Shown: positions 1 through 63,083 of the stretch, one piece after another
Numbering within the stretch: position 1 is the first letter of the stretch
Layout of the letters: every line of letters begins with the position of its first letter
Origin: Desulforamulus profundi
Lineage (GTDB): Bacteria > Bacillota_B > Desulfotomaculia > Desulfotomaculales > Desulfotomaculaceae
Length of the DNA: 63,083 nucleotides
Direction of reading: 5' to 3'
Assembly (NCBI RefSeq): GCF_002607855.1
Contig: NZ_AWQQ01000024.1
Coordinates: 35,057-98,139, forward strand
Made by a program: the position numbers and the translations under genes
The notes under the pieces: model-generated
What the model was told of the DNA's origin: nothing
The model's input: the letters and a program-made list of their open reading frames with translations, nothing else
Databases searched by the model: none

Positions 1-1
1 C

Positions 2-217
2 CATGCGGACGTAAATGGAGCCAGAAATATCTGTGTCAGAAGTTCTGACGAGATTGGTTCCGTTTACAAGAGTAAAAAGTTGGTCCTCCGGATACTGGTG
101 GAGCGATTCACCGGTAGGCTGGAGCGAGAACCATGCCGCTGTAGTACGGCTAAGGACTTAATTCTAAGAAATCCTTATTTTAAGGATTATTGGGATAAGT
201 TCAAAGAAGTTTCGTAG
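2..217 (+). pseudogene. C-terminal end of an IS200/IS605-type TnpB protein (partial, enters from left edge)
   Basis: The open frame enters the window and stops at 215-217, giving 71 codons. It begins with HADVNGARNIC, the signature just after the zinc ribbon of TnpB/OrfB proteins, where the D is usually the last RuvC-like acidic residue. The remaining C-terminal tail is basic and Cys-containing (EPCRCSTAKD). The rest of the protein lies outside the window, so intactness cannot be judged. A second TnpB-bearing element lies at the right edge. Identification rests on this one motif and its position. Confidence 0.6.
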
Positions 218-492
218 AGTTCTATGTTTTTCTATGGAATTTCATACTATGCAAAAGGTCATCATGGTTTGCTATGCTATGGACAGGAATCCTACCAGAA
301 GCATTTAGCTGCGCTGCAAAAGCTGATTGGCTAAACTTGATGACTCATAGAACCAGCGGCCCTCGTAAAAGCATCTGCTTTTAAAAGCAGGTGCTTTTTT
401 AACTAGAAGAATTGAAACAGTAATCACCAATTGTTTTAAATGAATAGTACGAGAAGAATGTGTAATAAATTGTAAAATTTCTGCATGATCGG
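218..492. other. Intergenic stretch with a possible coding remnant
   Basis: No intact gene is visible between the TnpB end and the promoter of the toxin-antitoxin pair. A short frame around 260-333 reads GHHGLLCYGQESYQKHLAAL and then stops. It has no start or ribosome site and may be debris from the mobile element. A strong terminator lies at 367-400. Confidence 0.3.
367..400 (+). terminator. Rho-independent terminator
   Basis: A hairpin of AAAGCATCTGCTTTT against AAAAGCAGGTGCTTT pairs along its length with one T-G wobble and runs into six T. It insulates the downstream toxin-antitoxin promoter from the left-edge transposon gene. Confidence 0.75.
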
Positions 493-521
493 TTTAACTA
501 ATACTTAAAAATAGATATAAT
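493..521 (+). promoter_or_regulatory. SigmaA-type promoter for the toxin-antitoxin pair
   Basis: TTTAAC at 493-498, a 17-base spacer, then a perfect TATAAT at 516-521. It sits 34 bases before the antitoxin start, which is preceded by AGAGGTGA. The region is very AT-rich. Confidence 0.6.
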
Positions 522-554
522 ATTAATAAAAGTAAAACTAAGAGGTGAAAATTT

Positions 555-824
555 ATGAGTATAAATAAAATGTCACACAAAGGCCAGGTAGTTATACCTA
601 AACACCTAAGAGACAAGTATGGATTAAAGCCTGAACAAAACATTAGAATAACAGAAATAGATGGTCATATAGCCATAATACCGCTGTTTGATGACCCAAT
701 TAAAGATACAAGGGGAATTCTTAAAAAGACCCATCCCAAGATAACTTTTTCGGCAGACGAACTAATTAAGGAATACCGAGAAGAAGAAAAGTCTCTGGAA
801 TCGCATAGGGAGGATGGTTTTTAA
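555..824 (+). CDS. AbrB/MazE-type antitoxin
   Basis: This 89-residue protein opens with a SpoVT/AbrB-like swapped-hairpin fold: MSHKGQVVIPKHLRDKYGL, then a short strand with HIAIIPL. These folds bind operator DNA as dimers. The C-terminal half is charged (KEYREEEKSLESHREDGF), as expected for the arm that occupies the toxin active site. The ATG follows AGAGGTGAAAATTT. The stop is two bases before the toxin ATG, the usual antitoxin-first arrangement, so the pair probably represses its own promoter at 493-521. It lies beside transposon debris, consistent with horizontal acquisition. Function is inferred from family and gene order. Confidence 0.85.
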   Translation: MSINKMSHKGQVVIPKHLRDKYGLKPEQNIRITEIDGHIAIIPLFDDPIKDTRGILKKTHPKITFSADELIKEYREEEKSLESHREDGF

Positions 825-826
825 AT

Positions 827-1240
827 ATGGAGAGTTATGTTTTGGACACTTACGCTGTACTTGGATATTTTTTGGACGAGCCATCCGCAGAGACCGTTGC
901 AGAAATACTTGAATTAGCAAGAAACAGTGAAATCAAGTTGTATATGTCATGGATCAATGTGGGTGAAGTATATTATATTATCCAACGAAGATACGACAGA
1001 AAAATAGCAATAGACTTACTTGAAAATTTAAAAGCATGGCCCATTGAACTATTTCAAGTATCCCATGAACTAGTGATTTTAGCTGGAGATATAAAGGCAA
1101 AGTATCCAATGTCTCTTGGAGATTCATATGCTGCGGCATTAACAATGCGGGTACGAGGGACACTTTTAACTGCGGATAAAGAGTTTCAACGACTTGAAAA
1201 TAACATTATCAAGATAAAGTGGTTAAAAAAGCATAGATAA
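827..1240 (+). CDS. VapC-type PIN-domain toxin ribonuclease
   Basis: A 137-residue PIN domain. The metal-binding acids are present: D7 (YVLDTYAVL), E47 (NVGEVYY), D99 (SLGDSYAAAL) and D117 (LLTADKEF), the classic four-acid set. Known VapC toxins cut tRNA or rRNA under stress. The target here cannot be predicted. The ribosome site GGGAGG lies inside the 3' end of the antitoxin gene, so the two are translationally linked. Length is normal and no frame break is seen, so the toxin should be active when the antitoxin is removed. Confidence 0.88.
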   Translation: MESYVLDTYAVLGYFLDEPSAETVAEILELARNSEIKLYMSWINVGEVYYIIQRRYDRKIAIDLLENLKAWPIELFQVSHELVILAGDIKAKYPMSLGDSYAAALTMRVRGTLLTADKEFQRLENNIIKIKWLKKHR

Positions 1241-1395
1241 AAAATAATGCACATTGCAACGTTCATGCGAAAAACAACATTAACTTGTGTAGGTTTTTTT
1301 ATTTTCTTAGGATACCTGCGGAGGGAGGACGGCAGGTGGCGGAAGTACCTAATGTTCAAAATACTAAAGAATAACAAAATTCATCTATCTAATTC

Positions 1396-1424
1396 TTGAC
1401 AGTGATTGACTAAAAAATTATACT
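1396..1424 (+). promoter_or_regulatory. Promoter P1 of the ilv-leu operon
   Basis: TTGACA at 1396-1401, 17-base spacer, TATACT at 1419-1424. It is a near-consensus sigmaA promoter directly before the first T-box leader. Confidence 0.75.
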
Positions 1425-1431
1425 TAGTAGT

Positions 1432-1727
1432 AATCAATAGCAAAACAGCGTTGAAGGGGATCGGGCATCTGATACAGGGCCACAGAGAGCCGGAGCAGGT
1501 GGAAGCCGGCGCCACATGACAGATTGCCTACATCACCCCGGAGCTGCCCTTCCGAAAGCATCACGCAAGTAGGTTGGGCCGGGTTTGGGAACCCGTTAGC
1601 AAATCCGCACAATACATTACTGTATGCTGTGCAAAAGTGGCTCTTAACCGGAGAGCAATCAGGGTGGTACCGCGGAAGGATGACCTCTCGCCCCTGGCAA
1701 ATCGCCAGGAGTGAGAGGTTTTTTGTT
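1432..1727 (+). promoter_or_regulatory. T-box leader 1, isoleucine specifier (ATC)
   Basis: The conserved T-box sequence AGGGTGGTACCGCGG is at 1661-1675, followed by a terminator (stem arms 1684-1689 and 1713-1718 plus extended pairing, T-run 1719-1724). Stem I carries the usual GAGAGCCGG...GGAAGCCGGC arm. In the specifier loop the frame ATC-ACCCCGGAG puts codon ATC (Ile) at 1532-1534, aligned to the same flank in the other two T-boxes of this window. Uncharged tRNA-Ile should stabilise the antiterminator and allow read-through. Codon assignment is by alignment, not by modelling. Confidence 0.88.
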
Positions 1728-1768
1728 GTACGCTCTGAAAATTTAACCCGATCATAACACAGAACTTC

Positions 1769-1797
1769 TTGACACTACTTGTCGAAACTACTATACT
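1769..1797 (+). promoter_or_regulatory. Promoter P2 of the ilv-leu operon
   Basis: TTGACA at 1769-1774, 17-base spacer, TATACT at 1792-1797, located after the first T-box terminator and before the second T-box. Its hexamers and spacing equal those of P1, which suggests the promoter and leader were duplicated together. Confidence 0.75.
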
Positions 1798-1802
1798 TAC
1801 TA

Positions 1803-2106
1803 GTAATTTATTTAGTAAGGTACAGAAAACAGCTATGATCGGGACAACAGTCTGAACAGGGCCACAGAGAGCCGGGTTGGGTGGAAGCCGGCGCCACTGG
1901 CAGATTGGTCTCACCCGGGAGCTGCCCTCGTGAAAGTGATTGGCACGAGTAATTGGGGCCGGGTTTTCAGAACCCGTTATCAAAAGGCACAGGGTATGTA
2001 TGTATTTTGTGCATGAGTGGCTCTTGCTAAGAGCAATCAGGGTGGTACCGCGGAAGGATAAACCTCTCGTCCCTGGCATTGATGCCGGGGAACGAGAGGT
2101 TTTTTG
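1803..2106 (+). promoter_or_regulatory. T-box leader 2, leucine specifier (CTC)
   Basis: T-box sequence AGGGTGGTACCGCGG is at 2039-2053 and a terminator at 2061-2106 ends in six T. The specifier loop reads CTC-ACCCGGGAG, placing a Leu codon at 1910-1912. The leader is strongly similar to T-box 1 across Stem I and the antiterminator, indicating tandem duplication followed by a specifier change. It ends 27 bases before ilvD, so transcripts from both P1 and P2 must pass it. Confidence 0.88.
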
Positions 2107-2132
2107 TATACTCATAATCGGGAGGTAAAGCT

Positions 2133-3789
2133 ATGCGCAGCGATGCAATGAAAAAAGGGTTGGAGAGGGCTCCGCACCGCAGTTTGTTTAAAGCTTTAGG
2201 ATTGGTGGATGAAGAATTGTCCCGGCCTATGATCGGGGTCGTGAACTCCTTTAACGAGATTGTTCCAGGACATATCCATTTGAAAGATATCGCCGAGGCC
2301 GTCAAGGCAGGCGTTCGCATCGCCGGCGGGACGCCGGTGGAGTTTCCCGCCATTGCAGTTTGCGACGGCATCGCCATGGGGCACCCCGGTATGCGGTATT
2401 CCCTGGCCAGCCGGGAAATCATCGCCGATTCCATTGAGATTATGGCCCAGGCTCATCCTTTGACGGGCTGGTGCTGATTCCCAACTGTGATAAGGTGGTT
2501 CCCGGTATGCTGATGGCTGCGGCCCGGCTGAACATTCCCGCCATTGTTGTCAGCGGCGGCCCCATGATGGCAGGAAAATTTCAAGACCAGAATGTTTCGG
2601 TAAGTCAAATGTTTGAGGCGGTGGGAGCAGTCCAGGCCGGCCGTATGACCGGTGAAGAGCTGGCTGAACTGGAAGATAACGCCTGCCCCGGCTGCGGTTC
2701 CTGTGCCGGCATGTTTACCGCCAACAGCATGAACTGCCTGACCGAGGCCCTGGGCATGGCCCTGCCGGGCAACGGCACCGTGCCGGCGGTCTCCGCCGCC
2801 AGGCGCAGGCTGGCCAAAGCGGCCGGCATGCGGGCGGTGGCCCTGGTCAAAGAAGATGTAAAGCCCCGGGATATTTTAACGGCGGAGAATTTCCGCAACG
2901 GGTTGGCGGTGGATATGGCCCTGGGCTGTTCCACCAATACGGTACTGCACCTGCCCGCCATCGCCCATGAAGCGGGCATCGAGTTAAACCTCGATTTAAT
3001 CAACGAAATCAGTGAGAAAACACCGCACCTGTGCAAGCTCAGTCCGGCCGGGCAGCAGCATATTCAAGACCTGTACGCAGCCGGCGGCATCCAGGCGGTG
3101 ATGAAAGAACTGTCCGTCAATGGTCTGATTAATCCGAACATTAAAACCGTCAGCGGTTTGACGGTCGGCCAATTATTGGAACAGGCAAAAATTAAAGATA
3201 GAAATGTCATCCGCAGTGTAAAAGAACCCTACAGCGCCACCGGCGGCCTGGCCATCCTGCGGGGCAACCTGGCGCCGGACGGAGCGGTGGTAAAGAGAGC
3301 GGCGGTGGCCCCTGAAATGTTAAAACACACCGGCCCGGCCAGGGTGTTCGACGGGGAAGAGGCAGCCATTGCAGCCATCATGGCAGGCCAAATTAAACCC
3401 GGCGACGTGGTGGTGATCCGCTACGAGGGTCCCAAAGGCGGTCCGGGTATGCGGGAAATGCTGGCACCCACCTCGGTGCTGGCGGGGATGGGACTGGACA
3501 AAGAAGTGGCGCTGTTAACCGACGGGCGTTTCTCCGGCGCATCCAGGGGAGCTTCCATCGGACACATTTCACCGGAAGCAGCGGAAGGGGGTCTTATCGC
3601 CGTCCTTCAGGACGGGGACATTGTGGAGATCGACATCCCCAACTACCGGCTGGAAATCAAGCTGGATCAGGCAGAAATCGACCGGCGCCTGGCCACCTGG
3701 CAGCCTCCCAACCCAAAGTAACCACCGGCTACCTGGCCCGCTACGCCAAACAGGTATCTTCCGCCGGCAAAGGAGCGGTGCTGAAGTAG
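2133..3789 (+). CDS. ilvD: Dihydroxyacid dehydratase IlvD (two frame breaks)
   Basis: IlvD dehydrates dihydroxy-isovalerate and dihydroxy-methylvalerate in valine and isoleucine synthesis and carries an Fe-S cluster. Conserved segments are [49 protein letters not shown] and GRFSGASRG. The frame breaks near 2459 (CCTTTGAC needs one more base to read [11 protein letters not shown]) and again near 3712, after which [20 protein letters not shown] restores the normal C-terminus ending at 3789. With both repaired the protein has the usual length of about 550 residues. First gene of the operon; ATG preceded by GGGAGG. Sequencing deletions are the likeliest cause. Confidence 0.9.
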
Positions 3790-3930
3790 TCGTCGGACGT
3801 CAGTGCTTACGGGTCGGGCTTCGGGGTCCAGACAATGGCCATTAGCCATCGACCATTGGCCTTTTAGTAAAAACCAAAAACTTGCAGCCAAAAGCCAAAA
3901 GCCGACCCCAAAGAAATGCAGTATTAGCAT
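3784..3930. repeat. Intergenic repeat-family sequence before ilvB1
   Basis: The gap holds GTCGTCGGACGTC, a word shared with gaps at 7129-7251 and 19888-19921. It is followed by a GGGGTCCAG ... GACCCCAAAGAA bracket that resembles the ends of the palindromic element at 13340-13447. Inside are short iterations (AGCCAAAAGCCAAAAGCC and two ATTGGCC-type words). No gene is seen. Probably a degenerate miniature repeat. Confidence 0.5.
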
Positions 3931-3948
3931 GACTGGAGGTTTTTACAG

Positions 3949-5606
3949 ATGAAAATGTCCGGAGCGGAGATTTTAATAGACAGTCTAAAAGAAATGGGCG
4001 TTGAGACCATTTTTGGGTATCCCGGTGGCGCCATCCTCCTGTGTACGATGCCCTGTATGATGCAGATATTCACCATATCCTGACCCGCCACGAGCAGGGA
4101 GCAGCCCACGCGGCAGACGCTACGCCAGGGCCTCCGGCAGGGTGGGGGTTTGTCTGGCCACCTCCGGCCCCGGGGCCACCAACCTGGTGACGGGGATTGC
4201 CAACGCCTACATGGATTCAGTGCCCCTGGTAGCCATCACCGGTCAGGTCCCGACGTCCATGCTGGGCCGGGATTCCTTTCAAGAGGTGGATATCACCGGC
4301 ATCACCCTTCCCGTCACCAAGCACAACTATATCGTAAAAGATATTCGAGATCTGGGACGGATTGTCAAAGAGGCCTTCTATATTGCTGGCACCGGTCGCC
4401 CCGGCCCGGTCCTGATTGATGTTCCCAAGGATGTTTCCTCCGGGGAAACGGATTACCACCGCAACAGCTACCCGGCCCTGCCCGGTTACAACCCGCCCCG
4501 CAAAGGCCGGGAGGAATTGGTCAACCAGGCCATGAAGCCATCGCCGCAAGCCAGCGCCCGGTTATCTATGCCGGAGGCGGCGTTATCAGCGCCGGGGCCC
4601 ATGAGGAGCTGAAGAAACTGTCCGAGACACTGTTGGCCCCGGTGGCCTCCACCCTGATGGGACTGGGGGGATTCCCCGGTGACCACCCGCTGGCCCTGGG
4701 CATGCTGGGCATGCACGGTACCAAGTACGCCAACTATGCCATTTGCGAGTGCGACCTGCTGATCGCCGTCGGGGTTCGCTTCGATGACAGGGTCACCGGC
4801 AAGGTGGAATCCTTTGCCCCCGATGCCAAGATCATTCATATCGACATAGACCCGGCGGAGCTGGGGAAAAATGTTCGGGTAGATATTCCCATCGCCGGGG
4901 ATGTCAAGGCGGTGCTCAACCAACTGTTGGAACGCCTTGAAGCAAGACTGCCGGCCGCCTGGCAGGACAAAATTGCCGCCTGGAAAAAGGAATACCCTCT
5001 TGCATATGATGAAAACGGCGGCAATCTCAAGCCCCAGCACGTCATCCGGGAGATTTACCGGCAAACCGGCGGCCAGGCCCGCATCACCACCGAGGTGGGG
5101 CAGCACCAGATGTGGGCGGCCCACTACTATACCTACACCCGGCCCCGTTCCTTTATCTCCTCCGGCGGGTTGGGCACCATGGGTTATGGTTTCCCCGCCG
5201 CCATCGGCGTGCAGGTGGCCTGCCCGGAGGAAACGGTCTTTAACATCGCTGGCGACGGCAGCATTCAGATGAACATCCAGGAACTGGCCACCGCCGTGGA
5301 TTATGATCTGCCTGTGAACGTTGCCATTATGAACAACGGTTACCTGGCATGGTTCGCCAGTGGCAGGAGATGTTCTACAACCGCCGCTATTCATACACTG
5401 AGATGAAGAACCCGGACTTTGTCAAGCTGGCCGAGGCCTATGGCGCCGAAGGATACCAGGTGACCCGCAAGGACCAGGTGGCGGAGGTGCTGGATGCGGC
5501 CATCCAGTCCCGAAAACCGGTGTTAATGGACTTTGTCATTGAAAGAGAAGAAAATGTTTTGCCCTTTGTTCCGCCGGGTAAGGCGCTGAATGAAATGTTA
5601 GGGTAG
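3949..5606 (+). CDS. ilvB: Acetolactate synthase large subunit, first copy (four frame breaks)
   Basis: ThDP-dependent condensation of pyruvate to acetolactate or acetohydroxybutyrate. The family features are all present across frames: [10 protein letters not shown], the ThDP glutamate in [42 protein letters not shown], and the C-terminal ThDP motif [12 protein letters not shown]...NNGYL. Breaks occur near 4037, 4119, 4533 and 5346, each cured by one added base. ATG follows GGAGG with nine bases between. A second, unbroken homologue lies at 7267-8937, so loss of this copy would be tolerable. It is the only gene here that could plausibly be a true pseudogene, although the lesions match the window-wide pattern. 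Confidence 0.85.
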
Positions 5607-5620
5607 AAAGGAGTGCCGCG

Positions 5621-6133
5621 ATGTACCATACACTGGCAGTATTAGTGGAAAACAGCCCGGGCGTGCTGACCCGGGTGGCCGGCCTATTCAGCCGGCGGGG
5701 ATACAACATCGACAGCCTGGCCGTGGGCCGCACCGACAACCCGGCCATCTCCCGCATAACCATCGTGGTGGAGGGGGATGAGCGGGTCCTGGAGCAGGTG
5801 AGCAAGCAGCTGCACAAGCTGGTGGATGTCATCAAAATCAATGACATTACTTCATCCGCCCACGTGGACAGGGAACTGGTTCTAATCAAGGTTAGCGCCG
5901 ATGCCGGCAGCAGGGGAGAAATCATGCAGATTGCCCAGATCTTCCGGGCCAGTATCGTGGACTACGGCCACAAAAACCTCACCCTTGAGTGCACCGGCAA
6001 CCAGGAAAAAATCAATGCCTTTGAAGAGGCGCTGCGTCCCTTCGGGATCAAGGAATTGGTGCGCACCGGTAAAGTAGCCATGCTGCGGGGCGCTAAATAT
6101 ACCAACATCAACAGAACAAAAGAGGAGGACTAA
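5621..6133 (+). CDS. ilvN: Acetolactate synthase small regulatory subunit
   Basis: 170 residues with an N-terminal ACT domain ([20 protein letters not shown], residues 2-80) and the conserved second domain ([20 protein letters not shown]). It activates the large subunit and mediates valine feedback. It begins 14 bases after ilvB1 with ribosome site GAAAGGAG and ends two bases before ilvC. Intact and of normal length (family about 160-175). Confidence 0.95.
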
Positions 6134-6134
6134 A

Positions 6135-7127
6135 ATGGTAAAGGTTTATTACGATGCAGATGCTAACTTGGAATTTTTAAAAGGCAAAAAGATTGCCGTG
6201 CTGGGTTACGGCAGCCAGGGCCACGCCCAGGCGCAAAGCCTTAGAGATAGCGGTTTGGATGTGGTGGTGGGCCTGCGCAAAGACAGCCCCCGCTGGGCCA
6301 AGGCCGAAGCCGACGGCCTGGAAGTGGCCATCGTGCCTGAAGCCTGCGCCAAGGCCGATGTGATCCAGATCCTGCTCCCCGATGAAATCCAGGGACGGGT
6401 TTATGCCGAAGAAGTGGAACCCTACCTGAGCGAAGGCAAAGCCCTGATGTTCTCCCATGGTTTTAACATTCACTTTGGCCAAATCGTGCCCCCCAAGCAT
6501 GTGGATGTCTTTTTGGTGGCTCCCAAAAGCCCCGGGCACCTGGTAAGACGTATGTATGCCGAGGGTAAAGGCGTTCCCGGGCTGGTGGCCGTTTACCAGG
6601 ATTACACCGGCAAAGCCAAAGACATTGCCCTGGCCTATGCCAAGGGGATCGGCTGCACCAAAGCCGGTGTCTTTGAGACCTCCTTTAGGGAAGAAACCGA
6701 GACCGACCTCTTTGGCGAGCAGGCAGTCCTCTGCGGCGGCGTCAGCGAACTGATCAAGGCCGGCTTCGATACCCTGGTGGAAGCCGGTTACGCCCCTGAA
6801 ATGGCGTACTTCGAATGCCTGCACGAACTGAAATTAATCGTGGATCTCATCTATGAAGGCGGCCTTTCCCGCATGCGGTACTCGGTCAGCAACACCGCCG
6901 AATACGGCGACTATATGGTAGGTCCCCGCATCATTACCGAAGAAACCCGTGAGGAAATGAGGCAGGTGCTGGCAGAGATCCAGGACGGCACCTTCGCTCG
7001 CAACTGGATGCTGGAAAACCAGGTAAAAGGCCCCCAGTTCAATGCCATCCGCAAAATGGAGCAGGAGCATCCCATTGAACAGGTGGGCGCCGAACTCCGC
7101 AAAATGATGCCCTGGCTCAAGAAGTAG
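6135..7127 (+). CDS. ilvC: Ketol-acid reductoisomerase IlvC
   Basis: 330-residue class I enzyme converting acetolactate to dihydroxyisovalerate with NADPH and Mg. The Rossmann loop reads [19 protein letters not shown] near residues 21-39. The cofactor specificity loop has Arg and Ser ([16 protein letters not shown]), typical of NADPH users. Mg ligands lie in [18 protein letters not shown] and in the C-terminal knotted domain ([17 protein letters not shown]). No frame break. It is followed by a 140-base repeat-bearing gap before the second ilvB. Confidence 0.97.
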
Positions 7128-7128
7128 A

Positions 7129-7251
7129 CGTCGGTCGTCGGATGTCTGACGTCAGGAATAAAAATATAAAGGTGTTAGCTGGCGGCTGTCGGTCTTCCGG
7201 TATGACCAATGGTTTTACTGACGACCGACGACCGACGACTAACGACCAAAA
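7129..7251. repeat. MITE-like element with GTCGGTCGTCGG inverted ends
   Basis: The gap between ilvC and ilvB2 starts with GACGTCGGTCGTCGGATGTC and ends with GACGACCGACGACCGACGAC. GTCGGTCGTCGG at the left is inverted as CCGACGACCGAC at the right. The same words appear at 3784-3800 and 19888-19921. There is no coding potential. A miniature repeat or an expanded simple repeat are both possible. Confidence 0.55.
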
Positions 7252-7266
7252 CGGGAGGGATATGCT

Positions 7267-8937
7267 TTGGAAATGACCTGTGCCGAAGCGTTGGTTCGCT
7301 GCCTGGAAATGGAGGGTGTGGAGTTAATCTTTGGTTATCCCGGTGGGGCCATCCTCCCTGTGTACGATGCCCTGAACAACAGCAAGATTAAGCATATACT
7401 GACCCGGCACGAGCAGGGGGCGGCCCATGCGGCCAGCGGTTATGCCCGGACCACCGGCAGGGTGGGGGTCTGTATGGCCACCTCCGGTCCCGGCGCCACC
7501 AACCTGGTAACCGGCCTGGCCAACGCCTATATGGATTCCATTCCGCTGGTGGCCATCACCGGGCAGGTTCCCACCGTCCAGGTAGGAACCGACGCCTTTC
7601 AAGAAGTGGATATCACCGGCATCACCATGCCCATTACCAAACACAATTACCTGGTAAAAGACCCCAAAATGATGCCCATGATTATCAAACGGGCCTTTCA
7701 TATCGCCCGCACAGGCAGGCCGGGACCGGTGTTGATCGACCTGCCCAGGGACGTGGCAAACACCCCCATCCAGTTCAAATATCCCGACGATGTGGAACTG
7801 ATGGGATACAAACCCACCGTCAAGGGCCATACGGCCCAAATCAACCAGGCAGCCAAACTCATTATGCAGGCCCAGCGGCCCGTCATTTACATAGGCGGCG
7901 GCGTGGTGAACGCCGATGCCTCGGAAGAGCTGGTCTGGCTGGCGGAAACCATCGATGCGCCGGTGGTCTCCACCCTGATGGGGCTGGGCGCCTTTCCCGG
8001 CGACCACCCGCTGTTCCTGGGCATGCTGGGGCTGCACGGCAACAAAGCCGCCAACCTGGCGGTCACCGAGTGTGACCTGTTGATTACCCTGGGCGCCCGT
8101 TTTGACGACCGGGTTACCGGCAGGATTGCTGGGTTTGCCCCCAGAGCGCGGGTCATCCATGTGGACATTGATCCGGCGGAAATCAGTAAAAATGTGATTT
8201 CCCACCTGCCCATTGTGGGCGATACCAAGAAGGTTCTGGAGGCCCTGCTGGTGCGGTTGGACAAAAAACAAAACACCGCCTGGACCAACACCGTGGGCTA
8301 CTGGAAGAATGAATTTGCCCCCTGCTACCGGGAAGGCGGCGAGTATCTGAAGCCGCAGTATATAATAGAAGAAATTTACCGGCATACCGGCGGCGACGTT
8401 GTTGTGGCCACCGATGTGGGCCAGCACCAGATGTGGGTGGCCCAGCACTTTCCCTTTAAACAGCCCCGGAAATTTGTCACCTCCGGCGGTCTGGGCTGCA
8501 TGGGATTCGGGCTGCCCGGCGCCATCGGCGCCCAGTTCGGGAAGCCTGATGAAACGGTGGTGCTGGTGACCGGTGACGGCAGCATCCAAATGACCCTTAA
8601 TGAGTTAGGCACCGCCGCCGAGCAATGCCTGCCGTTGAAGATCTTTGTGTTGAACAACAGGCGGCTGGGCATGGTACGGCAGCTGCAGGAGTTTTACTGC
8701 GAAAAACGCTACATGGCGGTGGACTTCACCTTCGTGCCGGACTTTGCGGCCCTGGCCCGGGTCTATGGTTTTAAGGGCTTCACCGTCCGTACCGACCAGG
8801 AGCTGCAGGCTGCCCTGGCAGAGGCCTTCAGCGACCCGGGTCCGGTTCTGGTGGACTGCGCTATCGACCCCGATGAGAATGTACTGCCCATGGTGCTGGC
8901 AGGTAAAGATATCTGCGACGCCGTGGATCAGGAATAG
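7267..8937 (+). CDS. ilvB: Acetolactate synthase large subunit, second copy (intact)
   Basis: 556 residues, full length and unbroken. ThDP-pyrophosphate domain glutamate in [20 protein letters not shown]-dependent middle domain, and [15 protein letters not shown] with [20 protein letters not shown] at the C-terminal ThDP site. It starts at TTG after GGGAGGGATATGC. It is clearly paralogous to the copy at 3949, but the two differ throughout, so the duplication is old. Having two large subunits with one small subunit in one operon may give two isozymes with different substrate preference (pyruvate versus 2-ketobutyrate); that is inference. Confidence 0.95.
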
Positions 8938-8957
8938 ATGAGACGGGAGGGAATGGT

Positions 8958-10475
8958 TTGAGCAACCGGGTTTACATCTTCGATACCACCCTGCGGGACG
9001 GCGAGCAGTCCCCGGGTGTCAGTTTAAATATTAATGAGAAACTTCAAATTGCCAGGCAGTTGGCCCGCCTGGGCGTGGACATCATTGAAGCTGGTTTTCC
9101 CATTACCTCCCCCGGCGATTTTGCCGCTGTTCAGGCAGTGGTCAGGGAAGTGCGGGGCGTTACGATAGCAGGTTTGGCCCGGGCCAATTTAAAGGATATC
9201 GACGTGGCCTGGGAAGCCCTCCGGGATGCGGAGCAGGCCCGTATTCATACCTTTATCGCCACCTCCGACATTCACCTGAAATACAAGCTGCGCAAGGACC
9301 GGGACCAGGTGGTTGAGGCAGCGGTGGCGGCGGTGAAACACGCCAAAAAGTACACCTCGGATGTGGAATTTTCCGCCGAGGATGCCTCCCGCTCGGATGT
9401 AGACTATTTGGCCCGGGTCTTCGGCGAAGTGATTAAAGCCGGGGCCACGGTCATCAACATACCGGACACCGTGGGCTATGCCATGCCGGAGGAGTATGCC
9501 CTGTTTATCAAGCAGGTCATGGAAAGGACGCCCGGCATCGAAAAGGCTGTTGTCAGCGTGCACTGCCACGACGACCTGGGCCTGGCGGTGGCCAACTCCC
9601 TGGCCGCAGTGGGCGCCGGCGCCCGCCAGGTGGAAGGCACCGTCAACGGCATCGGCGAAAGGGCCGGCAACGCCGCCCTGGAAGAGGTGGTCATGGGCCT
9701 CTACACCCGTAAGGACCGTTACGGCCTCACCACCGGGTTCAACACCCGGGAGATTTACCGCACCAGCCGGTTGGTCAGCTCGTTAACCGGCATGCCGGTG
9801 CAGCCCAATAAAGCGGTGGTTGGCAAGAACGCCTTTGCCCACGAGTCCGGCATCCACCAGGACGGTGTGCTGAAGGAGCGCACCACCTACGAGATTATGA
9901 ACCCGGAAATGCTGGGCATTGCCGCCAGCAACCTGGTGCTGGGCAAACACTCCGGCCGCCATGCCTTCCGGGACCGCCTGGCCGAACTGGGCTACAACTT
10001 GACCGATGAAGAACTGAACCTGGCCTTTACCAGATTCAAGTCCCTGGCGGACAAAAAGAAGGAAATTACCGATCAAGACCTGCAGGCCATGGTGGAGGAC
10101 GAAATCCGGCAAATTCCGGACACCTATACCCTGGAATACTTCCACATCTCCAGCGGCACCACCGTGGTGCCCACGGCCACCGTGGGGCTGCGGGCGGGCG
10201 AGGAACGCAAGGAAGACGCTGCCTGCGGCGACGGCCCGGTGGACGCCATCTACAACACCGTGGATAAAATCACAGGCATCTCCTGCACCCTGGTCAACTA
10301 CGCCATCAACGCCATCACCGGCGGCAAAGATGCCCTGGGTGACGTAACCGTCAAGCTCAAGTGCGAAGGAAGCGAAAAGGTCTACATCGGGCGGGGCGTC
10401 AGCACCGACATCCTGGAAGCCTCCGCCAAGGCCTATGTAAATGCAGTCAATAAACTGATGTATGATATCGGGTAA
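8958..10475 (+). CDS. leuA: 2-Isopropylmalate synthase LeuA
   Basis: 505 residues. It condenses acetyl-CoA and 2-ketoisovalerate, the committed step to leucine. The HMGL-like TIM barrel opens with [18 protein letters not shown] and carries the metal histidines in [16 protein letters not shown]. The C-terminal leucine-binding regulatory domain is complete (about residues 390-505, [21 protein letters not shown]). Start is TTG, eight bases after GGGAGGG. Adjacent to ilvB2 and followed by leuC, so co-transcribed. Confidence 0.95.
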
Positions 10476-10506
10476 AAAAATATAAGCAAAGTCGAGGTGA
10501 AGAACC

Positions 10507-11769
10507 GTGCCAATGACAATCACAGAAAAGATACTGGCTGCGGCAGCAGGGAAAGACAGCGTAAAACCGGGGGAACTGATCAACGCCAAGGTAGACCTGG
10601 TTTTGGCAAACGATATCACAGCCCCTGTGGCCATCAAAGAATTTGAAAAGATCGGCCTGGAGAGGGTTTGGGACAAAGACAGAGTAGCCCTGGTGCCCGA
10701 CCATTTCACCCCCAACAAGGACATCAAATCTGCCGAACAGGCGAAGCTGGTGCGGGACTTCTCCCATACCCAGGAACTGACCAACTATTTTGAAGTGGGC
10801 CGCATGGGCATTGAGCACTGCCTGCTGCCCGAGCAGGGACTGGTGGGACCCGGTGACGTCATCATCGGGGCAGACTCCCACACCTGCACCTACGGCGCCC
10901 TGGGGGCCTTCGCCACCGGCGTGGGCAGCACCGACCTGGCGGCGGCCATGGCCCTGGGAGAAACCTGGTTTAAAGTACCGGAATCCATGAAGTTTATCTT
11001 TAACGGCCAGCTTAACAAATGGGTAGGCGGCAAAGACCTCATCCTTTACACCATCGGCAAAATCGGCGTGGACGGCGCCCTCTATCGGGCCATGGAATTC
11101 TGCGGCGAAGCCATCAGCCAGCTTTCCATGGACGGCCGCTTTACCATGTGCAACATGGCCATCGAAGCCGGGGGTAAAAACGGCATCATCCAGCCCGATG
11201 AAATTACCCGGCAGTATGTAGAAGGTAGGACCAAACGACCCTACACCTTCTATACCAGCGACCCGGACGCCAGTTATGTAGAAGTTTACGAATTTGACAC
11301 TGCCAAGATCGAACCCCAGGTGGCCTTCCCCCACCTGCCCGAGAATGCCCGTCCGGTCAGTGAAGCCGGCAGGGTGGACATCGACCAGGCCGTCATTGGT
11401 TCCTGCACCAACGGGCGTATGGAAGATTTGCGCCTGGCCGCCGAGATTCTCAAAGGCAAGAAAGTCAACAAGCGAGTCAGGCTGATTATCATCCCCGGCA
11501 CCCAGGAAATTTACCGCCAGGCCATGCGGGAAGGTTTGTTTGAAATCTTCCTGGATGCCGGTGCGGTTGTCAGCACCCCCACCTGTGGTCCCTGCCTGGG
11601 CGGCCACATGGGCATCCTGGCCAAAGGGGAGCGCTGCATCGCCACCACCAACCGCAACTTTGTGGGCCGTATGGGCCATGCCGAGAGTGAAGTGTACCTG
11701 GCCAACCCGGCGGTCACAGCGGCCAGCGCCGTGACCGGCCGTATTTCCCATCCCGAGGAGGTGCTGTAA
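10507..11769 (+). CDS. leuC: 3-Isopropylmalate dehydratase large subunit LeuC
   Basis: 420 residues of the aconitase superfamily, in the shorter clostridial/archaeal-type class. 4Fe-4S ligands are visible in [15 protein letters not shown] and [41 protein letters not shown] forms the substrate pocket. The start is GTG at 10507, with ATG two codons later as the alternative; GAGGTGAAG lies just upstream. The stop abuts leuD. Confidence 0.95.
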
Positions 11770-12270
11770 ATGAAACTGCAGGGTAAGGTTTGGAAATTTG
11801 GCAACGACGTGGATACCGATTTAATCATCGCCGCCCGCTATCTGAACAGCTCCGACCCGGCGGAACTGGCCCGGCACTGCATGGAGGATGCCGATCCCCA
11901 GTTTGCCTCCAAGGTACAGCCCGGCGACATCATCGTAGCCGCCAAGAACTTCGGCTGCGGCAGTTCCCGGGAGCACGCCCCCATTGCCATTAAGGCTGCC
12001 GGGGTCTCCTGCGTAGTGGCTAAATCCTTCGCCCGTATTTTTTACCGCAACGCCTTTAATATCGGTTTGCCCATTTTTGAGTGCCCCGAGGTTATCGATG
12101 AGCTGAAGGAAGGGGATACTATCACCGTTGACGCCGCCACAGGCGCCATCACCAATCTGACCACCGGCAAGGAGTACCAGGCGGTGCCCATCCCGGATTT
12201 CATGCGGCAAATCATTGATGCCGGCGGACTCATCAGCTATGTAAAAGGACGGGTGAATCAAGGTGTATAA
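11770..12270 (+). CDS. leuD: 3-Isopropylmalate dehydratase small subunit LeuD
   Basis: 166 residues, the swivel domain that pairs with LeuC. Diagnostic motifs are [19 protein letters not shown], then [17 protein letters not shown], which closes the active site. The ATG touches the stop of leuC and the 3' end overlaps the start of leuB, so the three are translationally coupled. Confidence 0.95.
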
Positions 12271-13333
12271 AATTGCGTTATTGCCCGGTGACGGCATCGG
12301 GCCGGAAATTGTCCCCCAGGCGGTCAGGGTTCTGCAGGCCGTGGGGGAAAAATTCAACCGGGAGTTTCAATTTCAGACAGCCCTCATCGGGGGAGCCGCT
12401 TACGACGCCACCGGCCACCCGCTGCCGGAGGAAACCCTGGCGGTCTGCCGCAGCAGCGACGCCATTTTGCTGGGGGCGGTGGGCGGACCCAAGTGGGATA
12501 ACCTGGAGCCCGAACTGCGCCCCGAGCGGGGAGCCCTGCTGCCCCTGCGCAAAAAGCTGGGCCTCTATGCCAACCTGCGCCCGGCGGTGGTGAACCCCGC
12601 CCTGGCGGAGGCCTCCACCCTGAAGGAAGAGCTTGTGTCAGGACTGGATATCCTGATCATTCGGGAACTGACCGGGGGGCTCTACTTTGGCGAAAAACGC
12701 AGGGAAGACCTGCCCGGCGGAGGCCAGAAAGCGGTGGAAACCCTGGAGTACACCACCGCCGAGGTGGAACGGGTGACCCGGCTGGGCTTTGAGATGGCCC
12801 GCAAAAGAAACAAAAAATTAATGTCCGTGGATAAGGCCAACGTGCTGGAAAGCTCCCGCCTGTGGCGGGAGGTGGTGGAAAGTGTGGCCAAAGAGTACCC
12901 GGATGTGGAACTGAGCCACATGTACGTGGATAACTGCGCCATGCAGCTGGTGCGCAATCCCAAGCAGTTTGATGTCATGGTGACCGAGAACATGTTCGGA
13001 GACATCTTAACCGACCTGGCTTCCCAGCTCACCGGCTCCATCGGCATGCTGCCCTCGGCCAGCCTGGGCGGCGAAGTGGCCCTTTACGAACCCATTCACG
13101 GTTCCGCGCCGGACATCGCCGGTCAAAACCTGGCCAATCCCATCGCCACCATCCTGTCCGTCGCCATGATGCTGCGCGTCTCCTTCAACTTGGAAGCCGA
13201 AGCAGCCGCCATCGAGCAGGCCGTAGACAGCGTCCTGGCCCGGGGCTACCGCACCGGCGACATCCTACAGCCAGGCAAAACCCGTGTGGGCACGGTGGAA
13301 ATGACGGAAGCGATCATTAGCGCTTTAGGGTAA
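12263..13333 (+). CDS. leuB: 3-Isopropylmalate dehydrogenase LeuB
   Basis: 356 residues, NAD-dependent oxidative decarboxylation of isopropylmalate. [13 protein letters not shown] at the N-terminus, substrate arginines around [11 protein letters not shown], metal acids in [14 protein letters not shown], and the NAD site [21 protein letters not shown] start overlaps the end of leuD by eight bases. Followed by the 108-base palindromic element. Confidence 0.96.
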
Positions 13334-13339
13334 TACATC

Positions 13340-13447
13340 GGGGTCTAGTTGCTAGACTTATACTGTATTTCTCTGGGGTCCTGTTATTGGCTTTTGGCCA
13401 ACAACAGGACCCGTAAGGAATACCCGAAAGGCTAGCAACTGGACCCC
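13340..13447. repeat. Nested palindromic element between leuB and cimA
   Basis: Outer arms of 16 bases (13340-13355 and 13432-13447; GGGGTCTAGTTGCTAG against CTAGCAACTGGACCCC, one T-G pair) enclose inner arms of 16 bases (13376-13391 and 13397-13412; one mismatch) around a five-base loop. Between the two pairs a short GTATT/AATAC also pairs. The whole region can fold into one long hairpin. There is no T-run. It may be a miniature transposable element or an RNA that shapes operon mRNA. Confidence 0.75.
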
Positions 13448-13476
13448 AAAGAACAGCAGTATGAGACAAAAATGGG

Positions 13477-15063
13477 GTGAACGCAATTGGGGATTATGCA
13501 AACCTAATCAAAATTTACGATACCACCCTGCGGGACGGCACCCAGGGGGAGGGAGTCAGCCTCTCGGCGGAGGATAAAATTAAAATTGCCCTGCGGCTGG
13601 ATGAAATGGGCTTCCATTATATCGAAGGGGGCTGGCCCGGCTCCAACCCCAAAGACATGGAATTCTTTAACCGCATTCAACAATACACCTTGAAGCACGC
13701 GGTGGTCACCGCCTTTGGCAGCACCTGCCGCCCCGGCGTGGAACCCGCCCGGGACGCCAACCTGAACCGCCTGCTGGAAGCAGGGGTCAAAGTGGCCACC
13801 ATCTTCGGCAAAGCCTGGGACTTCCATGTCACCCGGGCGTTAAACACCACCCTGGAAGAGAATTTGCGCATGGTGCGGGAATCCGTGGCCTATCTCAAGA
13901 GCCACGGCCTAACAGTTTTCTTCGACGGGGAGCATTTCTTCGACGGCTATAAGGCCAATGCCGGGTACGCGCTGGAGGTTGTAAAGGCAGCGGTGCAGGG
14001 CGGTGCCGACGCGGTGATCCTCTGCGATACCAACGGTGGCAGCCTGCCCCTGGAAGTATTCCAGGCCGTAACCCGGGTGAGGGAAGAACTGCCCGATGTG
14101 GAACTGGGCATCCACGCCCATAACGACGGGGAAATGGCGGTGGCCAATTCCCTGATGGCCGTCCAGGCCGGGGCAACCCAGGTGCAGGGCACCGTCAACG
14201 GGCTGGGAGAGCGGTGCGGCAACGCCAATCTCTGCTCTATCATCCCCAACCTCACCTTTAAACTGGGCTGCCCCACCATCCCCCGGGAAAACCTGGTCTA
14301 CCTGACGGAGCTTTCCCGCTATGTTTACGAACTGGCCAACTTAAACCCCGCCGCCAACCAGCCCTATGTGGGAGAGAGCGCCTTTGCCCACAAGGGAGGC
14401 ATCCACGTCAGCGCCCTCATGAAGGAACCGGGCACCTACGAGCACCTGGACCCGGCGCTGGTGGGCAACACCCGGCGGGTGCTGATGTCCGAGCTGGCGG
14501 GCATCTCCAACCTCCTGTATAAATACAAGGAGCTTCATTTAGACAAGAGCAGCCCCGAGGGCCGGCAGGTGCTGGACCAGTTGAAAAACCTGGAGCACTG
14601 CGGCTACCAGTTTGAAGCGGCAGAGGGCTCCCTGGAACTGATGCTGCGCAAGGCCCTGAACGGTTACCGGGAACCCTTCCAACTGGAGAGCATGCGGCTT
14701 ATCCTGCAAATGTGGGAGGGGCAGCCCATTCACTCCGAAGCGGTCATCAAGCTGAGAGTGGGGGAAGAGGTGGTGCACACCGCCGCCGAAGGAAACGGGC
14801 CGGTGAATGCCCTGGACAACGCCCTGCGCAAGGCCCTGGAAACCTTTTATCCCGAAGTGGCCGCCCTGCGGCTGCTGGACTACAAAGTCCGGGTGCTGCA
14901 GGAAAAGGCCGGCACCGAAGCCCAGGTCCGTGTCTTAATTGAAACCGGCAACGGCAAAAAGACCTGGGGCACAGTGGGCGTCTCCACCAACATCATCGAG
15001 GCCAGCTGGCAGGCCCTGGCGGACAGTATGGCCTACGGCTTGCTGAAAGAACATAAGCTATAA
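13477..15063 (+). CDS. cimA: (R)-Citramalate synthase CimA
   Basis: 528 residues. The opening LIKIYDTTLRDGTQGEGVSL and HYIEGGWPGSNPKDMEFF mark the CimA/LeuA2 group, which condenses pyruvate and acetyl-CoA to citramalate, the threonine-independent entry to isoleucine. Metal ligands are in GIHAHNDGEMAVANSLMAVQ, and there is a full C-terminal regulatory domain. LeuC, LeuD and LeuB of the same operon can carry citramalate to 2-ketobutyrate, which feeds both IlvB copies. No threonine deaminase gene is in the window. GTG start follows AAATGGGG; alternative starts downstream are less likely. Confidence 0.92.
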   Translation: MNAIGDYANLIKIYDTTLRDGTQGEGVSLSAEDKIKIALRLDEMGFHYIEGGWPGSNPKDMEFFNRIQQYTLKHAVVTAFGSTCRPGVEPARDANLNRLLEAGVKVATIFGKAWDFHVTRALNTTLEENLRMVRESVAYLKSHGLTVFFDGEHFFDGYKANAGYALEVVKAAVQGGADAVILCDTNGGSLPLEVFQAVTRVREELPDVELGIHAHNDGEMAVANSLMAVQAGATQVQGTVNGLGERCGNANLCSIIPNLTFKLGCPTIPRENLVYLTELSRYVYELANLNPAANQPYVGESAFAHKGGIHVSALMKEPGTYEHLDPALVGNTRRVLMSELAGISNLLYKYKELHLDKSSPEGRQVLDQLKNLEHCGYQFEAAEGSLELMLRKALNGYREPFQLESMRLILQMWEGQPIHSEAVIKLRVGEEVVHTAAEGNGPVNALDNALRKALETFYPEVAALRLLDYKVRVLQEKAGTEAQVRVLIETGNGKKTWGTVGVSTNIIEASWQALADSMAYGLLKEHKL

Positions 15064-15073
15064 TGTCAAGGCA

Positions 15074-15114
15074 AAGAAGATCCGGAAGATTTTTTACGGG
15101 TCTTCTTCTTTTTT
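15074..15114 (+). terminator. Terminator of the ilv-leu operon
   Basis: AAGAAGA at 15074-15080 pairs with TCTTCTT at 15101-15107, followed by CTTTTTT. It is the first strong terminator after ilvD's leader. Confidence 0.8.
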
Positions 15115-15210
15115 GCCCAAATTTGTCTGAAAATTATTAGTCTAACCCTTTCCGGGCATTCATATATATGAAGGGAGTGATTGCGTTCAAACTTAAGGAG
15201 GACTCGTAAA

Positions 15211-16352
15211 GTGAAGAACGAAACCTGCAAAGGATTTCTTAAAATACTGATCGGCGTTTTACTTTACACAGCCTGGCCATCACCCTCTCATCTCAGACGG
15301 CAGAAACGGTGGAGGCTTCCGCCATCCCGCCGCCGCCCCCGGAAAGCAGCGCCCCGGATACACCGCCGGCCCCGCAGCAGCCCGCTGTGCCGGAACCACC
15401 CGGGCAGGTAACCCTGGCGCTGGTGGGAGACATCCTGCTGGACTCCTGGGTGGGCACAGAAATCAAAAGACAGGGCGTGGATTACCCCTGGACCGGTGTT
15501 AAGGACATACTAAGCGCTGCGGATGTGGCTGTGGGCAATTTGGAATCCCCCGCCGGTGTGACCGGTACACCCGTCCAAGGCAAGAGCTTTACCTTCCGGG
15601 CCAGACCGGAAACCCTGCAGGGCGCAGTCAATGCCGGCATCGACATCCTCACCCTGGCCAATAACCACATTCTGGACTACGGTGCAAGCGCCTTAAGCGA
15701 AACCCTGGACAACCTGGACCAGTACGGCATCGCCCGCACCGGTGCCGGCTGCAATGCAGACGAAGCCCTTGCGCCGGCCGTCAAGGAATGCAACGGTCTT
15801 AAAATCGGCGTGCTCTCCTTCAGCCGGGTGATCCCGTACCCGGGGTGGGTGGCAGGCCCAAACTATCCCGGCGTGGCCAACGGCTGGGACACCCAAAAGG
15901 TGCTGGAGACCATCAAACAGGCGAACTCTCAGGTAGATGTGCTGGTTGTCTCCGTCCACTGGGGCAAAGAACTGGCCGACTACCCGGCCGGCGATCAGAC
16001 CCGGCTGGCCAAAGCCATGGTGGACAGCGGGGCGGATGTCATCCTGGGCCACCATTCCCACTGCCTGCAGGGGGTGGCGGTGTACAACAAAAAACCCATC
16101 TTCTACAGTATGGGCAACTTTATTTTTACCTCCAGCAGTATGAAAGCCAGTTCCGGCGCCATAGCCCTGGTGAACATGGACAGAGACGGGGCCAGGGACC
16201 TGCAGGTAATACCCACCCGGTTGGACTGGGGCCGGCCGCAAGTCCTCACCGGGGAAGCCAGGGTGGGAGAAATCATCCGGCTGCAGTTCCTCTGTAAACC
16301 CTTTGGCACGCAATTTAATAATGAAGGAAAAGCCTATCTGCCAGCAAAATAA
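15211..16352 (+). CDS. CapA-family (PGA_cap) secreted protein, one frame break
   Basis: Metallophosphatase-fold protein of the CapA family linked to poly-gamma-glutamate or other surface polymer work. After GTG (AAGGAGG nine bases upstream) come a basic start, a hydrophobic signal segment (FLKILIGVLL...) and a Pro-rich linker (PPPPPESS...). The domain then shows VGDILLDSW, GNLESP, TLANNHILDYG, VSVHWGKEL and DVILGHHSHCLQG. The frame breaks near 15264, inside the signal segment; one added T reads on into LHSLAITLSSQTAETVEAS. Single gene between two terminators. Exact substrate unknown. Confidence 0.8.
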
Positions 16353-16353
16353 G

Positions 16354-16384
16354 GATTGGGACTTTGGACCCAATCTTATTTTTT
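16354..16384 (+). terminator. Terminator after the CapA-like gene
   Basis: GATTGGG pairs with CCCAATC around ACTTTGGA and is followed by TTATTTTTTC. Confidence 0.8.
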
Positions 16385-16530
16385 CTCTATACCAAAAGTG
16401 AAAATATTCCTTATAATAATTAGAAGGTTAAATGTCAATTCGTATCGAAAAAAGTATGTGAAACGTATTGTTGGATTGGTGCGTCTATTTGAGAAATACT
16501 ACAAATATCTAAAAATGGGGGGAGTGCCGG

Positions 16531-17355
16531 TTGCTGGAACAACTCAAGGCGCTGAACCTTGACATTTTAAATATCACCAGCATCTTTGACATCCTGCTGG
16601 TCACCTTTGTCTTTTACCGCTTCATGCGGATTATTCAGGGGACCAGAGCGGTGCAGCTGATCAAAGGGTTGGTGGTGCTCCTGGTGGCCACCACCGCCAG
16701 CAGCTGGCTGCACCTGCACACCATCAACTGGCTGCTGCAGCAGGTTATGACCGCCCTGGTGGTGGCTCTGCCCATCGTGTTCCAGCCCGAACTGCGGCGG
16801 GCACTGGAAACCCTGGGGCGGGGAAAATTTTTTGCCAGGACCATTAACACCCTCAAAGAAGCAGACAGGAGCCGTATGATTAATGAGGTGGTGCGGGCGG
16901 TCCAGGTGCTGACCAAAAACAAAATGGGAGCCCTCCTCATCATCGAAAGAGTCACCGGCCTGGAAGAATACATCGACTCCGGCGTTAAAATCGACGGCAT
17001 TGTCACCGCCGAATTTCTGGTGAATGTCTTTATACCCAACACCCCCCTGCATGACGGGGCCGTCATCATCCGGGGAGACCGGGTGGCTGCCGCCGCCTGT
17101 TTCCTGCCCCTGTCGGAAAACCCCTACTTAAGCAAGGAGTTAGGCACCCGGCACCGGGCCGGTATCGGGATTTCCGAGGTTTCCGATGCGGTGGCGGTCA
17201 TCGTATCCGAAGAAACCGGTGCCATTTCCCTGGCCATGGACGGGTCCATCGACCGCATGCTGGACGAATCTACCCTGAAACAAAAATTAACCGAAGCCCT
17301 GGAGCAAAAAAACCACAGTTCCTTGAGCGGGGTATTTAGGAGGAACGAGCAATGA
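16531..17355 (+). CDS. cdaA: Diadenylate cyclase CdaA (c-di-AMP synthase)
   Basis: 274 residues. Three N-terminal membrane segments (about residues 18-33, 40-58 and 66-84) precede the DAC domain with DGA at 175-177 and RHR at 207-209, the ATP and metal motifs that define active cyclases. It makes c-di-AMP from two ATP, controlling potassium and wall homeostasis. Start is TTG, with GGGGGGAG a few bases before. The stop overlaps the next gene, the expected CdaR partner, and GlmM follows, the conserved cdaA-cdaR-glmM unit. Confidence 0.95.
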   Translation: MLEQLKALNLDILNITSIFDILLVTFVFYRFMRIIQGTRAVQLIKGLVVLLVATTASSWLHLHTINWLLQQVMTALVVALPIVFQPELRRALETLGRGKFFARTINTLKEADRSRMINEVVRAVQVLTKNKMGALLIIERVTGLEEYIDSGVKIDGIVTAEFLVNVFIPNTPLHDGAVIIRGDRVAAAACFLPLSENPYLSKELGTRHRAGIGISEVSDAVAVIVSEETGAISLAMDGSIDRMLDESTLKQKLTEALEQKNHSSLSGVFRRNEQ

Positions 17356-18329
17356 TCCGGCTGAAGTGGAGCAACAACTCCATGATGCTGCTCTCGGTGC
17401 TGCTGGCCATTTTACTGTGGGTGTATGTCAATAACGTGCAGAACCCGGTAAAAGAGCAGGAGTTCAGAGTCACCGTAGAGACCCGGGGAGAACTGTCCCA
17501 GGGCTTAACCCTGAGCGGCCTGCCCAAGAGCGTGGCGGTGCGGGTACAGGGGAAAAACGCCCAGTTGTCCGGCATCAGGCCGGCGGATTTTCAGGCCGTT
17601 GTGGACTTAACCAACATCACGGAAGGCGAAACCACCAGGCCCGTCCAGGTCACCGCCCCCAGCGGACTGCAGGTGGTGCAGGTAAACCCCACCCGGGTGA
17701 CCCTCACGGTGGAGAGGGTGATCCAAAAACAGCTGCCCCTTGCCGTGGTGGTGAAAGGGGAACCGTTGAGCGGCCATACCGCGCTGGAACCCGTGGTGCA
17801 GCCCACCGCTGTCCTGGTACGGGGTCCGGCCCGGGTCCTCAAGGACCTGAGAAGCGTGGAACTCACCGTTGACATTACAGGCACCAACCAGAATGTGGAG
17901 CAGCAGTTGATGATCCCCCTGCCGCCGGGGGTTACATCTTCCCCGGACCGGGTGAAAGTGCTGGTGCCCGTCACCCGCGCCCTGCCTTCCCGGTCGCTGC
18001 CGGTGGTGCCTCGCTATACAGGCAGCCCGGCGGATACCTACCAAGTGCTGCGGGTCATCCCCCAGCCGGCCACCGTACAGGTTTACGCGCCGGTTGAGGT
18101 CCTGAACAACCTGGAAAGCATCAGCACCGAAACCATCCGCATCGACGGCATCTCCGATAACGTGTTGAAGGAAGCGCGGCTGCTGCTGCCCCAAGGGGTG
18201 GTGGATATTGTACCGGGTAAAGTGGAACTGGCGGTTCAAGTGAAGCCCAAGCAGCAGCCAGTGCCCCAGGAACCGCCGGAAACACCCCGGGAGAACGCCG
18301 GTTCTCCGGATCAGAATAAGCAGCCATAA
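17352..18329 (+). CDS. cdaR: CdaR/YbbR-domain protein, regulator of CdaA
   Basis: 325 residues: one N-terminal membrane anchor (NSMMLLSVLLAILLWVYVNN, residues 11-30), then a run of extracytoplasmic YbbR repeats (about 40-120, 125-205 and 215-295), ending in a Pro-rich tail (KQQPVPQEPPETP). CdaR binds CdaA at the membrane and tunes its activity. The ATG overlaps the cdaA stop by four bases, so the two are coupled. Three repeats rather than four are visible, a modestly short version. Confidence 0.9.
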   Translation: MIRLKWSNNSMMLLSVLLAILLWVYVNNVQNPVKEQEFRVTVETRGELSQGLTLSGLPKSVAVRVQGKNAQLSGIRPADFQAVVDLTNITEGETTRPVQVTAPSGLQVVQVNPTRVTLTVERVIQKQLPLAVVVKGEPLSGHTALEPVVQPTAVLVRGPARVLKDLRSVELTVDITGTNQNVEQQLMIPLPPGVTSSPDRVKVLVPVTRALPSRSLPVVPRYTGSPADTYQVLRVIPQPATVQVYAPVEVLNNLESISTETIRIDGISDNVLKEARLLLPQGVVDIVPGKVELAVQVKPKQQPVPQEPPETPRENAGSPDQNKQP

Positions 18330-18338
18330 GCTAAGAAG

Positions 18339-18364
18339 CCCGGCCTCAGGAAATTGAGGCCGGG
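18339..18364. terminator. Hairpin after cdaR without T-run
   Basis: CCCGGCCTCA pairs perfectly with TGAGGCCGGG around GGAAAT. No U-tract follows, so it may be a weak terminator or an mRNA 3'-end stabiliser. Confidence 0.5.
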
Positions 18365-18430
18365 TGACTGTAATTTTCACAGCCCTGGACAAAAACAAAG
18401 GACAAGTCCCTTTCATAATATGTTAAAAAA

Positions 18431-18460
18431 TTGACATACAAAACTGTTGAGCGATATAAT
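18431..18460 (+). promoter_or_regulatory. Promoter of glmM
   Basis: TTGACA at 18431-18436 and perfect TATAAT at 18455-18460 with 18 bases between. This shows that glmM has its own transcript despite following cdaA-cdaR. Confidence 0.75.
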
Positions 18461-18515
18461 AGCTTTGGTTTTTATCAAGAGCTTCCTCGAAGGATAAGGG
18501 GGAAATGAACGTATA

Positions 18516-19850
18516 ATGGCGAAACTATTTGGCACCGACGGAGTGCGCGGAGTGGCCAATACAGACCTGACTGCCGAACTGGCCTGCCGGTTGGGGCGGG
18601 CTGGGGCCCATGTATTGACCAGGCAGGGTCACCCCGGGAAAGTGATCATTGGTCGGGATACCAGAATTTCCGGAGATATGCTGGAAGCGGCACTGGCAGC
18701 CGGCATTTGTTCAGTTGGCGTGGATGTTTACAAGGTAGGAGTGTTACCCACTCCGGCCATTGCCTATTTAACCAGAAAACTAGGAGCGGGGGCAGGGGTG
18801 GTTATTTCCGCCTCCCATAACCCCGTTGAGGATAACGGTATCAAGTTCTTCGGCCCCAGCGGCTACAAGCTGCCGGACGAACTGGAAGCCCAAATTGAAA
18901 AGCTGGCCCTGGAGCCGGCAGCGGAACTGCCCAAACCCACCGGCGGCGACCTGGGCCGCCTGTACAGGGTGGAAGACGCCCTGGACCAGTACGTGGAGTA
19001 TGCCAAAGGCACCATCTCCACCGACCTGAAGGGCCTAAAAATCGTGGTGGACTGCGCCAACGGGGCGGCCTACCGGGTAGCCCCCAGGGTGCTGTCCGAA
19101 CTGGGTGCGGAAGTCATTCCCATCTTCCACCTGCCCGACGGGGTCAACATCAACGCCAACTGCGGCTCCACCCACCCGCAGGCGCTAATGGAAGAGGTTG
19201 TCAAACAGGGCGCCGACCTGGGCCTGGCCCACGACGGGGACGCCGACCGGGTGCTTGCCGTGGACCACACAGGCAGCCTGGTGGACGGCGACCAGATCAT
19301 GGTGCTCTGCGCCAAGCATTTGAAATCCAAGGGCAAGCTGCGCAAAAACACCGCCGTGGTCACCGTCATGAGCAACCTGGGTCTGCACAAGGCCCTGGAA
19401 AAAAGCGATATCAACGTGGTGGAAACCAAAGTGGGCGACCGCTATGTGCTGGAAAAACTGCTGGAAACCGGTGCCCGTTTTGGCGGCGAACAGTCCGGCC
19501 ACATTATTTTTCTTGAGCACAACACCACCGGAGATGGTATAATAACAGCATTGCAGCTGTTAGCCGTGATGAAAGAAACCGGCAAATCCCTGGCCCAGCT
19601 GGCGGGACAGATGGAGAAATACCCCCAGATTCTTAAGAACGTCAGGGTGCAGGATAAAACCGCCGTCATGAACAGCCCCATCATGACCGAAGCCATCCGC
19701 CGTTTTGAGCGGGACCTGGCCGGTCAGGGACGCATCCTGGTGCGCCCCTCCGGCACCGAACCCCTGGTGCGGGTGATGGTGGAAGGCAAGGACATGGACG
19801 AACTGCAGTCCATCGTCGACAAAATGGCTAAAATTGTGGGCAGCATTTAA
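18516..19850 (+). CDS. glmM: Phosphoglucosamine mutase GlmM
   Basis: 444 residues. Converts glucosamine-6-phosphate to glucosamine-1-phosphate for wall precursors. Phosphoserine loop [13 protein letters not shown] with Ser100, the metal loop DGDADR, the sugar loop GGEQSGH and the phosphate-binding [14 protein letters not shown] are all intact. Full length, no frame break. AAGGGGG precedes the ATG. In other Firmicutes GlmM inhibits CdaA directly, in keeping with the gene order here. Confidence 0.97.
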
Positions 19851-19887
19851 CTGCTGCCCGCATAATATAACTTAGTAACCCTCATAC

Positions 19888-19921
19888 ACACCCGACGTCC
19901 GACGTCTGACGACCGACGACT
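19888..19921. repeat. GACGTCCGACGTC / GACGACCGACGAC repeat
   Basis: A simple-repeat stretch reading CCGACGTCCGACGTCTGACG then ACCGACGACTGAC. It belongs to the same word family as the gaps at 3784 and 7129-7251. It sits between glmM and the ribozyme. Confidence 0.6.
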
Positions 19922-19972
19922 GACAAAGGGGGGTGATACCACCGGGCACTTTAAGACAACTAAATAAAAAAC

Positions 19973-20132
19973 AAGCGCCAGAACCCTGGTCCTTCAGGGT
20001 TGACGAGGAGAGGGAGTATCGATCATTCGGCGGATGCCCTCCGGCCCGGTCACGGCCGCAGCGTAGAACAAAACCAGGAGGCAACTCCCGGACCAAAGAC
20101 TACAGGTGACCAACAGGCGGCATTTTGAAGAT
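19973..20132 (+). ncRNA. glmS RNA: glmS ribozyme/riboswitch
   Basis: The leader contains the self-cleaving glmS core: AAGCGCCAGAAC at the cleavage site (cut expected before G19975), TTGACGAGGAGAGGGAG, ATTCGGCGGATGCC, AGCGTAGAACAAAACC-type joining, AGGAGGCAACTCC and the downstream CAACAGGCGGCATTTTGAAG. Glucosamine-6-phosphate is the cofactor; cleavage leads to mRNA decay and lowers GlmS. Two further hairpins (20141-20170 CCCCGGTA...TACCGGGG, and about 20193-20215) lie between the ribozyme and the glmS ribosome site. Confidence 0.95.
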
Positions 20133-20239
20133 GTTTCACGCCCCGGTATGCTATTGCCTTTACCGGGGAAAATTACACAGTAAAAAAGAAGCCGTGGCCG
20201 GTATGGCCGCGGCATAAATTTTTAAGGAGGTCGACATCT

Positions 20240-22067
20240 ATGTGTGGAGTCGTCGGCTATGTGGGCAGCAGGCCCGCAACACCTATTATTCTTGAAGGCT
20301 TAAAGAAACTTGAATATAGAGGGTACGATTCATCCGGCGTGGCAGTCCTGGATAAGGACGGCTTGAAAATTGAGAAAAAAATGGGACGCCTGGCCGAACT
20401 GGAAAAGGCCTTGAGCGGCAGAGAAGTAGGCGCCACCATCGGCATCGGCCATACCCGCTGGGCCACCCACGGGCGTCCCAACGACGTCAACGCGCATCCC
20501 CATACCTCCAACGACGGCAAAATCGCCGTGGTGCACAACGGCATTATCGAAAACTACCTGCAGCTGCGGGAATGGCTCTCTTCCATGGGCCATGTCTTTA
20601 AATCCGAGACCGATACCGAAGTCATCCCCCACCTGATCGAGCATTTCTACAAAGGGGATTTAATTGAAGCGGTCCAAAAGACCGTCTCCCACCTGGAAGG
20701 TTCCTACGCCATCATGACCATCTCGGTGGACCAACCCGGCCGCATCATCGCCGTACGCCAGGATATGCCCCTGGTAGTCGGCCTGGGCCAGGGAGAGAAC
20801 CTGCTGGCCTCAGACATCCCGGCCCTGCTCAAACACACCCGCCGGTGCTACCTGCTGAATGACGGCGATGTGGTGGAACTGAAAGCCGACCAGGTCATCA
20901 TCCGGGATGTCACCGGCAAAGTGGTGGAAAAGGAAATCTTCGAAGTCACCTGGGACGCCGAAGAAGCAGAAAAGGGCGGCTACGACCACTTTATGCTCAA
21001 AGAAATCTTCGAACAGCCCCGGGCGCTCCGGGATACCCTGAAGGGACGCATTTCCCATGCCTGTGATAAAGTCGTCCTGGACGAAATCAAAATGACCCCT
21101 GAACAAATCAAGGGGATCAAAAGAATCATCGTTACCGCCTGCGGCACCGCTTACCACGCAGGTTTGGTGGGCAAATACGTCATCGAGCAGCTGGTGCGGA
21201 TTCCCGTCGAGGTGGATATTGCCTCCGAATTCCGCTACCGCGACCCCCTGGTGGATAAAGATACCTTGGTGGTGGTCGTCAGTCAGTCCGGTGAAACCGC
21301 CGACACCCTGGCAGCTCCGGGAAGCCCGCCGCCGCGGCGCCAGAGTGGTGGCCATTACCAACGTGATCGCCAGCTCAGTGGCCCGGGAGGCAGACGACAT
21401 CATCTACACCTGGGCCGGCCCGGAAATTTCCGTGGCATCCACCAAGGCCTACACCACCCAGCTGGTTGCCATGTACCTCCTGGCCCTCTACCTGGCCCAG
21501 GAACGCAACACCCTGGCCGCCGGCAACATCAAGGAAATCCTGGGTGAACTGAAGTCCATCTACGCCAAAGCCCAGGAAGTCCTGGACAACGTGGAGCCCA
21601 TTAAAGAATTTGCCAAGCAGTACCACAAAGCTGAAGACACCTTTTTCATCGGCCGCGGCCTGGACTATGCCGTAGCTCTGGAAGGTTCTCTGAAACTGAA
21701 GGAGATCTCCTACATCCACGCCGAAGCCTACGCCGCCGGCGAACTCAAACACGGCACCCTGGCCCTGATCGTGGAAAACATCCCGGTCATCGCCCTGGCC
21801 ACCCAGCAGAGCCTGTTTGAAAAAATGGTCAGCAACATCAAAGAAGTCAAAGCCAGAGACGCTTCCGTCATTGCCCTGGCCATGGCAGGCCACACCGAAG
21901 TGGAAAAAGTAGCCGACCAGGTGCTGTATATCCCCAAGACCCACCAGGTCCTGGCACCGATTCTGACGGTAATTCCGCTGCAACTGCTGGCGTATTATAT
22001 GGCCGTGTATCGTGGTTGTGATGTTGATAAACCGAGGAATTTGGCGAAGAGCGTGACGGTGGAGTAA
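20240..22067 (+). CDS. glmS: Glucosamine-6-phosphate synthase GlmS (one frame break)
   Basis: Makes glucosamine-6-phosphate from fructose-6-phosphate and glutamine. The N-terminal Ntn glutaminase domain starts MCGVVGYVGSR with the catalytic Cys2 and has GHTRWATHG. Two SIS isomerase domains follow (CGTAYHAG, SQSGETADTL, and later GRGLDYAVALEGSLKLKEISYIHAEAYAAGELKHG). The C-terminus ends KPRNLAKSVTVE as in intact enzymes. The frame breaks near 21310; one added base restores LREARRRGARVVAITNV. The gene is normally essential, so an assembly error is likely. Start ATG after AAGGAGG. Confidence 0.95.
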
Positions 22068-22077
22068 GAAATAAAAC

Positions 22078-22108
22078 GTTACATATAAAAAATACTTTTA
22101 TATGTAAC
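22078..22108. repeat. Perfect 13-base inverted repeat after glmS
   Basis: GTTACATATAAAA and TTTTATATGTAAC are exact complements around a five-base loop. It is AT-rich and not followed by a clean T-run. It could be a protein-binding palindrome, a weak terminator or a transposon end. Confidence 0.6.
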
Positions 22109-22153
22109 AACAAATGACAGTTAGTCCCTTTACACCTTTACAAATGATAGTAT

Positions 22154-22198
22154 GCCACCCCAAATAGTCACCCCAATTAGACGGGGTGGCTTCTTTTT
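22154..22198 (+). terminator. Terminator of glmS
   Basis: GCCACCCC (22154-22161) pairs with GGGGTGGC (22183-22190), followed by TTCTTTTT. Confidence 0.85.
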
Positions 22199-22347
22199 GG
22201 TTTGGGAACTATCCTGAAAATATAATTTTTCATCCTTCTGCTGGTGCCGCGTCAGCGGCATGTGGGTCTATATGGTTAAATTTTCGAACTTGGGGTGCAA
22301 TTCTAAGCCAATTTGCTAATGGCTTTTATAACCAACGTCGTTTTTTA

Positions 22348-22897
22348 TTAAAGACTGCTAATTATCCTAAATTTCAGCTTTTCACAGAGTGAAGAGTGTA
22401 CTGCTGAAAAATCTTTTATGGCCTCCTCAATATTCTTATGATTACTTAAGAAATCAATAAAAATCATCTCAAAGGCAAGTGATTCAATGAAATCGACATC
22501 ATCTCTAAATCCGGTCACATATGATGCACCGGTAAGCTTCATAAATTTTTTGATGCGGTTCTCAGTACCTTTAACGACCGAGCATGAATCAAAATGAATT
22601 AGATGCCCGGAAAATAGGTTTTCTTTAATTTGCATTGAAGCCTCTGCGAGTTGTTCCAAACTTAATGAGTCTTCACCAAAATGTATCTTACCTGGTTCAC
22701 CATGACCACATAAAAATAGTACACAAAAGTCATCATTAGCTTTGTTTATCTGTTTCAACTTTTTAAGACAATATTTAAATTCAGCAACTGTGTTTGCAGT
22801 TCTGAATATGTACTTTACCTTAGTAGGATAAATACCTTTAATACATTGCAACATGGGTTCCTTCCCAATCGGACTCTATACAAAAAATAAATTTCAT
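22348..22897 (-). CDS. DUF6642-like caspase-fold protein (one frame break)
   Basis: About 183 residues. It starts MKFIFCIESDWEG (ATG 22897-22895), then the frame slips near 22856 and continues LQCIKGIYPTKVKYIF. The body has a strand-rich core with LFLCGHGEPGKIHFG and LIHFDSCSVVKG. A His in GHG followed by a Cys in DSC is the His-Cys dyad layout of caspase-like (CHAT/C14-type) peptidases, and the overall layout resembles DUF6642. It is the last gene on this strand of a cluster with McrB and McrC, separated from them by a transposon remnant. Peptidase activity is inference. Confidence 0.6.
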
Positions 22898-22973
22898 CCT
22901 AAATTTTCTCCTTTAAAAAGGGCGTAAATTATCTTCTAAGGCCTAGCAATGAAAGGTCACTACGGAGGGAAGT

Positions 22974-23113
22974 ATGGAGAAGACAGGTTTATGCGGAAAA
23001 TCCACTCTGGTACGCCACCTAGTTCGCTCACTGGATCCAATGCGCTCCAAGCGGTTTATCTCAGCCAAGCACGATGAAACCCCGGGATTTTTACTGCTTT
23101 GATGAAGAATTGG
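22974..23113 (+). pseudogene. Remnant of a transposon AAA ATPase (ExeA/TniB-like)
   Basis: MEKTGLCGKSTLVRHLVRSL continues DPMRSKRFISAK, and in a second frame KPRDFYCF follows. This matches the Walker A and following segment of ATP-binding proteins that accompany DDE transposases, with one Gly of the P-loop missing. The fragment is under 50 codons, broken and surrounded by no transposase. It marks an old insertion inside the island. Confidence 0.5.
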
Positions 23114-23130
23114 CTATATCCTGAATCTAC

Positions 23131-24593
23131 CTATGTGACAGCTGCAGCTAAAGTTTCAATAACTTCTTCCATTTTGGCTTCCATCGGGATAGCTGTTAGG
23201 ACCAATATTATGTTTCTTTTTCCTGCATTAAGAGAAGCATGGTGATAAACCATTCCTCTTTTTCTCAAGGATTGCCATGTTTGTTTCCTGCAGGGGTATA
23301 CTAAGCAACTAATGATTCTGTTGGCGTCTGATAGTGTGGAATAAGCTAATACCTGAAGTAGATCTGCTCGGTGACGCTCTCTCAATTCTTCATCCAAATT
23401 ACCCCACCGGTTTACATTTAAATCTTCCAGTGACCTTTATACTTCGCGTCAAAAATAATGGTTTCTATTCCATTCCCATCTGAGGCTGCCCGTTCGAGGA
23501 CTAAATCTGGCAATAAATATTTTTGGGAACCAACATAAGAAGGATTCCATACAAGCGGTGCGACTGTTTCCCTTTTGCGACCAACCCGTAGAATACCTCC
23601 TATTCTTTTGGTAAGCTCCCCTGCAACAGTTTCTATCCAAGCCTCAAAAAATTCTTCCATCGACAGAATCCAGGGCAGTCCTTGTAAATCTCCAAGCCCT
23701 GCAAGCCCTCTATCATCTATAGTCCACTCCATTGCCTGTAATCCATCCCTAAAAACCCTTGTTTGAAGGTTTCCCCGTTGCCACGCACTAAAATTCAATG
23801 AATTAGGTCTTTTAGGTGTCACACTAGATACTCGTTTAAGTAAAGAATGGCATAGATCAATCAGTTGAAGAACAAAATATCCTGCGGCTCTCTGAGTTTC
23901 CAGACTAGCTAGCTGTTTTCGTAAAGTAAAATGGATCGCCGCTTTTAAATTATTATCATCCCTTAGGTCGGGGTACCTACAGGGAACTTGTAAAAAGTGT
24001 GCATGAGCCAGATTGGTAAAATATTGTGGCCACTTAATACTTCCACGAGGCGCAGGTAGGTCTGATTCGGTAAAGTTCAATCTCCTTTCAAGCCTATCCA
24101 GCATTTCTTTGATGCGCAGGAGGATTGTTGTTGATAACACCCACGGAGGTATTTTTCTATCTGAACGTGGGAGTAAAGGTAGTTGTAGGGGAAAAGGTGT
24201 TACTTTCCAACCCATTTTACATAACATAGGGCCAATACCCGACCAATCAAAACGTGGTTTAATAATAATCCCGTAATCTGGCTTCCCTGAAGTGGGAGAT
24301 AAAAGCGGAAATGCTCCTATCCTTGTGCCCGTATTTAAGATCAGATCAACGGAACTCCCGTCATAATGAATGTTTGCAGTAATTCCAAAATTCCCTAAAA
24401 TGCCACGATTTTGCTGGATGAATTGATTACCTAAACGTGCCACCTGCGGTTGAGGATCTCTAGGTTTTTGGCCTTTTAATAAAAAATCAGCCGGGAGACG
24501 GATAGTAGAAGAATCAACAACCTCTAAGCAAGGAGATTCTCCGGGTTTAATCGGTAATAGAGGTGCTTTGACAAAGATTCTACGACGATTCAT
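23131..24593 (-). CDS. mcrC: McrC-type nuclease subunit (one frame break)
   Basis: Partner endonuclease of the McrB GTPase in modification-dependent restriction. The long N-terminal part is strand-rich. The nuclease core near the C-terminus reads LLPDLVLERAA...IETIIFDAKYKGHW, the D-(x)n-D-A-K signature of a PD-(D/E)xK fold. The frame breaks near 23425; adding one A restores WKDLNVNRWGNLDEELRERH and then the typical end HRADLLQVLAYS...CLVYPC. Total about 487 residues. It starts 13 bases after mcrB and is co-transcribed with it. Methyl-DNA specificity cannot be read from the sequence. Confidence 0.85.
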
Positions 24594-24606
24594 CTAACTT
24601 ACTCTC

Positions 24607-26071
24607 CTACAGACTCTCTATCCACTGAAGGTAAGCTCGGATATGGTCAGAAAAACCAGCAACATATCCTTGGCTCAAATATTCTTCTAACAGGGGGGCA
24701 AGATTTACCCTTAGTTGTTGCGGTGCTTTATTATCGTCCTTTTGTAAAAAATACGAATGTCCTGGAACAAGGGCCAACGCGTCTTCACCTGCGTGTTCAA
24801 CAAAAATGCTTACCAATTCCATAAACGCCTTTTGCATCAATGGCCCAGCTATATGCTGTACCACTTCCATCTGCGGCCACAGCTTTACGAAGGCAAAACG
24901 CCTCCGCACCGCCACATCCACAATAGCAATACTTCGATCCGCACTGTTCATAGTACCTATGATATGTAAGTTATCCGGCAACCAAAATGTATTACCAAAG
25001 GGTTTTCCAAAATTATATGGTAATTCTAATTGTCTTTTTTCATTCGACTGATATTCTAGGAGGAAAATTGCTTCTCCGAGAACCTTAGCCAGATCAGCCT
25101 GTTAATTTCATCTATATGGAGTAAATAGGGCTCATTTGGATTTTCTATTGCTTCCTTCGCTGCAGTCATTAAGTGACCCATTTGAGGAGTAAATCTAAAT
25201 CCCATCCCATCGGTTGTTTTCTCCGGGGCAAGTCCTCCAATAAAGTTCTCATATGTCGTATTGGGATGAAATTGTATGGATTTCCCCTTTCCTTTATAAG
25301 TATTATTTAAAATCTGTAGGGCCAATCTTGTTTTGCCTGTTCCTGGCGGCCCTTGTAATACAACAAACCGCCGTTCTTGAAGTATCTCCTGTACTTTTTC
25401 AAGCGAAATGTCAGGCATTAAATGAGAAAAATATTCCGAACGTATCTCTTCCCATTCACTAGCAAAAGATTTCAATGGGTAGATACCACGTTCCTCAAAC
25501 ATTAAATCCATAAACGCTTTCAGTGCGCTAGTTGTGGCTTTAGTATCACCGTTTGGTACAAAGATACCATATAACACCCTACCATAACGTTCAAAAATGG
25601 ACTGGTACTCTGGAAACAGTCTCTTAATATTGTCAGGGATATCCAAATCTATCCTTACCGGGTCCTGCTTGGCCCAGGCAACCATTTTTCCATTACCATA
25701 TTTTTTATTAAGCCAGTTGCAAATGGCGGCCACCTTTCTTCCATGACCGGGTCGTCCAAGGATCTCCTCATCAGGGCTTAGCCCCTGGGTTCCTATAACC
25801 ATGGCAATCAGACTAGGGGCATCCGGTACGGGAAAAATAACAAAACTCATACCACCATACGCACCGGAATCGGGGTTTGAAGGATGAATCAGTGCTGCAA
25901 ACGGAACACCTGATCCCCCTTAAATTCCGGGGCGCGAAGAGTTACAACTTTTCTTGCCTTATCGGGATAACGTCCTCCATTGGCTCCAAACAGCTCTTCA
26001 AAAGCATGCTTAGCCTGACCAGCCCAGTTTTCATTTTGTGTTTGGTAAATAAGATTAATTAATTGATTCAA
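24607..26071 (-). CDS. mcrB: McrB-type AAA+ GTPase (two frame breaks)
   Basis: Motor subunit of the McrBC restriction complex. Walker A is GPPGTGKTRLALQIL, Walker B LLHIDEINR, then the GTMNSADRSI...VAVRRRFAF region that characterises McrB. An N-terminal portion of about 200 residues (VIFPVPDAPSLIAMVIGTQG...) is probably the target-recognition domain. Frame breaks near 25909 (one base restores GVPFAALIHPSN...) and near 25099 (one G restores INRADLAKVLGEA). The start is TTG 26071, seven bases after GAGGAG. Intact after correction, so restriction may be functional. Confidence 0.87.
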
Positions 26072-26249
26072 AAGTTAACTCCTCACTCTAAAGTCTTAAT
26101 TCTATTTTTATCAAAAATCTTAACATAGAAATGATTCATTTCTTGTCGAAATTTGTTTTTCAGTAACAAAAAACCACTATGGCAAACAGTCATCAGCGTT
26201 CATGGATTACCTAACAGCGCAGAGCATTACATCCTGTAATGGGATGACT

Positions 26250-26564
26250 ATTGACTATATCAACAACTAAATCAAAACCCTGGCAGGATATACCTACAAA
26301 ACCGTGGAACAAAATATCTGCTCCCTGAGGGCCTTTTTCCGGTTTCTTATGAAAACGGGAAAAGTTACCACCGATTTTGCGGCCAAAACCCCCATGGATT
26401 TCCGCTATGCTTTTCAAAAGTCATTTATGGGTAAAGTGGTGGATAGGATGAGCCAGAATGAAAAATTCTTTATGAAAATACTCGATGATGAACAATTTGC
26501 CAATGCCCTGATAGAACTTATGCTACCTAAAGTTTACGAGAAACTGCAAAGTGTGGAAATATAA
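26250..26564 (+). pseudogene. Chimeric remnant: integrase N-terminus joined to HsdR-like C-terminus
   Basis: The first part (YINN, a stop, then IKTLAGYTYKTVEQNICSLR and AFFRFLMKTGKVTTDFAAK) resembles the core-binding domain of tyrosine recombinases. From about 26400 it changes to AFQKSFMGKVVDRMSQNEKF then FMKILDDEQFANALIELML, which looks like the C-terminal helical end of a type I restriction HsdR subunit. The two parts are fused in one frame without their own domains. This is debris from at least two lost genes. Confidence 0.5.
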
Positions 26565-26659
26565 AGAAGTATGCCTGGCGAGTCGTTATGCCACTGTTTT
26601 AATCGTGGCATTTTAACTATAATATTGAAAGGTGTTAGATATTTATCATTTTGTAAGAG

Positions 26660-28812
26660 GTGTTTCGGACAGTGGATTATGCAAAACGATCCCCGGCTTC
26701 AGAGCATCCTTTTCTAGCATGGGTAAGGAAAGAGACCGGAATTGTTTTAAATAGGAGCCAGCGGGAGGCCGTGCTCCATAAAGAAGGCCCGTTACTTCTC
26801 TTAGCCACACCTGGGGCGGGTAAAACCACTGTCTTAAATTTACACATCGCTTATCTAATCTTAGAACACAAAATTAACCCCCATCAGATTCTGTCCCTTA
26901 CCTTCAGTAGGGCATCAGCCAGGGATATGGAAACCAGGTTCCAAAACCTGTTTGGCCGGGTGATTTCTCAGCCGGTTCGTTTTTCCACCATCCATAGTTT
27001 TGCCTTTCAGGTGGTTACCGGATTATTTGCGGCGCCAGGGGCGGCCGTATAAGCTCATTGAAAATGAACAAGGGGTCACTAGTAAAGGTGCGGTTTTAAA
27101 AAGTCTCTACCAAAAGCATAATGCAACCGTTGTATCCGAAGAAAAGCTGGAAGAATTGGCCAATGCCATTGGTTATGTAAAAATACCATGATACCAGTGG
27201 AGAATCTGGAAACGATAGATTTTAAAATAAATCATTTTAAAGAAATTTATCTCTCCTATGAAGAATACAAGAGAAAAAGTTATGCGCCAACCATCCTATT
27301 AGATTTTGATGACATGCTGACCCTGGCCCATGATATTTTAGAAAGGGAACCGGGAATCTTAAATTTCTATCAAAAACAATATCGGTACATTTTGACGGAC
27401 GAGAGCCAGGATACATCTTTGATTCAGCACAAAATTATTGAAAAAATAGCCAAACCTCAGTGCAATTTATTTGTTGTGGGCGACGAGGATCAGGCTATTT
27501 ATGGGTTCCGTGGAGCGGCACCGCAATATCTGCTGGAGTTTAAGAAAACCTATCCCAATGCGAAAATTATAGCCATGACAGAAAATTTTCGGTCATCAGA
27601 AGATATTGTTAAGATAACAAACCAGTTCATTAAGACCAATAAAAAGCGTTATGAAAAAGATATGTTTACCCATAATGCCAAAAACAAGCCCATACAAATC
27701 AGCAAGTTCAAAACTGAGCAAGAGCAATGGGATTATCTTGTTCAGCAATTAGCCAGGACAGATGATCTATCATCCGTTGCCATCATCTATCGCAATAACG
27801 CTTCGGCCATTGGTCTCATTAATAAACTGGACAAACACGGTATTCCCTTCTACCTCAGGGATTTCAAGAATCGTTTTTTTGCTCATTGGGTGGTTGAGGA
27901 TGTATTAAACTATCTGCGCTTTTCCTATAACGATAAAAATATTGCCGTATTAGAGAAGATTCACATCAAACTGAACCCCTTTATCTCTAAAAATGATCTA
28001 GAGCTTTTAAAAAGGGCGGATGCGGATGTCTCTAGTTTTGTTAACCTGGCAAAGATTCATGGGGACGCCAGCAAAAAAGCACAGGGGTTCTTAAGACTAC
28101 AGAGGTATTTTAACCAGTTAAACAAGCTTTCTCCCCACCAGGCCATCCGCTTTATTAGGGAAAAATTAAAGTATGAAGAAAGTGCAGAAAGGATATGCAA
28201 TAATTTAGGATACTCCTTCGACAATGTTAAAGGTATATTAGCCACGCTGGAGTATATTGCCGTCGGTTTAGAAACTCACCAAGAGTTTGCCTTCCGTTTA
28301 AAAGAACTGGAGAAGCTAATGGGTGACTCAAAATATAATCAAGACAGTAACGCCGTAACGCTCACCACTATGCATTCCGCTAAAGGGTTGGAGTTAAAAG
28401 GGTATACCTGATTGATTTGGTGGAAGGGATAATCCCAGGGGCAGAAAGTATCAAAAAGGGCAACGAGGACAGTCTGGAAGAGGAACGAAGATTATTCTAT
28501 GTGGGAATGACCAGAGCGATCCAAGAGTTGTCTTTATTAACTGTAGAAGAGTATCAGCAGGCGAAGGTAGATGAATCACGCTTTGTTAAGGAAGTCAGGC
28601 AAATTCTTCAGCCAGACCTTAAGACAGAGGGTGTTCAAGGGGATAAGCAACTTGCCGCAGGGGTATTTATCGATCACAAGAAATTTGGGGTAGGTAAAGT
28701 TATTTCCATCAACAGGGGTAAGGGCACCTTTCGGGTTGGTTTTGAAAATGGTCAGGTCAAAGATTTATTATACAGTGTTTGCATAGAGAATAATTTAATC
28801 CGGGTTTTGTAA
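26660..28812 (+). CDS. UvrD/PcrA-like superfamily I DNA helicase (three frame breaks)
   Basis: Motif Q/I: LNRSQREAVLHKEGPLLLLA and TPGAGKTT; Ia: LTFSRASARDM; II: YILTDESQDTS; III: VVGDEDQAIYGFRGA; IV: IAMTENFRS; V: TTMHSAKGLEL; VI: EERRLFYVGMTRA. The C-terminal 55 residues (VFIDHKKFGVGKVISINRGK) form the PcrA-type Tudor domain that contacts RNA polymerase. At about 715 residues it is near PcrA size. Breaks near 27017 (one inserted or two missing bases), 27183 (A-run) and 28400 (A-run). GTG start after GTAAGAGG. It lies in the island rather than near ligA, so it is probably an accessory copy. Confidence 0.83.
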
Positions 28813-28924
28813 GACGGTGGAAGAACTAAATGAGATTCTATTGAAGCCAAAAGAAGAATAGTTCTGTCCACTGGCCCCGCCCCAGATAGTTAAGCGGCCT
28901 TGAGCAAGTACATTACATAAACCC

Positions 28925-29020
28925 ATGGAACTGCTGGAGGTCTTCAACTTCTTTGGCGGTGTGCCCCACAGTATTACCTGCGATAACCTTAAAAACCGCT
29001 GTCTACAAATATTACAGTCT
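28925..29020 (+). pseudogene. IS21-type IstA remnant
   Basis: MELLEVFNFFGGVPHSITCD followed by NLKN matches the DDE core of IstA transposases (the FEFFGGVP...DNLK segment). Nothing upstream or downstream continues the transposase. A following frame (KYYSLSRPFKEIVGDII...) is unassigned. Confidence 0.5.
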
Positions 29021-29146
29021 GTCCCGTCCGTTTAAAGAGATCGTTGGTGATATTATCCTGACCAACGCTGGTACGGCTTTGATCCTGGGAGCTAAAAAGG
29101 CGAAGGGGAGTTGTAGGAATTTATTATTTTTCTTTGAATTTCTTCT

Positions 29147-29194
29147 CTCAACTTTTCAGTTTTCAGTATGCGAAAGTTGAGTTGAGTATATAAT
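29147..29194 (+). promoter_or_regulatory. Palindromic operator overlapping a promoter
   Basis: CTCAACTTT (29147-29155) and AAAGTTGAG (29173-29181) form nine-base arms separated by 17 bases. A TATAAT lies at 29189-29194, 19 bases before the next start codon. A repressor bound there would block the promoter of the following two-gene unit. Confidence 0.45.
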
Positions 29195-29212
29195 AAATGT
29201 AAGGTGATTGTT

Positions 29213-29443
29213 ATGAAACGTGTAAGCATTGACGAACTAGTAAATAAAGACAAAAAAAGGAAAACATTAAAAATACAACTTTCAACCTATACCCGTCTGC
29301 CTAAAGAGGAACGGATAAATAAAAAAGAAAGAGATCCCGTGGAGATAAACTTGTTAGCCAGATCCATCATGGCCAAAGTAAAACGCTATCAAAGCGAAGG
29401 GATTTTGATAAAGAATGGTAGAAGTTGGAGATTTTATTTCTGA
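29213..29443 (+). CDS. Small unknown protein preceding a nucleotidyltransferase
   Basis: 76 residues, very basic (MKRVSIDELVNKDKKRKTLK...). No family recognised. ATG follows AAGGTGA with six bases between. Its 3' end overlaps the start of the nucleotidyltransferase gene by 29 bases, as in toxin-antitoxin pairs, and a palindrome overlaps its promoter. The last 13 codons share sequence with the next gene in another frame, so a frameshifted fusion is also possible. It could be a DNA-binding antitoxin; this is inference from layout alone. Confidence 0.5.
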   Translation: MKRVSIDELVNKDKKRKTLKIQLSTYTRLPKEERINKKERDPVEINLLARSIMAKVKRYQSEGILIKNGRSWRFYF

Positions 29444-29920
29444 GGCTGATGTACAACTTATTAAAGAAAAGATAGCTGGCATTCAAGAACAGCCAATGGA
29501 AACATTCCAGAGAAACATTAAGGTCGTCAGCTACCTTACATACCTTCTGGAAAAAATGGGTATCCGTCCAATTATTGTAGGTGGCCATGCAGTAGAGATT
29601 TATACCCTTGGTCACTATACCACAGTTGATGTAGATTTAGTCGTAAGTGGCCGTGAATTTGCCAGGAAATTCTTACTCTTTTAGGTTTTAAAAAGTCGCA
29701 AGGCAACAGGCATTGGTATCATGAAGATTTAGGACTCCCAATAGAAATACCGGACGATGTCCTGGCCGGCTCACTTGACAGGATCATGCAAGTCACTGTG
29801 GAAGAAAGTTATCACGTTTATGTTATTGGCATCGAAGACTTGATTCTTGACCGGGTCAGAGCGGCAGTGTATTGGAAATCTTCAGCAGATCGGGAATGGG
29901 CCTTTCTTTTAATAAAATCA
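29415..29920 (+). pseudogene. MNT/AbiEii-like nucleotidyltransferase (frame break, 3' end truncated)
   Basis: Helical N-terminus, then IIVGGHAVEIYTLGHYTTVD and VDLVV: the GG-x-A loop and a D-x-D pair of minimal nucleotidyltransferases. One missing A near 29674 breaks the frame; beyond it the reading continues LGFKKSQGNRHWYHED...IEDLILDRVRAAVYWKSSAD. The protein then runs into an unrelated methylase fragment near 29915, so the C-terminus is lost. Such enzymes act as toxins or antitoxins by modifying tRNA or proteins. Here it is probably inactive. Confidence 0.6.
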
Positions 29921-31000
29921 CAAAGTGCTGTGGCGGTTGCGGGGAGACTTTTGATTTATTCCCCGGCTATTTGCTTGCCGCAAACCGGCGCCATCCTAAA
30001 AATGTCGTTATCTGTTCCGCCTGCGGCCAGTTGAATGAAGTGGAAGACCGGAAATACCTAGGGATTTGTCATGATTGCGGCGAGGAATTAAAAATCAACG
30101 GGCCGGCGAACCGCAACCGCTGTCAATGCCCTTACTGCGGTAAAATCAATACTTATCCGGATGCTTCAAATGGTGTACCCCGGCACCGCATGGTGGCGAT
30201 AGAATACTACTGTCCTGCCTGTAAACCCAATCATCAAGGCAGGTTTTTTAAAAACCAGACGCCGGGGATATAGCGAAGTACGAGGAAGCTTCCGGGGCAT
30301 TGGCTCAGTTAACTGCGAGCTATATACCTGACGATGAAATCCCGCCCGGTGATGAAACCGACCACCTTCACCGGTGGGGGTACCGGCGCTACCGCGAGAT
30401 GTTTAACGACCGTCAATTACTGGGGCTGGAATTGAGCTGCCGGGCCATTGCCAGGCATCCAGATGATAAAATCCGCAGTGCGCTGGCAACAAACTTATCC
30501 GACCTGCTTCGCTACCAGAACATGCTTTGCCGTTACGATACAATGGCCTTGAAGTCCCTGGATATCTTTTCAGTGCATGGTTTTCCGGTCGGCCTGGTTC
30601 AGTGTGAGTCCAACCTGCTGGGCATACCTAACGGTTACAAGGGGTCAAATGTCGGCAGCGGTGGCTGGTTAAACATTATTGCAAAGTACGAACGTGCCAA
30701 GGCCTACTGTGAAAGCCCATTTGAGATCCGGCACCAAGGCGGGCGCAAAGTACAGGTGCCAATCAAAGGCGAATGGATTGGCGATAGACCTTACACTTCC
30801 GATATGCCGGAGAAAAGGAATATTGAGCTTCATTGCTGCAGTTCAACTTTTTCTGATTTGCCCCCCGGCTCCCTCGATGCGGTCTTGACCGATCCGCCAT
30901 ATTATGCCAATGTGCAGTACGCCGAGTTGATGGACTTCTGCTATGTTTGCTGCGCCGGTTGTGATGCTGGGTGCCAGCACCTGGGGTCAAAGATCCGCGA
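29915..31000 (+). pseudogene. Decayed DUF1156-type Zn-ribbon adenine DNA methylase
   Basis: Four Cys pairs of a zinc ribbon (CCGGCGETF, CSACGQL, CHDCGEEL, CPYCGKI), then YYCPACK...GRFFKKPDAGD after one A is restored near 30255. The body follows (LHRWGYRRYREMFNDRQLLG) and the catalytic motif is LTDPPYYANVQYAELMDFCY. This order is typical of COG1743/DUF1156 methylases found in defence islands. The N-terminal half is missing and the sequence degrades after motif IV near 30945. A trailing stretch to about 31160 (NFAEVEIERKKLFIKTKG...) is from another, unidentified gene. Confidence 0.65.
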
Positions 31001-31182
31001 GGCGTTAAATGCGATGAACTTCGCGGAAGTCGAGATCGAAAGAAAGAAGCTTTTCATAAAGACCAAAGGTACGGACTTAAGCCGCAAGTTGTTGCGGATC
31101 TTACGAATTCACTCACCCCAAAAATATCATGTCACCGGAAGAATTTACTCTGTAAAAATCCGTTATTTTCCGGGGGGTCATT

Positions 31183-32769
31183 ATGTGCAGCAACCTGTTC
31201 CACATTTACCGCTCCGTGTCCGGTAACGAAGATTACTTATGCAAAGTGATGGTCTTTGTGGCCGACCGACCTGGTTCATTGGCGGCGCTGGCTAGCATTT
31301 TCGCCAGCCACAACGTCAATATCACCTCTTTTCACTATAACCGGTCGGAGCATCCCAACCGGGTGCTTGTAGAGGGAAAAAGTAACGACCTCCAGTCCTT
31401 ACAGAATGTTTGCCGGAAACTGAACGAGCAAGGGATGCTCGACGAGGAATCCCATGCGTCGGTCCTTGAACTTGGTGTGCTCGATACCCAGAACATTCTC
31501 AAATTGAAGGGGCATCTCCAGCACCGGCCGGGTTCGTTGGCAGCATTCGCCGCCCTGCTTCGGAACCACGGGGCCAATGTCATTTATATGGCATATAACG
31601 AGGCCGTTTCCGAGGTGACAGCTACAGTTTCCCTCGCTACCCGGAGTGCTCGGGAGATAGATGAGCTCCTGAAAGACCTCAATGAACACGGGTATTATTA
31701 CAGCCTAGAGTACCAGGGCACGGAGCAGGAAGAAACAGAAAACGTCATCGGCCTCAATCTCGTAGAGCGGTTTTTTTTCAGGCTGAAGCGGCTCCTTGGG
31801 ACGGAGGACATCGATCGCCTGAAGAAGGTCGTAGAGTCGTCCCAGCGCATGTCCGAGGCGCTGGCCAGGTTTAGCAGGGAGGCGGGCAAGAATCTCGAAG
31901 CCGGTAAGGTTTTCACTAATGTGCTGGCCTTCGCTTCAACATCCCTGTGCAGGACCGGGCCCGGTTTTTCCTACCGGCGGCTCCCGGCGCTTCCCCTTGG
32001 AAGTATCGTCTTCCATGCCTTTCGTCTTCCGACCGGAGGGAACATCTACATGCTGCAAAGTGACGAAGAAGTGGTCATGGTAGACGGCGGGTACGGGGTC
32101 TACTACGAAGACGTGAAGCGGATGTTGCGGGAAAACGGGTTGGACCCCGCGCGTATACGTCGCATCTACCTTAGTCACGCCGATGCGGATCACGCGGGCT
32201 TGAGCGGTTATTTCGCTTCCGAGTTCGGTAGCCGTGTCTTCCTCCACCCCGATGCCTGCGGCATACTGGAAAACGAAAACCGGGCGTGGGGGAGTGGTTC
32301 GCCGCTCGCCGGGTTGAACCACTACTTCACGGTGCTGGTTAATACCTTTACGAAGTCTGCTGCGCCGTCCGCGTGGGAAGCGTACGGCACCGGCGACCTC
32401 GGTCGTTTGAACGGTCTCCGGGTTATCGACACTTTCACAGTGGGCGGCCAGACCTTTAAAGTACTGGAAAGCATGGGCGGCCATATTCCCGGCCAGGTTT
32501 TCTTTATCGGTGTTGAATCGGGGCTCATTTTCACGGGTGACTACCTCATGCTCCTTGCGAGCCTGGGGCCAGAGGAACGGGAATTTCTTAACCTGCCGAA
32601 GTTTATGATGACAAGCACTAACACCAACTCCCTTCTTTTCCGCCGGGAAATGCAGGCACTGAAGGAGATCGTGCTTGGCCTTGATGCCGAGTTGTACGAA
32701 CGAAACCGCGGGGCGATTGTTGCGCCGGGCCACGGCGATTACTACCCGGCCAGGTGGTTAAACCGGTAG
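31183..32769 (+). CDS. Tandem ACT domain - metallo-beta-lactamase fusion protein
   Basis: 528 residues, no frame break. Two N-terminal ACT domains (about 20-88, KVMVFVADRPGSLAALASIF; and 98-172, KLKGHLQHRPGSLAAFAALL), a helical linker (about 175-250), then a metallo-beta-lactamase fold (about 270-525). The metal motifs are YLSHADADHAG (His-x-Asp-x-Asp-His in place of His-x-His-x-Asp-His), GGHIPGQ, FTGDYL and APGHGDYY. ACT domains usually bind amino acids, so a ligand-gated hydrolase or oxidoreductase is possible. The substrate is unknown. Base composition is higher in GC than the rest of the island. Start ATG after CCGGGGGG. Confidence 0.8.
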   Translation: MCSNLFHIYRSVSGNEDYLCKVMVFVADRPGSLAALASIFASHNVNITSFHYNRSEHPNRVLVEGKSNDLQSLQNVCRKLNEQGMLDEESHASVLELGVLDTQNILKLKGHLQHRPGSLAAFAALLRNHGANVIYMAYNEAVSEVTATVSLATRSAREIDELLKDLNEHGYYYSLEYQGTEQEETENVIGLNLVERFFFRLKRLLGTEDIDRLKKVVESSQRMSEALARFSREAGKNLEAGKVFTNVLAFASTSLCRTGPGFSYRRLPALPLGSIVFHAFRLPTGGNIYMLQSDEEVVMVDGGYGVYYEDVKRMLRENGLDPARIRRIYLSHADADHAGLSGYFASEFGSRVFLHPDACGILENENRAWGSGSPLAGLNHYFTVLVNTFTKSAAPSAWEAYGTGDLGRLNGLRVIDTFTVGGQTFKVLESMGGHIPGQVFFIGVESGLIFTGDYLMLLASLGPEEREFLNLPKFMMTSTNTNSLLFRREMQALKEIVLGLDAELYERNRGAIVAPGHGDYYPARWLNR

Positions 32770-32856
32770 ACGAAGAGCGGGCGTGGGGTCGAGTAGATGC
32801 GCGTCTCTCCAGCTTTAGGAGCACTTTGTTTTCCCGGTTTCTCCCCGTTTCCTCTG

Positions 32857-34775
32857 GGAGTGTCACAATATTTGCTCCATGGCTGAATTGAGCACGCACC
32901 CCTCACAGAACCGTGCTGGCGCGATTAACGCACACGGCTCCTCATATCAACATTTACAGATATAGCCAATTTCTGTTTTAAGCTTGTAGATGTTAACATA
33001 GGTTTTGGGCCGAGGAATAGGATATCTTTTAAGGAATAAGACGAATTTACCCCAGTCAAAACTTCTTCGCTGACTGCGCCGGTTCAGCCATTTGAATAAC
33101 AACCGCCTGACTTTGTCCCGGAATTTATCCATCATAGAATAATTGTCGGTGACACCGTAGTACTGGTAGTATCCGCGCAGTTTACTCTGCAGCGTGTCCA
33201 TCAGTTCCTTGACTGGCGTGCTCCGGTTCTTACGCAACCATTCTTTGCACCGGAGAAGGCTTGCTTTGTACTTTTTCCGACTAGTCTTGCGTTTGACTCT
33301 GAACCGCCCATCCCGGCTTTTGCCGCAATAGTGGGTGAAGCCGAGAAAGTCGAACGTTTCCGGTTTATTCCTATCCTGCCCTTTACACTTAGCAGCTGCG
33401 TTTCGTCCGAACGAATGATTTTCGTCTTTTCTTCGGCAATCTCCAGGTTGAAGCGCCCCAGCCTGGTAACCAGTGTCCGGTAGAAAGCCTTGGCTTCATC
33501 CTCATACTGGAAGCAACAGACGAAATCATCACAATACCGTACCATATACGCATCTCCCCGACATGCTCTCCGTACTACTTTCTCAAACCACAGATCAAGC
33601 GCGTAGTGCAGGTAGACATTCGCCAGTATGGGGGATACTACTCCACTGCGGCGTTCCTTCGGGGGTATCGTAAACCATCCCTGCTTCTATGACTCCAGCC
33701 TTGAGAAACCGGACAATGAGCCGGTGGATGTTTGGGTCGGCAATCCGGTGCCCGACAAATTTCATCAGCCATTGGTGGTCGACATGGTCGAAAAAGCCAC
33801 GGATGTCAGCATCTACAATGTAGTTAATGTTCTTTGTTTCGATGATACGGTTTAGGACTTTCAGGCGTCATGGCATCCTCGATTGGGTCTGAATCCGAAG
33901 GAGCAGTCCAAGAATTCGGCTTCGTATATGGTATTGAGTATCTTGGACAGTGCCTTTTGCACTAATTTGTCCTCGTAGGCGGGAATGCCGAGCGGTCTGG
34001 TTTTGTCCGTACCAAGCTTAGGGATGAAGGTACGCTTCACAGGTTGCGGCTTATAGGCCTGTCTTTTCATTCGCTCCACCAGGTCGCGGATGTTTTGCAA
34101 CAGGTTCCGGCCATATTCCTCCTTGGTAACCCCATCTACACCGGGCGCCTTGCGCTTTTCCAGCTCAAGGTGACAATTGGTGAGCATAGTTTCATTGACA
34201 AGATGAGCAAGCGATGTAAAGCGCTCTTCCGGCCGTTCTTTGGCTATTTCTGCTATCCTTGCAAGTTTCGTTTCCATTAGTTCCCTACCTCTGTGTGTAG
34301 TCAATGTGTCTCCAACAAGGTCGTTGATATGTCACCGCCTTTCCTCCACAGGCATTACCCTGCATCATTGGTACTATTCGGTGATCCGACTCCCTATCCG
34401 CCTTTTGACTCCCTCACTTTTTTATCGCTTGATCGGTCATACTCCTTACGAAGAGCGGATAGGATCTCCTGAGTTACCGCTGCATGTCAGTGTTTAACGT
34501 GCCGAGGTCTCCGACCCCGGGAAAGTTCCGTCAATCTCGCCATAATGATTGCCGAAATGTTGCTTTCTGCTCTGGCAACAGCATCAGCCTTCCCAATTTT
34601 ATAGGTATTTCGGGGCTCAGTTCCTTCAGCTTGTGCTTTCGGCCCGCTAACTTGCTTGTCTACGCTTAAACCTTTAGGTTACCCTATCGGTTCCAAGACT
34701 AGCTACGGGCGGCTGGCTAAACCCTACCCGGTGGGATTCCCACCCACTACATTCAGCGACATTGCTCAGCCGCAC
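32857..34775 (-). mobile_element. Group II intron
   Basis: On the minus strand a 5' end GTGCG at 34775-34771 begins a structured, non-coding 470-base stretch. The maturase gene sits in the domain IV position, and domain V follows at 32943-32911 (GAGCCGTG ... CACGGTTC stem). A domain VI-like hairpin (GGGGTG ... CACTCC) comes before the 3' end near 32857. Ends are approximate. It lies in a gap between the ACT-MBL and phospholipase genes and does not interrupt a recognisable gene. Confidence 0.75.
32947..34304 (-). CDS. ltrA: Group II intron reverse transcriptase/maturase (three frame breaks)
   Basis: Encoded protein needed for intron splicing and reverse transcription. RT motifs across frames: KRKAPGVDGVTKEEYGRNL, RPLGIPAYEDKLVQKAL, FGFRPNRGCHDA, DADIRGFFDHVDH, EGTPQGGVVSPILANVYLH (after repair), and the catalytic YMVRYCDDFVC. 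A maturase X domain follows (KLRGYYQYYGVTDNYSMMDK). Breaks near 33864, 33643 and 33395 each need one base. About 450 residues after correction; no HNH endonuclease domain is seen after X. Start near 34304; an internal Met (METKLARIAE) is an alternative. Confidence 0.85.
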
Positions 34776-34951
34776 TACCAGGTACCTTTTTGTTTTTGCC
34801 TTTTTGCCATGTACCTTCAAAGATGCATTTGCGCCGGTGTCCGGCAATTTTTACAAAGTCTTAGCAAAGTCCTTTCCTGGCTTAATATATCCTTAGTATC
34901 CGCTTTACAAAGGCGATTTATAATGAAAAAAACGGTTTTGTGGGGTGTGAT

Positions 34952-35641
34952 ATGTTAGACGTTACAGCCATGTTCAGTTGGTCCGTTTCCACCGCTACAA
35001 AATATATCTCTTCCTTTCCCATTCCCGTTGAATGGGTCAGAGGCACCAGCAGTACGCACCCGTTTATCAACCAGCAGGCCCGCCAGGTACTGATGAATGA
35101 CGGCCACAGGCAAGCGGCGCAATTCTTTAACATGTTTGCTGACCAGTTGGACAGCGGCGTGGTATGGGTTGATAACGGTCTGCAAAGCACCTGCCACCTT
35201 TACGACCCGGATACCAAGTCCGGTATGTGGCACTGGCCCAGCGCAGCAGAAAAATGCAAAGAATTTTATCACAAGGCCTTAAGACTCTGGCAAAACAAAA
35301 AACATGCCCGGGCAATGTTTTATCTGGGGGCCGCCCTCCACCTGGTGCAGGATGTCTGTGCTCCCCATCATGCCTCCTGCAGGATCTTCAGCGGTCACGT
35401 GGACTTTGAAAGTTGGGCCGAAAAAAGAAAATTTAATTACCTGACAGAAAAGGGCGGCATCTATGGTATTTCTGATCAACCGGAAGAATGGATAGCAGAG
35501 AACGCAAAAATCGCTAAGCAGTATTATTCCCTGGTCAACCAGGGGTTGCCGGATGACTACCACCGGGCAACCACCATCTTGTTACCCAGGGCTCAGCATA
35601 CCACTGCCGGTTTTTTATTGCATTTTTATAACCAACTCTAA
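34952..35641 (+). CDS. Zinc-dependent phospholipase C
   Basis: About 229 residues of the bacterial PLC / alpha-toxin N-domain family. Zinc ligands follow the family order: THPFINQQA near the N-terminus, HLYDPD, then LGAALHLVQDVCAPHH (H-x3-D and following His) and HVDFESWAE (H-x3-E). The family usually has a signal peptide with Trp1 of the mature protein as a ligand; here FSWSVSTATKY lies nine residues from the start and no clear signal is visible, so the protein may be cytosolic or the true start lies upstream. GTG at 34940 is an alternative start. Confidence 0.8.
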   Translation: MLDVTAMFSWSVSTATKYISSFPIPVEWVRGTSSTHPFINQQARQVLMNDGHRQAAQFFNMFADQLDSGVVWVDNGLQSTCHLYDPDTKSGMWHWPSAAEKCKEFYHKALRLWQNKKHARAMFYLGAALHLVQDVCAPHHASCRIFSGHVDFESWAEKRKFNYLTEKGGIYGISDQPEEWIAENAKIAKQYYSLVNQGLPDDYHRATTILLPRAQHTTAGFLLHFYNQL

Positions 35642-35666
35642 AATCTGTAAGAAAGGGGAACCCCCA

Positions 35667-36314
35667 TTGAAGGTAGCCATTTTTACAGATACCTTTATTC
35701 CCCAGGTGAACGGAGTGGCCCGGACCATCGGGCGTCTGGCGGATGCTTTGACCAAGCAGGAAATTCCCTGTATGGTTCTGGCGCCGGATACCGGCCTGGC
35801 GGGAGATCACGGCTATCCCGTTTATTTTGCGCCGGGTCTTGATTTACCCCTTTACCGGGAATGTAAAATAGCCCTGCCCAGTTATTCCGAAATCTGCAAC
35901 CAGCTTGAATTTTTCAAACCGGACATTGTTCACCTGGCCACCGAGTTTTCCATGGGCCTCATCGGTTTAAAGTACGCCTCCTCTGCCGGCATTCCCGTGG
36001 TTAGTTCCTACACAATAAATTTCCCCCAGTATCTCTCCTATTACAAGTTAGGCCTCTTCTCTACCTGGGCCTGGAAATACCTGCGCTGGTTTCATAGCCA
36101 GTGTCATAAAAATTACTGTCCCTCCCGGTCTACCCTGCAACTGCTGGAGAAAAAAGGAATCCAAAATCTGGCCATCTGGGGGCGGGGCATTCACCACCAC
36201 AACGGCGTGACAACCGTCAACGGTTATCTGTATGTCCTGACCTACAGAAACCTCCGGCCAGTGCATAATTGGATCTCGGTTAAGCCCCCCAAAGCGAAAC
36301 CCCTGCAGGACTGA
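35667..36314 (+). CDS. GT4 glycosyltransferase, truncated to its N-terminal domain
   Basis: TTG start after GAAAGGGGAA. MKVAIFTDTFIPQVNGVART and HLATEFSMGLIGLKYA...YTINFPQYL are typical of the acceptor domain of GT-B glycolipid mannosyl/glucosyltransferases. Similarity ends at NLAIWGRGI near residue 172, where the donor domain with the E-x7-E motif should begin. The last 45 residues are unrelated and the frame ends in a terminator hairpin. The 3' half has been lost, so activity is doubtful. Confidence 0.7.
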   Translation: MKVAIFTDTFIPQVNGVARTIGRLADALTKQEIPCMVLAPDTGLAGDHGYPVYFAPGLDLPLYRECKIALPSYSEICNQLEFFKPDIVHLATEFSMGLIGLKYASSAGIPVVSSYTINFPQYLSYYKLGLFSTWAWKYLRWFHSQCHKNYCPSRSTLQLLEKKGIQNLAIWGRGIHHHNGVTTVNGYLYVLTYRNLRPVHNWISVKPPKAKPLQD

Positions 36315-36330
36315 ACTGCAGGGGTTTGTT
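36297..36330. terminator. Bidirectional-looking terminator between convergent genes
   Basis: AAACCCCTGCAG (36297-36308) pairs perfectly with CTGCAGGGGTTT (36316-36327). It lies between the rightward glycosyltransferase and leftward mnmA. Confidence 0.7.
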
Positions 36331-36347
36331 CGCCAATGTGGCAGTTG

Positions 36348-37444
36348 CTATTTATTCATTGTCTTTTCAATGGTGCCCCCACCCACCAGATAGTCACCCT
36401 GGTAGTAGACAACCGCCTGGCCGGGGGTGATGGACCGCTGGGGATACTTGAAAGTCACTTTCACCAGCCCTTCTTCCACGGGCTCGATGATGGCCGGGGA
36501 GGGTTTGCTGTTGTACCGGACCTGGGCTTCCACTTCCCTGGGGCCGGTTAGCTTATCGAATAAGATAAAGTTGTTGTCCGAAGCCACCAACCGGGTGCCC
36601 CAAATGGCCTCTTCCGGGCCGACAATGACGGCGTTCCTGTCCACATCGATATCCACCACGTAAATTCTTTCTCCGGTGGCCAGGCCAAGACCTCTGCGCT
36701 GGCCGATGGTATAAAAGGGAATCCCCTTATGCTGGCCGATGACATTTCCCTGCAGGTCCAGGAAAGCACCCGGTTCAATGCCGCCCTGGGAACGCTCATC
36801 CAGGAAATTGCGGTAGTTGTTGTCGTGCACAAAGCAGATTTCCTGGCTCTCGGGCTTGGAGTAGGTGGGCAATCCCCACCTTTGAGCCATGTCCCGCACC
36901 TGCTCCTTGGTATACTCAGCCAGGGGCATCAGGGTGTGGGCAATTTGATCCTGGGTAAAACCGTACAGTACGTAGGTCTGGTCCTTTCTCTCATCCCGCG
37001 CCTTGCGTACGGTATAGCGGCCGTATTCCTCACTGTAGCCCAGTCTGGCATAGTGCCCGGTGGCGATGTAGTCGAACCCCATCTGGCGGGCCTTTTGCAG
37101 CAGCGCCTCGAATTTGATATACCGGTTGCAAGCGATACAGGGTTGGGGGTCCGCCCCCGGAAATACTCATCTACAAAATATTGAATGACTTTTTCGGTAA
37201 ACAAATCTCTAAAGTTTAATACATAATAGGGGATGCCCAGGACGTCTGCCACCCGCCGGGCATCATCCACCGCAGTGAGGGAGCAGCATCCCACATAGTC
37301 ATCGTCCACCACGGTGACATCCGGGTCCCAGATTTGCATGGTTACTCCGACAACCTCGTACCCCTGCTGCTGTAAAAGGGCGGCGGTGACAGAACTGTCC
37401 ACCCCGCCGCTCATGGCTGCAATGACTTTCTTTTTGGTTGCCAA
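36348..37444 (-). CDS. mnmA: tRNA 2-thiouridylase MnmA (one frame break)
   Basis: Adds sulfur at U34 of tRNA-Lys, -Glu and -Gln using ATP and a persulfide relay. PP-loop [20 protein letters not shown], first catalytic Cys in [14 protein letters not shown] after repair, second in [12 protein letters not shown], then the adenylation and beta-barrel domains ([13 protein letters not shown]). The frame breaks near 37140 where one C is missing in a C-run. Last gene of the iscR-iscS-iscU-mnmA run; the start is 11 bases after iscU. About 365 residues after correction. Confidence 0.93.
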
Positions 37445-37454
37445 AAGGCTTCAC

Positions 37455-37825
37455 CTACGCATTTTGTTTTTTCAAATAGTCCTCAATGGCCGCTTTTAAA
37501 GCATCGGCCGCCAGGTTGGAACAGTGCATTTTGGCCGGGGGCAGTCCCTCCAGGCTTCGGCCACGCTCTTATTGGTGATTTTCAACGCTTCGTCAAGGGT
37601 TTTGCCCAGGGCCATTTCTGTTACCATACTGCTGGTGGCCACCGCTGCGCCGCAGCCGAAGGTTTTAAATTTGATGTCCTTAATAATGTTATCTTCAACC
37701 TTAAGGGTAATTTTCATGATGTCGCCGCAGCTGGGATTGCCCACCTGGCCTGCACCGTCCGGGTTTTCAATCTCTCCCACATTGCGGGGGTTGGTGAAAT
37801 GATCCATTACCTTTTCACTGTACAT
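37455..37825 (-). CDS. iscU: Fe-S scaffold protein IscU/NifU N-terminal type (one frame break)
   Basis: Scaffold for [2Fe-2S]/[4Fe-4S] assembly. Cluster cysteines are in GNPSCGD, FKTFGCGAAVATSS and, after one C is restored near 37551, AKMHCSNLAADALKAAIEDY. The corrected protein has about 123 residues and ends KKQNA at 37455. The Asp after the first Cys (CGD) is the residue that controls cluster release. Directly downstream of iscS. Confidence 0.92.
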
Positions 37826-37852
37826 AAAGATACCTCATTCCCTTATTATTCT

Positions 37853-39094
37853 TTAAAATTCCTCTTCAGATTCACCGTGGTCATGGTGGTCTTCGTCGTG
37901 AACGGTACAAGTGCTGCAGGCACAGGGGTTGCACCCTTCACTTAAGGGAGACATGGCTCTCAGACGTTCAATGATGGGAGGCAGCGCCTCCAGGAAGTAC
38001 TCTACATCTTCTTCCGTATTGTCCTTGCCCATGGTCAGGCGCAGGGAGCCGTGGGCAACTTCCTTGGACAGGCCGATGGCGGTGAGCACGTGGGACGGTT
38101 CCAGGGAGCCGGAAGTACAGGCCGAGCCACTGGAAATGGCGATTCCCTTCATGTCTAGCATTAAGAGCATGGACTCACCCTCGATAAAGCGGAAGCAGAA
38201 GCTGACGTGGTTGGGCAGGCGCTCTTCGGGATGGCCGGTCAGGATGGTATTGGGAATCTTCTGTAGCACCTCCGAGATAATGCGGTCACGGTACCTGGTC
38301 AAACGCTCGGCATCGGCCTGCATTCTTTCGGTTGCCAGTTCAACGGCCTTGCCCAATCCAACGATCCCTGCCACATTTTCCGTGCCGGGCCGCCGGCGGC
38401 GTTCCTGACCGCCGCCAAACAGGATGGGCTGCCAGAAGGTTCCTCTACGAATATACATGGCCCCGATTCCTTTGGGCCCGTAAATTTTATGGCCGGACAG
38501 GGTCAGCAAATCCACTCCCAGATCGTCCACATTGACCGGTATTTTGCCAACACTCTGCACAGCATCGGTATGAAAAATAATCTTTTTGGACCTAGCCACT
38601 TCACTGATTTCTTTAATGGGCATAATGGTGCCAATTTCGTTATTGGCATGCAGGATGCTAATTAAGATAGTCTTGTCGGTAATGGCATCCGCCACCTGCT
38701 GGGCGGTCACCCTGCCGTACTGGTCCAGCGGTAAAACCGTTACGGAAAACCCTTCCCGCTCCAATTGCTTACAGCAATTGAGCACTGCACTGTGTTCACC
38801 TGCAGTGGTAATAATATGGTTTCCCTTTTGCCGGTTGGCATAGGCTACACCACGGATGGCCATGTTGTCGGCTTCGGTGCCGGTACCGGTAAAGGCAATT
38901 TCGCCCACACTGGAAGCACCAATGGCGGTGGCCACCTGCTGTCTGGCCTTCTCAACAGCCTTGCGGGCTTCTCGTCCGAAGGCATGAATACTGGAGGGGT
39001 TGCCGAAATGTTCGGTTAAATATTTCATCATTTCTTCCACGACAGCCGGGTCCACCGGAGTTGTTGCCGAGTGGTCGAAGTATACTTTTCTCAT
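37853..39094 (-). CDS. iscS: Cysteine desulfurase IscS/NifS type with Cys/His-rich tail
   Basis: 413 residues from ATG 39094, preceded by AGGAGG. PLP-dependent; MRKVYFDHSATTPVDPAVVE at the N-terminus, PLP lysine in LSGHKIYGPKGIGAMY, and the mobile loop with the persulfide cysteine ISSGSACTSGSLEPSH. It supplies sulfur to IscU and MnmA encoded next to it. Unusually, the C-terminus continues past the usual end with CNPCACSTC then HDEDHHDHGESEEEF, a possible metal-binding tail. No frame break. Confidence 0.94.
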   Translation of the reverse strand: MRKVYFDHSATTPVDPAVVEEMMKYLTEHFGNPSSIHAFGREARKAVEKARQQVATAIGASSVGEIAFTGTGTEADNMAIRGVAYANRQKGNHIITTAGEHSAVLNCCKQLEREGFSVTVLPLDQYGRVTAQQVADAITDKTILISILHANNEIGTIMPIKEISEVARSKKIIFHTDAVQSVGKIPVNVDDLGVDLLTLSGHKIYGPKGIGAMYIRRGTFWQPILFGGGQERRRRPGTENVAGIVGLGKAVELATERMQADAERLTRYRDRIISEVLQKIPNTILTGHPEERLPNHVSFCFRFIEGESMLLMLDMKGIAISSGSACTSGSLEPSHVLTAIGLSKEVAHGSLRLTMGKDNTEEDVEYFLEALPPIIERLRAMSPLSEGCNPCACSTCTVHDEDHHDHGESEEEF

Positions 39095-39122
39095 GGATTG
39101 TCCTCCTTGTACGTTTATCTGT

Positions 39123-39562
39123 CTACAGATCTGATTTGTGCATTTGACCTTTCTGCGCATCCCGGCACATATCCTCTAGGGTAATGGAGTCCAGCACCTC
39201 CGCAATGCTGTCCCGGACCCTGGCCCAGACATCCCTTGAAATACAGTAATCAACCTTTTCACAGGCTGCCGGTTCATATTCACTGACGCAATCCAGCGGG
39301 GCAATAGGCCCTCCATGGCTCGGATGACATCCCCTACTTTTATTTCCGAAGGAGGCTTGGCCAGTATGTACCCCCCCTGGGCTCCCCGGACACTTTTCAC
39401 CAAACCGATCTTACGTAACACCGCGATAAGCTGTTCCAGATAGTGCTCGGATATACCTTGCCGCTCGGCCACGATCTTCAGGGGGATTGGCTCGGACCCG
39501 TAATGCATCGCCAAATCAAACATCGCCTTAAGTCCATAGTGTCCCTTGGTGGACAGCCGCAA
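39123..39562 (-). CDS. iscR: Rrf2-family regulator, IscR-like (one frame break)
   Basis: The likely start is TTG 39562, eight bases after AGGGGGG, giving the family opening MRLSTKGHYGLKAMFDLAMH. Winged-helix recognition region: IPLKIVAERQGISEHYLEQL, RGAQGGYILAKPP. The frame breaks near 39308; adding one C restores GPIAPLDCVSEYEPAACEKV and DYCIS. Three cysteines in this spacing are the Fe-S ligands of IscR-type members and are absent from CymR. So it probably senses Fe-S status and represses its own operon. About 146 residues. Confidence 0.85.
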
Positions 39563-39614
39563 GAAACATCCCCCCTTTGCCAATTCCAAGTAAACTGCTC
39601 GGTTTTCTGGGAGT

Positions 39615-39644
39615 ATGATAACACGGCCCCTGAGCCAATGTCAA
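39615..39644 (-). promoter_or_regulatory. Promoter of the isc-mnmA operon
   Basis: On the minus strand TTGACA (39644-39639), 18 bases, TATCAT (39620-39615). Just upstream, TTGAGTATTTTAGTCGG overlaps the region where an Rrf2 operator would be expected; that operator is a guess. Confidence 0.65.
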
Positions 39645-39690
39645 TGTTAAATCCGACTAAAATACTCAAGTTTAAAACAGAGATAACCTA

Positions 39691-39720
39691 TTATAAAAAA
39701 ATACCACCACTGGGGTGGTA
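39691..39720 (-). terminator. Terminator after tcdA
   Basis: Read leftward, ACCACCCC-AGT-GGTGGT is followed by ATTTTTTT. It ends the htrA-to-tcdA direction before the isc promoter. The 180 bases between it and tcdA show no gene. Confidence 0.75.
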
Positions 39721-39903
39721 ATATGCAAAGTTTGCTACAATATTTTCTTGAACCTTAAGTCATTGTCCTAAAAGGTATGTACAATGATAAATTTCCATGA
39801 TTAGAAATGCTTCTCCCCAATGTCACGCCACATAAAAAGCCGGGCGGAAAGAACGATTTTATTATAATTTTCCATTGCTGACTTTGTCAATTAAAACCAC
39901 GGG

Positions 39904-40650
39904 TTACCTTTGATTGAGAATATCCCGCACCACCGCTCCGGCCAGTACCAGTCCGGCGGCGGCAGGCACAAAGGAAATGCTGCCGGGAGCAAAGGAATTG
40001 CTCCTGCTGCCGGGGTCCGACGGATCCGCCTTCACCTTGGTGACCTGGACTTTTGGTGTGATGGGTTGTTCCAGGGAGAAAACCACCTTGACCCCCTTTT
40101 GGATGGCAAATTTTCTCAACTCCCGCCGGATCACCCTGGCCAGCGGGTCCACCGAAGTCTCGGAAATATCCGCCACCCGGAAAGCGGCGGGATCTAGCTT
40201 GTTGCCGGCTCCCATGCTGGAAATGACAGGCATGTTGCGGAAGTAACATCTTTTAATAATGTCAATTTTTCCTGTTACATTATCAATGGCATCCACCACA
40301 TAAGAATATGCCGGTTTTAGCAACTCTTCCCCATTTTCCGGCGTATAAAACTGTTTTAACGGGATGACCCTGGCCCGGTGGTTAATGAGCTTGACCCTTT
40401 CCGCCATTAAATCAACCTTGTTCCGGCCAACGGTATTCTCCAGGGCATGCAATTGCCGGTTGATGTTGCTGATGTCCACCGTATCAAAATCCACCAGCGT
40501 AAGCTCACCGACACCGGCCCTGGCCAGAGCCTCCACCACGTAGGAACCCACGCCCCCCACGCCAAAGACAATAACCCTGGCGACTGCCAGTTTGGCCAAT
40601 CCTTCTTGGCCAATTAACATGGCTGTTCTGGAAAACCTGTGCTGATTCAC
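39904..40650 (-). CDS. tcdA: tRNA threonylcarbamoyladenosine dehydratase TcdA
   Basis: 248 residues of the ThiF/E1-like family, ATP-dependent cyclisation of t6A37 in tRNA. Nucleotide loop VIVFGVGGVGSYVVEALARA, the Asp/Arg segment DFDTVDISNINRQLHAL, and a C-terminal membrane-like helix (FVPAAAGLVLAGAVVRDIL). In Bacillus the homologue yrvM follows aspS and the 6S RNA gene and precedes cymR-yrvO-mnmA. The same order, with insertions, is found here. Confidence 0.93.
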   Translation of the reverse strand: MNQHRFSRTAMLIGQEGLAKLAVARVIVFGVGGVGSYVVEALARAGVGELTLVDFDTVDISNINRQLHALENTVGRNKVDLMAERVKLINHRARVIPLKQFYTPENGEELLKPAYSYVVDAIDNVTGKIDIIKRCYFRNMPVISSMGAGNKLDPAAFRVADISETSVDPLARVIRRELRKFAIQKGVKVVFSLEQPITPKVQVTKVKADPSDPGSRSNSFAPGSISFVPAAAGLVLAGAVVRDILNQR

Positions 40651-40674
40651 GGAATCCTCCTTATTTTTAATAGG

Positions 40675-42132
40675 CTAAATTGTTGAGCAGGCACGCTCGT
40701 TCTCCTGTCCATGCTTTTCTGAGACAGCAGAAAATGTCACCTTAAAAACACTCCCCTTTTGCAGCTCGCTTTCAACAGTTATAGACGCTCCGTGTTGTTG
40801 GGCAATCCATTTGGCAATAGATAAGCCCAGGCCGGTTCCTCCCACCGGCCTGGATTTGTCCGACCGGTAGAATCGTTCAAAAATCTTAGCTGATTCACTC
40901 CCCTCAATACCCATGCCGGTGTCTTTGACCAGGACCTGGACACCGTCCATGCTGCATGTAACCGCCAGTTCCACCGTGCCGGCCGGCGGGGTAAATTTAA
41001 AGGCATTATCCAATAGTATAAGTACAAGCTGCTTAACATAATCAGGGTCGGCCATGATAAAGGCCCTGTCACAGCATTCGTCAATATTCATTATAAAATG
41101 GACATCCCCGGCCAGGATTTTGGCCTGCCGCCCCACCTGCTCAATGATTTGGGCAACGGGCAGGGGCTGCAGGATCAGGGTCAGGCCGGCATCCGCCCTG
41201 GCCAGCACCAGCATATCGGAAACCAGCCGGCTCATGCGCTGGGCCTCGGAGGCAATATCCGCCAGAGCTTCCTGCCGTATGGCAGGGTGTTCATCCCCCA
41301 TTTTCCGTATCAAATCAATATTGCCACGGATGGTTGTTAAGGGCGTTTTTAATTCGTGGGACACGTCAGCCACAAATCTCCTTTGGGCGGCATGGGACTC
41401 TTCAAGCTCCCGGTAAGCCGTTTCCAGACTGTCCAGCATGCCGTTTAATGTCCCCGACAGTCGTCCCAGTTCATCGTTTGGTCCCCGGTGGGGAATCCTC
41501 TGGTGAAGATTGAGGTCCTGGCGAATGAGGGCCGCCGTTTTTGTGATTTCTTCAACCGGTCTCAAGGCGGCTCTGGCCAACCACCAGCCGATGGTTGCAG
41601 CCACCAAAATCATCAGGCCGCTTAAAAGCCACAGCAACCATTTCAGCCTGTTCAAGGCCGCCTGGATTCCCGAAAAGGGTTGGCCCACCTGCAGCAGACC
41701 CACCACACGGTGCTCCGCCACTAAAGGGTAATTGTAAGTCCGTATTTTCTGGTCGCCCACCTGCAGCCATTCGTAAAAACTCTGCCCGGTGGCGCCCCGC
41801 TTGAGGGTGTCTTCGCTGAGGGGCAAACTCTGGTGGGACAGGTTGCTGGACTTTGCCACCAAGCGCCCGTAGGGATCCACCACCTGCAGGTAGGTATTGG
41901 GGTAACCAAAAACATCTACATCCGGCAGCACAATTTGCTGCTGACGAAACCAGTTGGCTCCCACCACTTTGATGGACCGGGCCACCCCAACGGCCCGCCC
42001 CGTCAACTCCCTGTCAATTTCTTGGACCATGCTGTAGGAAAGAAACGTATAGAGAATAAAGGAGAAGGCAATTAAGGTTAAGCTTACGACAGCGCTATAC
42101 CATAATGTAAGTTTCAGCCTGATGGTCATCAT
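40675..42132 (-). CDS. Membrane sensor histidine kinase
   Basis: 485 residues. TM1 at about 12-33 and TM2 at about 160-182 enclose a sensor region of about 125 residues; HAMP (RPVEEITKTAALIRQDLNLH), HisKA with the phospho-His in FVADVSHELKTPLTTIRGNI, and HATPase boxes (LILLDNAFKFTP, VKDTGMGIEG, GGTGLGLSIAKWI). The start overlaps the response regulator stop by four bases. With htrA upstream on the same strand, an envelope-stress role like CssRS/CiaRH is plausible; the signal is unknown. Confidence 0.92.
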   Translation of the reverse strand: MMTIRLKLTLWYSAVVSLTLIAFSFILYTFLSYSMVQEIDRELTGRAVGVARSIKVVGANWFRQQQIVLPDVDVFGYPNTYLQVVDPYGRLVAKSSNLSHQSLPLSEDTLKRGATGQSFYEWLQVGDQKIRTYNYPLVAEHRVVGLLQVGQPFSGIQAALNRLKWLLWLLSGLMILVAATIGWWLARAALRPVEEITKTAALIRQDLNLHQRIPHRGPNDELGRLSGTLNGMLDSLETAYRELEESHAAQRRFVADVSHELKTPLTTIRGNIDLIRKMGDEHPAIRQEALADIASEAQRMSRLVSDMLVLARADAGLTLILQPLPVAQIIEQVGRQAKILAGDVHFIMNIDECCDRAFIMADPDYVKQLVLILLDNAFKFTPPAGTVELAVTCSMDGVQVLVKDTGMGIEGSESAKIFERFYRSDKSRPVGGTGLGLSIAKWIAQQHGASITVESELQKGSVFKVTFSAVSEKHGQENERACSTI

Positions 42133-42800
42133 TCCTGCTCCTTCAGAACATATCCCACTCCCCGGACGGTGTGGATCAGCCTTGGACCCTGTTCCTCGGT
42201 CTTCTGGCGCAGCATATTTATGTAAACCTCCACCACATTGGAGCCCCCGGTGTATTCCAAGCCCCAGACCCGGTCGATGATCTGGTCCCTGGTTAACACC
42301 TGATTGGGATGGTTTAAAAGAAGGTTCAGCAAGTCAAATTCCCTGGAGGTGAGAGAGATTGATTTACCGGCCCGGCGTACTTCTCTGGTTTCCAGGTCCA
42401 TTTTGAGGTCGGAAAACTGGATCACCTTGCCGGCATTGGTCTTGCGGCGCAGCAGGGCCTGGATACGGGCCAGCAGTTCTTCCAGGGCAAAGGGCTTGCC
42501 CAAATAGTCGTCTGCTCCCAAATTCAGTCCCTTTACTTTGCTCTCCACCTCGTCCCGGGCGCTGAGGATCAGTATAGGGATCAAGTTTTCCTTGCGGAAC
42601 CGCTGGCAGATTTCCCAACCATCCAGTCCCGGCAGCATGATGTCCAAGATCAGCAATTCCGGCGGGTTGTTTCTGGCCATGTTCAGGCCGGTACACCCGT
42701 CGTTGGCTGTCTCCACCCGGTACCCTTCATAGGTCAAGGCCCTTTGCAGCATGGCGGTGATTTTGGGGTCATCGTCGATCACCAAGATTCTGGCGCCCAT
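42129..42800 (-). CDS. OmpR-family response regulator
   Basis: 223 residues. Receiver domain with acidic pocket DDD (10-11) and phospho-Asp53 in LLILDIMLPGLDG, Thr/Ser switch ILSARDEVESKVKGL and Lys in DDYLGKPFALEELLARI. C-terminal winged helix (SLTSREFDLLNLLLNHPNQV...RGVGYVLKEQE). It is translationally coupled to the kinase. The htrA gene ends just upstream, so htrA is a possible target or the first gene of the unit. Confidence 0.94.
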   Translation of the reverse strand: MGARILVIDDDPKITAMLQRALTYEGYRVETANDGCTGLNMARNNPPELLILDIMLPGLDGWEICQRFRKENLIPILILSARDEVESKVKGLNLGADDYLGKPFALEELLARIQALLRRKTNAGKVIQFSDLKMDLETREVRRAGKSISLTSREFDLLNLLLNHPNQVLTRDQIIDRVWGLEYTGGSNVVEVYINMLRQKTEEQGPRLIHTVRGVGYVLKEQE

Positions 42801-42826
42801 TCTATTCCCCTCGCTTTACATCCTAA

Positions 42827-42850
42827 GAAAACCGGGCCCGGGGCCCGGTT
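42827..42850 (-). terminator. Hairpin at the end of htrA
   Basis: ACCGGGCCCCGGGCCCGGT is followed leftward by TTTCTT. It overlaps the htrA stop codon and partly separates htrA from the response regulator. Confidence 0.6.
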
Positions 42851-43972
42851 AAATTCTTCTGGCACTCTTATCTCCAATTATGACCTGTACCTCTTTACTT
42901 TGTCCAGCCCTGACAACCACCAGCGGTACTTTTTGTCCCGGTTGGGTCCGGTTCACCGCATCCGTCAGTTCCTGGGGCGTGGTCAAATCTTTGCCGTCAA
43001 ATTTCAAAATGATGTCCCCGGGCTTCAGACCAACAGCCATGGCCGGACTGTCCGGCACCACTCCGGACACCGCCACACCCCTTTGGTCCCGGGAAGGTTG
43101 GATGCTGACTCCGATGTAAGGGTGGGCAACGGTTCCTTTGGTTATTAGTTGATTATAAACCGAAACCACCGTTGAGGAAGGAATGGCAAACCCGATCCCC
43201 TGGGCCTTTGCGTTCACTGCCGTGTTGACCCCCACCACTTCACCGTTCAAGTTGATCAGCGGCCCGCCGGAGTTACCGGGGTTGATGGAAGCGTCGGTCT
43301 GCAGGAGGTTGCGGAACCTCCTGTCTTCAATATTTACCGGCCTGCCCTTGGCGCTGATGACCCCCACCGTTACCGTATGGTCCAGGCCATAGGGATTGCC
43401 GATGGCAATCACCCAATCTCCCACTTCAATTTTTTCGGAACTGCCGAATTGTAAGGTAGGAAGTTTTCCTGCGGGATTAATTTTTAACACCGCCAAGTCC
43501 AGTTCCCGGTCGGCCCCAACCACCCTGGCCGGGTAACTTTTGTCGGTTGCCAGCGTCACCTGGATCTGGCTCGCTCCGTCAATGACGTGATGATTGGTTA
43601 CAATGTATCCATCCTCCGAAACAATAAAACCGGAACCCATGCCTGTCTGCACTTGGTCCTTGGCAGGCCCTGGGCACCGAAAAACTGCCTGAAAAACGGG
43701 TCATTGAGAAAGGGGTCCGTTTCAACCCTAGACTGAACCACCGTCTCAATCTTCACCACAGCCGGGGCGGTCTGTTTGACCACTGCCGACAGATTGGCCG
43801 GCCGGACAAAACCCTGTTCCGCCGCAGCCGGCTTGTCCCCGATGGAAATCAAATGCTGCTGGCTGCTTGACCAGTGGAGTCCGGCAACCACCAGCAGAAT
43901 CGTCAGCAGGGTCTTGGCCAATAAAACACAAAGAGGTTTTTGCAACTTTTGCGCCCTTACTTTCATAAACAT
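42849..43972 (-). CDS. htrA: HtrA/DegP-like serine protease (one frame break)
   Basis: N-terminal membrane anchor (LAKTLLTILLVVAGLHW), linker, trypsin-like domain with His in IVTNHHVIDG, Asp in RELDLAVLKI and Ser in NPGNSGGPL, and one PDZ domain (VAVSGVVPDSPAMAVGLKPG). The frame breaks near 43662; one C restores GLP-KDQVQTGMGSGF. About 374 residues. It degrades misfolded exported proteins at the membrane outer face. Upstream of the two-component pair and downstream of the putative 6S RNA. Confidence 0.92.
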
Positions 43973-44096
43973 CTCTCCCTTGCATGTAATTTCAAGATCA
44001 TCATAACGGCTGATCCTTAAAATTACCTTAAAAAGAAAAGAAAAAACACCTCGTCAAGAGATGTTTGCATGAAAATATTATGTAAACCATAAGGAA

Positions 44097-44287
44097 ACCC
44101 CACCGTGCCGTGTCTTTACCCAAAGTTTTTTGAACCTGTTCTCCAACAGGTGGGTGCCCTTCCGCAGCTTCCTGTTTCCTTATCCTATGTAAGGTCTACA
44201 TTCCCTTGCGAGAAACCGGGCTCCCTTTTTCTACAATGTTGGCTCAAAACTTCAGGTATACCACGAGCAAAGCAGGGCGATAGATTG
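44097..44287 (-). ncRNA. ssrS: Probable 6S RNA (SsrS)
   Basis: This gene-free stretch, read leftward, contains TTTTGAGCCAACATTGTAG, GGGAGCCCGG, GGAAGCTGCGG and AGGGCACCCACCT, words seen in the 5' and 3' flanks of the 6S central bubble. Hairpins CCTGTT-GGAG-AACAGG and partly complementary ends (GCTCGTG, CACGGCACG) support a long rod. Position agrees: in Bacillus bsrA lies between aspS and yrvM (tcdA), and here it is between aspS and tcdA on the same strand. Ends are estimates. 6S RNA would bind sigmaA polymerase in stationary phase. Covariance search is needed to confirm. Confidence 0.6.
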
Positions 44288-44292
44288 TTCAA

Positions 44293-44321
44293 AAAATAAC
44301 TATTTTCAATCATTATGTTAA
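44293..44321 (-). promoter_or_regulatory. Promoter before the putative 6S RNA
   Basis: TTAACA (44321-44316), 17 bases, TATTTT (44298-44293) on the minus strand. It would start RNA near 44287. The rest of the gap (44322-44519) shows no gene. Confidence 0.45.
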
Positions 44322-44519
44322 CACAGCCTTATTAAATTCGCAAGTCTTCGGCCGCCACTGTTATCACCCTTATTTTTCCAAAAGACTACAAAAAAGGACA
44401 TGTAAAGTGAAACGATGAAGCATTATAAACATCGGTCCAGTACTGACCGTAGCAGATGAATTATACGCGTGTTTTAAACATAATGTTCAGCCCGGAGATT
44501 TCGGCTTTCATTTTTCTTT

Positions 44520-45101
44520 TTACTCGTCCCATATAGCCTGAGCTAACTTATAATCTTCCTCCGTGTCGATATCCATTGATAAATAATAGGGGCAGACAGG
44601 AATGGTTTCCAACCGGTCCCGGTACTTTTTAATGATCTGCTGCCCGCCGGCGTCCCCGGAAAGCTGTGCCAGTTGTTCCTTCAGGGTGCTGTCAAAGAGT
44701 ACCGGGTGACCTGTCTCGCCGGCTCTTACAATGAGAGCGCCGGTGCCGGTAAATGTATCAATGATGCGGTTGATGATCTGCGGGCAAATGAAAGGTTGAT
44801 CTGCCAGCAAAAACAAGATGCCCCTGGCTGCCGGACATACGGCGGCTGCTCCGGTGGCCACCGATGTACCCTGGCCTTCTTTATACCTTGGATTATCGGC
44901 AAATTTCACATCATAGCTCGCTAATCTTTGTTTTATCTCTTCCCGGTAAGCCCCTGTCACAACAATGGTTTCTACAACCTTGGATTGTAGTGCATTTTCC
45001 ACCACATGCTCCAGCAGGGTTTTTGTACCCAACTGCAAAAGCTGCTTGGGTCTGCCCATACGGGTGGCAAGTCCGGCCGCCAGGATCACTGCGGAAACCA
45101 T
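44520..45101 (-). CDS. mocA: MocA-like molybdenum cofactor cytidylyltransferase
   Basis: About 193 residues. Nucleotidyltransferase opening SAVILAAGLATRMGRPKQLL, then NPRYKEGQGTS, LADQPFI and DIDTEEDY. It attaches CMP to molybdopterin, forming the dinucleotide used by molybdenum hydroxylases. The ATG 45101 overlaps yqeC; a longer frame upstream lacks homology. Last gene of the five-gene leftward maturation operon. Confidence 0.87.
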   Translation of the reverse strand: MVSAVILAAGLATRMGRPKQLLQLGTKTLLEHVVENALQSKVVETIVVTGAYREEIKQRLASYDVKFADNPRYKEGQGTSVATGAAAVCPAARGILFLLADQPFICPQIINRIIDTFTGTGALIVRAGETGHPVLFDSTLKEQLAQLSGDAGGQQIIKKYRDRLETIPVCPYYLSMDIDTEEDYKLAQAIWDE

Positions 45102-45855
45102 TCCATTACCTCCAGAACTGGATTGTGCGAGAGGGCGGAGGTCAGCAGCACCCTGGGGGTGGTGGGATTTAATAATTGCATTGCCAGTTCCCTGGCTTTC
45201 TTCCTCTCCTCCAGACAATCCATTTTATTCAGGACCGGCACCCAGCAAATACCCGGAGATGCTTGTTTTGCTATCAACTCATAATGCCGGAAGACCTTTA
45301 CTACGGTAGTCTCAGTAACGGGTTCACCTGTATTTTGACCTGCTACCCGGGCAACCAGGTGGGGGCGGTGTACAAATTCTTCCGTCAAGGGGCAGCCCAG
45401 TATATCCATCCCTACCACAGGCAAAACCGTGGTCGCTAAAGACGGCAGTACCGGTTCGTGTTCTGCCGGAGCTTTCATTGATTTACCCCGGGAGCCGTCT
45501 GCTTCCACCAGAACATAATCAAACAGGCCGGAACGGTAGATTTGGTCCAGGCATTCTTTGCTTAATCCGTCTACTTTTTGTTCGCCGGAGATTCCCTTAC
45601 CCGCAGCCAAAAGATTTGTCTTAGAACAAAGTTTCACCAATTTATCCAGCAGGTTTTCCTCTTTCTCCAATACAACCTGAGGCTGCAATCTTTTAACTGC
45701 CGGTAATACATTTTGGTACTGGTGGTAACCAGCACCCGGGCTCCTGTCACTGCGCATTCCCTGGCCAGCAGGCTCAGTAAACCGGACTTCCCCCCGGCGC
45801 CCACAAAACAGATCATTTCTTTATTCTTTAATGTAAGGGCATTGATCAATTTCAT
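45086..45855 (-). CDS. yqeC: YqeC-type selenium-dependent hydroxylase accessory protein (one frame break)
   Basis: P-loop near the start (CFVGAGGKSGLLSLLA), then KLCSKTNLLAAGKGI, LVEADGSRGKSMKAPAEHEP and VLPVVGMDILG, diagnostic of the YqeC family found with selenium-dependent molybdenum hydroxylases. The frame breaks near 45700; one base restores TKMYYPAVKRLQPQ. About 256 residues. The start overlaps the yqeB stop (ATGA) and the 3' end overlaps mocA, so translation is coupled on both sides. Confidence 0.85.
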
Positions 45856-46684
45856 GACTCATTCGCCTTACTGTATGCATCAACGGTTGAGCAGCACTGC
45901 TTCCGGTAATAAAAAACGGCTTCCAGTACCCCGCCGGCAACGGCCCTGGCTTTATCGGAAATGGTATACCCGTGTTCCGGCTCACCCCTCGGGTCAATAT
46001 CCCCTATTTTGAGTCCCCGGCGCACCTGTGTTCCCTCCCGGATGAGTCCCCTTAACAAGCCGGCGATACCTGCCCGCACCGGTTGATCCCCTACATACCC
46101 CAGGAGTTCCCCGGCCTGCACGAAACGGTTGATCTCCACACAGGCTTGAAATACGCCGTCTACCGGTGCCCGGACCAGGCGCTCAAGGGTGTACCCCTGC
46201 ACCGGACCGGGAATGCCTGTATTGGGCTGGGCACAACCGTTTTCAATGACCCGCCCCAGATGATGACCCCGGTTGGTTTCAATCACGGCGTGGACATCCA
46301 GGCCGGCTGTAAAACCCGGTCCCAGTCCGATGACCAGCGGGGCATCGGTTATTTGCGTGCCGGTGTTTTTCTTCGCCATTACCGCATCCACCAGAACGGA
46401 GGGCCGTAACCGGAGGGCCTCCCTGGTTTGCGGATCCACCAGCACTGGAATTTCCCCTCTCTGCAGCACCTCTGCGGCCTGATCGATATTGCGGGCTAAC
46501 CGGGCTGTAACCCCTTCAACCACGTGAGCAGTCTCGTAGACCGCTTCGGCAAAGGACACAGAGCGCCGCACCACGGTAGCTGCGGGATCTCCGTCATCAC
46601 CACCCGCATGCCGCACCGGTACAGCCTGTGAGCAACCCCGGTAGCCAGGTCACCCGCTCCCTTTACAACAACCAGCATGTCCAT
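45852..46684 (-). CDS. yqeB: YqeB/EF2563-type selenium-dependent hydroxylase system protein (one frame break)
   Basis: Rossmann opening MLVVVKGAGDLATGVAHRLY, RCGMRVVMTEIPQPTVVRRS (after one base near 46579), SFAEAVYE, then IGLGPGFTAGLDVHAVIETN and a biotinyl-like barrel region (VRAPVDGVFQACVEI). The family marks the labile-selenium group of molybdenum hydroxylases. Its start is adjacent to the end of the xdhC gene. Length about 277 residues. Confidence 0.87.
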
Positions 46685-47745
46685 TTATACCAACCTCTCC
46701 AGAAATACGTCCATCGCGCCGCCGCAGACCATGCCCTCTTCCGCCGCCGTCCCCGCATCCAGCAACACGCTGCTGATCTTAACCCCGCCTTCATCAAACA
46801 GCATCAAGGCATCCCTGCGCACCGCCGCTTCCCCGCAGCCTCCCCCAATGGTTCCAATGCAGGTGCCGTCAGGCAGTACCAGCATTTTTGCACCGGCCTT
46901 GCGGGGGTTGATCCCCTGGTACGTAGGATGGTCGCAGCCACCACGGGCTGGCCCAGGTTTACATACTCCATTGTCCTGGTCAGCAGTTCCCATTCTTCCG
47001 CTGTCGAGGTCGGCACACCGCCGGGTCCCCTGCGCACTTCTACCAGTTGTGCGGCAATGCTGACGGCAATTTCCTCCGGTGTTGCCGCCCCAATGGCCAG
47101 GCCAATGGGCATGTGCACACGGTTAACCTTTTCTTCCGGGTAGCCGCAGCGGGCCAGGTGTTCCTTCACCAGTTTTACCCGCCTGCGGCTGCCGATCATT
47201 CCCACGTAACCCGGTTGGAATTGCAAAACATACTCCAGGCATGCCAGATCATGCCGGTGGCCCCTTGTTACAATGACAACACTTGTGGCGGGATCAATGG
47301 TTTGTCTTTGCAAAGCGGGAATAAATTCATCGCACACCACCGCAGCCCCCGGAAACCTTTGGTTGTTGGCAAAGGTCGGGCGGTCGTCCACCACGGTAAT
47401 TTGATACTGCAGGAGGGATGCTATCTGCGCCAGGGGCCGGGCCACATGGCCTCCCCCGAGGATGAGAAGGCGGGCCACCGGGTGATAGCACTCTACAAAA
47501 ATACCGGCGGTGACTTTTTCAGCGGTTATTTGTCGGAAATGAACCCCCCTTTGTTTGAGAGCTTCTGCGGCCAGCCGGTGTACTTCCGCTCCGATGGGAT
47601 GGTCCTGCAGGGGCCCAAAGACCTCTGATTCCGTCAGCAGCAGTTTTTGGCCCGGCAGTTCCCTGTTTTTTTCCCCTGCCTCAACCACTGTGGCCAGGGC
47701 GATGGGTTTCTTTTTACTCACGAACTCCTGTAATTCACGATACAT
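46685..47745 (-). CDS. xdhC: XdhC-family maturation protein with C-terminal CoxI/XdhC module (one frame break)
   Basis: XdhC proteins deliver sulfurated or modified cofactor to molybdenum hydroxylases. Order here: a short XdhC-like N-terminal part (MYRELQEFVSKKKPIALATV...), a Rossmann domain (LLILGGGHVARPLAQIASLL, VVDDRPTFANNQRFPGA, PGYVGMIGSRRRV), then a second CoxI-type module (LGQPVVAATILRTRGSTPRK, IGTIGGGCGEAAV, GMVCGGAMDVFLE). One C is missing in a C-run near 46905. About 353 residues. Usual XdhC proteins have the CoxI module only in front. Confidence 0.85.
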
Positions 47746-47755
47746 ACGGCTCACC

Positions 47756-48796
47756 TCATTTCTGGGAGACACCGATACCAAAGGTGCAGTTGGGATAGCG
47801 GCACCGGGGGCAGGAACGACACAGCCCGCCGTGGGCCAGTTTAACAATATCCCTGCGGCTGATTCTCTCCCCCACCAGCAGGAGGGGCAGCAGCAGGTCC
47901 AGCACGGTGGTTCGGAAATACATGCCGCAGGCCGGCATACCCAGCACAGCCACATTGCCCCGGTAGGCCATCAAAAACATGGCTCCCGGCAATACCGGGG
48001 AACCGTATTTAACAATCTCCGCCCCTGAAAGCCGGATCCCCAGTGGCGTTACATCATCAGGGTCCACCGACATGCCGCCGGATACCAGGATGATGTCTGC
48101 ACCTTTTTCCACGGACAGGATAATTTTTTCTGCAATTACATCAGCATCATCCGGTGCATAGTCCACCTCTAAAACCTTTGACCCGTAGGGAAGGATTTTT
48201 TCAGACAGCACCGGGCCAAAGGCATCCTTTATTCTCCCTTTGTATACCTCGTTTCCTGTAATGATAATACTTATTTTTTTCTCCAAAAAGGGAAGAACTT
48301 TTATGATGCTCCCTGCTTCAGCGGCAATTTTCTCCGCCTCTAAAAGCACCTCTTCTTGAACCACCAGGGGAATCACTTTGGTTCCTGCCAGCATTTCTCC
48401 CTCTTTTACGACGGTGTTATTGGGCAGTGTGGATAATATGACATCGGGAAGGTCATTGACTGCTTCCAGGGCCTCAAGATTAATTTTCAACAAACCTGCT
48501 TGCCCCGCAAACAGATTTACCTTGCTTTCCCTGGGCTGACTAAAGGTAACGCCATCCCCGGCAGCTGCCTTGGCCAGCCTGCTGCCGGCCTCGTCCTCAT
48601 GGATTTCACCCGGTTCAAGTTCAAGAACATAGACATGTTCTTTGCCCAGATTAAGAAATTGTTGAATATCCTGAGGTTGAATGATGTGCCCTTTTTTGAA
48701 GGCGGCTCCTTTAAATCCATCCTTAACGATCTTTGTGATATCGTGGTAAAGAATCTTGCCGACGGCATCTTCTATTTTTATAATTTGCGTGCGAAT
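47756..48796 (-). CDS. Molybdopterin-binding MoeA/MoaB-like protein (ATT start)
   Basis: About 346 residues: N-terminal SAF-like part (RTQIIKIEDAVGKILYHDIT, then KGAAFKKGHIIQPQDI), a MoaB/MoeA molybdopterin-binding domain (ISIIITGNEVYKGRI, DIILVSGGMSVDPDDVTPLG, LPGAMFLMAYRGNVAVLGMP) and a Cys-rich tail CRSCPRCRYPNC. First gene of the maturation operon. Homology begins at ATT 48796, six bases after AGGTGA; the frame is closed upstream by TGA at 48805. Either ATT is used or the start codon carries an error. Confidence 0.8.
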   Translation of the reverse strand: MRTQIIKIEDAVGKILYHDITKIVKDGFKGAAFKKGHIIQPQDIQQFLNLGKEHVYVLELEPGEIHEDEAGSRLAKAAAGDGVTFSQPRESKVNLFAGQAGLLKINLEALEAVNDLPDVILSTLPNNTVVKEGEMLAGTKVIPLVVQEEVLLEAEKIAAEAGSIIKVLPFLEKKISIIITGNEVYKGRIKDAFGPVLSEKILPYGSKVLEVDYAPDDADVIAEKIILSVEKGADIILVSGGMSVDPDDVTPLGIRLSGAEIVKYGSPVLPGAMFLMAYRGNVAVLGMPACGMYFRTTVLDLLLPLLLVGERISRRDIVKLAHGGLCRSCPRCRYPNCTFGIGVSQK

Positions 48797-49100
48797 GGCT
48801 ACTCACCTCGTACTATAATGAATAAATAAAGGATAAAAAGAAACAGGGTCGTATTCAATCTTTGAATAGAGACCCCTTTGTCTTGACTTTGTTTATTGAA
48901 CCCAGGTATTTACCACGATCAAATTATGAAACAATTATACTTTTATTTTGCCGAAACAGTCAATTGGGGTGTCAAATTCAATGATTGGCAGCGGCAGGAT
49001 GATCAAAGTATAGAAGGACTGTCTGATTTTTGGTAAAATAAGACATTAAGCGTTTTATCTATTTTGCTAAAAACTTCTTTAATTGATTTGGGGGCTGAGC
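48797..49100. promoter_or_regulatory. Divergent control region of the molybdenum hydroxylase locus
   Basis: The 300-base gap separates the leftward maturation genes from the rightward enzyme genes. It holds a hairpin at 48848-48876 (GGGTC and TATTCAA arms) just upstream of the leftward gene, followed leftward by a T-rich run, so it could act as an attenuator. AT-rich sequence nearer 49000 probably holds the rightward promoter. No known riboswitch consensus is recognised. Confidence 0.45.
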
Positions 49101-49897
49101 ATGTTTACAATACAGCATTTAATACAACCGGATACCCTGGAAGAAGCATACCACGTCTTGACCAATGATGTAAGCAATACGATCCTCGGCGGTTGTGCTT
49201 TTTTACGGTTGGGCTCCAAGAAAATAGGTACAGCCATTGATTTGTCAAAACTTAATTTGAACCATGTCAAAGAGAAAGATGATTTTATTGAAATCGGGGC
49301 CATGACAACATTCCGAGAGATTGAAACCAACTCTGTACTGAACACGCATTTTAATCGCATTTTACCTCAATCAGTTAGCCATATCATAGGCGTTCAATTC
49401 AGGAACATTGTTACGGTGGGTGCCAGTGTGTACTCGAAGTTTGGATTTTCCGACTTGCTCACAGCTCTTTTGGCTTTAGACTCTGAAGTAGAATTGTATA
49501 AAGGCGGCAGAATGCCGCTGGCAGACTTTCTGGACAGATCTCCTGAAAAAGATATTCTCACAAGAGTGTTTATTAAAAAGAATGAAAGGAAAGCCGCGTA
49601 TCAAAGTCTGAGAAACTCAAAAAGCGACTTTCCTGTCCTGAATGCGGCTGTTTCACGGCTAGATGACCAGTGGCGCATTGTGGTTGGAGCCAGACCGCTA
49701 CGGGCTCAAATTGCAAAAAAGCCTCGGCAAAACTGTCGAAAGGAAATGCCAACTCTGATAGCATCGCCAATACAGCCGCTATGGCCGTAGAGGAGTTATC
49801 CTTTGGCAGCAACATCAGAGGCACCGCAGAATATAGAAAGGCGATGTGTAAAGTACTGGTCAAAAGAGCCATCACGGAGGTGCTACAATGCAAATAG
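49101..49897 (+). CDS. Molybdenum hydroxylase FAD subunit (one frame break)
   Basis: ATG 49101 after GGGGGCTGAGC. FAD-binding layout: MFTIQHLIQPDTLEEAYHVL, TILGGCAFLRLG, IEIGAMTTFREIE, GVQFRNIVTVGASVYSKFG. C-terminal CO-dehydrogenase flavoprotein domain. One A is missing in the run near 49718; after it the frame reads ASAKLSKGNANSDSIANTAA and ends at 49897, overlapping the next start. About 265 residues. Passes electrons from the Fe-S subunit to NAD or another acceptor. Confidence 0.88.
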
Positions 49898-50337
49898 AAG
49901 TCACCCTCAATGATAAAAAGGTTACTTTGGAAATAGAAAACGACGAATTTTTGGCGGATACTTTAAGGGCCAACGAAATGTTAAGCATCAGACAGGGCTG
50001 TGACACATCCTGCTGCGGGCTGTGTACGGTATGGATCGACGGGAAGCCAACCCTGTCCTGCACCACTCTCTCTTTTCGGGTGAACGGTAAAAATATTACC
50101 ACCATCGAGGGCGTTCAAAAGGAAGCGGAGGACTTTGCACAATTTCTGGTGGCGGAGGGTGCAGACCAGTGTGGCTTCTGCAGTCCCGGTTTCATCATGA
50201 CGGTGCTGGCTATGAAAAATGAACTCAAAAACCCTACAGAAGAGGAAATCATCCACTATTTAACCGGGAATTTGTGCAGGTGTACCGGCTATATGGGACA
50301 GTTAAGAGCCGTTAAAAAGTATCTGGGGGTAGAATAA
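49888..50337 (+). CDS. Molybdenum hydroxylase [2Fe-2S] subunit
   Basis: 149 residues, two domains: plant-ferredoxin-like (CDTSCCGLCTVWIDGKPTLSC, four Cys ligands plus one extra) and the helical domain (CGFCSPGFIMTV ... CRCTGY). Normal length and intact. The start overlaps the FAD subunit stop and the gene ends one base before the large subunit, so the three form a transcriptional and translational unit. Confidence 0.95.
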   Translation: MQIEVTLNDKKVTLEIENDEFLADTLRANEMLSIRQGCDTSCCGLCTVWIDGKPTLSCTTLSFRVNGKNITTIEGVQKEAEDFAQFLVAEGADQCGFCSPGFIMTVLAMKNELKNPTEEEIIHYLTGNLCRCTGYMGQLRAVKKYLGVE

Positions 50338-50338
50338 C

Positions 50339-52620
50339 ATGAATTTCATTGGTAAAGGCATTCCAAAGATCGATGGCATAAGCATCACCACCGGCAAGCC
50401 TGTCTATACAGACGACCTGGCCCTGGCAAATGCACTGGTGATCAAAATACTTCGCAGCCCCCATGCCTTTGCAAAAATTAAATCCATCGATACGTCACAG
50501 GCAGAAAAACTTCCGGGCGTTGAGTGCATTCTTACCTATAAAGATGTCCCCAATACAAGATTTACATTGGCCGGACAGTCCTATCCCGAACCCTCTCCCT
50601 ACGACCGATTAATACTGGATGAAATCGTCCGGTACGTCGGCGATGAAGTGGCCATCATCGCCGCTGTCGACGAAAAAACAGCTTTAAAGGCTATGAGTTT
50701 GATCCAGGTTGAGTACGAGGTATTTGAACCTGTTTTGGATTTTGAAAAAGCGGCGGGCCATCCTTCCATCGTTCATCCCGCGGATGACCTTCACTGTAAT
50801 TTTGACATCGGCATGGATAAAAAAAAGAATATTGTTTCTTCCCAGAAGGTGGAATACGGAGACGTTGAGGAAGAATTGAAAAAATGTGATGTGGTTGTAG
50901 AAGAAACTTATTATACCCAGGCCCAGGCCCATGCCATGATGGAAACGTACCGTGCTTTCAGTTATCTGGATCATACAGGAAGGCTGGTGGTGGTCAGTTC
51001 CACCCAGATTCCATTCCATGTCAGAAGAAAGTTGGCCCGGGCATTGCAAATCCCTGCCAGCAGGATCAGAGTCATTAAGCCGAGAATCGGTGGAGGTTTT
51101 GGTGGTAAGCAGACCGCTGTTCTAGAAGTCTTTCCCGCCATTGTGACTTTAAAAACAGGAAAACCGGCTAAAATTGTGTATGAAAGAAAAGAAACCTTTA
51201 CCTGCACAAACAGCCGGCATGCCATGCGATTAAAGGTTCGGCTGGGAGCGGATAAAGAGGGAACCATCCGGGCTGTAGACATACAAGGTTTATCGGATAC
51301 CGGAGCCTACGGAGAACACGCCCCCACGGTATTTGCGGTGGTAGGACAAAAAACCCTTCCTTTGTATAACAAAACAAAAGCGGTCAGATTCATGGGCCAT
51401 GTGGTCTATACAAATAAAATGCCCGCAGGCGCTTTACGAGGATACGGCGCCACCCAGGGGACCTTTGCCCTGGAATCAACGGTGAACAAACTGGCAGAAG
51501 CACTGGGTATGGATCCGGCAGAAATTCGGCTAAAGAATTTAATCAAAGAAGGGGAAACATGCCTGCCTTACAATGGTAAACTTTTGGGAAGTTCGACCCT
51601 GCACAGGTGTATCGAAAAGGGCAAAGAACTGATCGGCTGGCAGGAAAAATACCCAAGCAGAGAAGTCGGCGACAACAAAGTAAGAGCGGTTGGTATGGCG
51701 GTAACCATGCAGGGTTCGGGAATCGCCGGTATCGATACAGCCTCCGCTGAAATAAGGTTAAATGATGACGGTAACTTTACACTTCTGATCGGTTCCACGG
51801 ACATGGGCACAGGCAGTGATACCATCCTGGCGCAAATGGCCGCCGAGGTTTTAGAAACACCGCTGGAAAACATCATCGTAAATACAGCCGATACGGACGT
51901 TTCCCCCTATGATCCGGGGTCTTACGCTTCCAGCACAACCTATGTCACGGGGATGGCTGTGGTAAAAGCAGCCGGGGATTTGAAGAAACAAATTATTGAA
52001 AACGGCGCCAAGTTTTTAAAAGTTTCACCCGAAGAAGCAGAATTTGACGGGAAAACCGTTAGAACCCTGGACGGAGCTAAAGGGATCAGCCTGGAGAAAC
52101 TTGCGGAACTTTTGGTATTGGGTACAGGAAAACTTCAGCTGTTTGGTAACGCTACCTATGGAAGTCCAGTGTCGCCCCCGCCGTTTATTGCAGGTTTTGC
52201 AGAGGTGGAAGTGGATAAAGAAACCGGGGAAATCGACTTGCTCGATTATGTGGCCGTTGTGGACTGCGGCACGGTTATCAATGCAAATCTGGCCAGGATT
52301 CAGGTGGAAGGTGGCATCGTTCAGGCATCGGCCTGGCCATGTATGAGGATGTACGGTATGACCAAAAGGGTAATCTGCTGACCAACTCCTTCATGCAGTA
52401 CAAGATCCCCTGCAGAAAAGACATTGGGACGGTCCGGGTAACCTTTGAGGAGAGTTATGAACCTACCGGTCCCTTCGGAGCAAAATCCGTAGGAGAAGTT
52501 GTGATCAATACCCCGGCGCCGGCCATTGCCCATGCCGTGTATAACGCCGTGGGCGTCAGGATTACCAATCTCCCCATCACGCCTGAGAAAGTGTTTATGG
52601 GTATGGAGATGGCAAAGTAA
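50339..52620 (+). CDS. Molybdenum hydroxylase molybdopterin subunit (one frame break)
   Basis: About 760 residues of the xanthine dehydrogenase family. Signature segments: GKPVYTDDLAL, RIGGGFGGKQ (cofactor binding), SDTGAYGEHAPTVF, GALRGYGATQGTFALE, GSTDMGTGSDTI, and GAKSVGEVVINTPAPAI with the catalytic Glu. One G missing near 52324 breaks the frame; GIGLAMYEDVRYD follows after repair. With YqeB and YqeC next door it is probably a selenium-dependent purine or nicotinate-type hydroxylase. The substrate is not fixed by sequence. Confidence 0.9.
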
Positions 52621-52651
52621 CTTATCGCTATCGAGCATCTTGGGTATCATC

Positions 52652-52684
52652 AAAAAACAGCTCCAACGAAGGTTGGAGCTGTTA
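52652..52684 (-). terminator. Terminator between convergent hydroxylase and aspS genes
   Basis: AACAGCTCCAAC and GTTGGAGCTGTT pair perfectly around a GAAG loop. The T-run (TTTTTTG) lies on the aspS side, so it terminates aspS and may also stop the rightward transcript. Confidence 0.85.
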
Positions 52685-52689
52685 CTTAT

Positions 52690-54494
52690 TTATGCCTGTT
52701 TTCCGTTGTTCTTGGCCGGTGTGCTGCGGATATGCAGTTCCGCCAATTGGGCGGGGTCCACCACGTCCGGCGCCTGGGTCATCAGGCAGGTGGCGCTGGC
52801 GGTTTTGGGGAAGGCGATGACGTCACGGATGCTGTCTTTGCCGGCCAGCAGCATGACCAAACGGTCAAACCCAAAGGCAATGCCGCCGTGGGGAGGAGCC
52901 CCGTATTCAAAGGCCTCCAGCATAAAGCCGAACTTCTCTTTGGCCTCCTCGGGGCTGAGGCCCAGGGCCTTAAACATTAATTCCTGCACATCCCGGCGGT
53001 GGATGCGGATGCTGCCGCCGCCGACTTCCACACCGTTTAACACCATATCATAGGCCCTGGCGCGGACTTTGCCGGGGTCTCTCTCCAGCAGCGGCAGGTC
53101 CTCCTCCACCGGCGAGGTGAAGGGATGGTGCATGGCAAAATACCGGCCTTCTTCGGGGTCGAACTCCAGCAGCGGGAAATCGGTCACCCAGAGGAAATTC
53201 CACAGGCCCTGGGGAATCATGTTGAGACGTTCGGCCAGGTGGACCCGCAGGGCCCCCAGGGAGGCTGCCACCACAGCCGGTTTGTCTGCCACAAACAGCA
53301 GCAGGTCGCCGGGCTGCGCTTCCAGCTTATCCTGAATGGCCGCCAGCTCTTCGGGCGTAAAGAACTTGGCAATGGGTGATTTTACTGAGCCGTCTTCATT
53401 AATAATGAAGTAGGCCAGGCCTTTGGCTTTGTAGACCGCCACAAAGGCGGTTAGGTCATCAATTTCCTTGCGGGAGAAGGTGGCACAGCCTTTGGCGTTG
53501 ATGCCTTTTACCTGCCCGCCGCCGGCAGCGGTGCTGTTAAAGACCTTAAAGCCGCACCTGGCTGCAATGGGTGTGATGTCCGTCAGTTCCAGCCCAAAAC
53601 GGGTGTCCGGTTTGTCGGAGCCAAAACGGTCCATGGCTTCCTGGTAGGAAAGGCGCGGAAAAGGTGTATGTATTTCCAGGCCCATGGTATCCCGGCATAC
53701 CCGGGCAATCATTTGCTCCATTAAGCCATGACGTCCCCGGTGTCCACAAAGGACATCTCCAGGTCGATCTGGGTAAACTCCGGCTGGCGGTCCGCCCGCA
53801 GGTCCTCGTCCCGGAAACAGCGGACAATTTGGAAATAACGTTCCATGCCGGCCAGCATCAAAATTTGCTTAAACAGCTGGGGAGACTGGGGCAGGGCATA
53901 GAATTTGCCGGGGTTGACCCTGCTGGGCACCAGGTAGTCCCTGGCCCCTTCCGGGGTGCTTTTGGTCAGCATGGGTGTTTCAATTTCCAAAAAGCCGTGC
54001 TGATCCAGGAAATCCCGCACACTTTTGGCAGCCCGGTGACGCATCATCATGGCTCGCTGCATTTCCGGACGGCGCAAATCCAGGTAGCGGTAGCGCAGGC
54101 GTAAATTCTCGTCCACATCAATATTGTCTTCAATATAGAAAGGTGGGGTTTTGGCCCGGTTCAGCACCCGCAGGGCATGGGCACAAACCTCCACTTCCCC
54201 GGTGGCCATATTGGGGTTAACGGTGCCTTCGGGACGGGCATTGACCCTGCCCACCACGGCCAGGACATACTCGTTTCTGACGCCTTCGGCTTTTTTGAAA
54301 GCTTCCTCATCCACTTCGGGGCTGAAAACCACCTGCACCAACCCGGAACGGTCCCTCAGGTCTACAAAGATCAAACCGCCGTGGTCCCGGCGTCTCTGCA
54401 CCCAGCCCGTCAGCACAACCTCCTGACCTTCCTGTTGTTTCCCCAGATCACCGCAATAAATGGTCCGGCGCAAATCATGCATAGACTCAGACAT
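52690..54494 (-). CDS. aspS: Aspartyl-tRNA synthetase AspS (one frame break)
   Basis: Class II synthetase of bacterial type, about 600 residues. OB-fold anticodon domain ([20 protein letters not shown]), motif 2 ([20 protein letters not shown]), the GAD insertion ([15 protein letters not shown]) and motif 3 ([15 protein letters not shown]). One T missing near 53722 breaks the frame between GDVMA and [10 protein letters not shown]. It is essential, so this is presumably a sequence error. The upstream T-box suggests that it also serves Asn-tRNA formation as a non-discriminating enzyme. Confidence 0.95.
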
Positions 54495-54595
54495 CTGTAA
54501 TACCCTCCATTACTTACCTGTCAAATATTTTTAGAAAAATTAACCTTCGTTGTATAAAACTGGGCATTGTTGTTTTAAAAATGATGATTAAAAAA

Positions 54596-55855
54596 TTACC
54601 CTTTGGCGTTAATATAATTTATCAGTTCACTCAGGGAGACTTCCTGCTGCTCACCGGCCTGCATGTCCCGGACCACTGCCACTCCCCGGGCCACTTCCTC
54701 CTCACCCAGGATAATGACCAGCCGGGCCTCCAATTTTCCGGCGTACTTCATCTGAGCCTTCAGGCTGCGGCCCAGGTAATCCTTTTCGGCGGCAACCCCC
54801 TGCCGGCGTAATTGCTGCAACAGTTGGAAGGCCTGCCTTTCTGCCCCGGTACCCACGGTGGCAATAAAGACTGCCGGTCCCCGGGTGACCGGGAATGTGA
54901 GACCCTGGCGTTCGGCTGTCAGCAAAATGCGCTCCAACCCAAGGGCGAAACCGATACCCGGGGTGGCGGGCCCGCCGCATTCCTCAATTAACCCGTTGTA
55001 GCGCCCGCCGCCGCCGATGGAACTCTGGGCGCCGATGTCCCGGGCCATGATTTCAAAGGCGGTACGGGTGTAATAATCCAACCCCCTGACCAGCCGGTTG
55101 TCCACGATGTACCGAACACCCACCGCATCCAGGTAACCCTTCACCCGTTCAAAGTGAGAATCACACTCGGGACAAAGGGCGTCCAGTGTGGTCGGCGCAT
55201 GCCGGCCCATTTCCTGGCACTGCTCGTTTTTACAATCCAGGATACGCAGCGGGTTTCTCTCAAACCGCCCCTTGCAGTTGGGACACAGGTTTTCCAAATG
55301 GGGCTGAAAATGCTCTTGCAGTTTTTTTCTTAAGACCGGGCGGCATTCGGGACAGCCCACACTGTTAATATGAAGCTCCAGGTCTTTTAAACCGATTCTT
55401 TCATAAATATCCATGGCCATGGCAATAACTTCTGCATCTATGGCCGGGCTGTCGGAACCGAAGACTTCCACGTCAAACTGGTGAAACTGGCGAAAACGCC
55501 CGGCCTGGGGCCGATCGTAACGAAACATCGGTCCGATTAAAAATAACTTAACCGGTTGTGGCAGTGCATAAAGCTTGTTTTCCACATAGGCCCGTACGAT
55601 GGCAGCGGTTGCTTCGGGTCTCAGGGTAATACTGCGGTCCCCCCGGTCGGTAAAGGTATACATTTCTTTTTCCACAATGTCTGTGGTTTCTCCAACGCCC
55701 CGGTGGAACAATTCCGTATGCTCAAAAATCGGTGTTCGTATTTCTTCGTAGCCGTATTCCCTGCAAATCTTTCGGGCAAGTTCCTCCAGGTATTGCCATT
55801 TCTCCACTTCTCCCGGCAATACATCGTTGGTACCTCTGGGTCTGGTCGTTAACAC
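54596..55855 (-). CDS. hisS: Histidyl-tRNA synthetase HisS
   Basis: About 419 residues from GTG 55855, eight bases after AAGGAGG. Opening TTRPRGTNDVLPGEVEKWQY, motif 2 (GPMFRYDRPQAGRFRQFHQF), His-binding LVRGLDYYTRTAFE and GFALGLERILL, and the anticodon-binding C-terminal domain. A zinc-ribbon-like insert has two C-x2-C pairs (CPNCKG, CPECDS). Intact. Transcribed first, with aspS about 100 bases downstream, as in most Firmicutes. Confidence 0.96.
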   Translation of the reverse strand: MLTTRPRGTNDVLPGEVEKWQYLEELARKICREYGYEEIRTPIFEHTELFHRGVGETTDIVEKEMYTFTDRGDRSITLRPEATAAIVRAYVENKLYALPQPVKLFLIGPMFRYDRPQAGRFRQFHQFDVEVFGSDSPAIDAEVIAMAMDIYERIGLKDLELHINSVGCPECRPVLRKKLQEHFQPHLENLCPNCKGRFERNPLRILDCKNEQCQEMGRHAPTTLDALCPECDSHFERVKGYLDAVGVRYIVDNRLVRGLDYYTRTAFEIMARDIGAQSSIGGGGRYNGLIEECGGPATPGIGFALGLERILLTAERQGLTFPVTRGPAVFIATVGTGAERQAFQLLQQLRRQGVAAEKDYLGRSLKAQMKYAGKLEARLVIILGEEEVARGVAVVRDMQAGEQQEVSLSELINYINAKG

Positions 55856-55947
55856 AACATAAACCTCCTTGCGACAAATCGTTTTAAAAGCAACCCTGCT
55901 CACCAAAAAATCCTGGCGCACAGAAGCTTAGCGATTCCTGCGGAAAT

Positions 55948-56225
55948 AAAAAATAAACTCCCGTCCCGGGTATGCCAGAGCATAGCCAGGGACGGGAGAT
56001 CTTCCCGTGGTGCCACCCTGATTGAACAAAAAATGTTCCTCTCAAGTCGACGATAACGGCGTCGTTCCGTACCGGCCTACCGGGATGGATCTCCTTTCGG
56101 GGGTAACTCCCGGGTGTTCTTCAGCCAAAGCCCTTGCAGAGAAGCTTTCAGTCCGGGGCTTCTCCTCCCTGAGCAAGATTTCTCAAGCTTACTCTCCCGA
56201 TCATGGATTTATCCTATATAACCTG
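55948..56225 (-). promoter_or_regulatory. T-box leader of hisS-aspS with aligned specifier AAC
   Basis: Leftward: Stem I base GGGAGAGTAA pairs with TTACCCCC. The specifier loop reads GAAC-ACCCGGGAG, identical after the codon to T-box 2 of this window, which puts AAC (Asn) at 56118-56116. The T-box sequence AGGGTGGCACCACGGG is at 56019-56004 and a terminator at about 55998-55958 ends in TTTATTTTTT. Overlapping GAA (Glu) and CAC (His) triplets make the register worth testing. Confidence 0.85.
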
Positions 56226-56231
56226 AGAATT

Positions 56232-56260
56232 ATTGTATGCAAAAGAACGGAATTTGTCAA
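56232..56260 (-). promoter_or_regulatory. Promoter of hisS-aspS
   Basis: TTGACA (56260-56255), 17 bases, TACAAT (56237-56232) on the minus strand, directly before the T-box leader. Confidence 0.8.
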
Positions 56261-56390
56261 TGTTACAGGGCTGTGCGAACAGTTTCCTAATTGTTAAAAA
56301 ATGGTGGGAAATGCTATAATAGTAATGATGCCGGGATGCTTATGGAACGAACTTGTTCCCCTGTGTGCCACATGCTATACTACAAATGAG

Positions 56391-56669
56391 GTGATTCCCA
56401 TTATTACAAAGGAATTGGTTGATAGAATTAACGCTTTGGCCCGTAAGCAGAGGTGCGATGGGCTGACCCCGGAGGAAAAAGAGGAACAGCACCAACTGCG
56501 CCAGCAGTATCTTAAGGGTATCCGCGGGCAAGTGATCGACACCCTGGACAAAATCAAGTTTGTGGAGGACGAGGGTTCCTGCGGGTGCGGCGGACACGAG
56601 CACAAGCATCATTCAGACGGCTGCGGCTGCTGTGGGCACCACCACGGCAAAAAAGGTCCCCTGCACTAA
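56391..56669 (+). CDS. DUF896 (YnzC-type) protein with His/Cys-rich tail
   Basis: About 92 residues from GTG 56391. The core ITKELVDRINALARKQRCDG then LTPEEKEEQHQLRQQYL matches the small helical DUF896/UPF0291 family. Homology starts at ATT 56400, six bases after GAGGTG, so ATT may be the real start. The C-terminus adds a tail (CGCGGHEHKHHSDGCGCCGH, HHGKKG) with many His and Cys, unlike the usual family end, suggesting nickel, zinc or copper binding. Function of the core family is not established. Confidence 0.78.
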   Translation: MIPIITKELVDRINALARKQRCDGLTPEEKEEQHQLRQQYLKGIRGQVIDTLDKIKFVEDEGSCGCGGHEHKHHSDGCGCCGHHHGKKGPLH

Positions 56670-56694
56670 AAGAAAACCAAAGCGGAGGGAAAAT

Positions 56695-57411
56695 ATGCTG
56701 AAAACCATCCTGTTCGACCTGGACGGCACGTTGCTGCCCATGGACTTGCATCATTTCCTAACTAATTACTTTGGCCGCCTGACCAAGTCCTGTGCACATG
56801 TTCTCGACCCCGAGGCTCTGCATAAACATATATGGGCTTCAACCGAAGCAATGATCCGGGATAACCGTCCTGACAAAACCAATCAACAGGTTTTTCTGGA
56901 GGATTTTGTGCCCCGCTTCAACCTGCCCGCTGAGGAACTAATGCCTTTATTTGATAACTTCTATAACGGTGAGTTTGGCGAACTGATCTGCTGCACCTTT
57001 CCGACCCCGTTATCCAGGCAAATTTGTCTGGAACTGGTTGGCAAAGGGTATCAACTGGTGCTGGCCACCAACCCCATCTTTCCGGACGCAGCCACCGCCC
57101 ACCGGATGCGCTGGGCCGGCATTAACGATATCCCCTGGGCCCTGGTCACCACCTACGAGCACTGCCACTACTGCAAACCCAACCCCAACTACTACAAAGA
57201 AATCCTGGAAAAGGTCGGGGCCAACCCGGAGGAAACCCTCATGGTGGGCAACGATACCAAAGAAGATTTAGTAGCCGGGAAACTGGGCATCAAAACCTAC
57301 CTGGTAACCGACAACCTGATCAACCACGGTAATTCCTCCCACGATGCGGATTTTGAAGGCCGCCTGGAGGATTTTATGGAATTCGTTAGGAAGCTGCCTA
57401 AAGTGAAATAA
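56695..57411 (+). CDS. HAD-superfamily hydrolase
   Basis: 238 residues. Nucleophile motif ILFDLDGTLLPMD, helical cap with WASTEAMIRDN, motif II LVLATNPIFP, Lys in YCKPNPNYYKEIL and acidic motif VGNDTKEDLVAGKLG. A phosphatase, possibly on a small metabolite. ATG follows GGAGGGAAAAT, 25 bases after the DUF896 gene, so probably co-transcribed. Intact. Confidence 0.85.
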   Translation: MLKTILFDLDGTLLPMDLHHFLTNYFGRLTKSCAHVLDPEALHKHIWASTEAMIRDNRPDKTNQQVFLEDFVPRFNLPAEELMPLFDNFYNGEFGELICCTFPTPLSRQICLELVGKGYQLVLATNPIFPDAATAHRMRWAGINDIPWALVTTYEHCHYCKPNPNYYKEILEKVGANPEETLMVGNDTKEDLVAGKLGIKTYLVTDNLINHGNSSHDADFEGRLEDFMEFVRKLPKVK

Positions 57412-57414
57412 AAG

Positions 57415-57609
57415 CTGCCCATTACTTGCGGTGTTACCGCTGTAAAGTCCGGCGTTTAACAGTTCACAACTGCCGGAAACGAAGGCGACTTTAATTTTGT
57501 AAGAGCGACGTCCATGATAACGGGGGTTATAGCCAACCTCTGAGCCCTGCTGGGTACCAAACACTGTAATTACTGAATCGTCAAAGTCAAGCCATATTTC
57601 ACGGGGATC
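57415..57609 (-). pseudogene. IS1380-type transposase remnant
   Basis: Read leftward: DPREIWLDFDDSVITVFGTQ then QGSEVGYNPRYHGRRSYKIK and LLNAGLYSGNTASNG. This is the DDE-core region of IS1380 transposases. Only about 60 codons remain. It replaced whatever gene followed the lacI promoter region. Confidence 0.65.
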
Positions 57610-57669
57610 TTCAACTCATCTTCCCTCTCCTCCCTTATTCATGGTTCTACTCTTAAAGATTTTAGTTAT

Positions 57670-57683
57670 TGTAAACGTTTGTA
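57670..57683. promoter_or_regulatory. LacI-family/cre-like operator
   Basis: TGTAAACGTTTGTA fits the palindromic LacI-family consensus TGWAARCGYTWNCW with one mismatch. On the minus strand it lies just after TTGACA, so it sits on a leftward promoter that now reads into transposase debris. Confidence 0.5.
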
Positions 57684-57719
57684 TTTTTGTCAAAAAAGAA
57701 AGATTGATCACCCCGGAGA

Positions 57720-58541
57720 TTATTTACCGGTTTCGCTACTTTTGCGAATCACCAGCTTGGGTTGGAGCACCACGTGTTTCTTTTCTTTGGCGGCCCTTCC
57801 TTGATTTCTTCCAGCAGTATTTTGGCCGCCATTTCACCCATGGTATATTTAGGCTGAGCAACGGTGGTTAGGCTCACTTCTGCATCCGCGGCAAAAGGAA
57901 TGTCGTCAAAGCCTACTACGGCCATATCCTCCGGGACTTTCAGGCCGCATTCCTGTACCGCTTTAATGACCCCCAGGGCCAAAATGTCGCTGGCTGCAAA
58001 AATGGCTGTGGGCCTTTTTTCTGTCTCCCTGATCAGGGCCATGGCATTTTGATAGCCGCTTTCCCTCTTGAATGTGCCTAAACGGATTAAGCTCTCATCA
58101 ACAGGGATGCCTTCGGAGACAAGGGCCATTTTGTACCCCTGCAGACGCTCGTGGGTAGCCTCCACGTGGGCCAGACCGCCGATAAAACCAATGGTACGGT
58201 GTCCCAGACCCAGCAAGTACTCCACCACCTGGTAGCCGCCCTTGACATTATCCATCACCACATAATGGGTATCAATATCTTTGAGGACCCTGTTGACCAG
58301 TACCAGAGGGGTCACCCCTTGGATGAACCTCCGCACGGCCTCGCCGTTGTCGGTGACCGAAGCCAGTATCAACCCGTCCACCCTTTTCTCTTCCAGGACT
58401 TCCAGGTACGTCTCTTCCTTGTCCGGCACCCAGTTGGTATTGCAAAGAAAGACATTGTAGCCTGCCTGGGACGCGGCATCTTCCACACCCCTGGCCAACA
58501 TCGGGAAAGAAGGGGTTGGTGATGTCCGGTATTATAACAAG
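57720..58541 (-). pseudogene. LacI-family regulator lacking its DNA-binding domain
   Basis: Ligand-binding half only: IPDITNPFF at 58535-58509, then (frame slip near 58502) MLARGVEDAASQAGYNVFLC, LILASVTDNGEAV, GYQVVEYLLGLGHRTIGFIG, AIFAASDILALGVIKAVQEC and GFDDIPFAADAEVSLTTVAQ. A second slip near 57789 is repaired by one base to give KHVVLQPKLVIRKSSETGK. No helix-turn-helix precedes; an in-frame TGA lies at 58544. So this repressor cannot bind DNA as it stands. Confidence 0.8.
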
Positions 58542-58612
58542 TCATCTATTTTGTCGAAATTGATATTTATATCCTTTTTAAGAGGTTTCACAAAGTTAAT
58601 GGAGGTTGAGAA

Positions 58613-59868
58613 ATGAAGCGTTTGTTGTGGTTGTCCGTTGTTTTCCTGCTGCTGTTTACCGGCGTGCTGCCGGCCTTGGCCCAGCCTGCCGGTGAAATTA
58701 CGGTTTCCATAGACGGCCTGCCGGTGGCCTTTGATGTAAAACCGGTCATGGACAAGAACCGTACCCTGGTTCCTTTTCGTGCCCTGGCAGAAGCCTTAAA
58801 TGTGCGGGTTGCCTGGAATCAGAAGACCCAGACCATCGTGGGAGCAGACGGTAAAAACACTGTTTCTCTAAAAATAGGCAGTAAAACGGCCTTTCGGAAC
58901 GGTGCCCCCATTCCACTGGATGTGCCGCCCAAGGTGCTGAACGGCAGAACCTTGATTCCCCTGCGGTTCTTCAGTGAAGCCTTTGCCTGTCAAGTGGCAT
59001 GGAGCCCGGCGGAAAACCGGATCAAGATCACCTCCCCGGCCCGGGACATGGCGGTTACGGGGTTTTATGCCCTGGGGGACCGGCAGACCAGCAGTTGGAC
59101 CAATCTTTTCGGCAAACCGTTTCCTGAGGCTGGTGTGGGCAATACCGATGTAGTCAGTGCAGTGGCCCTGGCTGGTACAGTTTGGACCAGGAAGGAAATC
59201 TTCTTACCAAGAGCACCACCGGCTGGCAAAGACCGGATGATTATGAAAAGGTTTTGGAGCGGGCGGCAGAGTATGGTTTGAAAACCCAAATGGTGGTTCA
59301 CATAACCGACGGAGAGGGCTCTCTTACCAACCTGCTGACTAACAAGCCAGCCATGACCAAAGCGGTTACAGCGATCGTGGAAGAGGCCAGGACCTACCAG
59401 GGGGTGAACCTGGACTTTGAGGGTTTGGGCCTGCAGAACAAGGGTGAAGGGTTAGCCCGGGTTAGAGACAGCTTCACCAACTTTGTTACCCTGTTATCCC
59501 ATCAGCTTAAGGCGGCAAACCTTCCATTAACCCTGACCCTGCACGCACCCAACAGCGCTTACCAGGGTTACGATTATCAAAAATTGGGTCAAGTGGCCGA
59601 TGAAATCATTATCATGGCCTATGATTACGGGCAGAAGCCCGAACCGGCAGACCTGGTACTCCAGGCCGTTAAGTCAGCCAGCGCATTGGTGCCGCCGGAA
59701 AAACTGACCCTGGGCATTTCGGTCCCCAGCGAAACTCCGGAAAGCCTGATAACCAAAGTGGGCATCGCCAAGCGTTATAACCTAAAAGGGATTGCCCTGT
59801 GGCGACTGGGACTGGTTTCTGACGACATGTGGGCTTCTTTGAGGACCTGCGTCGTTGCACACAAATAG
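58613..59868 (+). CDS. Exported GH18-type hydrolase with copper amine oxidase N-domain (one frame break)
   Basis: Signal peptide (RLLWLSVVFLLLFTGVLPAL), a 'copper amine oxidase N-terminal' wall-associated module (about 30-137; two RTLVPFR/RTLIPLRFF repeats), then a glycoside hydrolase 18 barrel (VTGFYALGD..., VNLDFEGLG with the catalytic Glu, EIIIMAYDYG, GISVPSETPES). The frame breaks near 59170; one G restores ALGWYSLDQEGN. About 418 residues. YaaH-like GH18 proteins act on spore cortex or cell wall. ATG after GGAGGTTGAGAA; terminator downstream. Confidence 0.85.
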
Positions 59869-59891
59869 AAAACAATATGCTCTTGAATGTT

Positions 59892-59922
59892 ACAGCCCAC
59901 CGGGACATAACCGGTGGGCTGT
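59892..59922. terminator. Terminator after the GH18 gene
   Basis: ACAGCCCACCGG pairs perfectly with CCGGTGGGCTGT around GACATAA. The U-tract is weak (ATGATATTT). Confidence 0.65.
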
Positions 59923-60053
59923 ATGATATTTCGGCGTCTTCCCTTCTGCGTTTATGGTTATCCAATCATAAACTGTGCAGGGTCGGGACAACCTATCTTT
60001 AATCATTCATGAGGAACGATCTTTAAATCTTTTGAGGAAGGAATGAAATAAAA

Positions 60054-60200
60054 ATGCCTCGAAAATTAAAAAAAGCAAAAGCAAAGCCTGACGTTGCCCC
60101 TGGCATGTACGATTTTATTGAGCAGGATGCATCCCCCGAAGAAATCAAAAGGGGTGAATTTACCAGGGTTACCACGCTGTCTTTTGACGAAACCCATTAA
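60054..60200 (+). CDS. Small basic-acidic protein of 48 residues, unknown
   Basis: MPRKLKKAKAKPDVAPGMYD then FIEQDASPEEIKRGEFTRVT and TLSFDETH. A Lys-rich start and an acidic body. It follows GAGGAAGGA and is flanked by terminators on both sides, arguing for a real single-gene unit. I do not recognise the family. The composition recalls small spore-associated proteins, which is only a suggestion. Confidence 0.5.
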   Translation: MPRKLKKAKAKPDVAPGMYDFIEQDASPEEIKRGEFTRVTTLSFDETH

Positions 60201-60568
60201 ATTTAAAAAAATATGGTTTTCCTTAGCACATTACGCACCCTGTCACCACAAGTAAGCAAAAGCCACTTTCATAGGATTTGGAAAACCCCAGGAGTTCTTT
60301 TCCTGGGGTTTGTTTGAATTTATTGTAGGAATATTATAACAAACATACATTCGACCCGCAATGATATCTACTCAGAGAATGTTTAGAAATGTAAAGATAT
60401 ATGTAGATTTACTTAGTAATTTTTATACTCGTAGAAGCAAAAAGTTTCAGATTGTTACAACAACAAAGCAAAAACAATGATTTTAATGAAATGATCTTCT
60501 ATGGAAGATATAATAGAGTTGAATTATTAATCAAGGATCATCCAACTAAAAGAGGAGTGGCTGCAGAC
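60201..60568. other. AT-rich gap with terminator
   Basis: Terminator at 60283-60311 (AAACCCCAGGA against TCCTGGGGTTT, then TTTG). Beyond it an AT-rich stretch, probably the promoter of the phosphoesterase, contains an open extension of that gene's frame back to 60452 without homology. Nothing else seen. Confidence 0.5.
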
Positions 60569-61117
60569 TTGAGAATTGGCGTTATCAGCGATACCCATGG
60601 AAGTTTAATGCATTTTGAGAAGGCCCTTGAGGTAATTGGCAGCTGTGATTATATCCTGCACGGGGGTGATGTCTTGTATCACGGACCCCGGAATCCCCTT
60701 CCGGAGGGTTATTCCCCCAAGGAGTTGGCGGAAAAAATAAATTCCATGAACAACCTCGTTTTTGCCAGGGGTAACTGCGATGCCGACGTGGATCAAATGG
60801 TGATCAAGCACCCCCTGCAAAGTCCTTATGTTCTCCTGCAGTTTGGCAAATTGAAAATTCTCGTTACCCACGGATATACCCGGGAAAAGCAGGCGTACAT
60901 ACAAATGGCCAAGGATTTTGAGGTGGATATTTTTATTTATGGTCATACCCATGTCAAGGAACTCTATAAGGATGAAGATTTAATTGTCTTAAACCCCGGC
61001 AGCACCGCTCTTCCCAAGGATGATATTCACTCTGTGGCGGTGATCGAAGATCAATTCATCCGGCTTATCAATATGCATAACGGTCAGGTGATTCAGGAGC
61101 TTCCTTTCGACAATTGA
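60569..61117 (+). CDS. YfcE-type metallophosphoesterase
   Basis: About 182 residues from TTG 60569 (AGAGGAG upstream), giving the family opening LRIGVISDTHGSLMHFEKAL. Metal ligands: DTHG, HGGDVLYHG, ARGNCD, VTHGYTR and YGHTHVKEL. The usual fold and length of bacterial phosphodiesterases active on small phosphodiesters. A frame upstream to 60452 is open but unlike the family. Terminator directly downstream. Confidence 0.88.
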   Translation: MRIGVISDTHGSLMHFEKALEVIGSCDYILHGGDVLYHGPRNPLPEGYSPKELAEKINSMNNLVFARGNCDADVDQMVIKHPLQSPYVLLQFGKLKILVTHGYTREKQAYIQMAKDFEVDIFIYGHTHVKELYKDEDLIVLNPGSTALPKDDIHSVAVIEDQFIRLINMHNGQVIQELPFDN

Positions 61118-61146
61118 ACCTTGGAAATCTCGTACTTATCAATGAT

Positions 61147-61178
61147 AAAAGAGAGGCAGTTCAGCCCTCTCTTTTCTT
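61147..61178 (+). terminator. Terminator of the phosphoesterase gene
   Basis: AAAAGAGAGG pairs with CCCTCTCTTTT, followed by more T. Confidence 0.8.
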
Positions 61179-61179
61179 G

Positions 61180-61640
61180 TTTGAGTATGGCAATCTCAAC
61201 TCCACCATGATCGGGTCCTTCCCGGAAGATTACCGGAAGCCCCAACTCCGGCTGCCCGGCAGCGGCGGCGCCAGTGATAGGGCAGCCTCCTGCGAGCGTA
61301 CCATCATCATTATGTCCCATGAAAAAAGAAGGTTTAAGGAAAGGCTGAGCTATCTAACCAGTCCGGGCTACCTGGATGGCAGTCCGGACGCCCGCCAAAG
61401 GGCCGGCCTGTTGGGCCAGGGTCCCTACAGGGTGATCACCACCCGGGCCATTCTGGGATTTGACGAAGCCACCCATCGCATGAAGCTGCTGGCTACCATG
61501 CCGGGAGAAACGGTGAAAAGCGTGCAGGAAAATACCGGCTTTGAGCTGCTGGTGGATGATCACGCGTACCCCTATGACCCCCCTACGCCGGAGGAATTGT
61601 GTTTGATCCGGGAAGAAATCGACCCCCAGGGCTATTTTAT
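61180..61640 (+). pseudogene. C-terminal fragment of a CoA-transferase beta subunit
   Basis: EYGNLNSTMIGSFPEDYRKP, LPGSGGASDRAASCERTIII, YLTSPGYLDG, GPYRVITTRAILGFDE and VKSVQENTGFELL match the second half of glutaconate/ketoacid CoA-transferase B subunits. The N-terminal half is absent; the fragment begins immediately after a terminator and has no start or ribosome site. A deletion joined it to the phosphoesterase gene. Confidence 0.7.
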
Positions 61641-61649
61641 CGGGAGAAA

Positions 61650-61687
61650 GGGAAGCCCGCAAAACAGGATGAACTGCCGGGCTTCCC
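61650..61687. terminator. Terminator after the CoA-transferase fragment
   Basis: GGGAAGCCCG (61650-61659) pairs with CGGGCTTCCC (61678-61687), followed by CTTATACTT. Confidence 0.6.
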
Positions 61688-61713
61688 CTTATACTTCGGT
61701 ACAGGATTAAGTT

Positions 61714-61914
61714 CTACTTCGCCGGGTGTTCTATCTCTACCCCCTGCCCCTTTAGGTATTCCTTTATTTTCTCCACGATGGCCCTGTCGTCGGGTTGGTT
61801 CATTAAAATGATCTCCCTTATGTTAACCAACATGGCTGTTAAAGCAGCCTTGTCTCTTTCGTATAAATCGATAATCATTTCTACATCACCACTTGTTTTG
61901 GCCCTGCTCAGCAT
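61714..61914 (-). CDS. Small helical protein of 66 residues, unknown, possibly 5'-truncated
   Basis: MLSRAKTSGDVEMIIDLYER, DKAALTAMLVNIREIILMNQ, PDDRAIVEKIKEYLKGQGVE. It reads like two helices with good coding character, but no ribosome site precedes the ATG, and the right boundary of an IS607-type element lies only 20 bases upstream. The insertion may have removed the true 5' end. No family recognised. Confidence 0.4.
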   Translation of the reverse strand: MLSRAKTSGDVEMIIDLYERDKAALTAMLVNIREIILMNQPDDRAIVEKIKEYLKGQGVEIEHPAK

Positions 61915-61935
61915 CTACTTAGCCTGGTTTCTAAA

Positions 61936-62190
61936 ACTTACGCATACTTACTCAAAATATAGCGTAAGTTTTTCACCCATTCGACAAATGGGCGGCAGTG
62001 TCACAGGATTCAACTGCCAGGCCATAGACTCTCATCTATGTTCCGGGTGGTTCACCTTTCGGTTCACCGTCAGCTTATGCTGTCCGTCCTGCCCGGAAAG
62101 GGTGTTACCCTTGCCTCGGCAGTTAACTTATGACAGCAGCCTTTCACAGCGTGTACTGCTGCCATACCATAAAGTCTTTTGAGAATAGGA
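61936..62190 (-). ncRNA. Candidate TnpB guide RNA (omegaRNA) region
   Basis: The 250 bases after the tnpB stop are non-coding and rich in hairpins. They end at AAACTTACGC ... GCGTAAGTTT (61936-61971 region). In IS605/IS607 elements the omegaRNA covers the tnpB 3' end and the element's right end, with the guide taken from the flank beyond it. Assignment is by position only. Confidence 0.4.
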
Positions 62191-62191
62191 T

Positions 62192-62773
62192 TTACCCTAT
62201 ACCTAACAGTTCTTTCCGGTGAACCTGCCAGGAAACCAGGCTGTTCACCCCCTTCTTTTTCAGATTCTTTAGAACAGATTTCTTGATACTTGACCACTGC
62301 TGCCAGTTGTTTATCTTACTAAAGCCTTCTTTTGCTTTGATAAACCTGTCTACCAGTAATTTGGGAACTCTTTCAGAAACATGACCCAGACCCCTCCGGG
62401 CTATCACCAAGGCTGCTGCCTGATGAGACGATAACCCATACTGGTGCTGGTACTTCAGAATACCTATTACCGAGGTAAATGCCGGCTTTACTTTGAACAC
62501 CGGCACCCCTTCCCTTAAAGCTCTCCGTTCTGCATATGCCAAAAACTTTACCAATTCATGTTGGCTTTTGATGGTGTTTTGGGCATCGTATACTGCATCG
62601 TTGGCCTGGCGGGAGTTGAGGTTAAACTTGACCTGTACGCTTTTGCGGATGTCCTGGATTCCTTTGCCTTCCAGTAATCTTTTAAAGCTCCACCTGACTG
62701 CTGCACAGTAACGGGCCATGAGGTTATCGAGGTAGGTTTGTTGGGTTTCGGTAAGTTCAAGGATTACTCCCAT
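62192..62773 (-). pseudogene. tnpB: TnpB, internally deleted
   Basis: From ATG 62773: VILELTETQQTYLDNLMARY, a typical TnpB N-terminus. Then DAVYDAQNTIKSQHELVKFL jumps directly to FLAYAERRALREGVPVFKVK and AAALVIARRGLGHVSERVPK, segments from near the C-terminus of TnpB family proteins. About 200 residues that normally lie between, with the first RuvC acids, are missing. The frame is kept. Nuclease activity is unlikely. Confidence 0.65.
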
Positions 62774-63083
62774 TGCCGTCGTTTTCACCGGCAGCCACCT
62801 CGCTTTCAATGACCTGCACCAGCTTTTTTGCCACTCTACCGCCGCGTTTTCCGTAAAGTCTGGCTGAAAAACTGGTTACTATGGCTATCATGTCTTCTAC
62901 CAGTTCTTCTTGCGGTTCTTTATTGGGCCGGTCATCTACTTCTTCGATAACCACGTTAAATTGTCGGCAAAATTCTTTGAGATACTTGTAACCAAAACGG
63001 GCTATACGGTCACGGTATTCTATGAGAACAATATCTACTTGACCACCGGCGATAATTTTTAATAGTTTGCTGAGTTCTTTACG
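62757..63083 (-). CDS. tnpA: IS607-type serine recombinase TnpA (partial)
   Basis: The frame enters from the right edge: ELSKLLKIIAGGQVDIVLIE, YRDRIARFGYKYLKEFCRQF, then EELVEDMIAIVTSFSARLYG and KRGGRVAKKLVQ. The YxDRxxRFG segment and the C-terminal FSARLYGKRGG are family signatures. The N-terminal DNA-binding and catalytic Ser part are outside. The 3' end overlaps tnpB. Confidence 0.8.
   Translation of the reverse strand, partial: RKELSKLLKIIAGGQVDIVLIEYRDRIARFGYKYLKEFCRQFNVVIEEVDDRPNKEPQEELVEDMIAIVTSFSARLYGKRGGRVAKKLVQVIESEVAAGENDGNGSNP

Follow-up and report, generated by a model that had tools for sequence, protein, structure and literature searches.

Tandem T-boxes on branched-chain amino acid operons are already known, as an earlier sequence-only reading of this DNA had also noted: they are described as enriched in Bacillota, with T-box/T-box pairs making up 75% of the contiguous cases for ilvD (Morales and Merino 2025, PMC12452182; statements on this and the other cited papers refer to the excerpts of them that were available). 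In the same source, the B. subtilis ilv-leu operon is presented as controlled by a Leu T-box together with CodY. An internal promoter is known already as well, from an adenine/T-box tandem: in the adenine riboswitch/T box-Tyr tandem of Clostridium botulinum, promoter sequences precede the first element and also lie between the two, such that RNA from the first promoter is subject to both inputs and RNA from the second to the T-box only (PMC9481103, 2022). That paper also describes an AND gate formed by a T box-Leu element and a ppGpp riboswitch. According to PMC7583486, it is still not known how tandem T-boxes act.

The leader described here lies in the window, which is the whole stretch of 63,083 nucleotides of Desulforamulus profundi DNA that was analysed. 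As in the tandems of PMC12452182, two complete T-boxes with separate expression platforms stand before ilv and leu genes; however, the boxes are treated there as a single transcript requiring two uncharged tRNAs, and in its text the word 'promoter' occurs once (for B. subtilis ilvB and CodY) and the word 'specifier' is absent. With the adenine/T box-Tyr tandem the window leader shares a promoter-like site before each element and the same two-route logic, whereas that tandem joins two RNA classes, has five examples in one species and combines opposite control signs. Both elements of the window are T-boxes, and the leader may work like the adenine/T box-Tyr case although it is a different system. 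Like the T box-Leu/ppGpp gate, it places two RNA sensors in series, one of them a Leu T-box. As in B. subtilis ilv-leu, the Leu T-box would be a shared read-through gate and isoleucine would act earlier (there at initiation), but the isoleucine input here is a second T-box cassette in cis, while there it is a DNA-binding repressor. No array of T-box cassettes with unlike specifiers and their own promoters was found among the literature matches listed, which include few subscription papers and do not extend to two surveys in which Ile/Leu tandems may be described.

Layout of the leader and its conservation

The leader contains the following features, all on the forward strand.

1396..1424 (+): P1, promoter-like site TTGACA-17-TATACT (hexamers 1396-1401 and 1419-1424), 11/12 to consensus in the promoter scan
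1442..1698 (+): T-box leader 1 (Ile), Rfam RF00230, 93.1 bits, E 4.6e-19
1532..1534 (+): specifier codon 1, ATC (Ile), next base A, assigned by conservation and synthetase-leader register
1665..1671 (+): T-box bulge UGGUACC of antiterminator 1, unpaired between two helices in the fold of 1650-1702
1683..1724 (+): intrinsic terminator 1, hairpin and T run, -27.7 kcal/mol, z -7.24
1769..1797 (+): P2, internal promoter-like site TTGACA-17-TATACT (hexamers 1769-1774 and 1792-1797), 11/12 in the promoter scan
1826..2077 (+): T-box leader 2 (Leu), Rfam RF00230, 99.5 bits, E 1e-20
1910..1912 (+): specifier codon 2, CTC (Leu), next base A, CTC in 10/10 rows
2043..2049 (+): T-box bulge UGGUACC of antiterminator 2, in the fold of 2028-2080
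2062..2106 (+): intrinsic terminator 2, hairpin and T run, -30.7 kcal/mol, z -7.22

Rfam, the promoter scan, the folds and the specifier codons agree on two complete promoter-plus-T-box units in series, Ile then Leu, with the same hexamers and the same 17-base spacing at P1 and P2, which is what the sequence-only reading had put forward; the covariance search that it had suggested for each T-box places both leaders at or above the RF00230 gathering score of 93 bits. Each unit has its own terminator, whose folding energy is equalled in 0 of 200 shuffles in either case. In the folds, both leaders form a 7-nt UGGN-bulge antiterminator competing with the intrinsic terminator, the antiterminator energies being at shuffle level (z 0.25 and -0.24).

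The promoter scan returned six promoter-like sites in positions 1-4500, where 5.2 sites of the looser, 9/12 type are expected by chance, and P1 and P2 rank top at 11/12 each. They face the same direction, 373 bases apart, and P2 follows the end of terminator 1 by about 45 bases. Only 1 of 1000 dinucleotide shuffles of the window's internal gap yields an 11/12 promoter, and P2 as a chance promoter is ruled out on this ground.

When 113 genomes of one class were searched at the DNA level with 1390-2132 as the query, seven showed matches over nearly the full length (G069, 93%; G067, 85%; G068, 84%; G072, 76%; G070, G064 and G066, 75%), all of which have two T-boxes by alignment and Rfam. G065 and G071 match in part, and the sole T-box found in them is the Leu unit, with the same promoter directly before it. 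The P1 hexamers and their 17-base spacing are identical in 8/8 tandem loci of the window lineage, where the spacer has a mean pairwise identity of 57%; those of P2 are identical in 10/10 rows, with a spacer identity of 54%, and the hexamers of both sites have a mean pairwise identity of 1.00. In the IlvD tree, G071, which has the Leu unit only, is the first branch in the window lineage, and G065, represented by an IlvD piece of 425 aa, is unplaced. On the sequence level, these features point to a real, conserved regulatory design, the logic of which is plausible.

Predicted gate logic and competing readings

The claimed layout of two checks for P1 RNA and one for P2 RNA holds at the sequence and comparative level. 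Provided that both predicted sigma-A type promoters fire and that each T-box answers the tRNA named by its codon, RNA from P1 would need read-through at the Ile T-box and then at the Leu T-box, and RNA from P2 at the Leu T-box only. The output would be approximately R(Leu) x [P2 + P1 x R(Ile)], with uncharged tRNA-Leu required and uncharged tRNA-Ile raising the level. An illustrative model with a read-through of 0.8 in the starved and 0.05 in the fed state, and with equal promoters, gives outputs of 0.05 (fed), 0.09 (Ile starved), 0.84 (Leu starved) and 1.44 (both) for P1 plus P2, and of 0.003, 0.04, 0.04 and 0.64, respectively, for P1 alone. In this model the operon is turned on by leucine starvation alone, and isoleucine starvation multiplies the output by about 1.5 to 1.9 at any leucine state, alone lifting only the low fed level. 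The most likely role of P2, as modelled, is thus to replace AND logic by a gate set by leucine, with isoleucine as a multiplier. A point against this reading is that isoleucine starvation by itself would do little to induce an operon that serves isoleucine synthesis too. The two-input gate with an unequal response that had been proposed stands in its layout, and the model refines it by making leucine the dominant input.

We put the probability at roughly three in four that the leader consists of two self-contained cassettes in series forming a Leu-dominant, Ile-boosted gate, and not a plain AND gate. A plain AND gate has one promoter upstream of both boxes and two complete units with terminators; the units here are indeed complete, but a promoter-like P2 stands in the gap between them. 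The distinction matters in that reading the leader as a single AND-gated transcript would mispredict the response to leucine starvation.

Against this, P2 might be a weak or silent leftover of duplication, the leader being a plain Ile AND Leu gate driven from P1, which we consider unlikely. Duplication of a whole cassette accounts for the presence of a promoter, as it carries the promoter along, so that the presence of P2 alone is no proof of its use; in addition, the Ile and Leu units of the window lineage group together against the other tree rows (100/100). The case for the use of P2 comes from its conservation. All 12 hexamer positions are unchanged in 10 rows beside a spacer of only 54% identity, whereas a silent site would be expected to decay, and the same site is retained directly before the only T-box found in G065 and G071.

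Promoter interference, in which polymerase from P1 occludes P2 and isoleucine starvation swaps P2 output for P1 output, is a still less probable reading. The two sites are co-directional, lie a few hundred bases apart and have identical hexamers, as such a mechanism would have it, but a co-directional promoter of similar strength usually causes no more than partial occlusion.

The Leu-dominant gate further presumes that the specifiers are read correctly. Both specifier loops follow the pattern NNN-A-CCC..GGAG, and in the alignment of the window and its relatives ATCA is kept in 8/8 rows while the bases before it vary. The register was calibrated on 41 other T-boxes from G056, G068 and G069, in which gene and codon were paired for the named cases only and synthetase genes were named by how the translated protein begins and not through a family search. 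In this register ileS leaders give ATC (3/3), thrS ACC (3/3), pheS TTC (2/2), metG ATG (2/2) and valS GTC (2/2 of the leaders displayed over the specifier, the third, from G056, lying outside the display). Conservation in relatives and the synthetase-leader register together bear out the proposed ATC (Ile) and CTC (Leu). That a specifier has been misread, one unit sensing another tRNA, e.g., Val at 1908-1910 where a GTC overlaps the CTC of the second loop, is very improbable, because this GTC is present in 4 of 10 rows and gone in 6 whereas CTC is retained in 10/10, which rules out the Val register, and because the synthetase leaders agree with the assignment, as do the Val units found in two relatives, G052 and G053, which have GTC in the window's register.

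The specifier codons match tRNAs relevant to the downstream ilv-leu operon. In the complete genome of G068, a scan of 28 loci, picked around 65 tRNA matches, found tRNA-Ile(GAT), tRNA-Leu(GAG) and tRNA-Val(GAC); each of these genes ends in ACCA, complementary to the bulge UGGU, and A73 is present in tRNA-Ile(GAT) and tRNA-Leu(GAG).

Elsewhere in the window, the T-box leader of hisS-aspS (55985-56213, -) gives AAC (Asn) in the same register, the amino acid of neither gene. AAC is also found in this leader in G068, G056 and G069, and the overlapping His codon CAC is gone in G069; the codon would be in keeping with an AspRS whose substrates include tRNA-Asn.

Cassette arrays in the class and other tandems

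IlvD was found in 105 of 113 genomes of the class, and the DNA upstream of the best ilvD copy was examined in 104 of them (G097 being left out because of a contig start), over 1500 bases for the first 30 genomes and up to 2600 for the others, several being shortened by contig ends. A motif search, which can miss unusual cores, found more than one T-box before ilvD in 12 of the 104 genomes, namely nine Ile-Leu, two Ile-Val and one Ile-Val-Leu array. The Ile-Leu arrays are those of the window and of G064, G066, G067, G068, G069, G070, G072, G050 and G051, the Ile-Val arrays those of G052 and G053, and the Ile-Val-Leu array that of G056, in which GTC was read by eye where the regular expression had missed it. 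The 13 array loci, window included, have 14 internal junctions, and a TTGACA-17-TATACT site (11/12) is present in 14/14, these being related rows that represent about two to four independent events; over all gaps, 0.031 junctions with an 11/12 site are expected (1000 dinucleotide shuffles per gap). The internal promoter, singled out earlier as the less expected part of the leader, is accordingly no local accident, and by sequence comparison the design is modular and lineage-wide, in Ile-Leu, Ile-Val and Ile-Val-Leu forms. Of 80 loci from a contig scan, many with little upstream DNA, six have one T-box core and none has two by a strict motif search; four genomes of the class of G001 gave short matches, and a pattern scan found none in seven further genomes.

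Two exact-pattern scans of a 398-genome Bacillota sample supplied ten T-box pairs outside arrays, and these together with the Trp-Trp pair of G056, the only control within an array-bearing genome, make 11 control junctions. Ten of the 11 have, by eye, the same specifier twice (Phe, Ser, Val, Arg or Trp), the Trp pair alone being Rfam-scored; in the other one, L329, the second box is incomplete. The gap of L339 is too short to score. Such same-specifier tandems (Trp, Phe, Ser, Val, Arg) likewise have two T-boxes and two terminators in series, but they repeat one specifier and have no 11/12 internal site: it is found in 0 of 10 scorable pairs, nine of which reach at most 8. The remaining one, L331, has a 10/12 site, CTGACA-18-TAAAAT, matched by 3 of 300 shuffles, which may be real, so that the contrast with the arrays is not absolute. 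Five of the scored control gaps measure 48-83 bases, which is less room than in the arrays, and these may lack a promoter for want of space; the remaining five, at 105-167 bases, offer room enough.

A second kind of comparison is provided by seven loci of the same class (L185, L187, L188, L189, L190, L211 and L219) in which an ATC T-box and, behind it, a Guanidine-I-model element lie in the stretch upstream of ilvD. None of these pairs (0/7) has an internal site above 8/12; 3/7 of the elements are at the gathering score, and the pairs lie at least 1 kb before ilvD. We take it that Guanidine-I-model elements can here be ppGpp riboswitches. This assumption fits the available excerpt of PMC9481103, although the T box-Leu/ppGpp gate described there names a Leu T-box, whereas the pairs of the class have an ATC T-box. 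Overall, the comparison suggests that an internal promoter accompanies unlike T-box specifiers, with lineage and operon confounded, because each of the 13 arrays stands before ilvD and comes from the same class.

In addition to complete pairs, half-tandem leaders were observed at G068:C1:1010990-1011365, G069:C37:142394-142774, G066:C1:1230086-1230442 and G051:C6:37581-37928, where a full T-box is followed by a weak match (E 2e-6 to 6e-4) confined to the antiterminator part; those of G068 and G069 have a TTC specifier, and the gene behind resembles DAHP synthase. A Leu (CTC) T-box also stands before a gene resembling an AMP-forming acyl-CoA ligase (named by eye) in L285 (G069) and L313 (G068).

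As to their history, the arrays would have grown by stacking of whole cassettes followed by a change of specifier. All 18 units of the window lineage, Ile and Leu, lie on one side of a branch of the unit tree (100/100). Forcing together all Ile units of both lineages is rejected (p-AU 1e-7), as is forcing together all Leu units (p-AU 7e-5), in tests whose groups were named after the first tree was known, and a single ancestral Ile-Leu array inherited by both lineages is disfavoured on these values. Either each of the two lineages built its arrays on its own, both placing Ile first, or units were homogenised within arrays, since gene conversion inside arrays produces the same tree picture as separate assembly. 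The units of the second lineage (G050-G053 and G056) form one clade in the first tree (97/91), in which three ileS leaders fall inside the window lineage on a very long branch (1.44). A second tree was made without the eight leaders of ileS, valS and acyl-CoA-ligase genes and without five of the ten ilv rows that have a single unit; the second-lineage units are not one clade in its best version, and a single clade is not rejected (p 0.48).

It is a tentative proposal, to which we give slightly less than even odds, that these promoter-T-box-terminator arrays with unlike specifiers (Ile, Val, Leu) constitute a cassette architecture of their own, assembled at least two times in the class and set apart by rule from one-promoter same-specifier tandems and from T-box/Guanidine-I-type tandems. 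The order of the units would set priority, the last unit acting as a veto and earlier ones as conditional increments. If true, this would be a design made of RNA alone through which several amino acids control one operon in order of priority. Nature provides a series, Leu, Ile-Leu, Ile-Val and Ile-Val-Leu, in which the inputs change and the cassette is constant, and the array series together with the tandems that have promoterless gaps offers a contrast that makes the contribution of the second box directly testable.

Downstream operon and neighbouring DNA

The leader precedes an operon in the order ilvD-ilvB-ilvN-ilvC-ilvB-leuA-leuC-leuD-leuB-cimA.

2133..3721 (+): ilvD, first operon gene, frame broken into ORFs 2133-2477 and 2471-3721
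3949..15063 (+): rest of the operon, ilvB (broken frames), ilvN, ilvC, second ilvB, leuA, leuC, leuD, leuB, cimA

The operon ends with cimA (13477-15063), identified as a citramalate synthase by TIGR00977 (748.6 bits for 13477-15060), and leuD is assigned by position, 11770-12267 being a match to Aconitase_C. Isoleucine can be obtained from pyruvate via citramalate synthase and LeuBCD. An operon with leuABCD and citramalate synthase makes a leucine-led gate for the whole set less strange.

IlvD is open across 552 codons in the closest relative, G069, which is 93% identical over the leader. Broken frames in the window affect ilvD and the first ilvB (2133-5606) and also 20240-22067, 36348-37444 and 52690-54494, where they resemble glmS, mnmA and aspS (some names by eye), and scattered single-base assembly errors are the likeliest cause. 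With several frames broken, this DNA cannot be fully trusted base by base; for the promoters and specifiers of the window, the letters are borne out by the relatives.

Just 5' of P1, positions 555-1240 encode a MazE-like antitoxin (PF04014) and a PIN-domain protein (PF01850), a VapBC-like toxin-antitoxin module. Finally, a Group II intron D1D4-6 element lies at 34505-34740 (-), with 159.6 bits.
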